DNA of 48,906 bases from Hydrogenobacter sp. (lineage in GTDB: Bacteria; Aquificota; Aquificia; Aquificales; Aquificaceae): positions 1-48,906 of the forward strand of contig JAGDVY010000021.1 of the NCBI GenBank assembly GCA_023255875.1, in the 5' to 3' direction. Within the stretch, counting starts at the first letter, position 1. Every line of letters starts with the position of its first letter. The translations under genes were made by a program, and so were the position numbers. This document shows positions 1-48,906 of the stretch, in pieces. Below the pieces are notes generated by a model. That model saw nothing but the letters and a program-made list of their open reading frames with translations. It did no database searches and was not told where the DNA came from.

Positions 1-2
1 TC

Positions 3-137
3 TTTGAAGAGGACAGACTAAGACTTTACCTTCCTGTGGAGTATCTTGGAAAGACCATATCAGTAAGAATACAAGACAAACCCATCTTTGAAGGAACGCT
101 TGAGAGTGTGGTTTTGGAGATCCTTGGGGAATTTTAG
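3..137 (+). CDS. C-terminal end of an unidentified protein (5' end outside window)
   Basis: An open frame enters from the left edge and ends with TAG at 135-137, giving the last 44 residues (FEEDRLRLYL... to ...LEILGEF). I do not recognise the family; the fragment looks like a small beta-rich domain. It ends 20 nt before the start of the Lon-SAVED gene on the same strand, so the two are probably co-transcribed. In Sulfurihydrogenibium the CRISPR-associated Lon-SAVED protease (CalpL) is encoded beside its protein target CalpT, as I recall. A partner or substrate role for this gene is therefore possible, but nothing in the visible 44 residues proves it. Confidence 0.55.
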   Translation, partial: FEEDRLRLYLPVEYLGKTISVRIQDKPIFEGTLESVVLEILGEF

Positions 138-157
138 AGGTTTTGAGGAGGACCTGC

Positions 158-1597
158 ATGTTGTACAGCTTTAGTTCTTTTAAAGAAGAGGACCTTTTGG
201 GTTTTTTGCATTCGGGGGAACTAAATGAGCACATAACGGATGTCTTTAGGGAGTTCCACGAGCTTAGCCCTTTTGTCCAGTTTGAGCTTATAAAGTATGT
301 AAAAGAAAAGAGTGTTTATGTAGATGTACATGTCCTTAGCAAAGTCTTAGGAACAAGCCAAAAAACTGCGGAAGAAATCCTCAGAGGTGAGTTTAAATTC
401 TTTACCTTCCCTGCGGTTTCCACTCAAGGCTTTTCTCAGATGGTCCAAGGAATGGTGATAAAAGATACATCTCAGAGGGTTTGCAACGTGGAAGGCATAA
501 AAAGACACATAAAGCCCGTGGAGGATCTTCTTAAATCAAGGGGTTTGCTAAAAGATCATCTCTCTGTGTTTCTAAACAGCTATATTACGGGAAAGAGTTT
601 TCAACTGAGTTTAGCCCTATCTCTCCTTACAGAAAAAGTGCCAGATAGGTTTTGTTTTACTGGAGGAGTGGATGCAAAGGGAAATGTGCAGGCTGTGGAT
701 AACATACCACAAAAAGAAAAAGCTTGCAGATCCTTTGGTAAAAGGCTCATAAGCCCTGTAAGTGTGCGTACTGTAGATGACATAGTAGATTGGTTTTCTA
801 AACCTTTTGTGGATGTGCCCTTTGTGATCACAAAGGAGAGGGGAAGGCCCAACATTGGGGACTTTTGGGAAGAAGAGCACGCGCTTAAAAACCTAAGGCA
901 CTTTCATGAAATAACTGAGGAGGACCTTATACTGGAAACGGGACAGCTTGAAGGTCAAAAGTGGCAGGAAGTATGCATTGAGTTTATAAACAGGATAAGG
1001 AGGCTGGACAGCGAATTATCGGACAGATTACGGCTAAACTTGGTTATAAACGGTCCCACCGCATTGGCTATGGCTTTTGGCATACTTTATAGCCACACAA
1101 GACCCTTTAGAATATTCCATTACAGCAACAGCGAAAAAAGATACCATCCCATACATGTTTTCAATACAAGGGAATTAAAAGAGCGCGTGAGGGAATACAC
1201 ATACACAGACGCACAGCTGGAAAGCTCGGATGGTGAAGACCTTGCGGTAATTATCAGGGGAGCACACCACGACCCTACTGGAGATGTAAAAGCCTACTTA
1301 AAAAAAGAGGGCATAAGCGCAGATATTTTGGTACTAAGCCCAAAGGAGAAAGAGGGAAACATACCTCCAAATCAGCTGAAGGATATAGCAAGGGAGTATG
1401 CGTCCCACATACAGTCCGCAAGAGCTCAAAAACACTATGAGAACATTCACTTCTTTCTGTCAACGCCAGTAGTTATAGGGTACTTGATTGGTGTTGCTTT
1501 TGGTCATTACTCAAAGGGGTACATATACAACTACAAAGAACTTTACGAAAGAGTCCTTTCTTTAGAGTTCCTTAGGGACCTAATAGAAAAAGCCTAA
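158..1597 (+). CDS. Lon-like protease fused to SAVED cyclic-oligonucleotide sensor (CalpL-like)
   Basis: The 479-residue protein starts at ATG 158, preceded by GAGGAGG at 145-151; an upstream TTG at 143 is less likely. After an N-terminal helical region, residues about 120-215 resemble the S16 (Lon) protease fold: GKSFQLSLALSLL supplies Ser147, FTGGVDAKGNVQAV matches the Lon TGEI/LRG strand, and IPQKEKA supplies Lys188. The Ser-Lys spacing is 41 residues, against 43 in E. coli Lon. From about residue 225 the protein resembles a SAVED domain made of two CARF-like halves, with INGPTALAMAFG and a later FLSTPVVIGYLIGVAFG. SAVED domains bind cyclic oligonucleotides, and Lon-SAVED proteases are known effectors of type III CRISPR signalling. 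No AAA+ ATPase domain is present, so this is not housekeeping Lon. Its stop overlaps convergent alr by 4 nt. Confidence 0.8.
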   Translation: MLYSFSSFKEEDLLGFLHSGELNEHITDVFREFHELSPFVQFELIKYVKEKSVYVDVHVLSKVLGTSQKTAEEILRGEFKFFTFPAVSTQGFSQMVQGMVIKDTSQRVCNVEGIKRHIKPVEDLLKSRGLLKDHLSVFLNSYITGKSFQLSLALSLLTEKVPDRFCFTGGVDAKGNVQAVDNIPQKEKACRSFGKRLISPVSVRTVDDIVDWFSKPFVDVPFVITKERGRPNIGDFWEEEHALKNLRHFHEITEEDLILETGQLEGQKWQEVCIEFINRIRRLDSELSDRLRLNLVINGPTALAMAFGILYSHTRPFRIFHYSNSEKRYHPIHVFNTRELKERVREYTYTDAQLESSDGEDLAVIIRGAHHDPTGDVKAYLKKEGISADILVLSPKEKEGNIPPNQLKDIAREYASHIQSARAQKHYENIHFFLSTPVVIGYLIGVAFGHYSKGYIYNYKELYERVLSLEFLRDLIEKA

Positions 1598-2610
1598 GGT
1601 ACAAGAATCCTCTTTACGCGAGAGGATACGTTGCACATAATCTCGTAAGGTATAGTTCCTGCAAGCTTGGCAAGATCACCAAAACTTTGATGTTCCCCAA
1701 CAATTTCCACCCAATCACCCACCTGTGCAGATGTGTTATCCAAATCTACAACAGTCATGTCCATGGTTATGTTTCCCAAAATCCTTATAGGTTTATCTTT
1801 CCAGTAAAGGTATCCTACATTAGAAAGTGCTTTTATGAGTCCATCTGCATAGCCAAAGGCAACCACACCCACTTTTTTCCTTTTATCCGTTGTGTAGGTT
1901 CTTGAGTAAGACACAGGATAACCTTTTGGAAGGTCCTTTACGGATATAATGCGCGCTTTTAGTCGCAGAGCTCTTTTTAAGGCTATCGGATAGTCTGGAG
2001 CAGGTTTTTCTCCATACATGGCAAGGCCTATTCTAATGTGAGTAGTAAAAGGCACACGATATATAACACCCGCAGAACTTTCCATGTGTATATTCACACC
2101 TGAGTAAGCCTTTACTATCTTTTTGAACTCTTCTATTTGCTTTAAAGAGAAATCTCTATCTAATGGACTTGAAAAGTGTGTAAGAACTCCTCTTATCCTA
2201 CTATCCTTTATCACTTCTTCAAGAAAACCAAGCCTACCCATACCTGTATCGTACTTTACATGAAAGCCTACCTGAAGACCTTCTATCGCTTTAAGATGCT
2301 CTCTGTGGGAGATAACTGGAGTAAGATGGTACTCTATCAGTGCCTTTTCCTCACCCTTTAGTACACCTCCAAGGATTAGTATATCCTTTTTAAAACCAGC
2401 CTTTCTTAGTTCCACACCCTCTTCAACACAGGCCACAGCGTAAGAGGATACCTCATCCATATGTTCCAACACGCTACAGATATGGAAGGCTGACATACCA
2501 TAGGCATTAGCCTTAACCACCGCAATGATCTTTTTATTAGAAAAATCCCTTAGTGCCCTTATGTTGTGTCTTATAGCATTCGCACTTATTTCCAAAATAG
2601 CTCTTGCCAT
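1594..2610 (-). CDS. alr: Alanine racemase
   Basis: PLP enzyme that interconverts L- and D-alanine to supply D-Ala for peptidoglycan. From MARAIL at 2610 it is 338 residues, slightly short for the family. Lys33 in VVKANAYG is the PLP-binding lysine, and the VSYSRTY segment carries the expected second catalytic tyrosine. The C-terminal beta domain has the usual VGDWVEIVGE and GTIPYEIMCNVSSRV signatures. A start three codons upstream (2619) is possible. No Shine-Dalgarno is visible, but a TATAAT box lies about 10 nt before the ATG, which suggests a leaderless message. It is convergent with and overlaps the SAVED-Lon gene by 4 nt. Confidence 0.92.
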   Translation of the reverse strand: MARAILEISANAIRHNIRALRDFSNKKIIAVVKANAYGMSAFHICSVLEHMDEVSSYAVACVEEGVELRKAGFKKDILILGGVLKGEEKALIEYHLTPVISHREHLKAIEGLQVGFHVKYDTGMGRLGFLEEVIKDSRIRGVLTHFSSPLDRDFSLKQIEEFKKIVKAYSGVNIHMESSAGVIYRVPFTTHIRIGLAMYGEKPAPDYPIALKRALRLKARIISVKDLPKGYPVSYSRTYTTDKRKKVGVVAFGYADGLIKALSNVGYLYWKDKPIRILGNITMDMTVVDLDNTSAQVGDWVEIVGEHQSFGDLAKLAGTIPYEIMCNVSSRVKRILVP

Positions 2611-2622
2611 ATGAAGCACATA

Positions 2623-2632
2623 TTATAATAAA
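2623..2632 (-). promoter_or_regulatory. -10 box (TATTATAAT) of alr, probably leaderless
   Basis: On the minus strand a TTATAAT sequence lies about 10 nt upstream of the alr ATG, so the transcript would start at or within a few bases of the start codon. There is no Shine-Dalgarno sequence in between. Confidence 0.4.
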
Positions 2633-2646
2633 TGACCTGTATCATC

Positions 2647-2676
2647 TTGCAGACTCTGTGTGTATTCCTTTAAAAT
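2647..2676 (+). promoter_or_regulatory. Sigma-70-like promoter of tpx
   Basis: TTGCAG at 2647-2652 and TAAAAT at 2671-2676 are separated by 18 nt. They lie in the divergent alr/tpx intergenic space, about 30 nt before the tpx start. Confidence 0.45.
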
Positions 2677-2708
2677 TCTAACAAAATCAATAAAAAGGAG
2701 GTTGTGAG

Positions 2709-3218
2709 ATGGCTCAGACTGTTACACTAAAGGGAAATCCTGTTACTTTATCAGGTCCTACTCTTTCTGTAGGAGATAGAGCACCCGAGGCGGTAGTTGT
2801 TACTAAAGACCTTCAGGAGAAGATCATAGGCGGTGCAAAGGGTGTAGTGCAGGTGATCATAACAGTGCCTTCTTTGGACACTCCCGTTTGCGAGACAGAA
2901 ACCAAAAAGTTCAACGAACTGCTTGCTGGTATAGAAGGTGTAGATGTGACTGTGGTTTCCATGGACCTTCCTTTTGCAGAAAAGAGGTTCTGTGAGAGCT
3001 TCAACATAGGTAATATAACTGTAGCCTCTGACTTCAGATACAGGGACATGGAAAAGTATGGAGTTCTCATCGCAGAAGGTGCGCTCAAGGGCATACTGGC
3101 AAGGGCAGTTTTCGTTGTAGATAAAGACGGAAAGATCGCATACATACAGCTTGTTCCAGAAATTACTCAAGAACCTAACTACGAAGAGGTTGTCAAAAAG
3201 ATAAAGGAACTTTTATAA
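2709..3218 (+). CDS. tpx: Thiol peroxidase (Tpx, atypical 2-Cys peroxiredoxin)
   Basis: Reduces hydroperoxides with thioredoxin as electron donor. The 169 residues match the usual length. Cys61 in TPVCETE is the peroxidatic cysteine and Cys95 in EKRFCESFN the resolving one. The N-terminal VTLKGNPVTLSG and the GDRAPE segment are typical. The start is fixed by AAGGAGG at about 2696-2702. It has its own promoter in the divergent region, and the promoter of the next tRNA overlaps its 3' end. Confidence 0.95.
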   Translation: MAQTVTLKGNPVTLSGPTLSVGDRAPEAVVVTKDLQEKIIGGAKGVVQVIITVPSLDTPVCETETKKFNELLAGIEGVDVTVVSMDLPFAEKRFCESFNIGNITVASDFRYRDMEKYGVLIAEGALKGILARAVFVVDKDGKIAYIQLVPEITQEPNYEEVVKKIKELL

Positions 3219-3219
3219 T
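3190..3219 (+). promoter_or_regulatory. Promoter of tRNA-Cys inside the 3' end of tpx
   Basis: TTGTCA at 3190-3195 (5 of 6 consensus positions) and a perfect TATAAT at 3214-3219 are separated by 18 nt. The -10 box overlaps the tpx stop codon, and the tRNA begins 12 nt further on. Confidence 0.55.
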
Positions 3220-3231
3220 TTAAATGTAAGA

Positions 3232-3303
3232 GGCAACGTGGCCGAGCGGTTAGGCGAGGGACTGCAAATCCCTTCTACGGCGGTTCGAATCCGCCCGTTG
3301 CCT
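3232..3303 (+). tRNA. tRNA-Cys (GCA)
   Basis: A cloverleaf can be drawn by hand. The acceptor stem GGCAACG pairs with CGTTGCC, the anticodon stem-loop has loop CTGCAAA (anticodon GCA), and the T-arm GGCGGTTCGAATCCGCC is intact. The discriminator base is T and CCA is not encoded. It lies between tpx and rpsT. Confidence 0.95.
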
Positions 3304-3330
3304 CAAAAAACTACCTTTAGGAGGTAAAGG

Positions 3331-3618
3331 ATGCCCAACACGAGACAGGCAAAAAAGCGTATGAGAAGAGATGCAAAAAGGAGACTAAGAAACAGATACC
3401 ATCTTTCAAGAATGAGAACTTACATAAAGAAGTTTAGGAAAATGGTTGAAGAAGGAAGGCTTGAAGAGGCAAAGCAGTTCCTTCCTGAGGTAATAAGCGT
3501 CATATATCATACCGCTTCAAAGGGAGTTATCCACAAAAACGAAGCTGCAAGAAGGGCATCAAGACTTACTATCTTGCTCAACAAGGCTCTTGAGTCTGCT
3601 AACAAGAGCCAGGGATAA
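3331..3618 (+). CDS. rpsT: 30S ribosomal protein S20
   Basis: Primary 16S rRNA-binding protein of the small subunit. The 95 residues are very basic, with the family's MPNTRQAKKRMRRD start and the KGVIHKNEAARRASRLT signature near the C-terminus. The start is set by AGGAGGT at 3319-3325. The last 60 nt overlap the 3' end of murJ on the other strand, an unusually long convergent overlap for two conserved genes. Confidence 0.97.
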   Translation: MPNTRQAKKRMRRDAKRRLRNRYHLSRMRTYIKKFRKMVEEGRLEEAKQFLPEVISVIYHTASKGVIHKNEAARRASRLTILLNKALESANKSQG

Positions 3619-5058
3619 AGAATCCTTAAGAAAGAGAAGGCTTAAAAAGTATACTAACATAGCGATGGGTATAATAAGCAGTATCCATATGGCTTCTGTT
3701 AGCCACGTTTTTAAAAGCCATACCACAAAAACCATAACAATGGATGCCAGTAGAGGTTTGTAGAGAATTTGAAGAAGGTCTTTTACGGTTATCACTTCTT
3801 TCTCTATCTTTGAGAAGAGATAAGAAAAACCTACCAGTGCAGAGGTTGAAGTTCCCAGAGCAAGACCAAAAACACCCAATTTTAAGAAAAAGGCATAAAA
3901 GCTTCCAAATAGAGCTTCGGACAGAATGGATACTATTGAAGCTTTTACAGGTGTTTTAGTATCACCTTTTGCAAAAAACACACTGCTTAGAACTTTTTGG
4001 AAGGAGAAAAAAGTAAGACCAACAGCGTAAGCCCCCAATACTGAGGAAGCTATAAACACATCTTCCTGAGAAAACTTACCTCTGCGGTAGAGCAGAGCTA
4101 TTATACTGTCCGAAAGAGCTGTAAGACCAAAAGTTGCGGGAAGAGATATAAGGCTTACAAACCTAAGGGCTAAATGTATGTTAAATTTTTTATCCTCACC
4201 CTTGGAGAGTACAGAAAGTAGGGAGTTTGCCATACCTACAGATACTGCACCTAAGGGTAATTGAAATATCCTGTTGGCGTAATAAAGGTAAGATATGGAC
4301 CCAGCATGCAGAAAAGATGCGATGAAAGTATCTATAAAAAAAGACAGCTGAGCAACACCAAAACCCAGTAAGGAAGGTATAAGCCTTTTCACAAGAAGCT
4401 TTACATCTTCATCCAACTTAAAAGAAAAGCCAAGTATGACCCCTGATCTCAAAAGAGAAGGCAAGTTAAAAAAAGCCTGAGCTATTCCTCCAAGAATTAC
4501 ACCCCATATAAGGGAGTAAAAACCAAATGGGTTTGAGGCTAAAGCGATCACCAAAGAAAACACCAAGTTAAACACTGCCTGAGCAAAGGCAGGTACAAAA
4601 AAGATGCCCCTGGTGTTTAGCACCGCCATAAAAAAGGAGCTAAGTCCCACAAAAAACAGATAGCTAAAGAGCCAGCGAGCCATAAAAACGGTCAATTCAA
4701 AGTGAGGCTTATCTCTTATACCTGGCGCTATGACTGTTATTAAGATGTCAGCGAACAATATACCCAAAAGGGTAACAAGAAGGTTTACCAAAGCGTAATA
4801 GGTAAAGGCAGAATTCAAAAACTGTTTTTCTCTTCCACTTTTTATATCTTTTGCGTATATGGGCACAAAAGCAGCATTAAAACCTCCCTCTCCCAAGAGC
4901 CTTCTGAAGGTGTTGGGTAGTCTAAAAGCAATAAAGAAGGCATCTGTTATTTGGGATACACCAAAGTAATATGCTATGAGTGCATCCCTTACATATCCAA
5001 AGATTCTGCTCAGCAGAGTGGCAAAGGAGAAGCTTATAGAGTGTCTTATTAGTCCCAT
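3559..5058 (-). CDS. murJ: Lipid II flippase MurJ (MviN)
   Basis: Polytopic inner-membrane protein of about 499 residues and 13-14 predicted membrane segments that moves lipid II across the membrane. The N-terminal GYVRDALIAYYFGVSQITDAFFIAFRLPN and the RRLLGEGGFNAAFVP segment are diagnostic of MurJ. I place the start at ATG 5058 (MGLIRHS), not at the longer open frame, which would read back through the tRNA-Leu gene. The Shine-Dalgarno AGGA lies right at the CCA end of that tRNA. The 3' end overlaps rpsT by 60 nt. Confidence 0.93.
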   Translation of the reverse strand: MGLIRHSISFSFATLLSRIFGYVRDALIAYYFGVSQITDAFFIAFRLPNTFRRLLGEGGFNAAFVPIYAKDIKSGREKQFLNSAFTYYALVNLLVTLLGILFADILITVIAPGIRDKPHFELTVFMARWLFSYLFFVGLSSFFMAVLNTRGIFFVPAFAQAVFNLVFSLVIALASNPFGFYSLIWGVILGGIAQAFFNLPSLLRSGVILGFSFKLDEDVKLLVKRLIPSLLGFGVAQLSFFIDTFIASFLHAGSISYLYYANRIFQLPLGAVSVGMANSLLSVLSKGEDKKFNIHLALRFVSLISLPATFGLTALSDSIIALLYRRGKFSQEDVFIASSVLGAYAVGLTFFSFQKVLSSVFFAKGDTKTPVKASIVSILSEALFGSFYAFFLKLGVFGLALGTSTSALVGFSYLFSKIEKEVITVKDLLQILYKPLLASIVMVFVVWLLKTWLTEAIWILLIIPIAMLVYFLSLLFLKDSLSLALVSRLKSLVEQDSKS

Positions 5059-5063
5059 TTTCC

Positions 5064-5150
5064 TGGTGCCGGAGGCGGGAGTCGAACCCGCACGCCCTTT
5101 CGGGCACTGCCCCCTCAAGACAGCGCGTCTGCCAGTTCCGCCACTCCGGC
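5064..5150 (-). tRNA. tRNA-Leu (GAG), CCA encoded
   Basis: On the minus strand the acceptor GCCGGAG pairs with CTCCGGC, followed by discriminator A and an encoded CCA. The anticodon stem CTGTC/GGCAG encloses loop TTGAGGG (anticodon GAG). A long variable arm GTGCCCGAAAGGGCGT confirms a class II tRNA. The 3' end lies only 5 nt before the murJ start codon, so both are probably on one transcript. Confidence 0.95.
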
Positions 5151-5169
5151 TATGTTTATATTATATACC

Positions 5170-5727
5170 ATGTTGCCAAGATTGTACGCTATAACAGACA
5201 GTCAAAAATACGGAGAAAACTTTTGGGAAAGCGTGCGTAAAGTCTTAGAAAGAGGTGTGAAGATGCTACAGCTGAGGGAAAAGTCCATAAGTGGAAGAGA
5301 CTACTACGAAAAGGCTCTTATAGCAAGACAGATAACCAAAGAGTACTCTGCCTTACTTCTCATTAACGATCGCGTTGACATAGCCCTTGCGGTGTCTGCG
5401 GATGGCGTGCATCTACCTCAGAATGGCATGCCACCTTCTGCAGTGCGCAAGTTAAAGAAAGACCTAATTATAGGTTTTTCCGCTCATGACCTTGAGTCCG
5501 CTCTTTTCGCAGAAAAGGAAGGCGCAGACTTTATAACTCTTAGTCCCATCTTTAAAACCTCTTCCCATCCAGATGTAGAACCTATAGGACTTAGCACTCT
5601 ACAAGAAGTATCCCAAAAGGTTTCCATACCCGTTTACGCTCTTGGAGGCATAACATGGGATAAAATAAAACTGTGCTACAAAAATGGTGCTTACGGTATA
5701 GCTGGTATAAGCTTATTCTTAGAGTGA
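5170..5727 (+). CDS. thiE: Thiamine-phosphate synthase (or TenI-like)
   Basis: TIM-barrel enzyme that joins hydroxymethylpyrimidine-PP and thiazole-P to form thiamine phosphate. From MLPRLYAITD the protein is 185 residues, a little short. The LQLREK, INDRVDIALAVSADGVHLP and SPIFKTSSHPDVEPIGL segments match ThiE. The related TenI (thiazole tautomerase) cannot be fully excluded. The in-frame ATG at 5152 would lie close to the tRNA-Leu gene on the other strand, so 5170 is preferred. AT-rich TATATTATATA just upstream and no Shine-Dalgarno suggest a leaderless message. mscS starts 1 nt after its stop codon. Confidence 0.85.
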   Translation: MLPRLYAITDSQKYGENFWESVRKVLERGVKMLQLREKSISGRDYYEKALIARQITKEYSALLLINDRVDIALAVSADGVHLPQNGMPPSAVRKLKKDLIIGFSAHDLESALFAEKEGADFITLSPIFKTSSHPDVEPIGLSTLQEVSQKVSIPVYALGGITWDKIKLCYKNGAYGIAGISLFLE

Positions 5728-5728
5728 G

Positions 5729-6688
5729 ATGAAAGAAATTTACATTCCCGCTCTGATATTTTCTTTTTCCCTGTTGGTACTACTTGGAATTAGGTTCTTG
5801 CTTCTTTATTTGATGGAAAAGACCGCTTTTAAGAGTTTGCACCGCATACTCAAGACGCCATCTATCCTTTGGGTGTTGGCTGTGGCTCTTGACATAACCC
5901 TTTACCTTTCTGATATGCCAAGAAAGTACGTTTTTCTGGTGGAAAAGATCATACAAGGGGTGCTTGTCCTTTCCATAACTTTTGTTCTTGCAGATATAGT
6001 TGTAGAGATCATCAAATTCTACATAAACAGGGCTCATGTATCCCTCCCTCCAACAGGCCTTATCTTTGCGCTTGTCAAGGGCATTATAATCACGCTGGGA
6101 TTTATAACTTTTTTGAGCTTTTTGGGTGTTCCAGTGGCACACTTTATAACTACATTGGGCGTTGGTGCTTTGGCAGTATCCTTAGCGCTTCAGGGAACGC
6201 TTTCTAACTTTTTTTCTGGTCTAAATATCCTACTCTCCAAGCAAATAAAGATAGGTGACTTTGTGAAATTAGAGAACGGAGAGGAGGGTTTTGTTCAGGA
6301 TATTACATGGATGAACACAGTGATAAGAAGATTGGACAATAATGTGCTTGTAATACCCAATTCAAGACTTGTCAATTTCATACTGCTAAGCTACAGGTCT
6401 ATATCAATCACAGTCCCTATAACTGTAAGCTACAACTCTGACCTTGAAAAAGTAGAAAGAGAAGTTCTAAAAGTAGCCAAAGAGGTCCAAAAAAGCGTCA
6501 AAGGCGCGGACCCAAACTTTGAGCCACTCGTAAGGTATCAAGGCTTTGGAGATTTAGGTATAACCTTTCACGTGGTACTAAAGGCAATAGACCCTACCTA
6601 TCAGTCAGTTATTAAGCATGAGCTCTTAAAGAGAATAAGGCAGGTATTCTACGAGCAGGGGATAGAGTTTATTAAAAGTGGCATTTAA
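5729..6688 (+). CDS. MscS-family mechanosensitive channel
   Basis: Small-conductance mechanosensitive channel that protects against hypo-osmotic shock. The 319-residue protein has about four N-terminal hydrophobic segments. The pore helix and beta domain follow as GVGALAVSLALQGTLSNFFSG, then KIGDFVKLENGEEGFVQDITW, and IPNSRL, the classical MscS core. It is probably translated with thiE, the two being separated by a single base. Confidence 0.92.
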   Translation: MKEIYIPALIFSFSLLVLLGIRFLLLYLMEKTAFKSLHRILKTPSILWVLAVALDITLYLSDMPRKYVFLVEKIIQGVLVLSITFVLADIVVEIIKFYINRAHVSLPPTGLIFALVKGIIITLGFITFLSFLGVPVAHFITTLGVGALAVSLALQGTLSNFFSGLNILLSKQIKIGDFVKLENGEEGFVQDITWMNTVIRRLDNNVLVIPNSRLVNFILLSYRSISITVPITVSYNSDLEKVEREVLKVAKEVQKSVKGADPNFEPLVRYQGFGDLGITFHVVLKAIDPTYQSVIKHELLKRIRQVFYEQGIEFIKSGI

Positions 6689-6702
6689 AAGGAAAAGTGT
6701 TA

Positions 6703-6708
6703 TATAAT
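6703..6708 (+). promoter_or_regulatory. -10 box upstream of tRNA-Asn
   Basis: A perfect TATAAT lies 10 nt before the tRNA-Asn 5' end. No convincing -35 box is seen at the expected distance. Confidence 0.4.
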
Positions 6709-6718
6709 TTTTTAAGTA

Positions 6719-6794
6719 TCCGGGGTAGCTCAACTGGCAGAGCGGGTGGCTGTTAACCACCTGGTTGGGGGTTCGAGTCCCTCCCCCGGAGCCA
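6719..6794 (+). tRNA. tRNA-Asn (GTT), CCA encoded
   Basis: Acceptor TCCGGGG pairs with CCCCGGA, followed by discriminator G and encoded CCA. The anticodon loop CTGTTAA gives GTT. D- and T-arms are intact. minC begins 12 nt after the CCA. Confidence 0.96.
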
Positions 6795-6806
6795 AAAAGG
6801 TAAGAA

Positions 6807-7385
6807 ATGATAGAGATAAAGGGAATAACGCTACCCGTATTAGTCGTAAAAGTAAAGGAGAAAGTAAGCCCTCAAGAAGTAATATCCTACCTAAGCGAGA
6901 GATTATCTTCTAAACTTTTCAGCGGTAGCTACTTTCTAATAGACGGTGGGGGTTTTTTAAGTGATGAGGAACTTTCCCAAATAGAGGCTTTTTTGAGCTC
7001 TAAGGACATAAAAAGCGTAAAAAGACTCGTTTTAGATAACGCTCAGCATAAAGAGGGTAGGCTTCTGATAGTTCAAAAACATCTAAGGTCTGGGCAGAAG
7101 ATAGAACACAATGGTGATGTGCTTATTTTGGGAGATGTAAATAAGGACGCGCAAGTTATAGCAAGTGGGAACATAATAGTAATGGGCAAGCTAAGAGGTA
7201 TAGCGATAGCTGGCGCGCTGGGAGATGAGAGTGCGGTGGTTGTTGCTCTTCAGATGGAACCTCAGCAGATAAGGATAGGTAGGAAACTTGCCATATCCAG
7301 CGATGAGGAAAGAAACTCGCCGGGATATCCAGAGGTTGCAAAAATAGAAAATGATACAATAGTTTTAGAGAAGGCGGAATCATGA
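6807..7385 (+). CDS. minC: Septum-site determining protein MinC
   Basis: Inhibitor of FtsZ polymerisation at the cell poles. The 192-residue protein has a divergent N-terminal domain and a typical C-terminal beta-helix (from about residue 90: LRSGQKIEHNGDVLILGDVNKDAQVIASGNIIVMG...GALGD). It overlaps minD by 4 nt (ATGA), the expected partner. Confidence 0.93.
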   Translation: MIEIKGITLPVLVVKVKEKVSPQEVISYLSERLSSKLFSGSYFLIDGGGFLSDEELSQIEAFLSSKDIKSVKRLVLDNAQHKEGRLLIVQKHLRSGQKIEHNGDVLILGDVNKDAQVIASGNIIVMGKLRGIAIAGALGDESAVVVALQMEPQQIRIGRKLAISSDEERNSPGYPEVAKIENDTIVLEKAES

Positions 7386-8170
7386 CGAGGATATTTGTGA
7401 TCACATCGGGGAAAGGCGGTGTAGGAAAAACTACTATAACCGCAAATCTTGGTATAGCCCTTGCCAAGCTGGGTAAAAAAGTGCTGACAGTAGATGCGGA
7501 TATAGGCCTTAGAAACCTTGACATGATCCTTGGCCTTGAAAACAGGATAGTTTATGACGTTTTGGATGTATTGGAAGACAGAGTAGAGTTTTCCAAGGCT
7601 TTAGTAAAGGACAAAAGAGGATTTTCTTTATGGCTTCTTCCTGCAAACCAGACGAAGAATAAAGATGCGATAGATAAAGATAAGTGGCTCAAACTAATGG
7701 AAAGTATAAAAGAGGCTAACGAGTATGATTATGTGCTTATAGATTCTCCTGCGGGTATAGAGCGGGGTTTCCAAATAGCGGTACTTCCTGCAGACACTGC
7801 CATAGTAGTGGTTAATCCCGAAGTATCTTCTGTAAGAGATGCAGACAGAGTCATAGGATTACTTGAAAACATGGGTAAAAAGGATTACTCCCTGGTTGTA
7901 AACCGTATAAGGTGGGATGCGGTCAAAAAGGGTGAGATGCTCTCTGTTGAGGACCTTGTGGATATACTTAAAGCACCCCTTTTAGGTGTGGTACCAGAAG
8001 AGCCAAAGCTTGTAGATTTTACTAACAAAGGTGAGCCCATAGTTCTTGAAGAAAGCTATGATGCTTCAAAAGCAATAATGGACATGGCAAGAAGGATAAT
8101 TGGAGAAAGCGTACCCATGAAATACTACGGAGAGAAAAAGAGCTTTTTAGAAAAGCTATTTAGGAGGTAA
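7382..8170 (+). CDS. minD: Septum-site determining ATPase MinD
   Basis: ParA/MinD-type ATPase that recruits MinC to the membrane and is displaced by MinE. The 262 residues carry the deviant Walker A GKGGVGKTT near residue 10, switch motifs VDADIGLRNLD and IDSPAGIERGF, and a C-terminal amphipathic tail ending FLEKLFRR that fits the membrane-targeting sequence. Confidence 0.97.
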   Translation: MTRIFVITSGKGGVGKTTITANLGIALAKLGKKVLTVDADIGLRNLDMILGLENRIVYDVLDVLEDRVEFSKALVKDKRGFSLWLLPANQTKNKDAIDKDKWLKLMESIKEANEYDYVLIDSPAGIERGFQIAVLPADTAIVVVNPEVSSVRDADRVIGLLENMGKKDYSLVVNRIRWDAVKKGEMLSVEDLVDILKAPLLGVVPEEPKLVDFTNKGEPIVLEESYDASKAIMDMARRIIGESVPMKYYGEKKSFLEKLFRR

Positions 8171-8173
8171 AAC

Positions 8174-8413
8174 TTGTTTGAGTTTTTATTTAAAAGAGGT
8201 AAGAGCAAAGATGATGCGGTAAGAAGACTCACGTTGGTACTTGCTTATGAGAGGAAAGGATTGCCACCAAACTTTATAGAAAGACTAAAAGACGATCTTG
8301 TTTTGGTTTTTTCCAAGTATCCTCAGTTTGAAGTAAAGGGCATAGAAGTAGACATAAGGAGAGAAAAAGACGGTTTTGATGAACTTTGGATTAGCATACC
8401 CTTTAAGACATGA
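8174..8413 (+). CDS. minE: Cell division topological specificity factor MinE
   Basis: 79 residues. The N-terminal FEFLFKR segment resembles the membrane/MinD-binding part, and RLTLVLAYERKGLPPNFIERLKDDL the anti-MinCD helix. Translation appears to start at TTG 8174 behind GGAGGT at the minD stop. The stop overlaps the hslV start by 4 nt. With minC and minD this completes the Min system. Confidence 0.9.
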   Translation: MFEFLFKRGKSKDDAVRRLTLVLAYERKGLPPNFIERLKDDLVLVFSKYPQFEVKGIEVDIRREKDGFDELWISIPFKT

Positions 8414-8931
8414 CTACCATACTTGCAGTTAAAAGAAACGGTATAACCGCTGTTGGTGGCGATGGGCAGGTAACATTGGGACATTCAGTTATAAAGCATG
8501 GAGCTAAAAAGATAAGAAGGTTGTATAACAATAAGGTTGTAGTTGGGTTTGCTGGTTCTGCAGCGGATGGGCTTGCGCTTATGGAGAGGTTGGAGGCAAA
8601 ACTTGAAGAGTTCAGAGGCAATCTGCTAAGAGCCAGCGTGGAGCTCGCAAAAGAGTGGAGGATGGACAAATACTTAAGAAGGCTTGAAGCTCTGCTTTTG
8701 GTAGTGGATAAGGAAAACATGCTTTTGCTTTCTGGAAACGGTGATGTTATAGAACCAGATGAGCCTATAGTTGCCATAGGCTCAGGCGGAGATTACGCAA
8801 GATCGGCTGCAATGGCGCTTTATAGAAACACAAACATGTCTGCAGAAGACATAGTAAAAGAGGCTCTCAAAATCGCAAGCGAGATATGTATATACACCAA
8901 CTCAAACTTTGTTATAGAAAAATTAGAGTAA
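8410..8931 (+). CDS. hslV: ATP-dependent protease subunit HslV
   Basis: Proteasome-like peptidase that works as a dodecamer with the HslU unfoldase. The 173-residue protein begins MTTILAVKR, so removal of Met exposes the N-terminal nucleophile Thr. GGDGQVTLG, GFAGSAADGLALMERLE and AIGSGGDYARSAAMAL are family signatures. hslU is not in this window. The start overlaps minE by 4 nt and the stop is followed directly by the next start. Confidence 0.96.
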   Translation: MTTILAVKRNGITAVGGDGQVTLGHSVIKHGAKKIRRLYNNKVVVGFAGSAADGLALMERLEAKLEEFRGNLLRASVELAKEWRMDKYLRRLEALLLVVDKENMLLLSGNGDVIEPDEPIVAIGSGGDYARSAAMALYRNTNMSAEDIVKEALKIASEICIYTNSNFVIEKLE

Positions 8932-9642
8932 ATGATAAAGAAGGAGGAATTAAGGCTCTTACTTGACCTTCAGGATCTTGAAATAAACATAAAAAAATTA
9001 GAAAAGCTCATACAGAAGCTAACGCAAGAAGAGGTAGAACTCAGAAGGCAGTTAGCACATCTAGAGCAAGAAGAAGCCACACTACTACTTGAGTTAAAAA
9101 ATTTAGATGATGAAATAAGACAGACACACTACGAGATATCCATCTGCGAAGAAGGTATAAAAAAGGCTGAAGAAAAGCTAAAAAAGGTAAAAAAAGCTCA
9201 TGAGTATAAAGCGCTTTTGAGGGAAAAGGCAAAATATGAAGACTGCGTCATAAAGCTCAAGGATCGATTAAAACTTCTTCAAGCGGAGAAAAAACAGAAA
9301 GAACAAGCTTACAGAATTCAGAAAAAAAACATAGAGACAAAGTACAAAGAAACAAAAGAGAAGCTTGAGGAAATTTCCTTGGACTCAGAACTTACTAAGA
9401 GAAAACTACAACAGTTAGAGCAAGAAAAGGAAAAGCTCATCCATCACATACCTGAGGGTGTATTAAGAAAGTATGAAAACTTAAAAAGTAGCCTAGAGCT
9501 TCCTGTAATAGTTCCTGTGGTAAGTTTTGGTGCGTGTGGAGGATGTGGAATGAAGCTACCCTCAAGCCTCTACTCAAAGGTGATGCTAGGAGAGGTAGTT
9601 ACCTGTCCCAACTGCGCCAGATTGATATACTATGAAGCTTAA
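8932..9642 (+). CDS. Coiled-coil protein with C-terminal C4 zinc ribbon
   Basis: The 236-residue protein is almost entirely heptad-rich, charged coiled coil up to about residue 185. It then ends in a zinc ribbon: CGGCGMKLP...VTCPNCARLIYY. This architecture is that of the widespread zinc-ribbon family PF02591 (Cdsz-like), often placed near cell-wall or RNA-processing genes, with poorly known function. It overlaps rodA by 11 nt within the min-hslV-rodA run. Confidence 0.8.
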   Translation: MIKKEELRLLLDLQDLEINIKKLEKLIQKLTQEEVELRRQLAHLEQEEATLLLELKNLDDEIRQTHYEISICEEGIKKAEEKLKKVKKAHEYKALLREKAKYEDCVIKLKDRLKLLQAEKKQKEQAYRIQKKNIETKYKETKEKLEEISLDSELTKRKLQQLEQEKEKLIHHIPEGVLRKYENLKSSLELPVIVPVVSFGACGGCGMKLPSSLYSKVMLGEVVTCPNCARLIYYEA

Positions 9643-10726
9643 GGGTATAGACCTTATTCTAATCCTTTGCCTATTAATGATACAGCTTATAGGTCTGTTG
9701 GGTGTTTTTAGTGCCACTTACAAAGGAAGCATATCTCCTCTTTTTGTCAAACAGGTACTTTACATACTCTTTGGCTGGCTTATCATATTAGCGCTCAGTA
9801 GGATAAACTTCCGAATACTTTATGACATGGCAACAGTCATATACATGCTAAATCTCTTTCTCCTTATGCTTGTGCCACTATTTGGGAAAACCATCTACGG
9901 TGCAAAAAGGTGGTTAGATTTGGGTCCCATAAGCATACAGCCTTCTGAGTTTATGAAGTTCTCCCTTCTTCTCTTTTCCACTTACACATTGGGACACATG
10001 AAAAAAGCCCTTAGCAAAGAGTCCGTCATATTACTACTTGCATTTATTATGCCTACCCTTTTGACCCTAAAACAACCAGATCTTGGCACAGCGGTGTCTT
10101 ACTTTGTGATCCTTCTATCCCTACTTTTCTTCAAAGGTGTCCGTATTAGGTTCTTTATAGCCTTTGGTTTGCTTTTCATAATACTCTCTCCCATCCTTTG
10201 GCACTCTCTCAAAGACTACCAGAAGGAGAGAATATTGGCGGTTCTTGACCCATACGCAGACTACGCGGGTAGTGGATACCAGCTCATACAGTCCATGATA
10301 GCCATAGGCTCAGGTTCAATAACGGGTAAAGGCTTTCTAAAAGGCACACAGGCTCATCTTCTGTTCCTTCCTGAAAAACACACGGACTTTATATTTTCCG
10401 TGATAGCAGAAGAGTGGGGTTTTTTGCTTAGCTTTTTGCTCATCTCTTTATACTTTCTTTTTATATACAGACTTACTCTCTATGGTATGCGACTGTATGA
10501 TGGCACTCAACGGCTCTTTTTGGGAGGTGCGATTTCTCTTATACTCTTTCAAGCCTTTGTGAATTTGATGATGACCATGGGATTGGCACCAGTGGTGGGA
10601 ATACCTTTACCTTTTGTGAGTTTTGGAGGAAGTAGCGTACTAACTTTTAGCTTGATGGTAGGTGTGTGCTTTTCCATAATAAGGGAGTATATGCAAAAAG
10701 ATATTTATTTTGGGGAGCAAGTATGA
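9632..10726 (+). CDS. rodA: SEDS peptidoglycan glycosyltransferase RodA
   Basis: Polytopic SEDS protein (364 residues, about 10 membrane helices) that polymerises lipid II during elongation. PSEFMKFSLLL, KQPDLGTAV, FLPEKHTDFIFSVIAEEWGF and GIPLPFVSFGGSS are the conserved SEDS motifs. I favour RodA over FtsW because of the motif pattern and the absence of division genes, but the two are hard to separate by eye. It overlaps hemW by 4 nt (ATGA). Confidence 0.88.
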   Translation: MKLKGIDLILILCLLMIQLIGLLGVFSATYKGSISPLFVKQVLYILFGWLIILALSRINFRILYDMATVIYMLNLFLLMLVPLFGKTIYGAKRWLDLGPISIQPSEFMKFSLLLFSTYTLGHMKKALSKESVILLLAFIMPTLLTLKQPDLGTAVSYFVILLSLLFFKGVRIRFFIAFGLLFIILSPILWHSLKDYQKERILAVLDPYADYAGSGYQLIQSMIAIGSGSITGKGFLKGTQAHLLFLPEKHTDFIFSVIAEEWGFLLSFLLISLYFLFIYRLTLYGMRLYDGTQRLFLGGAISLILFQAFVNLMMTMGLAPVVGIPLPFVSFGGSSVLTFSLMVGVCFSIIREYMQKDIYFGEQV

Positions 10727-11823
10727 TAGAGAGCCTTTACATACACATACCTTTCTGCTCTTACAAGTGCCCTTACTGTGACTTTGTGTCCTTTACAAGC
10801 TCTTTTATATCTCATCAGGAATACCTACACCTTCTTCTTAGGGAACTTGATCTTTACAAAGAGGAAAGTTTTTGTCTGAAGACCCTTTACTTGGGTGGCG
10901 GAACACCCTCGCTCATAGACCCTTCCCTATACAAAGCCTTTCTAAAAGAGCTTTTGCCTTTGGTGGATACCACTAAACTTGAAGAGCTCACCATTGAGTG
11001 TAATCCAGAAACATACAGAGAGGAAGAGTTTAGAAAGATGGCTGATTTGGGGATAAATCGTGTCAGTGTGGGTGTCCAAAGCTTTACAGAAAGGGGACTA
11101 AAAGCGCTTGGTAGAAAACACACAGTTGAGGACTCCATAGATTGCATTATCTCCGCTTTTAAGGCAGGTATAGAGAACATAAGTGTTGATATCATATACG
11201 CCTATCCAAACCAAACCTTAGAAGATCTAAAGGAAGAGCTCAGGGTTTTGATGGATCTTCCCATCAAGCATGTATCTTGCTATTTGCTTACACCTTATGA
11301 AGATACACTTTTTGGCAAACTCTTTAGCGAAGAAAAGCTACAACTTCCAGACAGTGATCAAATAGCGGATATGTATTTCTTTTGGGTTAATGAGCTAAAA
11401 AGCTTAGGCTTTGAGCACTATGAGATATCCAACTTTGCACTACCAGGATACGAGTGCAAACACAACCTTTCTTATTGGCTTGGAAAAGAGTTTCTGGGCT
11501 TGGGAGTATCCGCATGGAGCTATATAAAAAACGTGAGGTTTGGAAACACCAAAAACATGAAAGAATACATTCAATCCATCAAAGAAGGCAAAAAACCCAT
11601 TGAGTACAGGGAGGTCTTGGAAGGTGAAAGCTTGCTAAAAGACATACTCTTTACAAGACTCAGAACCAAGTGGGGCATACCAAAGGAGTATGCATATCTT
11701 ATACCAGAGGAGCTTCTTGAGTTTTTTGAAAGTACAGAAGATGGGATACGATTAAAAGAAGAGGGAATGCTGTTGATAAACGAGATCCTACTAAGGATAA
11801 AGTACCATGCACTACCACATTAG
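10723..11823 (+). CDS. hemW: Radical SAM coproporphyrinogen III oxidase-like protein (HemW)
   Basis: The 366-residue protein starts at ATG 10723, overlapping the rodA stop. IHIPFCSYKCPYCDF gives the radical SAM cysteines Cys12, Cys16 and Cys19, followed by YLGGGTPS and ECNPET. The lack of the N-terminal extension and of the extra cysteine seen in HemN makes it HemW, a heme chaperone, more likely than an oxygen-independent coproporphyrinogen dehydrogenase. It overlaps the aldolase-family gene by 17 nt. Confidence 0.85.
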   Translation: MIESLYIHIPFCSYKCPYCDFVSFTSSFISHQEYLHLLLRELDLYKEESFCLKTLYLGGGTPSLIDPSLYKAFLKELLPLVDTTKLEELTIECNPETYREEEFRKMADLGINRVSVGVQSFTERGLKALGRKHTVEDSIDCIISAFKAGIENISVDIIYAYPNQTLEDLKEELRVLMDLPIKHVSCYLLTPYEDTLFGKLFSEEKLQLPDSDQIADMYFFWVNELKSLGFEHYEISNFALPGYECKHNLSYWLGKEFLGLGVSAWSYIKNVRFGNTKNMKEYIQSIKEGKKPIEYREVLEGESLLKDILFTRLRTKWGIPKEYAYLIPEELLEFFESTEDGIRLKEEGMLLINEILLRIKYHALPH

Positions 11824-12349
11824 AAAACTCATACAAGTTGGGAGACTTCTCTTTGAAGAGGGTCTTGTGGATGCAAGGGCAGGCAATCTTTCTGTAAGGA
11901 TAGGCAATAAAATACTCATAACCAGAAGGGGATCTCACTTAGGGAATCTTAAAGATCATGACTTTGTGCTTTTGGACATTGACAAAACCAGCGTTCTTGA
12001 TGATAGAGCATCTTCTGAACTTTTGGTGCATAGGGAAGTTTATATAAAAACCCAAAACCTTGCCATTGTGCACGCTCATCCTATCGCAGTGGTCAAGCTG
12101 TCTTTTAAAGCCAAAAGGATAGTGCCAAAAGATAGTGAAGGTAAAACCCTGCTAAAGAGCGTAAAGGTGATCCCCAATTTGCCTCCTGGGAGCCCAAAGT
12201 TAGCTAAGGTGGTTTCTGACATTTTATCCCAAGAAAAATTAGTAGTTGTGCGCTCTCATGGCGTTTTTTCTGCAGACATGGACCCCTTTTATGCTTACAG
12301 TCATATATCCGTACTTGAACATTCGTGTAAAATACTCCTTGATGAGTGA
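11807..12349 (+). CDS. Class II aldolase/adducin family protein
   Basis: The 180-residue protein has the fold of L-fuculose-1-phosphate aldolase: ARAGNLSVRIGNKILITRRGS, the metal ligands HAH in AIVHAHPIAV, and a later RSHGVFS that contributes the third histidine. Substrate is unknown; methylthioribulose-1-phosphate dehydratase and related pentulose-phosphate aldolases are alternatives. It overlaps hemW by 17 nt and the gcvH-like gene by 8 nt. Confidence 0.78.
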   Translation: MHYHIRKLIQVGRLLFEEGLVDARAGNLSVRIGNKILITRRGSHLGNLKDHDFVLLDIDKTSVLDDRASSELLVHREVYIKTQNLAIVHAHPIAVVKLSFKAKRIVPKDSEGKTLLKSVKVIPNLPPGSPKLAKVVSDILSQEKLVVVRSHGVFSADMDPFYAYSHISVLEHSCKILLDE

Positions 12350-12791
12350 AAGGGTTTATAAAGGATGCAGAATACCCCTTGACCTCTACTACGATATAGA
12401 GAATCAGGTTTGGTATAGATTGGAACCAGACGGTACAGTCAGAGTAGGTGCAACAGACATAGGGCAGACCAGAGCGGGCAAGATGGTAAATGTGAGGATA
12501 AAAGCGGTGGGAAAGTATGTTCAGAAAGGTAAGCCTATTGCCAGTCTTGAAAGTGGCAAATGGACAGGACCAGTCCCTGCGGTAATAGAGGGAGAGATAG
12601 TGGAAAGAAATGAAGCACTTTTTGATACACCAGAGCTCATAAACGAAGACCCCTACGGTAGAGGATGGATAGCTCGTCTAAAACCCGCAAACTTAGAAAA
12701 AGACCTTAAGGACCTTGTGACTGGCGAGGAAGCCTTCAACAAACTGAAAGAGTATATGGACAGAGAAGGTGTGGAGTGTAAAGGCTCATAG
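12342..12791 (+). CDS. GcvH-like lipoyl-carrier protein
   Basis: The 149-residue protein starts at ATG 12342. It follows the GcvH pattern (VRVGATDIGQTRAGKMVNVRI, then GKYVQKGKPIASLESGK, then EGEIVERN) with Lys73 in ESGKWTGPV as the predicted lipoylated lysine. No glycine-cleavage P or T protein is next to it. Aquificales carry several GcvH paralogues, and some act as lipoate-binding proteins (LbpA) of the sHdr sulfur-oxidation pathway. Which role applies here cannot be decided without hdr neighbours, which are absent. Confidence 0.82.
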   Translation: MSERVYKGCRIPLDLYYDIENQVWYRLEPDGTVRVGATDIGQTRAGKMVNVRIKAVGKYVQKGKPIASLESGKWTGPVPAVIEGEIVERNEALFDTPELINEDPYGRGWIARLKPANLEKDLKDLVTGEEAFNKLKEYMDREGVECKGS

Positions 12792-12853
12792 TAAAAAGCC
12801 TATATGAGTATCATCATACCTGAAGAACAAACAAACATATTATCATCTGTTCT

Positions 12854-14095
12854 ATGAAGATATTAGTACACATATGCTGTGCACCAGACGCTCTTTACTT
12901 TCTTAAAAGGCTCAGAGAAGACTATCCTAATACCACGTTGGTAGGTTTCTTTTATGATCCCAACATACACCCTTACGAAGAGTACAAGCTACGCCTAATA
13001 GAAACTGAAAGAATGTGTAAGTCTCTTGGGATAGAACTTTATGAAGGGGAATATGACGTAGAAAACTGGATGCTTTCGGTGAAAGGTTATGAAGACGAAC
13101 CCGAAAGGGGAAAAAGGTGTAAAGTGTGTTTTGATTACAGGTTAGAAAGGTCTGCCAAGTTTGCAAAGGAGATAGGAGCTACCCATTTTACTACCACCTT
13201 GCTCATGAGTCCAAAGAAAGAGTTTAACATGCTCAAAGAAAGTGGCTACATGGTTGCAAGTATGTACGGTTTAGAGTTTTTATGTCCAGATTACAGGAAA
13301 GGTGGTGGGACGCAGGAGATGTTCAGAATGTCAAGGCAGTTAGAATTCTATCATCAAGATTACTGTGGATGCATTTACGGACTTTTCAAACAGAAAAAGG
13401 AGGGTGCGGTAAAGGATCTTGTATCTTTGGGAGGTAGAAGACCAGGCAGTAAAGAGGAAGCGTCCTTTATAAAGTCCGTCAGACTGTTTGCAGAACAGAA
13501 AAACTTACCGTGTAAAGAATGGGAGTTTAGCTTCTTAAACTGGAAAGTCTTACATGGAAGGCTTCAGATAGGTGAGACAACGATCCCTTCCTTGGTATCT
13601 CCCTTTTCTAAGTCTATAAAGGGTATCCTAAAGGCAGATGTGGAAGAGATAGTGGGAAACACTGTGTACTACAACAAAGGCGGGCTGAAGGTAGTGCTGG
13701 TAGATGAACTAAAAGATGAGCCCGTGCATCAATTTTGTGGATTGACAGACCCTACCTTCAAAGTTCCCCGTGAATATAAGGAAATGCTTCTGAAAGAACG
13801 CATAAAGGCGGAGTTAACCACTGAGTTTTCATCAGATGTATCAAGGGTCCTCCTTGTGGGAAGCTTAGAGGCATCAACTTTTATAAGCGTCCCTGCAGAC
13901 ACACTTCAGGACTCAAGAGGAGTAAGTTTAGAAACTGTGGAAAAGTTTATAACCCAGAACCTTTCGGATATAGCTCAGGGGAAGTTAGCGTTAGTGGTTT
14001 GCGGAGCGGAATCTTTGGGAAAAGCTGGTAGCAACTACTTTACTCAAAGAACAGGAAAGAGAGCAGAAGAGCTTTCCTACGATTTTAGTTTGTAA
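12854..14095 (+). CDS. queH: Epoxyqueuosine reductase QueH (DUF208) with long C-terminal extension
   Basis: QueH reduces epoxyqueuosine to queuosine in tRNA. Residues 1-180 contain its whole core: HICCAPD (Cys8, Cys9), EPERGKRCKVC (Cys89, Cys92) and YRKGGGTQEMFRMSRQLEFY followed by DYCGC (Cys171, Cys173). These cysteines bind the 4Fe-4S cluster and metal. The protein continues for some 230 further residues, about twice the normal length. The extension is continuous in frame, has no motif I recognise, and has similar base composition, so it is a genuine part rather than a read-through artefact. It stands alone between the gcvH-like gene and sdhB. Confidence 0.85.
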   Translation: MKILVHICCAPDALYFLKRLREDYPNTTLVGFFYDPNIHPYEEYKLRLIETERMCKSLGIELYEGEYDVENWMLSVKGYEDEPERGKRCKVCFDYRLERSAKFAKEIGATHFTTTLLMSPKKEFNMLKESGYMVASMYGLEFLCPDYRKGGGTQEMFRMSRQLEFYHQDYCGCIYGLFKQKKEGAVKDLVSLGGRRPGSKEEASFIKSVRLFAEQKNLPCKEWEFSFLNWKVLHGRLQIGETTIPSLVSPFSKSIKGILKADVEEIVGNTVYYNKGGLKVVLVDELKDEPVHQFCGLTDPTFKVPREYKEMLLKERIKAELTTEFSSDVSRVLLVGSLEASTFISVPADTLQDSRGVSLETVEKFITQNLSDIAQGKLALVVCGAESLGKAGSNYFTQRTGKRAEELSYDFSL

Positions 14096-14108
14096 ATTTA
14101 ACTATACT

Positions 14109-14816
14109 ATGTGGGTAAAAGTAAGAATCAAACTAAACAGGGAGAACTTTAAAGATTACGTATCTTATTCTCTTGAGATCAGCAAGAACGCAACACTTCT
14201 AGATATGCTCGTGAAAATAAAGGAGGAGATGGATCAGAGCTTAGCCTTTAGAAGCATGTGTAGAGCGGGTATATGCGGAACATGTGCCATTAAGGTTAAT
14301 GGAAAGCCTGTGCTTGCATGCTCTACAAAAGTCTTTGTGTTTGGTGAGGAGATCACGGTAGAGCCCATAGACAATGTTATAGTGATAAAAGACCTTGTGG
14401 TGGACCATGAATCTCTCTATAACAGGCTTAAACTTTGGAAGGTGTGGTATGATGCCGGAGAAAAGAACCTAAAGGTAAGCGAGGAAACTATAAAAAGGAT
14501 AGAAAGAAGCCACGAGTGTATCTTATGTGGAATATGTGATAGTGTGTGTCCTGTACTTACTACAGGCACTCATTTTGGTGGTCCCCTTCTCTTGACAAGG
14601 TATTACAAGCTCCTTTTTGATCCAAGAAATGCACAGGATAGAACCCAAAACATAAAAAGCCTAAACCCAGATCTTTGCACTCACTGTATGAGCTGTTCTT
14701 TTGCGTGTCCCAAAAAGCTAATGCCCGAAGCTTTAATAAAGGAAGAGGAGAAGCTCCTCCAAGAAAAGGGAATAATAAAGAAAAGGGAGGAAGATTTTGG
14801 ATTTTTAGGATTTTGA
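14109..14816 (+). CDS. Succinate dehydrogenase/fumarate reductase iron-sulfur subunit
   Basis: The 235-residue protein has an N-terminal 2Fe-2S domain (Cys51, Cys56, Cys59, Cys71 in CRAGICGTC...C) and a C-terminal domain with two CxxCxxCxxxCP-type sets (Cys137/140/143/147 and Cys190/193/196/200). These hold the 4Fe-4S and 3Fe-4S or second 4Fe-4S clusters. A Cys at position 193 in CTHCMSC suggests a 4Fe-4S rather than a 3Fe-4S cluster. In an Aquificales background it would serve the reductive TCA cycle. The flavoprotein subunit is not adjacent. It ends just 1 nt before the convergent hsp20 stop. Confidence 0.88.
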   Translation: MWVKVRIKLNRENFKDYVSYSLEISKNATLLDMLVKIKEEMDQSLAFRSMCRAGICGTCAIKVNGKPVLACSTKVFVFGEEITVEPIDNVIVIKDLVVDHESLYNRLKLWKVWYDAGEKNLKVSEETIKRIERSHECILCGICDSVCPVLTTGTHFGGPLLLTRYYKLLFDPRNAQDRTQNIKSLNPDLCTHCMSCSFACPKKLMPEALIKEEEKLLQEKGIIKKREEDFGFLGF

Positions 14817-14817
14817 T

Positions 14818-15249
14818 TTACTTGATCTCTATCTTTTTCTCCTTTGAAACCTCAGCTTTGGGAAGTCTTATTTCCAAGACACCGTCTTTGAACTCAGCTT
14901 TCACTTCGTCAGTGTTCACCTCTGTTGGTAAGCTCAGCACCCTTTCAAACTTTCCATAAACCCTTTCTACTCTGTGAATGGTTTCCGTCTTCTCTTCACG
15001 CTCTTCCTTTTTCTCACCTCTTATGTATAGCATGTTATCCTTTATGCTTACTTCAATGTTTTCCTTCTTTACACCAGGAAGCTCCACTTTAACCACTATT
15101 TCTTTGTCCGTTTCGTACATCTCAACTGCAGGAGCAAAAGCTCTTTCCATGTCTTCTCCGGGAGAGAGCTCTTCAAGAAGTCTGTCAAACTCCCTTCTTA
15201 TTCTTTCAAGTTCTGCAAAAGGATTCCAGAGCATTAGTCCCCTTCTCAT
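14818..15249 (-). CDS. Small heat-shock protein Hsp20 (alpha-crystallin family)
   Basis: ATP-independent holdase chaperone. It is 143 residues from ATG 15249, with a GAGGTGAG Shine-Dalgarno about 6 nt upstream; a GTG at 15258 is the alternative. It contains WNPFAELERIRREFDRL, the alpha-crystallin domain (VKVELPGVKKENIEVSI, KFERVLSLP, VKAEFKDGVLEIRLPK) and a short C-terminal tail. Its roughly 100-nt leader carries a striking interleaved repeat structure, and a consensus-like promoter overlaps the end of pncA. Confidence 0.95.
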   Translation of the reverse strand: MRRGLMLWNPFAELERIRREFDRLLEELSPGEDMERAFAPAVEMYETDKEIVVKVELPGVKKENIEVSIKDNMLYIRGEKKEEREEKTETIHRVERVYGKFERVLSLPTEVNTDEVKAEFKDGVLEIRLPKAEVSKEKKIEIK

Positions 15250-15266
15250 GGCCCTCACCTCACTAT

Positions 15267-15288
15267 CTAAGCACCTGCAGGTGCTTAG
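15267..15288 (-). repeat. Perfect 22-bp palindrome in the hsp20 leader
   Basis: An 11-bp half site CTAAGCACCTG is followed directly by its exact reverse complement, with no spacer, 6 nt upstream of the hsp20 Shine-Dalgarno. The half resembles the outer part of the CIRCE operator (TTAGCACTC) but lacks its 9-nt spacer. It could be a repressor site or a hairpin that masks the ribosome-binding site. Confidence 0.7.
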
Positions 15289-15353
15289 GCTGGGGTATTT
15301 CTATACCGCCTTTTATAGCTGTCCCTTCCCCAGCAGGCGGTTTTGGGACAGCT
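15289..15353 (-). ncRNA. Candidate structured leader RNA of hsp20 (three interleaved complementary pairs)
   Basis: Read on the minus strand, three segments AGCTGTCCC, ACCGCC and GCTGGGG are followed in the same order by their exact complements GGGACAGCT, GGCGGT and CCCCAGC. Plus-strand positions are 15345-15353/15317-15325, 15336-15341/15305-15310 and 15328-15334/15289-15295. All three pairs cross one another, so the RNA can form a pseudoknot or exclusive alternative folds. The predicted transcription start lies at the first segment. No known riboswitch or thermometer class is recognised. Confidence 0.5.
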
Positions 15354-15357
15354 TACA

Positions 15358-15386
15358 TTTATAAAATTTATGTAAAAACTTTACAA
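15358..15386 (-). promoter_or_regulatory. Sigma-70-like promoter of hsp20
   Basis: Minus-strand TTGTAA (15386-15381) and TATAAA (15363-15358) are separated by 17 nt. The -35 box overlaps the pncA stop codon. Transcription should begin about 15352, giving a leader of about 100 nt. Confidence 0.55.
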
Positions 15387-15968
15387 CGTCAAGTCTCCAA
15401 AGGTTATCGCTACTGCACCTGAGTTCAGCATCTCCTCTATGGCTCTATCTGTATCCCCTACATTTACATCTACACCTTTTGTGGCATCAATAAGTAAGAA
15501 AACTTCGTAACCTAAGTTAAGACCACCTATTACCGTATTCTTTACACAGTAATCAGTAGCAACACCTCCCACAAAAATCCTTCTTATGCCTCTCTCTTTT
15601 AACAAACTGTCCAACAGAGTTCCCTGAAAACCAGAATAAGCATCAAAATCCTTACTTGTTCCTTTAGATATGATGAATTTGTTGTCCTTTGGTATTATCA
15701 GATCCTTGTGGAACTTAGCACCTTCTGTTTCCTGAACGCAGTGAGGTGGCCATATCCCACCGTATCCCTTAAAGGATATGTGATCTGGCGGATGCCAATC
15801 TCTGGTAAAGTATACGGGAAGGGATCTTGATGAAAAGGCTTCTATGTATGCATTTAGCTGTGGTACTATCTTATCCGCATCTGGTACAGGCAAGGCTCCC
15901 CAAGGCATAAAGTCATTTTGCATATCTACCACTATTAGCGCATCTTTGTTTGTTAGCCTTAGCCTCAC
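15381..15968 (-). CDS. pncA: Nicotinamidase
   Basis: Hydrolyses nicotinamide to nicotinate in NAD salvage. The 195-residue isochorismatase-like protein has the catalytic triad Asp15 (VDMQNDF), Lys102 (ISKGTSKDF) and Cys141 (ATDYCVK), and the metal site Asp57, His59 and His63 in DWHPPDH. It starts at GTG 15968 behind GGAGG. The following gene hsp20 has its own promoter inside the pncA 3' end. Confidence 0.92.
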   Translation of the reverse strand: MRLRLTNKDALIVVDMQNDFMPWGALPVPDADKIVPQLNAYIEAFSSRSLPVYFTRDWHPPDHISFKGYGGIWPPHCVQETEGAKFHKDLIIPKDNKFIISKGTSKDFDAYSGFQGTLLDSLLKERGIRRIFVGGVATDYCVKNTVIGGLNLGYEVFLLIDATKGVDVNVGDTDRAIEEMLNSGAVAITFGDLTL

Positions 15969-15981
15969 GCTTGAACCTCCT

Positions 15982-16623
15982 TCAAAGGATCACCTCTATT
16001 TCTTCTTTTAATTTAATTTCTTCTAAGCTCACAAAGCAGTTATAGGCTCTTACTTCATATCCCAAGCGAGCAAAAAGCCTTAGCTTTTGGGCAAATACTG
16101 GGTCTGTCTCTTCATTAGGAGAAAATACTTCAGCATCTTCCCTTTGAACTACAAAGACCATTTTAGGAATAAACTTTGGATAGGTGTTTATCAAGATATG
16201 AATGTGCTTTGTTCCTCTTTTTGTAGGAGCATCTGGAAACAGAGCAGTGTTATTTTTTACTAAGTTTACGGACTTAACTTCTATGATATTTCTACCTACA
16301 AGCAAGTCCAATCTGCTTCCGTTTATTCTTGGCTCGTAAATCACAGGCTGTGCTGTCAAGGTTTCTGCATAAAGTCTTGGAGCTATTTGCGAGTCAAGGC
16401 AAACTAAAAAGCCTCTCTTTGTTTCTGCTAATAGAACTTCATACTTATACTTCCCAGTGCTTTTTTCCTTCAAGTATACAACTGAGCCTTCTATTAGTAT
16501 TTCTTTTAATCTGCCTGTATTTCTGATGTAAGCTAAGGTCTCCCTGTTTTCTAATTGAACTAAGCATAAAAAACGGTTAATTCTTTTTACAAACTTAGCG
16601 GGAACCAAAGGAGGAAATCGCAT
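15982..16623 (-). CDS. sfsA: SfsA family DNA-binding/nuclease-fold protein
   Basis: The 213-residue protein starts MRFPPLVPAKFVKRINRFLCLV and contains the family's TGRLKEIL region and a PD-(D/E)XK-like core: SRLDLLVGRNIIEVKSVNL. SfsA was described as a sugar-fermentation stimulation protein; its biochemical role is unclear. Start ATG 16623 has no good Shine-Dalgarno. Instead a perfect 8-bp hairpin lies 15-34 nt upstream. It is followed by pncA after 13 nt. Confidence 0.88.
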   Translation of the reverse strand: MRFPPLVPAKFVKRINRFLCLVQLENRETLAYIRNTGRLKEILIEGSVVYLKEKSTGKYKYEVLLAETKRGFLVCLDSQIAPRLYAETLTAQPVIYEPRINGSRLDLLVGRNIIEVKSVNLVKNNTALFPDAPTKRGTKHIHILINTYPKFIPKMVFVVQREDAEVFSPNEETDPVFAQKLRLFARLGYEVRAYNCFVSLEEIKLKEEIEVIL

Positions 16624-16637
16624 TGTTTATTAGAAAG

Positions 16638-16657
16638 GCCCTACCGGGCGGTAGGGC
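16638..16657. repeat. Perfect inverted repeat (8-bp stem, 4-nt loop) upstream of sfsA
   Basis: GCCCTACC-GGGC-GGTAGGGC. No T-tract follows on either strand, so it is not a typical intrinsic terminator. It would form a stable hairpin in the sfsA leader just before the start codon. Confidence 0.6.
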
Positions 16658-16667
16658 AAACAAATTA

Positions 16668-16685
16668 GGGGAGGGAGGGGGAGGG
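16668..16685 (+). other. G-quadruplex-type tract
   Basis: Four G runs (GGGG, GGG, GGGGG, GGG) separated by single A residues fit a strict short-loop G4 pattern on the plus strand. The complementary C tract would be in the sfsA leader transcript. Confidence 0.6.
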
Positions 16686-16708
16686 AGTTTATCACTCCCA
16701 CTTTTTTT
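16683..16708 (+). terminator. Intrinsic terminator with no plus-strand gene upstream
   Basis: GGGAG (16683-16687) pairs with CTCCC (16695-16699) around a 7-nt loop, followed by AC and seven T residues. No plus-strand gene ends here. It may serve a small RNA, or be a remnant of the sequence present before the island arrived. Confidence 0.45.
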
Positions 16709-16724
16709 AACCTCTGCAATGTAT

Positions 16725-16754
16725 CTATATTATATCCCAAAAAATTTTTGTCAA
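16725..16754 (-). promoter_or_regulatory. Possible promoter of sfsA
   Basis: A perfect TTGACA (minus, 16754-16749) lies upstream of TATAAT. The spacer is only 14 nt, so the pairing may be wrong and a shifted -10 (spacer 16) is possible. It would give a leader of about 90 nt that contains the C-rich tract and two hairpins. Confidence 0.3.
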
Positions 16755-16767
16755 GAGGTTTAAGGAG

Positions 16768-16819
16768 GCTGTTTGAAAAATCCCAGAATATTGAGAAAAC
16801 TTGATTTCTTAAAACAGTC
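16768..16819 (-). mobile_element. Short MITE-like repeat, left border of the TonB/PhoD island
   Basis: About 52 bp beginning GCTGTTTGAAAAATCCCAG and ending near AAAACAGTC, with imperfect terminal inverted repeats. It is nearly identical over 42 bp, in opposite orientation, to 22361-22402 at the other end of the AT-rich island. No transposase is present. It lies about 80 bp before the truncated receptor gene. Confidence 0.6.
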
Positions 16820-16898
16820 TTCAAAAGCTCAAAAAATAGGAATACGAGCCCAAGCTTTTACTCTGACCCTTAACGATTTTTTAACACACCGTCCCTAG

Positions 16899-19007
16899 AA
16901 TAACATCAACGGAGGAGACCAACTAACTATACCTGTAGAGCGTAAAAAAGCGACACCTAAAACAGAAACAACTATAAAGGGAGATGAATTACAGATAAGG
17001 TCAGGTGCAGGAAGTGTAAACGTATTTAAAGCTATAGAATTAACTCCTTCTATAAACGTTCAAACAGATGACGCTTATGGTTTAGGTGGTGGTTCTATTA
17101 GAATAAGGGGTTTTGATAACACTCAGATTGGTTTAACTATAGATGATATGCCTCTTAACGACTCTGGTAATTATGCTCTGTACCCACACGAGTATGCTGA
17201 CGTTGAAAACTTGGAAAGTATAACTGTAGAAAGAGGAGCTGTAAGTAAAAAATCTCCCTTTTACGTTGAAGTAGGTGGAGCCATAAGAATAAGAACTAAA
17301 CCACCAAAAAATAGATTCTCAATAGAACTATTTCCCAAGTATGGAACAAACAGCTTTCAAAGATTCTTTGGTAGAATAGATACGGGAATTATAGGAAATA
17401 CTGGTTTAAAAGCTTTTGTTTCTTACTCTGGAACGTCTGCAGATAAGTGGAAAGGTCCAGGAAAATATCCTGAGCACAGAGACCACTTTACTGCAGGACT
17501 AAGCTGGAAGTATAACAGACTTTTTGCTGAATTCTACTTTGATAACAACTCACAGCTAAACTACTATTACAGAGGACTAAACTACGATCAGGCTGTAGAT
17601 TTAGATAGATACAGAAGATTTGATTATAATCCTAACCTAATAGCGGGGCACCTGCAAATGTTAATGTGAACTACTATAAATTCTATAAAAACCCTTATAA
17701 CAACCAACAGTTAAGGTCTAATATAGAGTTTAATATCACGGATGGCATAAAATTCACACTTAAACCTTACTTCTGGAAAGGTAGAGGAAGCGGTACTTCA
17801 GCTACTGTAGATAGAAACAAAATATAACTACACAGATAGACCAGGATTTATAGCGGATTTATCGTTTAGCTTTCCTTACAATTCCAACATAAACATAGGT
17901 TACTGGTATGAAAGGGCGAATCTAAAACAGTGGCAGCCGTCTTTCCTCGTGACTGTAAATAAAGATGGAACCTATAGATTATCTTTTGATAGATACAACT
18001 ATATACAGAAGACGATCACTACTACAAATTCCATCTATCTCTTTTTAGAAAATAAAAATCTTATGGATAGATTTGATTTAAATTTGGGTTTAAGATACGC
18101 AAACGTAAAGAGAGAATACACTAGCTATAGTACTAAAGGTATGCCATATTATCCAGAAGATGGTGTTTATGATGATCCTAAACTTACAAAAGATAACAAT
18201 CTATCTTACACGAAAACCTACAGAAAACTGCTACCGAACTTTGGAGTTGGTTTTAAAGTTTTAGATGGTGTTTATGGTTACTTTGCATACGCAAGAAACT
18301 TTAGAGTCCCTCAAAACAGTGCCCCAGGCTTTACTTTTTCTTTACCTAAAGGTGTTACTGCTCAGTATATAGCGGACCAGCTAAAGCCTGAAGAAGCAGA
18401 TTCTTTTGATTTAGGTATAAGATACAATAAAGGGAACTTTTATGTGGTTCCTTTGGTCTATTATGTGAACTACAAAAATAGGTTGGTAAGAGTAGCAGAC
18501 CCTACAAACCCTAACCTAACTTACCTTAGAAACGTCGGTAAAGTCGAAGCTAAAGGATTCGAGCTAGAGATTGGTGCTGTGCCTCTCAGCTCAGTGAGTG
18601 TTTATGCATCCTTCTCTTACAACACTGCAAAATTTAAGGAAGATTATATTGTCGATGGAAATAACAGAGTCTACATCAAAGACAAGGAAGTACCAGATAC
18701 TCCAAAATACATGTTTAAGGTAGGTGCAAATATCAGAATAGAATCAATAAGAACTAACATCTATCCAAGCTTACAGTACGTGGGCTCAAGGTATGGTAAC
18801 TTTACAAACACAGAAAAAATAGGCTCTTACACTATCGTAAATCTTAGCATAAATACAAGAATTTCAAGAAACTTTACTTTTTACGCAGATATTGTTAACC
18901 TCTTTGATAAAAAGTACATAGGTAGAATTAGTCCTGGCTTCCAATCTGGAACTTACTATGTGGCTGCTCCGTTTACTATATCTGCTGGTATAAAAGCGCA
19001 GTTTTAG
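16899..19007 (+). pseudogene. TonB-dependent outer-membrane receptor, 5'-truncated and twice frameshifted
   Basis: The reading frame opens after a stop at 16896 without a start codon or signal peptide. It enters the plug domain (GGGSIRIRGFDNTQIGLTIDDMPLND) and runs to TGA 17667-17669. The receptor sequence continues in another frame from about 17645 (APANVNVNYYKFY...) until about 17820, then returns to the first frame and runs to the C-terminus. It ends in a typical beta-strand (YVAAPFTISAGIKAQF), with VNLFDKKY nearby. The breaks sit at a G run (one base lost) and an A run (one base gained). Either the gene is decayed or these are homopolymer sequencing errors; the missing 5' end is independent of that. 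The ligand is unknown. It is followed by exbB after 13 nt. Confidence 0.8.
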
Positions 19008-19020
19008 GAGGTCATAAAAC

Positions 19021-19455
19021 ATGGTTTTAGAAATCGTCCACAAAACAGTTTTTGTTTTGATGTTTCTTATGTTTCTTTATGGAAACTACATAATATTTTT
19101 GAAACTCATAACTTTAAAGAAGCGTCCAAACAGCACACCAAAAGAGTTGTTTAATTTCGCTGAAAGCTTTAAAAAGGGACTCTGGTTTTTAGATTTTGGG
19201 GCTACCACAGCTCCATTGCTTGGCTTAATGGGGACCATCTTAGCTTTGATTATAGCTTTTCAGGAGCTATCTAAAAAAGGTCTATCCGGTGCTTCAGAGA
19301 TAAGTCAGGCTATAGGTTTAGCTCTTGTTGCAACTGCAGTAGGTATAGCTCTTTCTCTATGGTTTTATTTATGGTTTAAATTTTTCCAAGACAGAGTAAA
19401 TCACATAAAAGGTGAAGCTAAGATGAAAATATTGGAGGCTTATATAAATGAATAA
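19021..19455 (+). CDS. exbB: ExbB/TolQ-type proton channel subunit
   Basis: The 144-residue MotA/TolQ/ExbB protein energises TonB with ExbD. One N-terminal helix is followed by TTAPLLGLMGTILALIIAFQ and ISQAIGLALVATAVGIALSLWFYLWFKFF, the conserved pore helices. It is short for ExbB, the N-terminal region being reduced. A good AGGAGGT precedes ATG 19021. It overlaps exbD by 8 nt. Confidence 0.88.
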   Translation: MVLEIVHKTVFVLMFLMFLYGNYIIFLKLITLKKRPNSTPKELFNFAESFKKGLWFLDFGATTAPLLGLMGTILALIIAFQELSKKGLSGASEISQAIGLALVATAVGIALSLWFYLWFKFFQDRVNHIKGEAKMKILEAYINE

Positions 19456-19870
19456 AGAGTTATTACTTTTATTTATGGAGGAGGACAGTTTAGGAAAAGA
19501 AGAGATACAGATTGTTCCTATGATAGATGTTATGCTGTTTTTACTCGTATTTTTCATGCTTTATACGATTAACGTGGTTCCTGCTTTAGTTCAGAATATA
19601 AGCGTTCCAACATCTTCAACCCTTCAACCTGTAGAAAAGAAAGAGCCTATAACCATATACATAACAAGTAGAGGTGATATATACTACAACAAAGATAAGG
19701 TATCTTTGGATGATATTACTCAAAGACTATCAAGTTTACCTGATAAAAGTAATCAGAACGTGGTAATTGTGTCAGACAAAGAAGTTAAAATGCAGGCAGT
19801 TATGGATGTTATAGATGCAGTAAAAAAAGCAGGGATAAGTAAATTAGGTTTAGCCGGTGAGAAGAAATGA
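19448..19870 (+). CDS. exbD: ExbD/TolR-type subunit
   Basis: The 140-residue protein has a cytoplasmic N-terminus, one membrane helix containing the essential aspartate in IVPMIDVMLFLLVFFML, and a periplasmic domain (ITIYITSRGDIYYNKDKVSLDDITQRL). It forms the proton-driven motor with ExbB. A second ATG ten codons in is a possible start. It overlaps exbB and tonB. Confidence 0.9.
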   Translation: MNKELLLLFMEEDSLGKEEIQIVPMIDVMLFLLVFFMLYTINVVPALVQNISVPTSSTLQPVEKKEPITIYITSRGDIYYNKDKVSLDDITQRLSSLPDKSNQNVVIVSDKEVKMQAVMDVIDAVKKAGISKLGLAGEKK

Positions 19871-20667
19871 ACCTCATCTACAAAGAGGATAGGAAAAAAG
19901 CCTTTATCTTTTCGCTTCTATTCTCTGTTTTAGTTTCTATAGGTTTTTACTATATTTTTACTGTTTCTATCTATAAGCTTTCCCAATTTTCAAAGTCAGA
20001 AGAAGTTATAGAGATAGTCTTACCTTCAGAAAGTAAGTTGGAAAAACCATCTAAAGAACAGAAAATAGTAGAAAAGCAACAAAAAAAGCTTGCAGAGAAA
20101 ATTCAAAAACCCAAAATAGTCCATAAAACAATTCAAAAACCCGTAGAAGAAAAGGTTAAACCGATGGAAAAACCCCAAGAAAAACCCCAGAACCAAATAC
20201 CAACTGTTCAGCCCCTCCAAAATGAAGTATCTAAGATAGAGGATACTATTCCGACGAAAACTACAGGAACACCGCAACAGCCACCACCAAAACCTCAGGA
20301 AAACCTTTCAAAAGAAGAAAAAGAAATACAGAAGCCTAAAGTAGAAGAAAAACCAAAGCAGGTATCACAAAAAGAAGAACAAGACCAAATGAAAAAATAC
20401 TACCAAACTCTATATGCGATCATAGAAAGAAACAAATACTATCCCAGCGAGGCTAAGAGAAGAGGAGAAGAGGGAACTCCAGTAGTCAAAGTCACGATAG
20501 GAGAAGATGGTAAAATCCAAGAGATAGTTCTAATAAAAAGTAGTGGTAGTACAATTTTGGATAAAGAAGTTGTAAATCTACTCAGATCTATTGGAAAGTT
20601 TCCACCACCACCCGGCGGAAGAAGCATAACCGTAAATATAGCTGTAGAGTATAGCTTAGGAGGATAA
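19867..20667 (+). CDS. tonB: TonB energy-transducing protein
   Basis: The 266-residue protein has an N-terminal membrane anchor, a long Pro/Lys/Glu-rich periplasmic spacer (about residues 55-175: repeated EKP, QKP and PQE units) and a C-terminal TonB domain (YYPSEAKRRGEEGTPVVKVTIGEDGKIQEIVLIKSSG). It transmits proton-motive force from ExbBD to outer-membrane receptors. It overlaps exbD by 4 nt and phoD follows after 3 nt. Confidence 0.93.
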   Translation: MNLIYKEDRKKAFIFSLLFSVLVSIGFYYIFTVSIYKLSQFSKSEEVIEIVLPSESKLEKPSKEQKIVEKQQKKLAEKIQKPKIVHKTIQKPVEEKVKPMEKPQEKPQNQIPTVQPLQNEVSKIEDTIPTKTTGTPQQPPPKPQENLSKEEKEIQKPKVEEKPKQVSQKEEQDQMKKYYQTLYAIIERNKYYPSEAKRRGEEGTPVVKVTIGEDGKIQEIVLIKSSGSTILDKEVVNLLRSIGKFPPPPGGRSITVNIAVEYSLGG

Positions 20668-20670
20668 ACA

Positions 20671-22257
20671 ATGCTTACACGTAGAGAATTTATAGGTTAC
20701 GGAGTTTCTGCTCTTTTCCTTCTATCTTTAAACGAAAGACTCTTTGCATTTGATACGCCAGATGTTTTTCCTCTTGGCATTGCGAGCGGAGACCCGACGC
20801 AAAACAGTATAGTTCTTTGGACAAAATTAAACCCCAGCGTTGTAAGAAAAGGAGAAGAAAAAATAAACTTACACCTATCTAACGATCCAGAGTTTAAAAA
20901 CTATCAAACTCTACCTATAGACCTAAAATTTTTAAACCCTAGGACAAGCACATTAAAAATAACTGTTTCAGACTTAAAGCCGGGAACCCAGTATTATTAC
21001 AGGTTTGAATACAGAGGTGTCTCGTCTCTTGTAGGAAGGTTTAGAACTTTACCATTGGATAAAGTGGATTATGCAAAGATAATTTTTGTTACATGTCAAA
21101 ACTACCCAGATGGCTACTATCCAGCTTATAGACACATAGCTCAAGAAGAAGCTCTAATGGTTGTTCATCTTGGTGACCAGATTTATGAAAAAAGGTATGG
21201 TAATCCGAGAGTTCCCGGTAGAGATATCCAGTTTCCTTCTGGAAAAGATATAGCAAACACCCTTGAAGATTACATTTACCTTTACAACACTTACCTTTCT
21301 GACAAAGACTACCAACTTGCAAGAGCTTCCGCTCCTTTTGTTTATATCTGGGATGACCACGAGTATGCTAACGATTACTCCTTTGATTACTCAAAAGGTA
21401 TGTATGTTTTACCTACGCATCCAGATTGGATAAAAAACAATCCTAAACTTGTTATGGAGCTTAGAAAGTATGCTATATATGCTTGGAATGCATTTACGCC
21501 AGCGAATGTAAAAATTAATCTTTCAGACAGCAATCCTTTAAAATGGATAAAGATATACAGAGACTTTAAGATAGGAGATCTTGCACATCTCATATGCACA
21601 GATGAGAGAAGCTACAGAGACCCACAACCTTGTGATAAAAGATTTGGAAGCCTTGGTTGCGAAGATCAGTACAAAAGGAGTATGTTAGGAAAAGAGCAAA
21701 AAGAGTGGTTTTTTGAAAAACTTAAAGAGAAAGGTCAAAGATGGAAAGTTTGGGCTAACGAAGTTCAGTTTGTAGAAGGCAAAATAAACAATCTGTTTGG
21801 TTCTTTAGATGCTTGGAGTGGTTATCTTGGAGAAAAACAGGAAATAGTAGACTTTTTAGATAAAAATAAACTTTACAACACTGTAATTCTTACGGGAGAT
21901 AGACACGCAACCCTAATAGCAGAAGTAAGAAAAGACAGTAAAAATCCAGATTCAATTGTTGCCGTAGAGTATATGACTCCAGCAATATCTTCTGTAAATG
22001 CTTCAGAAATACCATTTTATAAAAGAAACTTCAATTTAGATAGCTTAGAAGAGTTTACAAAGCTTGAGCTTGAGCAAAATCCTTGGATCAAACATATAAA
22101 CCACAGAAACTGGGGATACGGAGTTTTAGAGCTAACAAAAGACTATGCGGACTGTAAGATATGGTCTGTGAACAAGTACGATCCTAACTCTGATAAGCAG
22201 TTAGACTGTCACTATAGGTATGTAGATAGTAGGAGAGAGCTTGAAAAAATAAGTTAA
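20671..22257 (+). CDS. phoD: PhoD-family alkaline phosphatase, Tat-exported
   Basis: Phosphodiesterase/monoesterase that releases phosphate outside the cytoplasm. The 528-residue protein starts MLTRREFIGYGVSALFLLSL, a twin-arginine signal, followed by the PhoD N-terminal domain (PLGIASGDPTQNSIVLWTKL) and the metal-binding core: HLGDQIYE, IWDDHEYANDY, ANEVQF and ILTGDRHA. It is the last gene of the receptor-exbBD-tonB cassette, which suggests phosphate scavenging from an organic ligand brought in by the receptor. Like its neighbours in the island it is visibly AT-richer than the flanking chromosome. Confidence 0.93.
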   Translation: MLTRREFIGYGVSALFLLSLNERLFAFDTPDVFPLGIASGDPTQNSIVLWTKLNPSVVRKGEEKINLHLSNDPEFKNYQTLPIDLKFLNPRTSTLKITVSDLKPGTQYYYRFEYRGVSSLVGRFRTLPLDKVDYAKIIFVTCQNYPDGYYPAYRHIAQEEALMVVHLGDQIYEKRYGNPRVPGRDIQFPSGKDIANTLEDYIYLYNTYLSDKDYQLARASAPFVYIWDDHEYANDYSFDYSKGMYVLPTHPDWIKNNPKLVMELRKYAIYAWNAFTPANVKINLSDSNPLKWIKIYRDFKIGDLAHLICTDERSYRDPQPCDKRFGSLGCEDQYKRSMLGKEQKEWFFEKLKEKGQRWKVWANEVQFVEGKINNLFGSLDAWSGYLGEKQEIVDFLDKNKLYNTVILTGDRHATLIAEVRKDSKNPDSIVAVEYMTPAISSVNASEIPFYKRNFNLDSLEEFTKLELEQNPWIKHINHRNWGYGVLELTKDYADCKIWSVNKYDPNSDKQLDCHYRYVDSRRELEKIS

Positions 22258-22295
22258 ATTGTAGGTCCAGAAAAGATCTTTTAAAAGGAGCTGAG

Positions 22296-22402
22296 GCTGT
22301 TTGAAAAATAGCAAAAAATCTTCCTACAATAATACCCGAAACAAGAGGAGGGCTATTTTTAGAAATCAAGTTTTGTCAATGTTCTGGGATTTTTCAAACA
22401 GC
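22296..22402 (+). mobile_element. 107-bp MITE-like element, right border of the TonB/PhoD island
   Basis: It has perfect 14-bp terminal inverted repeats, GCTGTTTGAAAAAT at 22296-22309 and its complement at 22389-22402, and nested AAAAATAGC/GCTATTTTT repeats (22304-22312/22352-22360). Its right half (22361-22402) matches the left-border element in inverse orientation with two or three mismatches. It encodes no protein. The stretch from here to cas6 (22403-22556) holds no gene, only weak AT-rich inverted repeats. Confidence 0.65.
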
Positions 22403-22556
22403 ATTAGTAGAAAGGTGAGTGCCAAAAATACCACACAGTGGGCTAAAAACCCAAACCCTTATATGCATCATCTTATTCTCTCTCAAGCTTTTTGAAGTTA
22501 ATTTTTGGAAATTTTCAGTTCCCAAAAATGTGGCATTTCTAATCTTACAAACCTTT

Positions 22557-23285
22557 TTACATACGGTGCAACTTTACCATACCCATGTCCATGGTGGTTT
22601 TTTGTCCTACTCCTGCATACTCTGCAAAGCGTGCAAGCACAGATAAGGTTTTGGCAAGTTCTGGGTCTTCTGTGGTGTAGCACACTATACCCAAAAAGCC
22701 CCTAAAGGTTATGTCGCTTCCTACTGTGTGGTTTGTGGAATGAAGTTCCAGCGCCTTTATGCCTACTTTTTTGGCTAACTCTTCCTCCAAGTTTTTTATG
22801 TTTAGTTGGTGCTTAGAAAAGCTGTTCCATCTGGTCAGTAGGTTTTTGAATATGAGCACAGGATCGGGTAAGATGTAGTCCCACCTGTAGCGCCTAAAGG
22901 AAGTGGGTTTTAGAAACTCAAGGCAGATGTTTTTTAAAGGTTTTGTGTTTAAAAGTTCTTCGTAGGTTTTTGCCTTTTCCTGTTTTATACCGTATGGTTT
23001 TATGGTTATGACCTTTGCGGACCTCAGGTATAGGTCCTTTTCCTGCGTGTAGTATTCATAAAAGATAATGGGTATAAGCTCGTCATTTAACACTCCCAAC
23101 CTTAGTTCCAAGCTTTGGCTATCTGCAGAAAGTATCCAAAGGGAAAAGGGTTTTTTCTTAAGGTCGTGTATTTTGCTTGTAATTTCTTCTGGCAAAAGTC
23201 TAAGATAAATGCCATGCACTTCAGAAGGTGTTGGGTTGCTTATGGGTTCTGAAAGCTTAAACTTTAGCCTCAGTATTGCTGGCAT
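22557..23285 (-). CDS. cas6: CRISPR pre-crRNA endoribonuclease Cas6
   Basis: RAMP protein that cuts CRISPR transcripts within repeats. The 242 residues end with the Cas6 glycine-rich loop AEYAGVGQKTTMDMGMV. The core has ferredoxin-like segments (SFRRYRWDYILPDPVLIFKNLL, then DITFRGFLGIVCY). It is the last gene of the csm operon, 1 nt after csm5. No CRISPR array is seen in the window, so it must act on arrays elsewhere. Confidence 0.88.
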   Translation of the reverse strand: MPAILRLKFKLSEPISNPTPSEVHGIYLRLLPEEITSKIHDLKKKPFSLWILSADSQSLELRLGVLNDELIPIIFYEYYTQEKDLYLRSAKVITIKPYGIKQEKAKTYEELLNTKPLKNICLEFLKPTSFRRYRWDYILPDPVLIFKNLLTRWNSFSKHQLNIKNLEEELAKKVGIKALELHSTNHTVGSDITFRGFLGIVCYTTEDPELAKTLSVLARFAEYAGVGQKTTMDMGMVKLHRM

Positions 23286-23286
23286 C

Positions 23287-24357
23287 TTACACCTTCAAAA
23301 GAGCCCATCCAAAAGTCTTGCCATCTTGCGTTATCCTTCTGGTCTTATTGACCTCATTTCTTACTTTGGATTGAGTTTGCCTAAAGACTTTCTCAAAAAG
23401 CTGTGGGTCTTCTCTCTTTACCAAAAGCATAACAGTAGTGCTCAGATAACCCTCGTGCTTTCCAAGTCTCAAGAGTATCCCATCATTAAGTCTTTTCTTT
23501 ATGTTTTCCAAATGCAGAACCGTTTGGTGTTTTCCCTTTTCTTTGAAAAACCTTATTTCCTCATCTAATAAATCTCCGTAAAACTTCTGTGAAAACTCTT
23601 TTAGCTTTTTGTAGAAGTTCTCAGGCTTTATGTAATCAAGAAACCTGTAGCTCCCAAACTTACTAAAGTGAGGCAGTATTTTTTGGTCTATATACTCCCT
23701 GAAATTCACTACCGTGCCCTCTTTTAGAGCTTCGCAAGGATAAATTTTCTCATTTGAGCCTACAAGCTCTGGCACTTCTACCTGTAGATGCCTTGGGTCT
23801 ATGGGTTCGCTATCAGAAACCACAAAGGCTTTAAAAAGGTCTTGCTGAGCGTTTCTTTTTTGTGCGTTCCTTGGATAGAAAACATTTTTCTCTAATATTT
23901 CTTCTGCATCCTTTATGTGTCCTTTCTGTAAAACTTCTATAAGCTCCTTCCTTATCTCTTTATTTTCCATCAACACACCAACCAAAAAGAGATGCCTGAT
24001 AGCTCCCTTTATCTCGCTACCGGGTATGTAGGGCTTATATACGCTCTTAATAAAGCTCTCTATCTGCAAGCTTTGGAGCTTTCCGTTAATTCTTACCGTA
24101 TATACAGGCTCTATCTTGTTCTTCAGATGCGGATAATCTTTAAACAGGCTCTCAAGAAAGGAGCTTCCTGCGGTAGATTGGGTCTTTATTGAAATAAGGA
24201 TGTTCTCTCTTAGATTTCTTGGTTCTCTTTCAACGACTTGAATAACTCTGTCAAAGAAATAGACTTTTAGATAAGGTCCCTCTTTTACAAAGTCAAAGCC
24301 TGTTAATCTCTCTCCATCACCTATATGCACTGGGGACAAAAGCTCAAGCTGTGCCAT
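23287..24357 (-). CDS. csm5: Type III-A effector subunit Csm5
   Basis: RAMP-family subunit that caps the 3' end of the crRNA in the Csm complex. The 356-residue protein starts MAQLELLSPVHIGDGERL and contains the RAMP signature YIPGSEIKGAIRHLFL near residue 120. It ends in GWALLKV. Its start overlaps csm4 by 14 nt. Confidence 0.85.
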   Translation of the reverse strand: MAQLELLSPVHIGDGERLTGFDFVKEGPYLKVYFFDRVIQVVEREPRNLRENILISIKTQSTAGSSFLESLFKDYPHLKNKIEPVYTVRINGKLQSLQIESFIKSVYKPYIPGSEIKGAIRHLFLVGVLMENKEIRKELIEVLQKGHIKDAEEILEKNVFYPRNAQKRNAQQDLFKAFVVSDSEPIDPRHLQVEVPELVGSNEKIYPCEALKEGTVVNFREYIDQKILPHFSKFGSYRFLDYIKPENFYKKLKEFSQKFYGDLLDEEIRFFKEKGKHQTVLHLENIKKRLNDGILLRLGKHEGYLSTTVMLLVKREDPQLFEKVFRQTQSKVRNEVNKTRRITQDGKTFGWALLKV

Positions 24358-25288
24358 TGCCTTCCCTCACAAAAAGTCCAAAGGCAAAGCCATACTGGTA
24401 TATGGTCCTTTGGTTATCCTGTAGCGCTACCTTTAAAGAGCCATAATAATCCTTTCTCTGTTTTAAGTGCATCACACTACCCGCACTCAGGTAAAGCATT
24501 CTCTTTTTCCACAAAAACCTTGTCATTCTCTCATAGTAGTTCTCTACCGCTCCAGTATAAACAAAAGTGTCATAAAGACTGCGATCAAGGTCAAAGTCAG
24601 GATCGTAAAAGCTTTCGGAAATAAGCACCATCTTATCGCTTTGAGGCTGAAGGTAGTCTTTTATCCAGTGTTCCTTTAGCTCTTTTGCTTCTACCTCAAA
24701 GTGTCCAAAGCCTGTGCTTTTATTCTTTCCGATGGGAACAAACCTAAGAGCGGACAAAACAGGCTCTTTGTAGGATGTATCAAAGAACCTTATAAAAACC
24801 TTAAAGGTATTAACATGATAAGCCTCTTCTGTGTAGTACTCTCCTCCTGCTGTGGTGTTTGTGATCCTGTTTATGCTTGCATGAGGTATGAGCAGTTTTT
24901 TTATGGGCACGCTTTGCGTTTTTGTGATCTGTATATCTGTAAGTGTTTTTATTCTGCCTTCCAAAAATCCTCTAAAGGTCTCCTCATCAACCAAGGACGC
25001 TTTTTTTAACTTCTTGAGCTTAGAGTAATTCTCTTTTGTTCCTTCGCAATAATCTTTACCTCCCAACTTCATCTGTGGCTTAGGAAAGTATAGCGTGCCT
25101 CCTACCTCGTACACAGGAGAAGATACCAAAAAGGGTGGCTTACCCTGACTAAACTCAGAGAGCATGTCCAAAAGCTTTTCTTCCGAATATAGATACTTTA
25201 TACCCCAGCAGATAGCCCCAAACAGAGTAAAAGACCTTATAGGACTGCCCACAAGACCCTTAGGCTTAAAGGTAACCTCAACTAGCAT
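24344..25288 (-). CDS. csm4: Type III-A effector subunit Csm4
   Basis: RAMP protein that binds the crRNA 5' handle and contacts Cas10. It is 314 residues from ATG 25288 (MLVEVTFKPKG), which has AGGAAAG upstream; the longer open frame to 25315 would overlap csm3 by 38 nt. It contains GSPIRSFTLFGAICWG and a glycine loop NKSTGFGHFEVEAK. It overlaps csm3 by 11 nt. Confidence 0.86.
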   Translation of the reverse strand: MLVEVTFKPKGLVGSPIRSFTLFGAICWGIKYLYSEEKLLDMLSEFSQGKPPFLVSSPVYEVGGTLYFPKPQMKLGGKDYCEGTKENYSKLKKLKKASLVDEETFRGFLEGRIKTLTDIQITKTQSVPIKKLLIPHASINRITNTTAGGEYYTEEAYHVNTFKVFIRFFDTSYKEPVLSALRFVPIGKNKSTGFGHFEVEAKELKEHWIKDYLQPQSDKMVLISESFYDPDFDLDRSLYDTFVYTGAVENYYERMTRFLWKKRMLYLSAGSVMHLKQRKDYYGSLKVALQDNQRTIYQYGFAFGLFVREGNGTA

Positions 25289-26135
25289 TTTTAGACTTTC
25301 CTGTGATTTCCTCAAGCTTTTTTATGATTTCTTGGTCTTTTATTTCTGCAAGAGAGCCAAACTTTCCTATCTCGTTCTCCTGACCTTTTCCAAGGTAGTA
25401 TTCCTTTGGTCTATACACCAGCTTTATGTTTTCAAACTTGACCCTTCCAGAACCCCTTGAGCCATAGCCTCCAAGGTAGCTGTCTTCCAATGCCCTCATG
25501 CCTGCAAACACAAGACTTAAGCGTTCCTCATCCCCCTCTTTATACATATCAAAAACCATCTTACCTTCAAAGATGGCACCAGCGGGCACACGCTCCACTT
25601 TACGTGGGTTTGCCCTTGATGTGATCCTGTTTATCTGGTTTTCTGTCTTTACCTCAGTCAGCAAGCCTTGGGTGATCTCCTGCAAGACTTCTAAGCTCTC
25701 TTTTGTCAGGTAGGCATCAAAAACCTTGAGCCTTGGCGGTCCAGGAAGCTCTTTTGGGTTTTCTTTTGCTATATTTTCTACGGTCTTTTGATCTCCTGTA
25801 CCAAAGACTATACACACATTACATCTTCCACAATCGCAGGGTTTGCCAGCGTTATTTATGTCGTTGGAATATTTAGAAAGCATTTGATCTACTCTATTCA
25901 TTATCCACTCAAGAGAGCTTCTCATCTTGCCCTTTATGGAAGAACCGGGTATGTAGGGTGTGCCTTCTGGCATGTCCGTGCCATCTTGGTAAAACTTGGG
26001 TATGGGTGCAGTTGTCTTTATCACTGGGTTGTCAAGACCACCTATCTCAAAATTTTCCTTAGAGCCACCCACTCTTAAGCCCGTAAGAGCTTTCAGGTGA
26101 TAGGTGATGATCACAGACCCCCTATAACTAAACAT
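25278..26135 (-). CDS. csm3: Type III-A backbone subunit Csm3 (target RNA nuclease)
   Basis: Repeated backbone subunit that cleaves target RNA every six nucleotides. The 285-residue protein has LRVGGSKENFEIGGLDNPVIK, in which Asp35 corresponds to the catalytic aspartate (Asp33 of Streptococcus thermophilus Csm3). It also has YIPGSSIKGKMRSSLEW, and a CDCGRCNVCIVFGT zinc-binding loop. It is longer than typical Csm3 by some 60 residues. Target RNA cutting is expected to be intact. Confidence 0.92.
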   Translation of the reverse strand: MFSYRGSVIITYHLKALTGLRVGGSKENFEIGGLDNPVIKTTAPIPKFYQDGTDMPEGTPYIPGSSIKGKMRSSLEWIMNRVDQMLSKYSNDINNAGKPCDCGRCNVCIVFGTGDQKTVENIAKENPKELPGPPRLKVFDAYLTKESLEVLQEITQGLLTEVKTENQINRITSRANPRKVERVPAGAIFEGKMVFDMYKEGDEERLSLVFAGMRALEDSYLGGYGSRGSGRVKFENIKLVYRPKEYYLGKGQENEIGKFGSLAEIKDQEIIKKLEEITGKSKNAS

Positions 26136-26137
26136 GT

Positions 26138-26599
26138 TTAGCCTCCTCTTTCCTTTTTAGAAGTTTTTGAATAAGCAACTATAGACATCATAAAGTCGTG
26201 GGCTTTCTCTAAGCTTTTCATAGCTCTCTCTGTAGCGTTAGATATGAGATCGTTATCTATTTTGTCAAGTATAGTATGAACTAAATCTTTAAATTCCTTT
26301 TTTATTACTCCTCTGTTAGCTTGATACTCAACTATTGCGTAAAGCCTGTAAAGTTCTGGCTTTATTTCATATAGATTTTCTACTTTCTTGGCTTTATTGT
26401 AAAGAGATTTGAGCTCGTGGTATATACGCCTAAGCTGTACTACGGTCATATCAAGGGCTTCTAAACATTCAGCGAGTCTTTTTCCATAGCCATCTCTTGG
26501 GTGAAAGATTTTTCTATCATCTATCTTGCTAAGGTCTGTTCTTCTTAACTCTTCATTTACTTCCTTTATTTTTTGTCTTGCTTCATCTTGCTTACACAT
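26138..26599 (-). CDS. csm2: Type III-A small subunit Csm2
   Basis: All-helical 153-residue subunit of the Csm filament. The segment LDMTVVQLRRIYHELKSLYNKA matches the conserved LT.xQLR.fy motif of Csm2, and the tail carries ERAMKSLEKAHDFMMSIVAY. It starts at ATG 26599 behind GGAGG, 2 nt after cas10. Confidence 0.85.
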   Translation of the reverse strand: MCKQDEARQKIKEVNEELRRTDLSKIDDRKIFHPRDGYGKRLAECLEALDMTVVQLRRIYHELKSLYNKAKKVENLYEIKPELYRLYAIVEYQANRGVIKKEFKDLVHTILDKIDNDLISNATERAMKSLEKAHDFMMSIVAYSKTSKKERGG

Positions 26600-26601
26600 A
26601 T

Positions 26602-29028
26602 CTAACCTCCTGTATTTTTATTAACTGCCTTATTACTTTTTTTCTGACGGGTCTTCATAAGTATGTACTTTAGCACAAAGCGTGCTTGCTCCAAGTCTAT
26701 CTGGTAATCTTCATTCAAAATAAGCTTAATGAATTCGTTCGCTTTACTTTCTTCCAAGTTCCTGTAAGTAAAGTAATAAAGTAGTGGATAAAAGCGCATG
26801 TCAAGCACACCTTTTTTGGAGTGTTGTTTTAAAAGGTTGTAGATTTTATACACAAAGCTACGGTTTAAATTTTCGTAATCTACATTATCCAAATTTTTAA
26901 TGGCTTCTTCTAACTTTTTCCATGTTAGAACCTCAGATAACACCGCTATTGCAGGCTTTTTCTCCTTTGCTTTATCTTCCTCCTTTCCTGCACCTTCTGC
27001 ACCCAGCCTCACTGGATACTTGGGACCAGCCAGGTATATACCCGCAGAAAGGTCAAACCTGCTATTTGAGCTTGTCTCACCTTCTGTATAAGACTTGAAC
27101 TCATCTCTTATTTCTTTTAGAGCATAAAGGCTATCCTCCCAGTAGCCTATCAAGAAAAGGTCATCTCCACCCGAATAAACTGTGTATATGCTTTTGGGAA
27201 ATTTCTCCCTTATTATGGCATTTACCACGCCTGAGAAAAAGAGTTCTAAATTCCTGCTTAATGTTGCCACTCTTGAGATAGAATAGTCCTTCTTTAGACC
27301 GCAGGCAAAGATGTAGCCCAGGTTATCCACATCCGCCCGAGCAAATCCCAAGAGCTCATACCCACTCTCTGCATCTTTTACAAGGCTCACAAGGTCAAGA
27401 ACGTTGTTCTCTTCATCGGTTGGCACAGTCCTTGCCAAAAACCTAAAGCCATCCACATCCTTAAGTTTTTCTGTGTTTGTGTTGTTGATGGCATACAAAA
27501 AACCCTCTGTGTTATGTTTTTTGTCTTTTAAAAAGGCAATGCCACCTATGGGTTCTATCTGTAGGTCTGCTTCCTTTGGATTTTTGGTAATAAGTAGGTA
27601 ATCCGCCTTTACCGCCTTTGCACCCAAGGTCTCAAACTCTCTGCATACATGGCACACTAATTGATTTCCTTCCTCATCGTAATCCTCTTCCACTAACACG
27701 CTCCTACAAGATGGACAGAGGACTTTCCCTTCTGGCTTCTGCCAGTCTTGGTTAGCAAGCTCCTCAAATCTCTCTATCACTCTGTAGAACTTTCTCTTTT
27801 TCTTCTCTTCCACTTTCTCATATAGACTCTTTACCACCTCTCTAAAGTTCGATGCATACTCACCACTTTCTTCTTGTATCCTGAGCATGTTGGCGTTAAA
27901 TTCGTGATGGGTCAGAACAAACCCAAGAGCACCGTTGTATTTGCTTATGAGAGCCTCTTCTACCCTCTGCTCTATCTTTGCTAATTTTTGATCTATGCCT
28001 TCTTCGTAGCCCACAAGAGCCCAAAACTTACCACCACCAGCATACAAAAGGTTTGCCCTTGGATAGCCAAGCTCCTTAAGTAGGTATCTGCCCACCAGCT
28101 CGGGAAGGATAGCCAAGAACAAGCTTTTGCCCCTTAGCCTTTTGGCAGAGCCTTTATAGCCAGAAAGGTTATAAAGAAAGTTTTGGATACCTGTTATGTC
28201 TCCATCAATGAGAACAAACTTGAGCCTTTCTCCTGCCTCTTTGTAGTTTATAGGTTTTCCTATATATCTTTCCACTACACTCTTGTTGTAGTCAGTCCAA
28301 AGGGATGCAGAAAGACAGGCAACAACGCGTGAGTGGTCAAAGAGAGATATATCAGGGTAATGAGAGTCCTTTCTCTCTTGGTCCCAAGTGCTTGCAGGCA
28401 CACACCAAAAGTGCTTATAGAAGATGTGATAGAGCCTTTCAAAAGCCCTCTCAAGGTCAGAAAAATCTATACTATCCAATCCCTCTTTAAAGCCAGAGAG
28501 TAGCCCTTGGTACTTGTTTTTTATTTCCTCATCTATCTTTTGTCTTTCACCTATATCTATGCGCGCTTTTATCTCTTGATAGTCTTTAGGATACACGAGT
28601 TTGTAGTCTTTTGGCGTTTCAAAATCCACCTCAAGGGGCTTTAGCTCGTAGTAATGATTCCACTCTACATTCTTGTGTTCTCCGTCAAGCTCCACAACGG
28701 AAAAGACATTCATAAGAAGCTTTACCTTTTCCTCTGAGGTCCTAAGACTCCTTTCGGAGCTTGCAAAGTAGTCTGCAAAGCGATAGATGTAAGAGTGTAT
28801 GTCTTCCAGTGTTTCTGGCTTGTGATGGTATGCGCTACTGATTACCTTTTTGTAATCCTCTTCACTTAGCTTTTGCTTTAGGTGTTCTTCTACAAAGTTA
28901 TAAGAGAGTTTGGCATGCTTATAATTAAACTCTTGGTAGTTCTTATCTTCAACACCAGCTCTTTGGAGGACCTTGCCTATGTCATGAAGAAGCCCACCTA
29001 TTGCAAGCAGTAGCCTCTCTCTTTCCAT
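26602..29028 (-). CDS. cas10: Cas10/Csm1, HD nuclease and cyclase subunit
   Basis: Large subunit of the type III-A effector, about 808 residues. In order: an N-terminal HD domain (LLHDIGK at about 14-20, YHH near 68, FAD near 86), a first palm region (VLIDGDITGIQNFLY), a four-cysteine zinc finger (CPSC...CHVC near 438-462), and a second palm with FARADVDNLG and the catalytic YSGGDDLFLIG near 620. Both HD and GGDD are intact, which predicts target-activated ssDNA cutting and cyclic oligoadenylate synthesis. ATG 29028 is preferred over GTG 29031. It lies 11 nt after the Argonaute-like gene. Confidence 0.95.
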   Translation of the reverse strand: MERERLLLAIGGLLHDIGKVLQRAGVEDKNYQEFNYKHAKLSYNFVEEHLKQKLSEEDYKKVISSAYHHKPETLEDIHSYIYRFADYFASSERSLRTSEEKVKLLMNVFSVVELDGEHKNVEWNHYYELKPLEVDFETPKDYKLVYPKDYQEIKARIDIGERQKIDEEIKNKYQGLLSGFKEGLDSIDFSDLERAFERLYHIFYKHFWCVPASTWDQERKDSHYPDISLFDHSRVVACLSASLWTDYNKSVVERYIGKPINYKEAGERLKFVLIDGDITGIQNFLYNLSGYKGSAKRLRGKSLFLAILPELVGRYLLKELGYPRANLLYAGGGKFWALVGYEEGIDQKLAKIEQRVEEALISKYNGALGFVLTHHEFNANMLRIQEESGEYASNFREVVKSLYEKVEEKKKRKFYRVIERFEELANQDWQKPEGKVLCPSCRSVLVEEDYDEEGNQLVCHVCREFETLGAKAVKADYLLITKNPKEADLQIEPIGGIAFLKDKKHNTEGFLYAINNTNTEKLKDVDGFRFLARTVPTDEENNVLDLVSLVKDAESGYELLGFARADVDNLGYIFACGLKKDYSISRVATLSRNLELFFSGVVNAIIREKFPKSIYTVYSGGDDLFLIGYWEDSLYALKEIRDEFKSYTEGETSSNSRFDLSAGIYLAGPKYPVRLGAEGAGKEEDKAKEKKPAIAVLSEVLTWKKLEEAIKNLDNVDYENLNRSFVYKIYNLLKQHSKKGVLDMRFYPLLYYFTYRNLEESKANEFIKLILNEDYQIDLEQARFVLKYILMKTRQKKSNKAVNKNTGG

Positions 29029-29039
29029 CACTCTCTATA

Positions 29040-31418
29040 TTAACCCCCTTCCTTGTCTTCTTCTGACGCAACCCCACCTACTGGCACTTTGCTTGCAAGA
29101 TATAAAAGTTCATAGAGAGTACCACTTAGTCCCATAGTGTAGTCTCCATTGTCCCTCCTTAACTTGATGTAAAGGTTTTTCTTCTTCTGCCAGAGTTCCA
29201 ACTTGGCATAAGGTGTTTGAAAGGACTCACTCTCATATTGGGAAAGGGCAAGCACGGTAAGCAAAAAGAGGCTCTTCCTTTCCCTATAAACCTCGTCTTC
29301 TTCCCATCCTGGACCTTCTGTAGAAAACACCTGAAGGGCAGAATGATAAAAGCTTTCTCCATCTGGCAGAGAAAAACGGCTACTTTGTAGATCCGCAGGC
29401 TTTATAGCTATACTCACCTTTTGCTTTTGGATATCTATACTTAGCTCTTTTCTGAGCTTTTCAAACTCGCTTGTGTATATCACAAAACAGTCTTTTTCCG
29501 CTTTCTCTGAAATATAGGCAATAGGTAGCTCACTATATTCCACAAAAAGGCTTCTTTGTTTTATCAGGTCCGCTCGAGAAGACCTGTTTATTATGTCCCT
29601 TATGTAAGACTCTTCCTGCTTACCAGCGGTTATAAAGCAAAACTTTGTATCTTTACTTATTCTGTTTTCTATCCACTTAATTAACCTATCTCTGTCAAAA
29701 TCCACTCCACCAGCAAGAATTATAAACTTGTCCTCTATCTCCACCTTTACCTTATTGCCCTCTATCCGCAACGCATAAGCCTCGTAAAGGTAATGTCTGG
29801 AGACCTTACCGTTAGGATTGTATCGTTCATAACAAAAACCTGTAGAAGGCTTCTCAAGAAGGGCATAAATGGTCAGTTTTTCTGGCACTTTGAAACCCTC
29901 AAACTCAAACTCAAGCCTCTTTAGGTCTTTCATAAGGCTGATAAAGAGGTTTTTGTAAATACTTCCTATATCCCTTTCTTGAATGCCTTTCCCATAGTCA
30001 ATAAAGCGTTGTATGGTTTGTTTGTTTAGAGTCTGCACAGGAAGGCTAAAGAAGTCGTAGGCGAGGGAAAAGTAATTCCAGAAGGGATAACTACCATTTT
30101 CTTCTCGCACATCAGTATCAAGCAAGAGAATTATAGCGTGAGGTTTGTTCCTTTTTTGTGATAGTCTCACAAAACTTTTAAGTCTTGCTATGAAGAAAAT
30201 CAAGCTAAAAAGCAAATCCATAGAATCCCTTACTTCAAGCTCCCTTTTTGAGTAATCTATCTTTTTAAGCTTTTCAAAGCCTGGTATTAGTTTCTCTATA
30301 CTTGACTTTCCACTAATTTTTAGCTCTATACCTCCTGTGAATCTCTTAAAGTTATCAACTGCCTTCTGAAATCCTTCTATAAAATCCCCTACCTTTTCCT
30401 TAAGGCTCTCCTCGTAAAACACATAAACCTCAACCTCCTTATTTGGAACACTAAAAACACCATAACTTAGCCTACCCTCTACCTCATGACCCCTTTGTAC
30501 AAAAGCACCAATAGTTTTATCATTCCTTTCTCCACTCAAGAGTTTTTTGAGTATTTCTCTCCAATCCTTTCTCAGTCTCTCTAAGAACTCTTTGCTGTAT
30601 GCTCTATCAAGCAAGCCTTTTAACCACTCTAAACTCAGACCATTTTCATCAAGAGCAAATATGAGGTCTTCCCAAAGGCTCTCATCCTGCTTTATTTCCT
30701 GCAGAAGTTCCTCAGGCTTTTTCTCCCTTTCAAAGAGTCTTGCTTTGCTCAGGAGCGTGGCAAACTCAAAGGTGGTAAAGTCAAAAGGTGCCAAGTAACC
30801 AAAAAGCTTAAATATGGGTGAATGGGTAATACTTTCTTCCGAAAGTCCCCACTCAAGTATGTCCGAAAGCTTAAGAACATTTTCAAGATAAGCTTTTATT
30901 TCCTTATCCTCAGTTAGGTCCTTCCAGATCCCTACAAGAGTTTTTCTCAGCTCCCATATCTTTTCTTTGCTGAGTCTTTCTTCGGAGACCTCCTGCGGGT
31001 GTATGATCTTAAGAAAAACAAATCCCGATCTTCTTTTTATCTCTCCTGCTGTGGAAACCTGACCTGCTACTATCCTTACAAACTCATTCTCTTTAAACCT
31101 GGGAAAGAGAGCGTTCATGTCCTTTTTAAAAAGACTGCGAGGTTTGTACCAGATAACATGGTCTTTTATGTAAATGGCTTTACCTTCTACTCGGTATTTG
31201 GTAGAGCTTATCAATCTTTCAAACTCCGCTCTTATATTTTCTTTATCCTGAGGATTATCTATGAGCTTGTAGAGTATGACAGAAAGGCCATCTCTGAGGT
31301 TATCCGCAGTGGGCCAAAAGAAGCCACCATAAATGAAGTTTCTGCTATGAAATATACCATTTGAAAAGTATTCCATACACTCTAACTTCTCCCTTGCGCT
31401 TAATTCAAACTTATCCAT
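29040..31418 (-). CDS. Candidate Argonaute/PIWI-like protein (MID-PIWI), probably catalytically inactive
   Basis: The 792-residue protein is not a known Cas family to me. Residues 1-300 are unassigned and mostly helical. From about 318 the order of elements follows prokaryotic Argonautes. A strand pair (SYGVFSVPNKEVEVYVFY) comes first, then a MID-like segment with HAIILLLDTDV near 427 and FFSLPVQTLNKQTI near 456-469. The helix SIYKNLFISLMKDLKRL is next, then a PIWI-like start KLTIYALLEKPSTG near 514. FCFITAGKQEES near 593 sits where RDG is expected. The C-terminal pattern LLTVLALSQYESESFQTPYAKLELW near 719-742 resembles the conserved Argonaute end. The DEDX acids appear replaced, so cleavage is unlikely. 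It overlaps the nuclease-helicase by 8 nt (ATGGATAA) and precedes cas10 by 11 nt. PIWI-RE proteins are an alternative. Confidence 0.45.
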   Translation of the reverse strand: MDKFELSAREKLECMEYFSNGIFHSRNFIYGGFFWPTADNLRDGLSVILYKLIDNPQDKENIRAEFERLISSTKYRVEGKAIYIKDHVIWYKPRSLFKKDMNALFPRFKENEFVRIVAGQVSTAGEIKRRSGFVFLKIIHPQEVSEERLSKEKIWELRKTLVGIWKDLTEDKEIKAYLENVLKLSDILEWGLSEESITHSPIFKLFGYLAPFDFTTFEFATLLSKARLFEREKKPEELLQEIKQDESLWEDLIFALDENGLSLEWLKGLLDRAYSKEFLERLRKDWREILKKLLSGERNDKTIGAFVQRGHEVEGRLSYGVFSVPNKEVEVYVFYEESLKEKVGDFIEGFQKAVDNFKRFTGGIELKISGKSSIEKLIPGFEKLKKIDYSKRELEVRDSMDLLFSLIFFIARLKSFVRLSQKRNKPHAIILLLDTDVREENGSYPFWNYFSLAYDFFSLPVQTLNKQTIQRFIDYGKGIQERDIGSIYKNLFISLMKDLKRLEFEFEGFKVPEKLTIYALLEKPSTGFCYERYNPNGKVSRHYLYEAYALRIEGNKVKVEIEDKFIILAGGVDFDRDRLIKWIENRISKDTKFCFITAGKQEESYIRDIINRSSRADLIKQRSLFVEYSELPIAYISEKAEKDCFVIYTSEFEKLRKELSIDIQKQKVSIAIKPADLQSSRFSLPDGESFYHSALQVFSTEGPGWEEDEVYRERKSLFLLTVLALSQYESESFQTPYAKLELWQKKKNLYIKLRRDNGDYTMGLSGTLYELLYLASKVPVGGVASEEDKEGG

Positions 31419-34400
31419 TGTGCCCCTCCAGGAGCCCTTTTATAAATTCTATTGGAAACTTTACAAACCTTCCACTCAAAACCTCTGTATAAGGATAATC
31501 CTCCGTCAAAGTAATGCAAGCATACTCGTTATAATCATTTTCCCTAATGGCACAATAACACTTGGTTTGGGGTTGTATTGTTCCCATAAGCACATCTGCA
31601 TCACCCCTTCCTATGTTTTTCCTTACCCTAAACTCTAACTTCTCTCCGGGTCTTAGAAAGTGTCTTACAAGCACTATAGAATAAATAGGTACAAGCACGG
31701 GTACCTCATCCTGTTGAGCAGGTAATAGGTTGTTTATTAAATCTTCTAATTCTTTGGTGCGATCCTCGTTGTGCTCTTTAAGGCGTTCTTTTAAACTATC
31801 AAATAGATCTTTGAGCTGTCGTCTTTTACTGTTATCAAAGCTTGATCGCAGAGGTTGCCTAAAGAGCAGGTAAGGGTGAAAGTAGCTTTCATAGGAGTCT
31901 AATTTTAAATTTACCACGCTTGCAGAAAGGGCAGAAAGGAGTATTTCTCCGAGCTTTCCAAGTTCGTGATTGTTTTCTATCTCTCGTATGCCGTCTATAA
32001 AGCTTATTACATTCTCAATATCTGAGAGACCGTTAGGTATGTAGCGCGTTTTGTATTGGCTGGGAATTGGCACGAGCACATTGCCTTCTGAGCTTTTGAG
32101 AAACTGCTCTATTATCCTTGAAACTACAAAGTCAAGCTCAAGCCTTTGCTCTATGCTATGCTTTCGGTAGAGTAGTTCAAGCAAGCCTCTATCTATATTC
32201 TCCTCATCAAGATACTCCTCAATCCTGTTTAGTATGTAATCACTCGTAGGGTATATTATGTAGGTCAGATACAGGGTCTTAGGTTCTTGCTCTGTCTTTT
32301 CATCTCCCCTTGCTCGGGATATGGACTGTATGAGCTCCACCAAATTCCCTTCTATACCCCAGTCGTATATAATCGTGTATATTCTGTTTACTGGCTTGTG
32401 CTGTCTGCTTAGGTCTATGCCTCTGGAAATGACAGAGGTGGCAAGGATAATGTCCTCGTTTCCTTCGTTTATCCTTTCCTGACTTTTTCTTGAATCTGCA
32501 GTGGCTATTAAGGTGCTAAAACCTTTTTCCTCAAGTTTATCCTTGAGCATAGACAGATGCTCTTTGTATTGAACAAACACAAGGGCGGTACTCTTATCTT
32601 TGTCCTTAAAGGTTTGTTCTATGAAGTCTGCAAGTTTATTAACAATTTCTTCGTCTTTTTCTCCTATACCTTCAATGAACATAAACTTCCTCACCAGGCT
32701 TATCTCAGGTGAAGGGTATCCGTGTTTGGCAAAAGAGTAAATCTTAATACCTTCCTCTTCAAAAGCCAGACTATCTTTGAACTCGCTTAGGACCACCGCA
32801 TTGGGCATCACTTCAAACTTCTTGTACTCTACTAAAAGTCTTTCAAGGAGAGCGGGTGTGTATCCGTTAGCATCAAAGAGATAAAGGTTAGCCCTTCCAC
32901 CTTTTGCTTTTATAGACCTTAAGACTTTAAGAAGCTCTTCTATGGCAAAAAGCCCATTTTGGTGTCCAAAAAATTCATCTAGTATAAAGTGAAAGGTGTA
33001 ATTCTTTAAAAGCCTACCAGATAGTTTTCTTATAATGTGTCTCTTTACCGTGCTTTCTTCATTTATCTGTGTGCCTACTATAGCTTGTTGTGTAACAAAA
33101 GCCCAAATGAATCGCTTCTCTTTGTCTTGTGCTGTAAGTTTTCTAACTTTCTCCACTGTTCTCTTTATTATGCCTTCCTGAGGAGATAGATTTTCTGCTA
33201 CATCGCCTTTTGCTTGCACGTATTTTCCTTTGCTGTAATCTCTCTTTTCATATACAAGTGCCACCTCTGATCCTTTTTTCTTCATAACCTGGTATTCTCT
33301 ATCTAAAAGTACCTTACGCGTCGCAAAGTAAAAAACTATGTGATTTCCTTCTAAGTTGAGTATTAGCTCTCTGGTTTGGGAAGTTTTTCCGCTTCCTGCG
33401 GAATGGAAAAGACAGATAGCTTTCGCTGGATCGTCTAACTTTAAAAACTCCTCAAGCCTTCTTCTTACATCTTCCCTTGCGGAGTGTATGGGATCGGGCT
33501 TTATGGTGATGATTTCTTCCTCTCTTCTTTTTATTTCCTTCATGAGATTTTCTATTTCTTCTTGGGTCTGTTTGATGAGTCTATTCATCCTGGCTCTTGA
33601 ACTTGGATCAATCTCTTCATATTCCCATGTTTTTTCCTTCACTTTACTGTAAAGCTCCCTTATCCTTTCTCTGTAAGGAGTTAGGTCCTTCCCTTCAAGA
33701 TAAAAACGAGCAACAAAGGGCTCTGCCAGAGGATAAAGCAAGGAAAGACACACCTCCTTGAGGTACTCCTTTGGGTTTTCACAAAGGTAATCAACTGCAT
33801 AAGAGAGGACCTGAAGAAAGCCTTTTAGCTCTCCCGAAGCGTACCTGAGGCCAAGCAGTTTTTCCTCCACCTTAAGTATGTTCTCTAGGAACTTTTCAAA
33901 GCTTAGCTCCCCCAAAGATAGATTCACGGGGAGCCCATAAGTTCTAAAAGGTAGTTTGATCCCTTTCTCTTTTTTAGAAAAGAGCTCATTTATTCCGTTG
34001 CGAGCTCCTGCCAATTTAAAATCCACCACATAGAGGGTATCATTTGCGATAAAAAGTAGGTCCGCATTGTGATATATGCCTGCCTGGGAACTTTCCTCTC
34101 CCATGTGATACTTTATGAGCTTTATATTACTTAAGCTCTTTTGGTAAAAGTAGCCCTCATAGTAGCCAACAAGGAAGAGAAATAGAAGGTAGTTTTGCGG
34201 AGTGTCCTCAAGTCCTAAGTTCTTAAGAGCTTCTGGTGGATCTTGTGTGGGTTCAAAGGGTATGTTTCTTTCAAGCAGGTCCAAAGTGGGAAGGTATGCA
34301 TAACCTTCTTTGTGCTCTTTTAGTTCGTCCTTGAGTTTGACAAAGACTTGCTTTTCCTTAAAGCTCTCATAATCATCAAGAATGTCCTTTAAAAAGCCAA

Positions 34401-34452
34401 GCTTAAAAGCACCTTCAAAAGCCTGTCCTAAAAAGCTCACCTCCCACTTCAC
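31411..34452 (-). CDS. RecB/Cas4-like nuclease fused to SF2 helicase
   Basis: The 1013-residue protein starts at GTG 34452. Residues about 95-220 have the RecB-type PD-(D/E)XK pattern: Glu99 in GYYEG, Asp131 in NADLLF, Asp144-x-Lys146 in VVDFK, and Gln214/Tyr218 in [13 protein letters not shown] helical linker (about 290-315) leads to an SF2 helicase with Walker [10 protein letters not shown] (Lys356), DE of motif II in ILDEFFGH (492-493), motif [12 protein letters not shown] (671-681) and motif [11 protein letters not shown] (709-717). The C-terminal 250 residues are unassigned. This is neither Cas3 (no HD) nor DinG (no Fe-S cysteines, no DEAH). It is coupled to hisF upstream (GTGA) and to the Argonaute-like gene downstream, so it belongs to the CRISPR operon. 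Confidence 0.8.
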
Positions 34453-35210
34453 TTTATCAACCTCACGGGCACGCCTTTATTAATAAGGTATTCCTTTAGC
34501 TCTGGTATGCTTATCTCTTTGAAGTGAAATAAAGAGGCAGCAAGACCTGCATCTGCCTTTCCTTCCGTAAAGACCTGGTAGAAGTGCTCCATGCTTCCCG
34601 CACCACCTGAAGCTATCACAGGCACATGGACATTTTCTGATACCGCTCTGGTTAGCTCTATGTCGTACCCGCTCTTTGTGCCATCTTTGTCTATGGAGGT
34701 AAGCAGTATTTCCCCTGCTCCCAGCTCCGCTACCCTTTTTGCCCATTCTACCGCATCTAGTCCTGTGGGAGTTCTACCACCATTTATATAAACCTCCCAA
34801 CCACGCTCGCTTCTTTTGGCATCTATAGCTACTACTATACACTGAGAGCCAAAGAGCTTGGCAGATTCCCTTATGAGGTCTGGGTTTTTCACTGCGGAGG
34901 TGTTTATAGAGACCTTGTCCGCTCCAGCCAAAAGAAGTTTCCTTATGTCTTCTAAGCTTCTTATTCCACCTCCTACCGTAAAAGGCATAAAGACATTTTC
35001 CGCAACCGCTTTTACCACATCTAACATAATGCTTCTCTCTTCATAAGATGCAGTTATGTCAAGAAAGACAAGCTCATCTGCTCCTTGTTCTTCGTAAGCT
35101 AATGCCACCTCAACAGGGTCTCCCGCATCTACCAAGTTTTTGAACTTTATGCCTTTTACCACTCTGCCTTTGTCCACATCAAGGCAGGGTATGATCCTCT
35201 TTGCAAGCAT
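34449..35210 (-). CDS. hisF: Imidazole glycerol phosphate synthase cyclase subunit HisF
   Basis: TIM-barrel enzyme of histidine and purine-precursor synthesis. It is 253 residues from ATG 35210 ([20 protein letters not shown]), overlapping the mutL stop as TGATG. Catalytic Asp11 in PCLDVD and the second Asp in [13 protein letters not shown] are present. hisH is not adjacent. Its stop overlaps the start of the nuclease-helicase as GTGA, which ties a histidine gene to the CRISPR operon. Confidence 0.97.
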
Positions 35211-36490
35211 CACCTTCTCCTATCAAGGTTTTTATATATGTCTCCCAAGTAAAGCCTGTAATAAATGGGTCTGCCGTGAGGACACACTTCTTTGTTTTCA
35301 AAGTTCATCCAAGCACGCACAAGCTCCAAGGCTGTATCTTTTGAAATAGTATCTCCTGCCTTTAGTCCTGCCCTGCAGGAAGCCTCCGCATCGCCACTCG
35401 CTTCGTATAGCATTCTCTCAGAAAGCAGATGCTGATCAAAGAAGTAGAGGTAATCCCCTATCTTTGCAAGGATCAGGGTCTTGTCTATTATGCCCACTAT
35501 CTCCACGCTGGGTGTGTATAGAGCTTTCTCCTGAGCCAACCCAAAGGTAAAATGCACCTGATCCCTTTTGAAAAGTTCCCTTATTAACTCTTTAATTAGG
35601 TTCTCCTTGTATATTCTTACCTCCCTCTTTTTGGGATGCACATTTACATCTACCATGAAGGGAGGAAGGTCTATATAGCACACACCCACCTTTTTGTATC
35701 CTATGACTTTTCTTATGTATTCCAAAAGATTCCTGTTTTGTACATGCCTTGAATTGACAAAAAGGTATATCTCCCCCCTTGTGTTTTCCAATGAAGTGTA
35801 TAGGCTTACCGTTATGCCATCTTTTGAGATTTTTCTCTCTTCAAACTTTTGTCCAAACAAAAGCTCTATCCTTTCCTTCCTGTCCTGACAGGGATAAAGG
35901 TCAAGGACCTTCTTTCCGTTAGATGTGAGGGTAAAATGCACATCCCACCTTGATAGAGCAAAGGCTTTCATGAGCTTAATTATCCTGTTTCTTTCTGTAT
36001 CTTCCTTCTTTAGGAATTTTAGCCGAACGGGAAAGTTGTAAAAAAGGTCATAGACCTCCACGCAAGTGCCTATCTGCATACCCACCTGCTCCTTCTCCAC
36101 TATTTTGCCACCCTCCACCTGCATCCTTACACCCAAGCTATCCTGGAAGAACCGGGACTTTATGATCATTTTGCTCACAGTTGCTATGGCATGAAGGGCT
36201 TCTCCCCTAAAACCAAAGGAAGTTATCTGCAGAAGGTCACTCACGTCCCTTATCTTGCTGGTGGACCATCTTTGTATGACCTTTTCCATATCTTCCCTGT
36301 GTATGCCTGTGCCGTTGTCCCTCACACATATGTACTTCTTTCCACCTTTGATAATTTCCACATCTACCCTGGAGCTTTTTGCATCAAGGGAGTTCTCCAC
36401 GAGTTCTTTCACGCAGTCCAAGGGACTCTCTATTACCTCCCCTGCGGATATCTTCTCTATGACTTCTGAAGGAAGGCTATGCACAAACAT
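35210..36490 (-). CDS. mutL: DNA mismatch repair protein MutL
   Basis: GHKL ATPase with C-terminal endonuclease. The 426 residues are short, as in Aquifex. N-terminal motifs [27 protein letters not shown] and [13 protein letters not shown] are complete. The linker is minimal, and the C-terminus keeps the nuclease motif [12 protein letters not shown] (the DQHA(X)2E(X)4E type) and the CPHGRP zinc motif. The start is 3 nt after the lysozyme-like gene and the stop overlaps hisF. Confidence 0.96.
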
Positions 36491-36493
36491 AGC

Positions 36494-36913
36494 TTATCTT
36501 ACCATGTTAATTATCTTCTTGTAGCTGTTATAAACTCTTAGCACATAAAGGCTGTTGCCACTTGCTCTTGCACCTTTGTTGTAGCAATCTATCGCAAGCT
36601 GAAGGTTGCCTCTGTGGATATCTATACAGTTTCTTAGCACCATAGCTCCAAAGTGTATGTTGTAGCACGGTTCTTTTAACCACTCAAAGGGTATTTTATA
36701 GCGCATGATCCAATAAGAATTTATCTGCATAATGCCATAATCAATACTGCCGTTTTTGTTTCTGTTTATCGCCTTTGGATTAAATCCGCTCTCCACCTTT
36801 GCGATAGAGGCAAGCAGATATGGGTCCACTGCGTACCTTTTGCCTGCTAAGAAAAAGCACTCGTAGAAGGCATAACTGAAACTCACAAACACAAGCAGTG
36901 CCAATAAAATCAT
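36494..36913 (-). CDS. Exported lysozyme-like transglycosylase
   Basis: The 139-residue protein has an N-terminal signal peptide (ILLALLVFVSFSYA) and the SLT/IagB-type lysozyme fold: IAKVESGFNP with catalytic Glu41, DYGIMQINSYW, and LAIDCYNKGA. Such small enzymes open peptidoglycan for pili or secretion systems; none is encoded nearby. It is the first gene of the long minus-strand run, with a promoter in the 43-nt gap to divergent serA. Confidence 0.85.
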   Translation of the reverse strand: MILLALLVFVSFSYAFYECFFLAGKRYAVDPYLLASIAKVESGFNPKAINRNKNGSIDYGIMQINSYWIMRYKIPFEWLKEPCYNIHFGAMVLRNCIDIHRGNLQLAIDCYNKGARASGNSLYVLRVYNSYKKIINMVR

Positions 36914-36925
36914 AACTCTTTTAGT

Positions 36926-36937
36926 TTATAATTATAA
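36926..36937. promoter_or_regulatory. Palindromic TTATAATTATAA shared by divergent promoters
   Basis: A 12-bp perfect palindrome contains TATAAT on both strands, between the lysozyme-like/mutL/cas run and serA. It can act as -10 box for both directions; -35 boxes are not clear. Confidence 0.4.
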
Positions 36938-36956
36938 GCCTTTAAGGAGGTAAGGT

Positions 36957-38549
36957 ATGTTTAAACTGCTCATCACAGACCCCATATCAGAAAAGGGTAT
37001 AGAGCTTCTCAAAAGAGAGCCAGACATTCAAGTGGACAATCAACCAGACATATCTTACCAAGAGCTTTTGGAGATAGTTGAGCACTATGATGCCATCATA
37101 ACAAGAAGCAGAACTCCTGTAACTGCGGAGCTCATAGACAGAGCCAAGCGCCTCAAAGTTATTGGAAGGGCAGGTGTAGGTGTGGACAACATAGACATAG
37201 AGAGGGCATCACTCAAAGGCATACTGGTAGTTAATACTCCTGGAGCCAACACCATAGGAGCTACAGAGCTCACCATAAACCACATGCTAAGCGTTATGAG
37301 AAACGCGCATATAGCTCATCAGTCATTGCTTGAAGGCAGGTGGGACAGAAAAAAGTTCATGGGTAGGGAGCTTTATGGAAAAACCTTAGGCATCATAGGA
37401 CTTGGTAATATAGGCTCTCAGGTAGCCATAAGGGCAAAAGCTTTTGGTATGAAGGTGATGGCTTATGATCCTTACATACCAAAAGAAAAAGCGGACAGAT
37501 TGGGAGTAAAGCTTGTGGATAACCTTCACGAGATGCTAAAGCAGGTGGATGTGCTCACCATACACGCACCTCTTACCCACGAAACAAGAAACATGATCAC
37601 AAAGAGAGAGTTTGAGATTATGAAAGATGGTGTTGTGCTCATAAACTGCGCAAGGGGTGGTATAGTTAATGAGGAGGACCTCCTTTGGGCTCTGGAAGTA
37701 GGGAAGCTTGCAGGAGTAGGTCTTGATGTGTTTTCCCAAGAACCACCTCCTAAGGAGTTTATAGAAAAGCTTTCCAAGTTTCCCAATGTGTCCCTTAGCC
37801 CTCACATAGGTGCCAACACCTACGAATCGCAGGAAAATGTAGCGGTAATAGTTGCTCAGCAAGTCATAAAGGCTCTCAGAGGTATGACTGTTGAGTATGT
37901 AGTAAATGCACCCTTCCCAGACCTTTCAGTTCTCACCATCATAAAGCCTCACCTTGATCTCGCAGAAAAGATGGGCAAGTTTTTGGTGCAATGGGTAGGA
38001 GAGGGCATAAGGGAAGTGCATATAGAGGTAAGAGGGGACATAGCACAGCACTTCCATCCCATATCCTCTGCGGTTTTGATGGGCATATTAAAGCAGGTGG
38101 TGGATTTTCCAGTAAATATAATAAACGCAAGCTATGTAGCAAAAGATAGGGGTATAAAGGTAGAGGAGGTCATGTCTGAAGAGGTAGAGGACTTTAAGCA
38201 CTACATAAAGGTGGTGGTAAGGTCTAACGGTTCGGAAAGGATCGTTGCGGGTTCTGTTCTTGAGGGACACATACCCAGAATATTCCGGATAGACAACTAC
38301 AGAGTGGATGTGGAGCCAGAGGGTATAATGCTCATCTTTGAAAACAAGGATGTGCCAGGAGTTATAGGTAAGGTGGGATCCATTTTAGGCAGGGCAGGTG
38401 TAAACATAGCGGGCTTTAGGCTCGGAAGGGAAAAAAGAGGTGGTATAGCTCTTGGTATCCTTAACCTTGACGACCCAGTTCCCCAAGAGGTGCTTTTGGA
38501 ACTTTCCAAACTTCCAGAGGTGCTATTTGCCAAGCAAGTTATTGTATGA
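36957..38549 (+). CDS. serA: D-3-phosphoglycerate dehydrogenase
   Basis: First step of serine synthesis, oxidising 3-phosphoglycerate. The 530-residue long form has a substrate domain (VIGRAGVGVDNIDIERA), an NAD domain (GKTLGIIGLGNIGSQVA), the catalytic SPHIGANTYESQ histidine, an intervening domain and a C-terminal ACT domain (IMLIFENKDVPGVIGKVGSILG). AAGGAGGT precedes ATG 36957. Confidence 0.97.
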   Translation: MFKLLITDPISEKGIELLKREPDIQVDNQPDISYQELLEIVEHYDAIITRSRTPVTAELIDRAKRLKVIGRAGVGVDNIDIERASLKGILVVNTPGANTIGATELTINHMLSVMRNAHIAHQSLLEGRWDRKKFMGRELYGKTLGIIGLGNIGSQVAIRAKAFGMKVMAYDPYIPKEKADRLGVKLVDNLHEMLKQVDVLTIHAPLTHETRNMITKREFEIMKDGVVLINCARGGIVNEEDLLWALEVGKLAGVGLDVFSQEPPPKEFIEKLSKFPNVSLSPHIGANTYESQENVAVIVAQQVIKALRGMTVEYVVNAPFPDLSVLTIIKPHLDLAEKMGKFLVQWVGEGIREVHIEVRGDIAQHFHPISSAVLMGILKQVVDFPVNIINASYVAKDRGIKVEEVMSEEVEDFKHYIKVVVRSNGSERIVAGSVLEGHIPRIFRIDNYRVDVEPEGIMLIFENKDVPGVIGKVGSILGRAGVNIAGFRLGREKRGGIALGILNLDDPVPQEVLLELSKLPEVLFAKQVIV

Positions 38550-38570
38550 TACCTTATAGTGGTTCAAGCT

Positions 38571-39122
38571 ATGAGCAAAAGACCTGTAATGATCATAGAC
38601 TTAGATAGGTGCATAGGTTGTCTTTCTTGTGAGGTAGCCTGCAAGCAAGAAAAGGGACTGGAAAGTCTTAACATAAGACCTATGAAGGTCTTTAGAGTAG
38701 AAGGGCTCGGTGAAACCGCAGATGCCTTTTTCCTTCCCATGAACTGCTTTCACTGTGATCCTGCACCGTGCGTTTTTGCCTGTCCCACATCAGCTATGAG
38801 AAAAAGACACGATGGGGTGGTGTATGTGCAAGAGACACTCTGCATTGGTTGCAAGGCGTGCATAATAGCGTGCCCTTACGGAGCTATAACTTTCAATCCA
38901 AACACCATGAAGGTAGAAAAGTGCGACTATTGTTATAAAAGAATAGACAGAGGACTTCTTCCTTCCTGCGTTTCCAAATGCGTGACTAACTGTCTGTATT
39001 TTGTCCAAGTGGATCATCCACCCAAGGAACGGCATATAGCCAACAGGATAAAATCAGAATCCCTTTCAGAACTCTTTCGTTGGAAAGAGTCTGAGTCAGC
39101 ATGCGTGTCAAGTTCAGAATAG
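38571..39122 (+). CDS. Four-cluster ferredoxin-type electron transfer subunit
   Basis: The 183-residue protein from MSKRPVM has four cysteine sets: CIGCLSCEVAC, CFHCDPAPCVFACP, CIGCKACIIACP, and CDYC with CVSKCVTNC. This is the DmsB/PhsB/HycB-type subunit that wires a molybdopterin or similar oxidoreductase. No catalytic or membrane-anchor subunit is encoded beside it, so its partner is unknown. A GTG start at 38559 is possible. It overlaps the next gene by 22 nt. Confidence 0.85.
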   Translation: MSKRPVMIIDLDRCIGCLSCEVACKQEKGLESLNIRPMKVFRVEGLGETADAFFLPMNCFHCDPAPCVFACPTSAMRKRHDGVVYVQETLCIGCKACIIACPYGAITFNPNTMKVEKCDYCYKRIDRGLLPSCVSKCVTNCLYFVQVDHPPKERHIANRIKSESLSELFRWKESESACVSSSE

Positions 39123-39418
39123 CCATTTACAACGAAGGGGTAAAGCTAAAGAAAAGCGATTTTGCAGACAAAAGGGATGCCTTCTCCATGGGTCTTAGAT
39201 ACATACTTGAGTTTAAGTATCTTGAGGCTACCAAATGGCTCATGCTTTCGGAAGATTCCTACGAAAAGTACTTTCTTTTGGGACTCATAAACACCGCTCT
39301 GGGTCAAGAAACTCAGGCAAAGGAGTTTTTTCAAGAGGCAGAAAAATACCCAAAGAGGACTCCTTACACCTTTAAATTGGAGTATACTAATATTACCAGC
39401 ACAATGGAACGGAGGTAA
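39101..39418 (+). CDS. Small conserved-looking hypothetical protein
   Basis: 105 residues, no family recognised. The middle (FKYLEATKWLMLSEDSYEKYFLLGLINTALGQETQAKEFFQEAEKY) reads like one or two TPR-type helical pairs. It overlaps the ferredoxin gene by 22 nt and precedes the sulfur-carrier gene by 3 nt, which suggests a small operon. Confidence 0.65.
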   Translation: MRVKFRIAIYNEGVKLKKSDFADKRDAFSMGLRYILEFKYLEATKWLMLSEDSYEKYFLLGLINTALGQETQAKEFFQEAEKYPKRTPYTFKLEYTNITSTMERR

Positions 39419-39421
39419 GAG

Positions 39422-39706
39422 ATGGCGGTAGTGGTAAGAATTCCCACACCTCTTAGGAGATTGGCAAACGGACAAGGAGAAGTGCAAGTAGAGGCAAAAA
39501 CCGTAAGAGATGCCATAGAGAAGTTGGAAGAGATGTTTCCAGGCTTTAAAGAAAGACTTGTAGATGAAAATGGCGAGCTAAGAAGGTTTGTAAATCTCTA
39601 TCTTAATGACGAGGACATAAGATTTTTAAAGGGTATAGACAGTGAGCTAAAGGACGGTGATGTGCTCTCTATAGTGCCTGCCATAGCGGGTGGCTACCTT
39701 ATGTAA
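39422..39706 (+). CDS. MoaD/ThiS-family sulfur carrier with masked GG terminus
   Basis: 94-residue beta-grasp protein (VVRIPTPLRRLANGQGEVQVEA, then LKDGDVLSIVPAIAGG). Sulfur carriers need a free C-terminal Gly-Gly. Here three residues, YLM, follow the GG, so a JAMM-type or other peptidase would have to trim it before adenylation, as described for some CysO/QbsE-like carriers. No E1-like or JAMM gene is adjacent. The 3' end overlaps the convergent hypothetical gene by 13 nt. Confidence 0.82.
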   Translation: MAVVVRIPTPLRRLANGQGEVQVEAKTVRDAIEKLEEMFPGFKERLVDENGELRRFVNLYLNDEDIRFLKGIDSELKDGDVLSIVPAIAGGYLM

Positions 39707-40122
39707 AGCCTTTCTATAGCCAAGAGTATCTCCTCAAAGAGCTTTTTTGCGCTCTCTTCATCTTTAAGCTGTATAGTAATTCTTTCTATGCCTCCCGTGT
39801 AAAGTATCACACTTTTGCCTTTCAATTCCATAGTTCTTATGTGGGAGTAAGGTATGGCGTAGGTGCTGTCTTTTACTCTGTAAAGAAGATACCTGTTTTC
39901 TAAAAACACTCCTTCATGAGGCATTAAGTCTTTAGAGTCTTCATCAGACATGAGAAGTTCCCGAGATAACTCAAGAGCTTCTGCTTCTGAAAGGATGCCC
40001 TTTCTTATCAAAAAAAGTAAGATGCTTTCGTTTTTATGTTTTTCTTTTAGAAATAGCTCCACATCTTCTTTTTTTATCTTATTTCTTTTTATGAGCTCTT
40101 TTATTATGTCCGCGTCCTTCAT
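39694..40122 (-). CDS. Hypothetical protein with N-terminal helical 'LLxxGxL' segment
   Basis: 142 residues. The N-terminal part (ILLFLIRKGILSEAEALELSREL) resembles the small helical domain found at the start of type II/IV secretion ATPases. The C-terminal part (YRVKDSTYAIPYSHIRTMELKGKSVILYTGG) looks like a PH-like beta domain. Function unknown. It overlaps the upstream methyltransferase gene by 4 nt. Confidence 0.6.
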   Translation of the reverse strand: MKDADIIKELIKRNKIKKEDVELFLKEKHKNESILLFLIRKGILSEAEALELSRELLMSDEDSKDLMPHEGVFLENRYLLYRVKDSTYAIPYSHIRTMELKGKSVILYTGGIERITIQLKDEESAKKLFEEILLAIERLYIR

Positions 40123-40748
40123 ACCATTCCCGGGGGAATTTTTATAGGACTTTTGAAGCCTTCAGTGTCTTCTGGCACAAACATGGCATAAACTCCAAAA
40201 GCGTACTTGCTCAGTTCTATAACCCTACCAACCTTCACACCTGCCTCCTCAAGAATTAGTCCTATCTCCCATTCAGAGTACACCTCTTGAGGAGGTGGTC
40301 CCTTGTCCCTTTCCTCTTTCTTCCAGTCTATTATAGCAAGGTAAGCAAACCTTTTGGCAACACGCCTTAGTTCCTTTATAAACTCCACGGGGTTTTCCAG
40401 CTCATGAAACACAAAAGCCATAAATACAAAATCAACACTACCGTCAGGTAGGGGTACGCTGTTTTCTTCGGACTTTAGGACTTCCACGTTTTTCAAGCCT
40501 AAGCTTTCCACCTTGCGTCTGGCATACTCAACTGCAGACTCCTCTATGTCTATGGCATAAACCTTTCCTTCTTCTCCTACCGCCTCAGATAGGTAAGGAA
40601 GGTAAAAACCCGCACCTGTGCCTACATCAAGCACCTTCATACCCTTTCTTAGCCCAAACTCTTTGAGCACCTTGGGAGGATCAAAAAGCTCTATCCTTGA
40701 AGGGTCATCAAGCTTTGCCAGCTTAGAAGGATCAAATTTATGAGCCAT
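40119..40748 (-). CDS. SAM-dependent class I methyltransferase
   Basis: The 209-residue Methyltransf_11-type protein has motif I VLDVGTGAGFYLPYLSE, the acidic residue of motif II in VYAIDIEESAVEYARRK, and motif IV DFVFMAFVFHELENP. Substrate unknown. It is 10 nt downstream of uvrB and overlaps the next gene by 4 nt. Confidence 0.85.
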   Translation of the reverse strand: MAHKFDPSKLAKLDDPSRIELFDPPKVLKEFGLRKGMKVLDVGTGAGFYLPYLSEAVGEEGKVYAIDIEESAVEYARRKVESLGLKNVEVLKSEENSVPLPDGSVDFVFMAFVFHELENPVEFIKELRRVAKRFAYLAIIDWKKEERDKGPPPQEVYSEWEIGLILEEAGVKVGRVIELSKYAFGVYAMFVPEDTEGFKSPIKIPPGMV

Positions 40749-40758
40749 ATCTTACACC

Positions 40759-42750
40759 TCACATAAGATTTAGCAGTTCTCTTAGTCTCTTTATCTCGTC
40801 TCTTAACTTTGCAGCCTTTTCAAACTCCCAACGCTTTGCACACTCAAACATCTCCTTTTCCAACTTCTCTATCTTCCTCAAAAGGTCTTCCTCGTTCTTT
40901 ATGCCTTTGGGTATATTTGAAGGCATTTTAACATAATCTAACTCTTCTATGGAAAGAAGGTCTTTTATGGGTTTGGACACGCTCCTTGGGGTTATGCCAT
41001 GAAGCTCGTTGTATAGTTTCTGTTTTTCCCTCCTTCTGTTGGTCTCTTCTATGGCTCTTCTCATGGATTCTGTGACCCTATCTGCATACAGTATTGCCTT
41101 GCCATTTACATTTCTTGCAGCTCTGCCTATGGTCTGTATTAGGGATGTGTAGCTTCTCAAAAAGCCTTCTTTGTCTGCGTCCAAAATGGCAACTAAGGAT
41201 ACCTCTGGAAGGTCAAGACCCTCTCTCAGAAGGTTTACGCCCACAATGACGTCTATGCTACCTTCTCTGAGTTCTTTTATCACCTTTGCCCTTTCTATGG
41301 CATCAAGGTCCGAGTGCATGTATTTTGCGGAGATGCCTCTCTCTGTGAGATAGTCCGCTACCTCTTCTGCGAGCCTTTTGGTGGTGGTGAGCACCAGTGC
41401 CCTCTCGTTTCTCTTTTTCCTCTCCTGAATCTCTCGCAAAAGGTCCTCAAGCTGTCCCCTCTTGGGTCTTACTTCCACCTCTGGGTCCAAAAGTCCCGTG
41501 GGTCTTACTATCTGCTCTACTATAACTCCTTTGCTCCTTTGAATTTCCCAATCACCGGGTGTTGCGGATACATAAATCACCTGATTTATCTTTTCAAGGA
41601 ACTCCTCAAACTTTAGTGGTCTGTTGTCAAGAGCGGAGGGAAGTCTCCATCCGTACTCCACGAGCTTTTCTTTTCTGGATCTGTCTCCGTTGTACATGGC
41701 TCTTAGCTGGGGTATAGTGACATGCGATTCGTCTATGATGAGCAAAAAATCCTCGGGGAAGTAATCAAGAAGGGTAAAGGGCGGCTCACCGGGTTTTCTT
41801 CCATCAAAGTACCTTGAGTAGTTTTCTATACCTTTGCAATGTCCTATCTCTCTTATCATCTCTATGTCGTGCATGGTGCGCTGATAGAGCCTTCTTGCCT
41901 CAAGCTCCCTACCCTGAGACTTGAAAAACTTCACCCTCTCATCTAAGTCTTTTTTTATCTGATCCAGTATGTAGTCTAAGTTTTCTCTGGGTGCTATGTA
42001 GTGAGACGCGGGAAAGAGTGTGAATTCTTTGGGTTCGCTGATAATATCCCTGTTTAGTGCGTCTATAATGGTTATTCTCTCTATCTCATCATCCCAAAAC
42101 TCTATGCGCACTATCCTATCTTCTGCATCAGAGGGCACTACCTCCACCGCATTACCTCTAACACTCATAGTGGCTCTGGTGTATGCATAATCGTTTCTTT
42201 CGTATCCTATATCCACAAGCTTCCTGATGAGTTTGCTCATGCTTAGCTTATCTCCCACCTTTAGCTTTATCCTCAGAGAGTAGTAGTTATCGGGAGAGCC
42301 AAGTCCGTATATGCAGGACACGGAGGCAACCACTATCACATCTCTTCTTTCCAGAACAGATATGGTGGCGGAGTGTCTGTATCTTTCTAAGACTTGGTTT
42401 ATGGAGGCGTCCTTTTCTATGTAGAGATCCTTTTCGGGTATGTATGCCTCTGGCTGATAGTAGTCGTAGTAAGAGATAAAGTACTCCACCGCGTTTTCTG
42501 GAAAGAGCTCTTTGAACTCTCTGTAAAGTTGTGCTGCAAGTATCTTGTTGTGAGATATGACCAAGGTGGGTTTGTTGTATTGGGCTATCACACATGCCAA
42601 AGTAAAGGTCTTTCCTGTCCCGGTAGCTCCCAAAAGCACCTGCTCTTTTACACCACTTTCTAAGTTATCAAGGAGTTCTCTTATGGCTTTGGGTTGGTCT
42701 CCTGCGGGCTTTAGGTGGGTCTTTAGGGAAAAGCCCTCTTTGACTTTCAT
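40759..42750 (-). CDS. uvrB: UvrABC excinuclease subunit B
   Basis: DNA damage recognition helicase of nucleotide excision repair. The 663 residues match the family. Walker [11 protein letters not shown] near 40, the beta-hairpin region [32 protein letters not shown], the motif [11 protein letters not shown], and a C-terminal UVR domain ([23 protein letters not shown]) are all present. It overlaps purE by 4 nt. Confidence 0.98.
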
Positions 42751-43232
42751 AACTTAAAATTTAGCTCTTGGTTCATCTTTTCTACCTTTTCCTGAAGGCT
42801 CTTTCTGTACTCTTGGAGCTTTTGGGCTATTGTGTCGTACTTTATGGCTAATATTCTCAGGGCTAAAAGTCCTGCGTTTGTGGCGTTTCCTATGCCTACG
42901 GTGGCAACAGGAACACCCGGTGGCATCTGCACTATGGAATAAAGAGAGTCTATGCCAGATAAATGTTTTGAAGGTACAGGCACACCTATTACTGGCAGGG
43001 TAGTAAGAGATGCGGTCATGCCCGGAAGGTGTGCGGACCCACCCGCTCCTGCTATGATCACCTCTATACCCCTGTCTTTGGCAGTTTTGGCAAACTCGTA
43101 CATAAGCTCTGGCGTTCTGTGTGCGGATACCACTTTTACCTCACACTCCACACCAAACTCTTTTAACACTTGGTAAGCATCCTTTAAGTGCTCCCAGTCG
43201 GATATGCTACCCATTATGATGGCAACTTTCAT
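42747..43232 (-). CDS. purE: N5-carboxyaminoimidazole ribonucleotide mutase PurE
   Basis: Purine biosynthesis. The 161-residue class I enzyme has [53 protein letters not shown] and [11 protein letters not shown], all conserved. TATACT lies about 10 nt upstream of the ATG, so the message may be leaderless. It is coupled to uvrB. Confidence 0.97.
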
Positions 43233-43242
43233 AGTCTAATAG

Positions 43243-43248
43243 TATAAT
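43243..43248 (+). promoter_or_regulatory. -10 box of the DUF2231-efflux operon
   Basis: TATAAT in the 37-nt divergent gap, followed by AAGAGGT, a Shine-Dalgarno for ATG 43270. The -35 region is weak. Confidence 0.4.
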
Positions 43249-43297
43249 TTCTTTAAGAGGTAAGCAGTTATGGATCTTATAAAACTTCACCCCCTCT

Positions 43298-43693
43298 GTG
43301 GTGCACTTTGCTATAGCCTTTCCCCTTATGACCCTAATAATGGACCTTTACTACAGGTTTAAGAAAAGCTCTCCTAACGGGCTTCATGCGCTTTTTACTT
43401 ACCTGAGTGTGCTATCCGTTTTGATAGCTAGTGTATCTGGCATACTGGCTCATGAACCTATAGAGGAAAAGCTCGCTGATGTACCTGTGTTTCACCTACA
43501 TGAGTCTCTTGGGCTTTTCCTTGCTCTGTGGTTTTTGGCTGTTGGCGCTGTGAGGTTCTTGATGGATAGGGGTCCTGGCTCTCTTAGGAACATTTACACC
43601 GCACTTCTTGTACTGGGTGTCTTGCTTCTTTTTGTGCAGGGTAGGTGGGGTGGCATAATTGTTTATGACTATCTACTGAAAAAAGGATTATGA
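43298..43693 (+). CDS. DUF2231 membrane protein, 5' end apparently frameshifted
   Basis: The 131-residue protein has about four membrane helices and conserved histidines (VHFAIAFPL, HEPIEE, HLHESLG), as in DUF2231 proteins. The natural start should be ATG 43270, behind AAGAGGT, giving MDLIKLHP. A run of five C at 43290-43294 shifts that frame out; with four C it would read MDLIKLHPSVVHFAIAF, the expected family start. GTG 43298 has no Shine-Dalgarno. It is the first gene of the metal-efflux operon, overlapping the next by 4 nt. Confidence 0.7.
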   Translation: MVHFAIAFPLMTLIMDLYYRFKKSSPNGLHALFTYLSVLSVLIASVSGILAHEPIEEKLADVPVFHLHESLGLFLALWFLAVGAVRFLMDRGPGSLRNIYTALLVLGVLLLFVQGRWGGIIVYDYLLKKGL

Positions 43694-44859
43694 TTCTATT
43701 ACTCCTTTTGGTGTTGGGACTGTCTTATGGTATGGACCTGAAAACCGCAATAGATAAGGCGGTCTCTTCTCATCCTTCTATAAGAGCTCTGGAGGAGGAG
43801 CTAAAGGGCTTTGAGGGAAGGTCTATAACTTACAGGAGCTACCTAAACCCTACAGTGGGCGTTGAGGTGGGAAACTTTGGCACTTCCAAAGACGGAGTTA
43901 GCTCCAATCCCATCTATAGGGTCTCTTATTCTCAACCTCTGCTTATCTACCCAATTGGAAAACTAAGCAAAGAGGTAGTCAGGTACGAAACGGAAGCCTT
44001 CAAAGAGCGCATATCCCAAGAGAAAAATACCTTGAGGGGAGAGGTTTATAGTGCCTTCTACTCTGTGCTTTACAGAAAAGAGCTTTTGAACATTGCCCAA
44101 GAGAACTACCGCATAAGCCAAGACCTATACAAATTCACTAAAAAGCTCTTTGAGCTTGGAGAGATCACAAAGCTGGAGCTTTTCAGAGTAGAAAGGGAGC
44201 TGGACCTTGCAAAGACGGAGTTGGAGCTTGCCAACACAGACCTAAGGAATGCCCTGCAGAGGCTGTCCTTTTTGGTGGGTGAGGAAGTAAGAGATGTGGA
44301 AGGAAGCCTACAGGACCTACCCCCAATGAAGGAGATAAACCCAGAGAATCTTCCACAGGTCAAGCAGTATGAATACATGATAAGAAGTGCCAAAGCAAAC
44401 ATAGACTTGGAAAAGACCCTTGCCAAACCGCAGGTGAGCGTAGAAGCCATAGGAGAAAAGGTCTCTCAGCACGAGTATGGTGCGAGAGTAGCTCTTTCTG
44501 CAACCCTTCCTCTCTTTTACAAGAGAGAAGGCGAGATAATACAGCTATCTGCCAAGGTAAGAAGTTTGGAGAGCTACAGAAGTCTTGAGCTAAAGAGAGC
44601 AAAAAGCGAGTACGAGAGGCTTTTGAGCAGATACGAAGCGCTAAAGAGAGAGATAAATAATGTGGAGAGCTTTATGATCCCAAAACTAAGAGAGGAGCTC
44701 AGCCTTGCACTAAAGAGCTACAGACTCAGGACCATCACATCCCTTGAGCTCTCAGACACAAAAAGGAGATACCTTCAGCTTTTGAGATACAGAGCGGACC
44801 TTCTTATGCAAGCTCACGAGGAGTATGCCAGATATCTCTCTCTTGGGGGTGAGTTGTGA
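43690..44859 (+). CDS. TolC-like outer-membrane efflux protein (CzcC/CusC type)
   Basis: The 389-residue protein has an N-terminal signal (ILLLLLVLGLSYG) and two outer-membrane-efflux repeats dominated by long coiled helices. One repeat carries LYKFTKKLFELGEITKLELFRVERELDLAKTELE and the other SLALKSYRLRTITSLELSDTKRRYLQLL. It forms the exit duct of the following adaptor and RND pump, to which it is coupled by a 4-nt overlap. Confidence 0.88.
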   Translation: MILLLLLVLGLSYGMDLKTAIDKAVSSHPSIRALEEELKGFEGRSITYRSYLNPTVGVEVGNFGTSKDGVSSNPIYRVSYSQPLLIYPIGKLSKEVVRYETEAFKERISQEKNTLRGEVYSAFYSVLYRKELLNIAQENYRISQDLYKFTKKLFELGEITKLELFRVERELDLAKTELELANTDLRNALQRLSFLVGEEVRDVEGSLQDLPPMKEINPENLPQVKQYEYMIRSAKANIDLEKTLAKPQVSVEAIGEKVSQHEYGARVALSATLPLFYKREGEIIQLSAKVRSLESYRSLELKRAKSEYERLLSRYEALKREINNVESFMIPKLREELSLALKSYRLRTITSLELSDTKRRYLQLLRYRADLLMQAHEEYARYLSLGGEL

Positions 44860-45881
44860 TGCTCCTATTTTTTCTTGTTTTACCCTTGATGGTGCTCTCC
44901 CAGACCATAAGGATTAGTCCAGAGCTTGAGCAAAAATTGGGTATAAAGCTCATGACTGTAAAGCTTGAGAGGGTACAAGAGGAGATAAAGCTTCCTTCAA
45001 AGGTCAGTGAGTATTCGGCTTTTTCAGCGGAGGTATATCCACCTGTGAGCGGTATAGTAAAAAAGCTCTTTGTCAAAGAAGGAGACAGAGTTAGGAAAGG
45101 CTCTCCCCTTGCTCTTGTATACTCTCCACACATTGCGGACCTACAGGCACAGATAAGGATGGCAAAGGTAAAACTCAAGACCGCAAAAGACACACTCACA
45201 AGGGAAGAGATGCTATACAAGGAAGAAGTTATACCCTACGCACGGTACTACTCTGCAAAGATAGAGTATGAGAGAGCAAAAGGAGAGTATGAGGCGCTTC
45301 TTGCATCTCTTAGGTCCTTTGGTGAAGTGGTGGGCGACTCGCTCATGATAAGGTCTCCCATAAGTGGTTATGTGGTAGAACAAAAGGTGCTCACAGGAAG
45401 TGGTGTGGACCCTTCTAAGGAGATGTTCAAAATTCACTCTCATGAAAAGCTCTGGGTTTATGCTTATGCTACTCCAGAGTCTGCCATAAGGATAAAGAAA
45501 GGCATGAAGGGTTATGTGCTCTGGCAGGGACAAAAAATTCCTGGTGTGGTGGATTATGTATCTCACGAAGTGGACCAAAACACTAAGAGAGTCCCCATTA
45601 GGCTCTTGGTGGATAACTCAGATGACCTTCTTAGACCTGGGCTTATGACGGAAACAGTTATTGTGCTGGGAAGCACCAAGGGCGTGTGGCTTCCTGCGGA
45701 GGCGGTCCAAAAGCTTGGAGATGCTAATGTGGTGTTTGTGAAAGTACCAGCAGGGTTTGAGGTCAGGAAGGTAAGAAAGATAAAAGAGGAAGAAAACAAA
45801 GTGCTTGTGGATGGTCTCAAAGAAGGCGACAGGGTTGCGATAAGCGGTATTATCTTCCTCAAGTCTCAGGTGGCAAAATGA
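44856..45881 (+). CDS. RND efflux periplasmic adaptor (CzcB/CusB type)
   Basis: The 341-residue membrane-fusion protein has a signal peptide and paired lipoyl-like halves: YPPVSGIVKKLFVKEGDRVRKGSPLALVYSP and LMIRSPISGYVVEQKVLTGSGV. The beta-barrel part includes KGMKGYVLWQGQKIPGVVDYV. YSPHIADLQAQI is characteristic of heavy-metal adaptors. It lacks the Met-rich N-terminal segment of E. coli CusB. It overlaps both neighbours by 4 nt. Confidence 0.9.
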   Translation: MMLLFFLVLPLMVLSQTIRISPELEQKLGIKLMTVKLERVQEEIKLPSKVSEYSAFSAEVYPPVSGIVKKLFVKEGDRVRKGSPLALVYSPHIADLQAQIRMAKVKLKTAKDTLTREEMLYKEEVIPYARYYSAKIEYERAKGEYEALLASLRSFGEVVGDSLMIRSPISGYVVEQKVLTGSGVDPSKEMFKIHSHEKLWVYAYATPESAIRIKKGMKGYVLWQGQKIPGVVDYVSHEVDQNTKRVPIRLLVDNSDDLLRPGLMTETVIVLGSTKGVWLPAEAVQKLGDANVVFVKVPAGFEVRKVRKIKEEENKVLVDGLKEGDRVAISGIIFLKSQVAK

Positions 45882-48800
45882 CAAAAATTCTCCACTACAG
45901 GCTACTTGTGTTAGTTCTTCTGCTTTTGAGTGTGGCGGTGGGCATTTGGAGCTTTTTAAAGCTACCCATAGACACCTTTCCAGACCCAACACCTGTGCAG
46001 GTGGTCATATACACAGAGACACCGGGGCTTTCTGCGGAAGAGACAGAAGTCTTAGTGACACGTCCCATAGAAGCGGTGCTTTCAGGCATAAAAGATGTGG
46101 AAACAGTCAGGTCTGTGAGCCTGCCGGGTCTCTCTTACGTGACTGCCTTTTTCAAAGATGGTACAGATGTGTATTTTGCCAGGAACTTGGTAGCCCAAAA
46201 GCTTCCAGAGGCTCAGGCACAGATTCCCTCAGGGTATGTGCCAAGGATGGGACCAAACACTTCTGGCTTGGGAAATGTGCTCTTTTATGCTTTGGAAGAC
46301 ACAAAAGGTAACTACTCCCTTGAGGACCTAAAAACCCTGCAGATGTGGAAAGTAAAACCTCTAATAAAATCCGTGGATGGAGTAGAAGAAATATCCCAGT
46401 GGGGACCAGAACGTGCCTATGTGATCAAGGTAAATCAGGATGCCATGGTGCTCTACGGTATCACTTGGCAGGACATTATAAACTCTTTGGAAGAGTACAA
46501 TCAGATAGCGGGAGGTGGGTTTTTACTTACTCCTCAGGGAGATGTGGTGGTAAGAGGCTTAGGTAGAGTAAGGAGCATACAGGACATAGAGAACATACCT
46601 GTGAAAAAGTCAGAGGGTGTCTCTGTGAGCCTTGGACAGATAGCCCAAGTTGTACCCTCGGAACTTCCCAACAGAAGAGGAGCTTTTACCCTAAACGGTA
46701 AAGAGGTGCAAGGAAACATCATACTCAAGCGTATAAACACTAACACCATGGAGCTGGTAGAGGAGCTAAGAAAAAAGCTTCAGGAGGTGCAGAAAATACT
46801 ACCTGATGGCATCAAAGTGGAAATACTCTATGACCAAGCTTATCTCACTAAGAAGGCTCTTTCAACGGTAGAGAAAGCCTTAGTGGAGGGTATAGTGCTT
46901 GTGTCCATAGCCATAAGCCTTTACCTTTGGAACATAAGGACCGCTCTTTTAGTGGTGCTTTCTGTACCCCTTACCATTTTGTACGCTTTCATATTCATGA
47001 AGCAGGCAGGCATCTCCGGAAACCTCATGTCTTTGGGAGGTCTTGCCATCGGTGTGGGTCTTTTTGCGGACGCTACCGTGGTGGTAGTGGAAAACATATA
47101 CAAACATCTCTCCGAAAGAAAAGATGGACGCAAGATATCCATCATAGCGGACTCTGTGAGGGAGGTGATGCGCCCGGTGGTGTTTGCCATAGGCATCATA
47201 ATAACTGTCTTTCTACCCATATTTAGTCTTCAGTCCGTTGAAGGAAAGTACTACAAACCCTTAGCCACCACCATCATCTTTGCCCTACTTTCTTCTCTTG
47301 TGGTAGCCTTTTTCTTTATGCCCGTGCTGTCTTACTACCTTCTCAAGCCGGGTAAAGAAGAGACGTATCTTTTCAGAAAGATAAGGGAAGGGTATATAAA
47401 GCTTCTTGAAAGAGCGTTCAAGATAAGGTGGGTGCTCATAGGCACAACGCTTGTGGGATTTGTCATTTCTGTCTTTTTGGTGTCAAGGACGGGTACTGAG
47501 TTTGCGCCAGAGCTCGAGGAGGGTGCCCTGCTGGTAAAGTCCTTTTTGGACCCCAACGTATCCTTAGAAGAAGCAAAAAGGATAGCGAGTCTTGTGGAAA
47601 GCACAGCCCTTGAGTATCCAGAGGTGGTAAGAGCCTTTTCTAACATAGGCAGAGCGGAGGTAGGAGAGCCAGAAGATGTGAGCTACATAGAAACCTTCAT
47701 TATCCTAAAGCCCATCTCCGAGTGGAAGAGCTTCAAAAGCAGGGAAGAGTTTGTGAGCCTTCTAAGAGATAAGCTCAAGGATGTACCCGGTGTGGAGTTT
47801 AGCTTTACACAACCCATACAGATGAGGATAGATGAGCTTCTCTCGGGAGTAAAATCCACTGTAGCCATAAAGGTCTTTGGAGATGACCTTGAGAAGATAA
47901 ACCAGATAGCCAGCCAGATAGAACAGATAGTAAAATCCACAAAGGGAGCGGTAGATGTAGAGACAGAAGCCCAGTCTGGTAAGCTCCAGCTCAGAATCAT
48001 CCCAAAAACCGAAGAGTTAAAGAGATACCAGCTTACCACTTTGGATCTTATGAACCTCATATCCTACGCTCTTGGTGGCAAGGAAGTAGGCTACCTACAG
48101 CAGGACACTATCCTCTTTCCCATAGTCCTATCCCTAAAGGACAGGGACTTGGAGAGCCTAAAGAACCTTCCCTTGCTTCTCAAAGATGGTAGCATAGTGA
48201 CCCTCTCTCAGGTGGCGGACCTGGAGATAGCCCAAGGTTTTCAGAAGATAAGGCGCGAAAATGGTATGAGATTTGCCTTAGTGCAGTCTAACCTTTCGGG
48301 TAGAGATTTGGGTAGTTTTGTGAGGGAGCTAAAAGAGAGGATATCAAAAGAGATAAAACTACCCCCTGGCTACTTTGTAACTTTTGGTGGGCAGTTTGAG
48401 AACCAAGAGAGAGCTATGAAAAGACTCTCAGTGGTGGTGCCTCTCTCTGTGCTTCTTATATTCTTGCTCTTATATCTTAATTACAACTCCTTCAGAGACG
48501 CTCTTATAGTGCTTCTTAACGTGCCCTTTGCGGTGATAGGGGGTGTGTTTGCCCTTTACCTTTCGGGATATAACCTTTCTGTACCTGCAATTATCGGCTT
48601 TATAGCGGTTTTTGGTATAGCTACGCTAAACGGTGTGGTGCTAATATCCTACATAAGGTCTCTTTTGGAAAATGGCTACAATGTGAGAGACGCGGTGCTT
48701 ACAGGTGCCAGCAGAAGACTAAGACCCATACTTATTACAGCAACTGCCTCTTCTTTAGGTCTTCTACCCATGCTATTTGCAAAAGACATAGGCGCTGAAA

Positions 48801-48906
48801 TACAAAAACCCTTAGCGGTGGTAGTCATAGGTGGTATATTCACTTCTACTTTACTTTCCCTCTTTATACTTCCCTTAGTTTACGAAAAGTATAGTAAAAT
48901 AGTAAA
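45878..48906 (+). CDS. Heavy-metal RND efflux pump (CzcA/CusA family), 3' end outside window
   Basis: About 1009 codons are present, open to the last base, so only the final few dozen residues are missing. The N-terminus (LSVAVGIWSFLKLPIDTFPDPTPVQVVIYTETPGLSAEETE) and the membrane-embedded acidic helix with ADATVVVVEN are HME-RND signatures; proton relay through that helix is expected. The later TLNGVVLISYIRSLLENG and LRPILITATASSLGLLPML are also typical. The metal (Cu/Ag versus Co/Zn/Cd) cannot be assigned by eye. It completes a CBA efflux operon with the two preceding genes. Confidence 0.93.
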   Translation, partial: MTKILHYRLLVLVLLLLSVAVGIWSFLKLPIDTFPDPTPVQVVIYTETPGLSAEETEVLVTRPIEAVLSGIKDVETVRSVSLPGLSYVTAFFKDGTDVYFARNLVAQKLPEAQAQIPSGYVPRMGPNTSGLGNVLFYALEDTKGNYSLEDLKTLQMWKVKPLIKSVDGVEEISQWGPERAYVIKVNQDAMVLYGITWQDIINSLEEYNQIAGGGFLLTPQGDVVVRGLGRVRSIQDIENIPVKKSEGVSVSLGQIAQVVPSELPNRRGAFTLNGKEVQGNIILKRINTNTMELVEELRKKLQEVQKILPDGIKVEILYDQAYLTKKALSTVEKALVEGIVLVSIAISLYLWNIRTALLVVLSVPLTILYAFIFMKQAGISGNLMSLGGLAIGVGLFADATVVVVENIYKHLSERKDGRKISIIADSVREVMRPVVFAIGIIITVFLPIFSLQSVEGKYYKPLATTIIFALLSSLVVAFFFMPVLSYYLLKPGKEETYLFRKIREGYIKLLERAFKIRWVLIGTTLVGFVISVFLVSRTGTEFAPELEEGALLVKSFLDPNVSLEEAKRIASLVESTALEYPEVVRAFSNIGRAEVGEPEDVSYIETFIILKPISEWKSFKSREEFVSLLRDKLKDVPGVEFSFTQPIQMRIDELLSGVKSTVAIKVFGDDLEKINQIASQIEQIVKSTKGAVDVETEAQSGKLQLRIIPKTEELKRYQLTTLDLMNLISYALGGKEVGYLQQDTILFPIVLSLKDRDLESLKNLPLLLKDGSIVTLSQVADLEIAQGFQKIRRENGMRFALVQSNLSGRDLGSFVRELKERISKEIKLPPGYFVTFGGQFENQERAMKRLSVVVPLSVLLIFLLLYLNYNSFRDALIVLLNVPFAVIGGVFALYLSGYNLSVPAIIGFIAVFGIATLNGVVLISYIRSLLENGYNVRDAVLTGASRRLRPILITATASSLGLLPMLFAKDIGAEIQKPLAVVVIGGIFTSTLLSLFILPLVYEKYSKIV

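Follow-up and report, generated by a model that had tools for sequence, protein, structure and literature searches.

TnpB is familiar as a nuclease and, in the form of TldR, as an exapted repressor. In IS200/IS605 elements of the ISDra2 type, the apical loop of a stem-loop in the omegaRNA, or reRNA, pairs with a downstream sequence (PMC10097598). IS607 TnpB, for example that of ISFba1, works with an reRNA derived from RAGATH-18 and has AGGAG or GAGGG as its TAM (PMC11061315), and therefore a target motif similar to a Shine-Dalgarno (SD) sequence has a precedent.

How does the leader of hsp20 in Hydrogenobacter compare with these systems? It lies in a window of 48.9 kb, which is the whole stretch of DNA that was analysed. 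As in the omegaRNA of ISDra2 (PMC10097598), its core is found in the right end of tnpB elements, where it adjoins the 3′ end of tnpB or overlaps it, and the right end stops at the element boundary; pairing between a loop and a downstream sequence is also found in both. The ISDra2 RNA, however, has one short pseudoknot by the guide, whereas here two helices, B and A, join loop and downstream sequence in an ABCABC order, and the RNA is found without tnpB as the 5′ leader of host genes. The SD-like TAM of ISFba1 (PMC11061315) is comparable with the GGAGG at which the present element is inserted, but the ISFba1 reRNA is longer, of an Rfam type and outside the coding sequence, while here RAGATH-18 was found neither in an Rfam search of the hsp20 leader at E ≤ 5, which gave chance matches only, nor in a gathering-score search of eight other loci, which gave tRNAs only. 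In the case of TldR (PMC13418256), parts of a TnpB system are likewise used by a host or phage for gene control, but the protein is kept and acts in trans; here it is the RNA half alone that seems to be retained, in cis, and no protein was detected in several genomes. In the open-licence literature we came across no description of TnpB elements aimed at SD sites or of TnpB-RNA leaders, which is weak evidence of novelty. The explanation that we favour, with moderate confidence in its origin, selection and mode of action taken together, is that the leader derives from a TnpB element inserted at an SD sequence, whose right end has been kept as a structured, cis-acting 5′ leader.

Structure and constraint of the hsp20 leader

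The earlier note on this DNA had described three perfectly complementary pairs of 9, 6 and 7 bp in the order C B A C′ B′ A′, spanning 65 nt and followed by a 22-nt palindrome and the SD sequence. All of these are found on the minus strand where it had placed them (Table 1), and from the promoter to the ATG the leader runs through C B A C′ B′ A′, then the palindrome and then the SD. A GTG start at 15258 in the list of open reading frames is superfluous for hsp20. The spacing from the CCGCC core to A′ is 10 nt and is constant throughout the family. A nested fold of the leader (z = −2.2) contains C-C′ together with the hairpin of the palindrome. The −35 box is also present in relatives that lack the insert, as TTGACA. 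A box resembling TATAAA stops about 4 nt short of helix C, and with the TTGACG box it makes a predicted transcription start at the beginning of helix C plausible.

Table 1. Parts of the hsp20 locus, with positions in the window
Feature	Position	Strand	Remark
hsp20 coding sequence	14818..15249	(-)	143 aa; PF00011 match, 90.4 bits
hsp20 start codon ATG	15249-15247	(-)	
Shine-Dalgarno GAGGTGA	15255..15261	(-)	spans junction of element and original flank
GAGG, end of inserted right end, now SD core	15258..15261	(-)	from empty-site comparison
Palindrome CTAAGCACCTGCAGGTGCTTAG	15267..15288	(-)	22 nt, 9-bp stem around TGCA
Helix A 3′ strand (A′) CCCCAGC	15289..15295	(-)	
Linker ATAGAAATA, B′ to A′	15296..15304	(-)	unpaired, conserved
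Helix B 3′ strand (B′) GGCGGT	15305..15310	(-)	
Helix C 3′ strand (C′) GGGACAGCT	15317..15325	(-)	
Helix A 5′ strand GCTGGGG	15328..15334	(-)	7 bp with A′
Helix B 5′ strand ACCGCC	15336..15341	(-)	6 bp with B′; family core CCGCC
Helix C 5′ strand AGCTGTCCC	15345..15353	(-)	9 bp with C′
C-B-A-C′-B′-A′ core	15353-15289	(-)	span 65 nt
−35 box TTGACG of hsp20 promoter	15387..15392	(-)	consensus match only; overlaps 3′ end of pncA

The pncA gene (nicotinamidase; 15381-15968 of the window) is directly upstream of hsp20 in several genera (L011, L012, L021, L025, L029, L030), and the hsp20 promoter overlaps the 3′ end of pncA in these genera as it does in the window. Throughout the family (L007-L031), hsp20 promoters have a conserved stretch resembling TTGACAnTTTGATAATnnnnGACTAAAwT, which exceeds plain −35 and −10 boxes and is possibly the site of a regulator.

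The hsp20 gene was found in 54 of 61 genomes, and the full leader is present in all five of the Hydrogenobacter genomes. In other genera the hsp20 leader is different and mostly short, ending in AAGGAGGTG in most of the family. An ancestral, family-wide hsp20 leader is thus rejected, since no genus besides Hydrogenobacter in this set has the element at this gene. Across the five Hydrogenobacter species, 58 of the 64 sites of the core are invariant, against 24% of third codon positions, and the mean pairwise difference is 0.066 in the core, 0.315 between the −35 box and helix C, and 0.406 for third codon positions of hsp20. An alignment of hsp20 leaders had been proposed in the earlier note as a check on the pairs, and none of the five leaders breaks the three helices, which supports its idea of an RNA structure with crossing helices in pseudoknot order. 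Helix C retains an 8-bp core in all five, and the palindrome varies in sequence among the orthologues while its stem is maintained through paired changes. Helices B and A show no covariation of their own at hsp20 because they are invariant within these leaders. An operator of the HrcA/CIRCE type, suggested by the palindrome, is rejected, as the sequence of the palindrome is not conserved.

Covariation among dispersed copies

The element at hsp20 is dispersed, and it corresponds to the right end of elements of TnpB type that insert at SD sequences; both points had been overlooked in the earlier note. In a DNA search of the five Hydrogenobacter genomes, the core recurs at other loci, with other hairpins after it: before acpP in all five genomes, and in single instances before such genes as rplQ, cmr4, one for a helicase and one for an aldo-keto reductase. 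When the core was searched for with a sequence model, 81 of the 112 genomes of the order had matches, and exact core patterns are also found in Thermodesulfobacteria and in thermophilic Firmicutes. These copies are important for judging the structure. The order of helices had been considered very unlikely to arise by chance. Perfect ordered pairs of at least 8, 6 and 7 bp match only once in the window (both strands), at 15353; looser patterns of 6/5/5 have 9 and 10 matches on the two strands and about 7 per shuffled strand. Because such looser patterns are common by chance, the order alone is weak evidence, and the proof is carried by conservation and by covariation at other copies.

In 28 aligned cores, 99.7% of the cells of helices B and A are paired and six pairs have double changes, a level reached in none of 500 shuffles, although the shuffle test ignores relatedness of the copies. 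Five of the seven pairs of helix A have double changes in this set, and helix B covaries between CCGCC/GGCGG and GCGCC/GGCGC. Scanning with the pattern B(5)-1-A(7)...B′(5)-10-A′(7) gave 129 matches, two or three of them probably spurious, with 106 different C helices and many variants of A. Since B, A and C all vary with pairing kept across these matches, each helix is selected as a pair. At an orthologous site before htpX in 13 genomes, six of the eight pairs of helix C have double changes while B and A are fixed; one row of this alignment was moved by one base beforehand, and its shuffle control keeps the make-up of columns, not relatedness. The RNA of the element would fold as a pseudoknot in the cell, and its three helices may form together or one after another. 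A perfect palindrome and inverted pairs near a promoter could also be half-sites of a repressor on DNA, as the earlier note had suggested. This is hardly credible for three reasons: the palindrome and helix C diverge in sequence and yet stay paired, 22 of the scanned copies have a U.G-type pair in helix A, and copies are always in the sense orientation to the downstream gene.

The right end of a TnpB-type element at Shine-Dalgarno sites

Two intact tnpB-like genes in one genome (G004) have the core at their 3′ end, where it overlaps their last codons. Their protein matches TIGR01765 and TIGR01766 (TnpB-related), and the solved structures nearest to it are Cas12f-like, with weak E-values. No full zinc-ribbon match was found in this protein clade, and as PF07282 (the zinc ribbon) misses it, the absence of TnpB was checked again by searching with this protein and with TIGR01766. 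The ends of the element are defined by intact copies and by copies with internal deletions: GGAGG is followed directly by nTAAAAACAGTTGA on the left, and the core, the hairpin and a terminal TAACCAGG make up the right. By sequence comparison the 22-nt palindrome of hsp20 is the terminal hairpin of this right end, which reads CCAAAGTG..CACTTTGG in tnpB copies, and the terminus that corresponds to GAGG at hsp20 reads ACCAGG there. The core of the right end is probably an omega/reRNA scaffold. In a second tnpB subfamily (L131, L132, L133), with about 50% identity, the right end is of another kind, ..GTGACCTGG, and lacks the core. Phage origin of the element is rejected, with no match among 50,697 phage records.

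The GGAGG motif is present in 8 of 9 identifiable left flanks, and also in L083. At the insertion point it is the SD sequence of the downstream gene, and the end of the element, ..ACCAGG, supplies a new one; the start codon is mostly within about 10 nt past the right-end boundary. Empty sites agree with this. Between rpsD and rpoA, four sister species have just TAAGGAGGA...ATG, and the filled site in one species (G012) has TGACGGAGG, the element, and then TGAATCTTT-ATG. At hsp20 the empty site in other genera is AAGGAGG followed directly by TGATAGCC-ATG, and the filled one is GTGAGG followed by TGAGGGCC-ATG; the left end of the element itself is lost from the hsp20 copy. Several features of a TnpB-element right end are found, namely a match adjacent to tnpB, a boundary just after the terminal hairpin, a target motif on the left flank and empty sites. 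The origin of the hsp20 leader from a TnpB element, together with selection on its structure, is in our opinion very probable. A transposon that aims at SD sites and brings its own replacement would be able to enter essential genes at little harm.

Copies without tnpB, in Aquificales and other thermophiles, are directly before hsp20, acpP, htpX, hfq, infC, rho, rpoA, grpE and ribosomal-protein genes, where names of target genes were assigned by eye and several genomes are drafts. The species with the filled rpoA site has 35 copies, and all 30 that were examined sit directly before start codons; they precede hfq (twice), rpsU, rpsT, rplY, rpmF, rpsR, rpsK, infC, rho, rpoA, ftsH, ndk, glyA, ilvC and others. 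Genus g11 has the copy before htpX in 13 genomes, and targets in other genera are hfq, rplU, rplI, grpE, mreB, rpsT, rpmF, rpmH, rpoA, ftsZ, hpf and rho. Ten gene families (hfq, infC, rho, rpoA, rpsT, rpmF, GYD, grpE, mreB and hpf) each occur as targets in two genera. The overlap with the gene list of the 35-copy species amounts to 7, where 0.96 would be expected from 1500 genes; it loses significance (P = 0.36) if suitable targets number only about 250; as its significance hinges on the size of this set, target bias and benefit are both possible.

These shared families, the richness of the targets in ribosomal proteins, RNA-binding proteins and chaperones, and the strong constraint on the hsp20 core might be understood in the opposite direction, that is, a true class of cis-regulatory RNA (a riboswitch that senses a metabolite, or a leader to which a host protein binds) would belong to genes for growth and stress, and the right end of the transposon would have been taken from this class. 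We consider this unlikely. Solo copies retain traces of the transposon end TAACCAGG at its boundary (e.g. L292, L300, L305) and lie at GGAGG insertion points, and sister species in the genus of the 35-copy species have no copies at all. A riboswitch as such is conceivable: the core is conserved, but the downstream genes are unrelated, with no common pathway or ligand logic, no expression platform is visible and Rfam has no match.

Persistence of the leaders and their possible role

No TnpB was detected with TIGR01766 in the window genome (G000) or in G033, G076, G080 and G081, which are listed as about 99% complete, and leaders persist in all five; the htpX copy is also retained with no TnpB detected. 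The window genome has only fragments of tnpB and exactly two copies of the core, at hsp20 and acpP. Recent loss of TnpB is possible, because several genomes are drafts and this one retains such fragments. Could the leaders then be unselected or selfish relics, old insertions that have not decayed or that TnpB keeps in trans by cutting empty alleles? In that case the gene overlap would reflect a preference for perfect GGAGG sites, which fits the insertions at GGAGG and the insignificant overlap with about 250 targets. This is improbable, in view of the hsp20 core, which has changed far less than either the flanking DNA or third codon positions, the compensatory changes at htpX, and the TnpB-negative genomes. 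Another possibility is that the hsp20 leader is processed to an omegaRNA that guides TnpB or a TldR-like protein elsewhere. The match of the core to right ends of tnpB elements is in its favour, and so is TldR as a precedent of exapted TnpB regulators (PMC13418256). However, the guide-equivalent TGAGGGCCATGAGAAG of the hsp20 copy matches only hsp20 in five genomes with up to one mismatch, and with no TnpB detected and two core copies in the window genome, a role as trans guide is extremely unlikely there. A role of the leader RNA in cis would be the simplest reading.

Probably, insertion took place immediately 3′ of the GGAGG in the hsp20 SD, in the last ancestor shared by the five Hydrogenobacter species; the left part of the element with tnpB was lost subsequently. 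The end of the element would have taken over as SD (..CCAGG, later GAGG), and because of this replacement hsp20 remained translatable. The leader RNA may then have been maintained without TnpB by selection on its structure. Helix C would close the 5′ end of the mRNA and the SD would be exposed just 3′ of the hairpin, and such a closed 5′ end with a free SD may stabilise or boost abundant messages at high temperature. A paired 5′ end of an mRNA slows 5′-end-dependent decay, and 5′-terminal stem-loops stabilise bacterial mRNAs, for example at the ompA leader. The mode proposed here is similar to that of ompA-type stem-loops in having a paired 5′ end before an open SD, and differs in the mobile origin, the three crossing helices and the conserved core sequence. 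Solo copies are enriched in TATAAT-like boxes at 3-9 nt upstream of where pairing in helix C begins, with 26 boxes compared with 3 in shifted windows; the boxes were counted at 24 of 121 solo copies, a set that may include a few tnpB tails. From such boxes the 5′ end of the mRNA would be paired. Closure of the 5′ end cannot be the sole role, because copies of the rpoA type are internal to operons and away from the 5′ end of the mRNA. Stabilisation of the 5′ end or support of translation is accordingly proposed only tentatively as the mode in cis, the effect of the leader on expression being inferred.

An RNA thermometer or a switch between alternative folds that hides the SD of hsp20 at low temperature, as the earlier note had considered, is very unlikely. 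Indeed hsp20, htpX and grpE are heat-shock genes and crossing helices could compete, but most genes downstream of copies are not heat-shock genes, and the SD lies outside the element, with a probability of being unpaired that changes only modestly, nested models without pseudoknots giving 0.30-0.55 at 37 °C and 0.57-0.73 at 85 °C. Returning to the captured right end, we are evenly balanced on a wider statement, that guide-RNA scaffolds of an SD-targeting TnpB element were captured repeatedly as leaders in several thermophile lineages and selected without TnpB, which would make them a new class of cis-acting mRNA element; this statement includes that the mRNAs are abundant housekeeping and stress messages and that partly the same genes were captured independently in different genera. 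As the leaders are short, numerous and present in cultured strains, effects on mRNA stability and translation are directly testable at 70-85 °C, and the ABCABC order of three helices is a clean target for structural biology.

The only other copy of the window genome (G000:C41:3727-3786, plus strand) is before acpP-fabF (L075, L180); it has TATAAT 6 nt before helix C and is conserved in the five Hydrogenobacter genomes. In genus g10 (L221, L222, L223), a copy with the A helix GCTGAGG/CCTCAGC precedes one gene in three genomes. Two records of Thermodesulfobacteria (L253, L270) have a copy before the same gene, apparently ribH (lumazine synthase), as read by eye from L253. Firmicutes of the Tepidanaerobacter/Thermosediminibacter type (L255, L267, L273, L277) have a copy without tnpB before one shared gene in three or more related records, with the protein starting MGIVGCYLMPHPPIMVPEVG, and this copy is a candidate for another conserved capture.

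Follow-up and report, generated by a model that had tools for sequence, protein, structure and literature searches.

The DNA analyzed here, a stretch of 48,906 nucleotides from the genome of a hot-spring Hydrogenobacter sp. (the window), carries a 5.4-kb TonB/PhoD operon for which sequence comparison strongly supports import from a distantly related low-GC, Sulfurihydrogenibium-like bacterium (Hydrogenothermaceae). The operon is now partly broken and decaying, and it lies between ends of a DDE insertion sequence (IS), where two chromosomal places that were once apart now meet. Import is strongly supported because of the identities, the trees compared with that of a contrasting core gene, the codon usage, and the absence of PhoD from two of the four other genomes of the genus. 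We regard import with IS copies and MITEs as joints as the best explanation of the locus, and a probable one. Gene transfer from one Aquificota family to another is seen here in clean form: the donor lineage can be named, the decay is visible, and comparison with sister genomes resolves both junctions.

Foreign origin of the operon

The operon comprises, all on the forward strand, a TonB-dependent receptor pseudogene (16911 to 19007), exbB of the MotA/TolQ/ExbB type (19021 to 19455), exbD (19448 to 19870), tonB (19867 to 20667), and a phoD-like phosphatase gene (20671 to 22257). The domains PF09423, PF01618, PF02472, PF03544, and PF00593 were all found above the Pfam cutoffs, and judging from these families the operon probably encodes a phosphate-ester scavenging system. 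The receptor gene has lost its signal peptide and start on the side of the IS end (the first ca. 30 residues of its homologues are absent), with a stop just upstream and two compensating frameshifts around 17640 to 17830. The four downstream genes are open.

Identity to Sulfurihydrogenibium sp. ARK-13 (G098) was 91% for ExbB, 88% for ExbD, 80% for TonB, and 93% for PhoD, whereas PhoD was only 57% identical to that of the same-genus genome G026 and was absent from G025. The reverse was found for UvrB, with 65% identity to ARK-13 and 97% and 91% to G025 and G026, respectively. At the DNA level, the block was 89.0% identical to ARK-13 over 3,295 bp, and the similarity ended at the 3' end of phoD. 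The ARK-13 copy sits on a 3.35-kb MAG contig, whose GC content and codon usage fit that genome. In the PhoD and ExbD trees, the genome studied here (G000) was paired with ARK-13 at 100/100, while in the UvrB tree ARK-13 grouped with G099 and G000 with G025. The lower-GC, Hydrogenothermaceae-like donor proposed in an earlier note on this DNA was borne out by the PhoD identities, the trees, and the codon usage (see below), and the phylogenies that the note had suggested as a check, run for PhoD and ExbD, were non-vertical, both conflicting with UvrB at full support.

The PhoD copies of the three same-genus genomes that have one fell in three different clades. The operon of G026 was 92 to 93% identical to Thermocrinis over 5.5 kb, with the similarity ending at the operon borders. 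The operon is a recurrent traveller, since three genomes of the genus gained it from three different sources, and it also travels without the present IS, because G026 gained it and no end of this IS family was found in its operon locus. As other origins, phages and plasmids were discarded: block DNA had no match in the phage collection, and all plasmid PhoD matches (107 records) were below 60% identity.

Base composition agreed with the earlier observation that the enclosed genes are richer in AT and in A/T-ending codons. The enclosed DNA had 33 to 37% GC in 1-kb windows, compared to mostly 38 to 47% outside, and GC3 of the cassette open reading frames (ORFs) was 0.285 to 0.310, compared to 0.41 ± 0.045 for 186 ORFs of the same genome. 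Composition alone would overextend the island, because GC3 is likewise low in sfsA (15982 to 16623; 0.318), although the DNA of this gene is a continuation of the flank conserved in the sister genomes. Cassette codon usage fits an ARK-13 donor: in the stretches read, ARK-13-like usage (score above zero) was seen for 14 of 216 ORFs, 7 of them within two brackets of IS ends, the present block and the one described below.

Insertion sequence ends at both borders

The block is bordered by inverted arms of 55 nucleotides (16768 to 16822 and 22348 to 22402; 89% identity, spacing of 5,525 nucleotides), the best inverted pair within the window; the conserved outer part of the left arm begins at 16765 to 16767. 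The inverted pair of ca. 42 bp noticed before is therefore real, its true arm being longer. Both copies had been called MITE-like, which holds only for the right one. It belongs, as had been noted, to a 107-bp element (22296 to 22402, forward strand) with 14-bp perfect terminal repeats: the left end starts at 22296 with GCTGTTTGAAAAAT, and the right end, at 22402, is the perfect reverse complement of GCTGTTTGAAAAAT. The element is short, has terminal inverted repeats, and lacks coding capacity, as in a MITE. Other copies lie in the genome at C18:115872-115985 (94%) and C18:134174-134267 (82%), along with partial ones, and its derivation from a coding IS is indicated by the common right end (RE) of the family, which corresponds to the 3' terminus of the coding sequence for a related transposase. 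The two flanks of the element differ, with no target site duplication. The left copy is instead a worn RE of ca. 85 bp (16767 to 16851, reverse strand, outer end at 16767), in which the last 28 transposase codons remain (68% identity to the C-terminal 28 residues of a related transposase; E value, 2.9e-7). The outer ends of the block are thus RE and RE, compared to the normal pair of left end (LE) and RE.

Searching the genome with GGCTGTTTGAAAAAT and up to two mismatches gave 36 matches, compared to 5 for the reversed control pattern, so the repeats are not due to chance. They represent the ends of a DDE-type insertion sequence, with some 30 in the genome. The earlier note had suggested looking for such copies and for a matching transposase; no intact transposase was found in the genome, in which contigs break at IS copies.

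Both synteny breaks with the sister genomes coincide with IS/MITE ends. On the left, the window can be aligned with G025 and G026 as far as 16755; in these two genomes relA adjoins sfsA, and the relA of our genome is on another contig. The sfsA promoter region (TTGACA ... TAATAT; 16710 to 16755, reverse strand) is conserved in both without an IS end; here, 12 bp separate the −35 box from the start of the IS end upstream of it. On the right, alignment of the flank with G025 begins at 22427, at a place where G025 has a CRISPR array; a single degenerate repeat (22429 to 22450, forward strand) is left of cas6 at the matching place. The two flanks match separate contigs of G025, and the block is where two once separate places meet, one upstream of sfsA and the other at the CRISPR array next to cas6.

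A second bracket of the same ends, at C30:334-1215, holds an OMP gene with 81% identity to ARK-13 and no match in the four other genomes of the genus. DNA similarity to ARK-13 is confined to C30:414-1198, within the ends, and stops ca. 3 bp from one of them. In the stretches read, most of the remaining IS ends enclose no gene of foreign appearance. Across 12 brackets (11 in our genome, including the block itself, and 1 in G025), no common duplication scheme was found; by eye, only C42:34915-35065 shows a duplication, with TAGAATTCT on either side. The outer flanks of the block share no target duplication, nor do those of the C30 bracket.

How the block was joined

The complete five-gene operon entered this lineage of Aquificaceae from a Sulfurihydrogenibium-like donor and is now decaying. 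The IS copies and MITEs of the recipient would most likely have served as joints, either because the ends moved or fused the foreign DNA with the help of a trans-acting transposase, or because recombination between dispersed IS/MITE copies placed it at the junction. The comparisons above show the import, the donor kinship, the receptor pseudogene, the IS ends at both breakpoints, and the second bracket with a gene of the same donor lineage; that the ends caused the joining is something we infer, as are the order of events and the route of uptake. The block had been described as carried or rearranged through the repeats. Rearrangement agrees with the two synteny breaks and the second same-donor bracket, all located at ends, but carriage of the operon by the ends is not proved, given the lack of a common target duplication, the RE/RE arrangement, the failure to find an intact transposase, and the G026 operon without ends.

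The operon might also have reached the chromosome in some other way, such as natural uptake followed by illegitimate or homologous recombination, with the IS end and the MITE arriving later in its AT-rich borders and the bracket being coincidental. This is possible but somewhat doubtful. The IS family is numerous and favors promoter-proximal intergenic sites, G026 gained the same operon without such ends, the block has no shared target duplication, and the complete MITE on the right could be an independent insertion; however, coincidence would have to account for the ends falling at the two edges of the foreign block and at the two synteny breaks, as well as for a second gene of the same donor bracketed alike, with similarity ending some 3 bp from one end.

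A genuinely mobile unit (a MITE-bounded composite or mobile insertion cassette), transposed whole by a trans-acting transposase, seems an unlikely reading of the block. Between 16767 and 22403, inverted IS ends do flank passenger genes with no transposase inside, the OMP gene provides a second such bracket, and there is precedent in a MITE-associated composite transposon whose cargo stems from a different genus (PMC6382973). Yet no flanking duplication or empty site was found for the whole unit, neither bracket has a target duplication, the outer ends are RE/RE, no second copy of the unit was seen, and the receptor start is truncated next to the left end. Vertical inheritance with loss in relatives, the low GC reflecting relaxed selection, is extremely improbable and was rejected: PhoD is present in 26 of the 136 genomes of the class searched, but the identities and the PhoD and ExbD trees, in full-support conflict with UvrB, contradict it, as do the three clades occupied by the three same-genus copies. 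Import with IS copies and MITEs as joints is the reading that we retain.

Insertion next to promoters

In our genome, 13 of 33 IS ends lie ca. 10 bp upstream of the motif TTGAC, often within a whole sigma70 promoter, which is far above chance, the null rate being 0.7% at random points that include the IS sites themselves; the binomial P values are approximate, since the two ends of one insertion are non-independent. Ends with fewer than 45 bases of flank were excluded from this count. Of 12 unclassified entries in the end list, L020 + and L028 + were assigned by hand to RE and LE, respectively, and the others were omitted, together with an RE-like false match (L013 +), which also has a TTGAC close by, and the only end from G031, which lacks TTGAC. 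TTGAC was not significantly more frequent at RE (16/35) than at LE (3/16) (P = 0.12). The IS family tends to land just upstream of gene promoters across Aquificota.

Tentatively, we suggest as a plausible, though not the favored, interpretation that one Aquificota DDE IS family recognizes the −35 box as its target, inserting ca. 10 bp upstream of TTGAC and leaving the promoter intact, and that its ends then join foreign genes (the TonB/PhoD operon and the OMP gene, both Sulfurihydrogenibium-like) to native promoters. If it holds, this side result matters more than the gene transfer case, as a bacterial IS family with a target fixed relative to the −35 box would make it possible to test directly whether transposases can sense the promoter sequence, or RNA polymerase bound there, so as to insert safely, in the way that some yeast elements do. 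In open-licence PMC text (titles and abstract starts), we found no description of an IS with a fixed spacing between its insertion site and the −35 box and no paper on MITEs of Aquificae.

Comparison with known systems

Related transposases carry DDE_Tnp_1 (PF01609) above the cutoff and, together with the inverted ends, resemble DDE ISs of the IS5/IS4 superfamily. Against the nearest NCBIfam model (NF033579, IS5_2), two relatives scored 97.4 and 105.3 bits, short of the 140 required for the IS5 family. A relative showed duplications of 9 to 12 bp at 12 of 20 copies; typical IS5 duplications are shorter. Mobile insertion cassettes consist of passenger genes between IS-like inverted ends, with no transposase. 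The bracket at C30:334-1215 is alike in this respect but has no duplication, and the window block is larger and asymmetrical.

Tn6645, a composite transposon associated with MITEAba12, has cargo from another genus (PMC6382973). The block resembles it in combining a short transposase-less element with IS ends and cargo from another genus; the block differs in having a truncated remnant of an IS on its left and in lacking a flanking duplication. As for the cargo, PhoD-TonB-ExbBD operons are found in other Aquificota (Hydrogenobacter sp. RSWP5, Thermocrinis spp., and Sulfurihydrogenibium spp.). All five genes are in identical order at L051 to L053, and the order exbB-exbD-tonB-phoD is common to L050 and other Aquificota loci, whereas the present copy has a broken receptor, belongs to a different clade, and is joined to IS ends.

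Foreign origin of the TonB/PhoD operon

The block at 16767-22403 contains a fragmented TonB-dependent receptor gene, followed by exbB (19021-19455), exbD (19448-19870), tonB (19867-20667) and phoD (20671-22257). It is flanked on the left by sfsA (15982-16623, minus strand) and on the right by cas6 (22557-23285, minus strand), which is followed by RAMP and Cas10/Csm1 genes. The inverted repeats described in the earlier note are real, since the window repeat search recovered two arms of 55 nt and 89% identity (16768-16822 and 22348-22402), the right one inside an element of 107 bp (22296-22402) whose inverted ends match perfectly over 14 bp. The AT richness ascribed to the enclosed genes was also borne out, with 33 to 37% GC between the arms versus mostly 38 to 47% outside (1-kb windows). 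The GC3 of the cassette ORFs (0.285 to 0.310) was nearer to that of Sulfurihydrogenibium sp. ARK-13 (G098; 0.27 ± 0.03, n = 106) than to that of the genome's own ORFs (0.41 ± 0.045, n = 186). The left end of the window encodes a protein (143-1597) with a SAVED domain (PF18145), a defence-type sensor domain.

PhoD was 93% identical to its counterpart in ARK-13 (contig PNIU01000080.1, 3,352 bp), followed by ExbB (91%), ExbD (88%) and TonB (80%). The DNA was 89.0% identical across 3,295 bp, with similarity stopping at the end of phoD, and the GC content of the ARK-13 operon contig fits the 33 to 37% of its other contigs read. PhoD was detected (E ≤ 1e-20) in 26 of the 136 genomes of the class, the best after ARK-13 reaching only 56 to 58%. 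The core gene UvrB from the same window (matches in 14 of 15 genomes) showed the reverse pattern: 97% to G025, 91% to G026 and 86 to 87% to G027 and G028, all of the same genus, but 65% to ARK-13. The PhoD (24 rows) and ExbD (13 rows) trees paired our genome with ARK-13 at 100/100, while in the UvrB tree (14 rows) ARK-13 grouped with G099 and our genome with G025. The operon is thus an import from a relative of ARK-13, as the earlier note had proposed in pointing to a Hydrogenothermaceae-like donor, and its inheritance is not vertical.

Relatives of the operon elsewhere in the genus have other affinities. The copy of Hydrogenobacter sp. RSWP5 (G026) falls within the Thermocrinis (g8) clade of the PhoD and ExbD trees, that of G027 adjoins G045, from another genus (g6), and the PhoD search gave no match in G025 and G028. 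In RSWP5 (L051, 4086-9559), 92 to 93% DNA identity to Thermocrinis stops at the operon borders. The PhoD-TonB operon is a repeated traveller between lineages. No related insertion sequence (IS) end was found at the RSWP5 locus at ≤3 mismatches, so that this IS is unnecessary for transfer of the operon.

The imported operon is decaying. Compared with the intact RSWP5 receptor, that of the window is missing its N-terminal 29 residues (signal peptide) and has an in-frame stop directly ahead of the conserved part, as well as two frame shifts around 17640-17830; the reading frames of exbB, exbD, tonB and phoD are all open.

IS ends at the junctions

Both edges of the block are IS ends. The genome (1.25 Mb, 42 contigs) gave 36 matches to GGCTGTTTGAAAAAT at ≤2 mismatches versus 5 for the reversed pattern, in two types, left (LE, ...GAAAAATAGCAAA...) and right (RE, ...GAAAAATCCCAGA...). 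A 138-codon remnant in G025 that matches DDE_Tnp_1 stays open as far as the end itself, which identifies RE as the 3' terminus of a transposase gene. Used as query, this remnant found relatives in 34 of the 136 class genomes, among which the ORFs of 321 and 337 amino acids that were read match DDE_Tnp_1, and IS5_2 below the cut-off. The further copies that the earlier note proposed to look for exist as related ends, but the matching transposase is represented in our genome only by 8 remnants, including the left copy (16768-16851, minus strand, 68%, E = 2.9e-7), and a PF01609 search of the genome gave no match. Contigs C4, C19 and C26 end at IS copies, so an intact transposase may be absent from the assembly. 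With RE being a transposase 3' end and the left copy one of the remnants, the right-hand element is a MITE of this DDE IS family and the left copy a single worn RE; only the former deserves the name MITE-like.

On the left, window positions 9013-16755 aligned with G025 (89.4%) and 12803-16755 with RSWP5 (85.3%), both alignments stopping 12 bp short of the IS end. Past this breakpoint both relatives carry a relA/spoT-like gene (699 amino acids, named by eye), which in our genome is on contig C39. On the right, 22427-22530 and 22536-29067 aligned with contig C4 of G025. As the flanks align to different G025 contigs, the block joins two loci that do not share a contig in the sister genome. At the right-hand site, a CRISPR array adjoins cas6 in G025 (L200, 10800-11436), whereas a single degenerate repeat remains here (22429-22450), which suggests loss or detachment of the array in the course of junction formation. 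A further breakpoint that coincides with a MITE was seen at a thrC-like gene (by eye), located directly after hisS in G025 (L186, 14203) and, in our genome, behind a MITE (L048, contig C16, 5643-5841) with TTGAC in both flanks.

A similar bracket was found at C30:334-1215, where an outer-membrane gene (TIGR04219) lies between an LE and a short RE. Its relatives occur in 96 of the 136 class genomes, ARK-13 being nearest by far (81%, next 62%), and none was detected in the four other genomes of the genus. The tree (18 of the rows) paired our genome with ARK-13 at 100/99, and the DNA (C30:414-1198) was 86.6% identical, confined inside the bracket ends. In ARK-13 the gene adjoins an sdhA-like gene (by eye) on a 14-kb contig. 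ARK-13-like codon usage (score >0) was found in 14 of the 216 ORFs scored in our genome, half of them within the two brackets, as were 6 of the 7 scoring >0.035; the stretches scored were picked around IS ends, and the rate is not genome-wide. A contig-end ORF (L201, C39, 14022-14632; score 0.049), with unread bases near its start, is possibly another foreign gene. TnpB-like ORF fragments were noted by eye beside IS ends at L043 (C30, 2-343) and L033 (C19, 2982-3206); the C30 bracket comes directly after the former, for which a Pfam scan gave no match.

Target preference and formation of the block

IS-family ends were repeatedly seen some 10 bp upstream from a TTGAC that in many cases belongs to a full sigma70-like promoter (window 16710-16767; L001-L049, L065, L068-L090, L151, L222-L241), in our genome, G025 and ARK-13 and, for a distant relative, in G122. 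Reading outward from the end, TTGAC started at offset 7 to 13 in 10/22 RE and 3/11 LE of our genome, 6/13 RE (all at offset 10) and 0/5 LE of G025, the single RE of ARK-13, and 7/40 ends of the 20 related copies in G122. At random intergenic points the rates were 0.7% (our genome), 0.5% (G025) and 0.5% (G122), an excess with p values of 3e-20, 2e-11 (RE) and 1e-9, respectively, although ends are not fully independent. A -10-like hexamer at a spacing of 16 to 18 followed in 15 of the 20 TTGAC cases (our genome, G025 and ARK-13), versus 8.2 expected from shuffles. Insertions upstream of promoters could result from selection for harmless sites, yet such selection alone would not fix a distance of about 10 bp. 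The left copy lies 12 bp from the sfsA promoter TTGACA, which is present in G025 and RSWP5 without an IS end and is thus older than it. In G028 the corresponding position upstream of sfsA (L188, ~8322) is occupied by an end, GAGCCTGTTAAAAAAATCC, that resembles the left copy but differs from it; a related IS may have inserted there independently, at the same target.

The IS ends probably served as joints of the foreign block, through transposition in trans or recombination between copies. The earlier note had the block carried or rearranged through its repeats; these are indeed IS ends at the junctions, but the lack of a flanking duplication, the RE/RE polarity of the outer ends and the IS-free transfer of the same operon in RSWP5 argue against carriage as a unit. 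In G122, exact flanking repeats of 9 to 12 bp accompany 12 of the 20 related copies, whereas most MITEs here are without matching flanks, which fits past recombination between copies.
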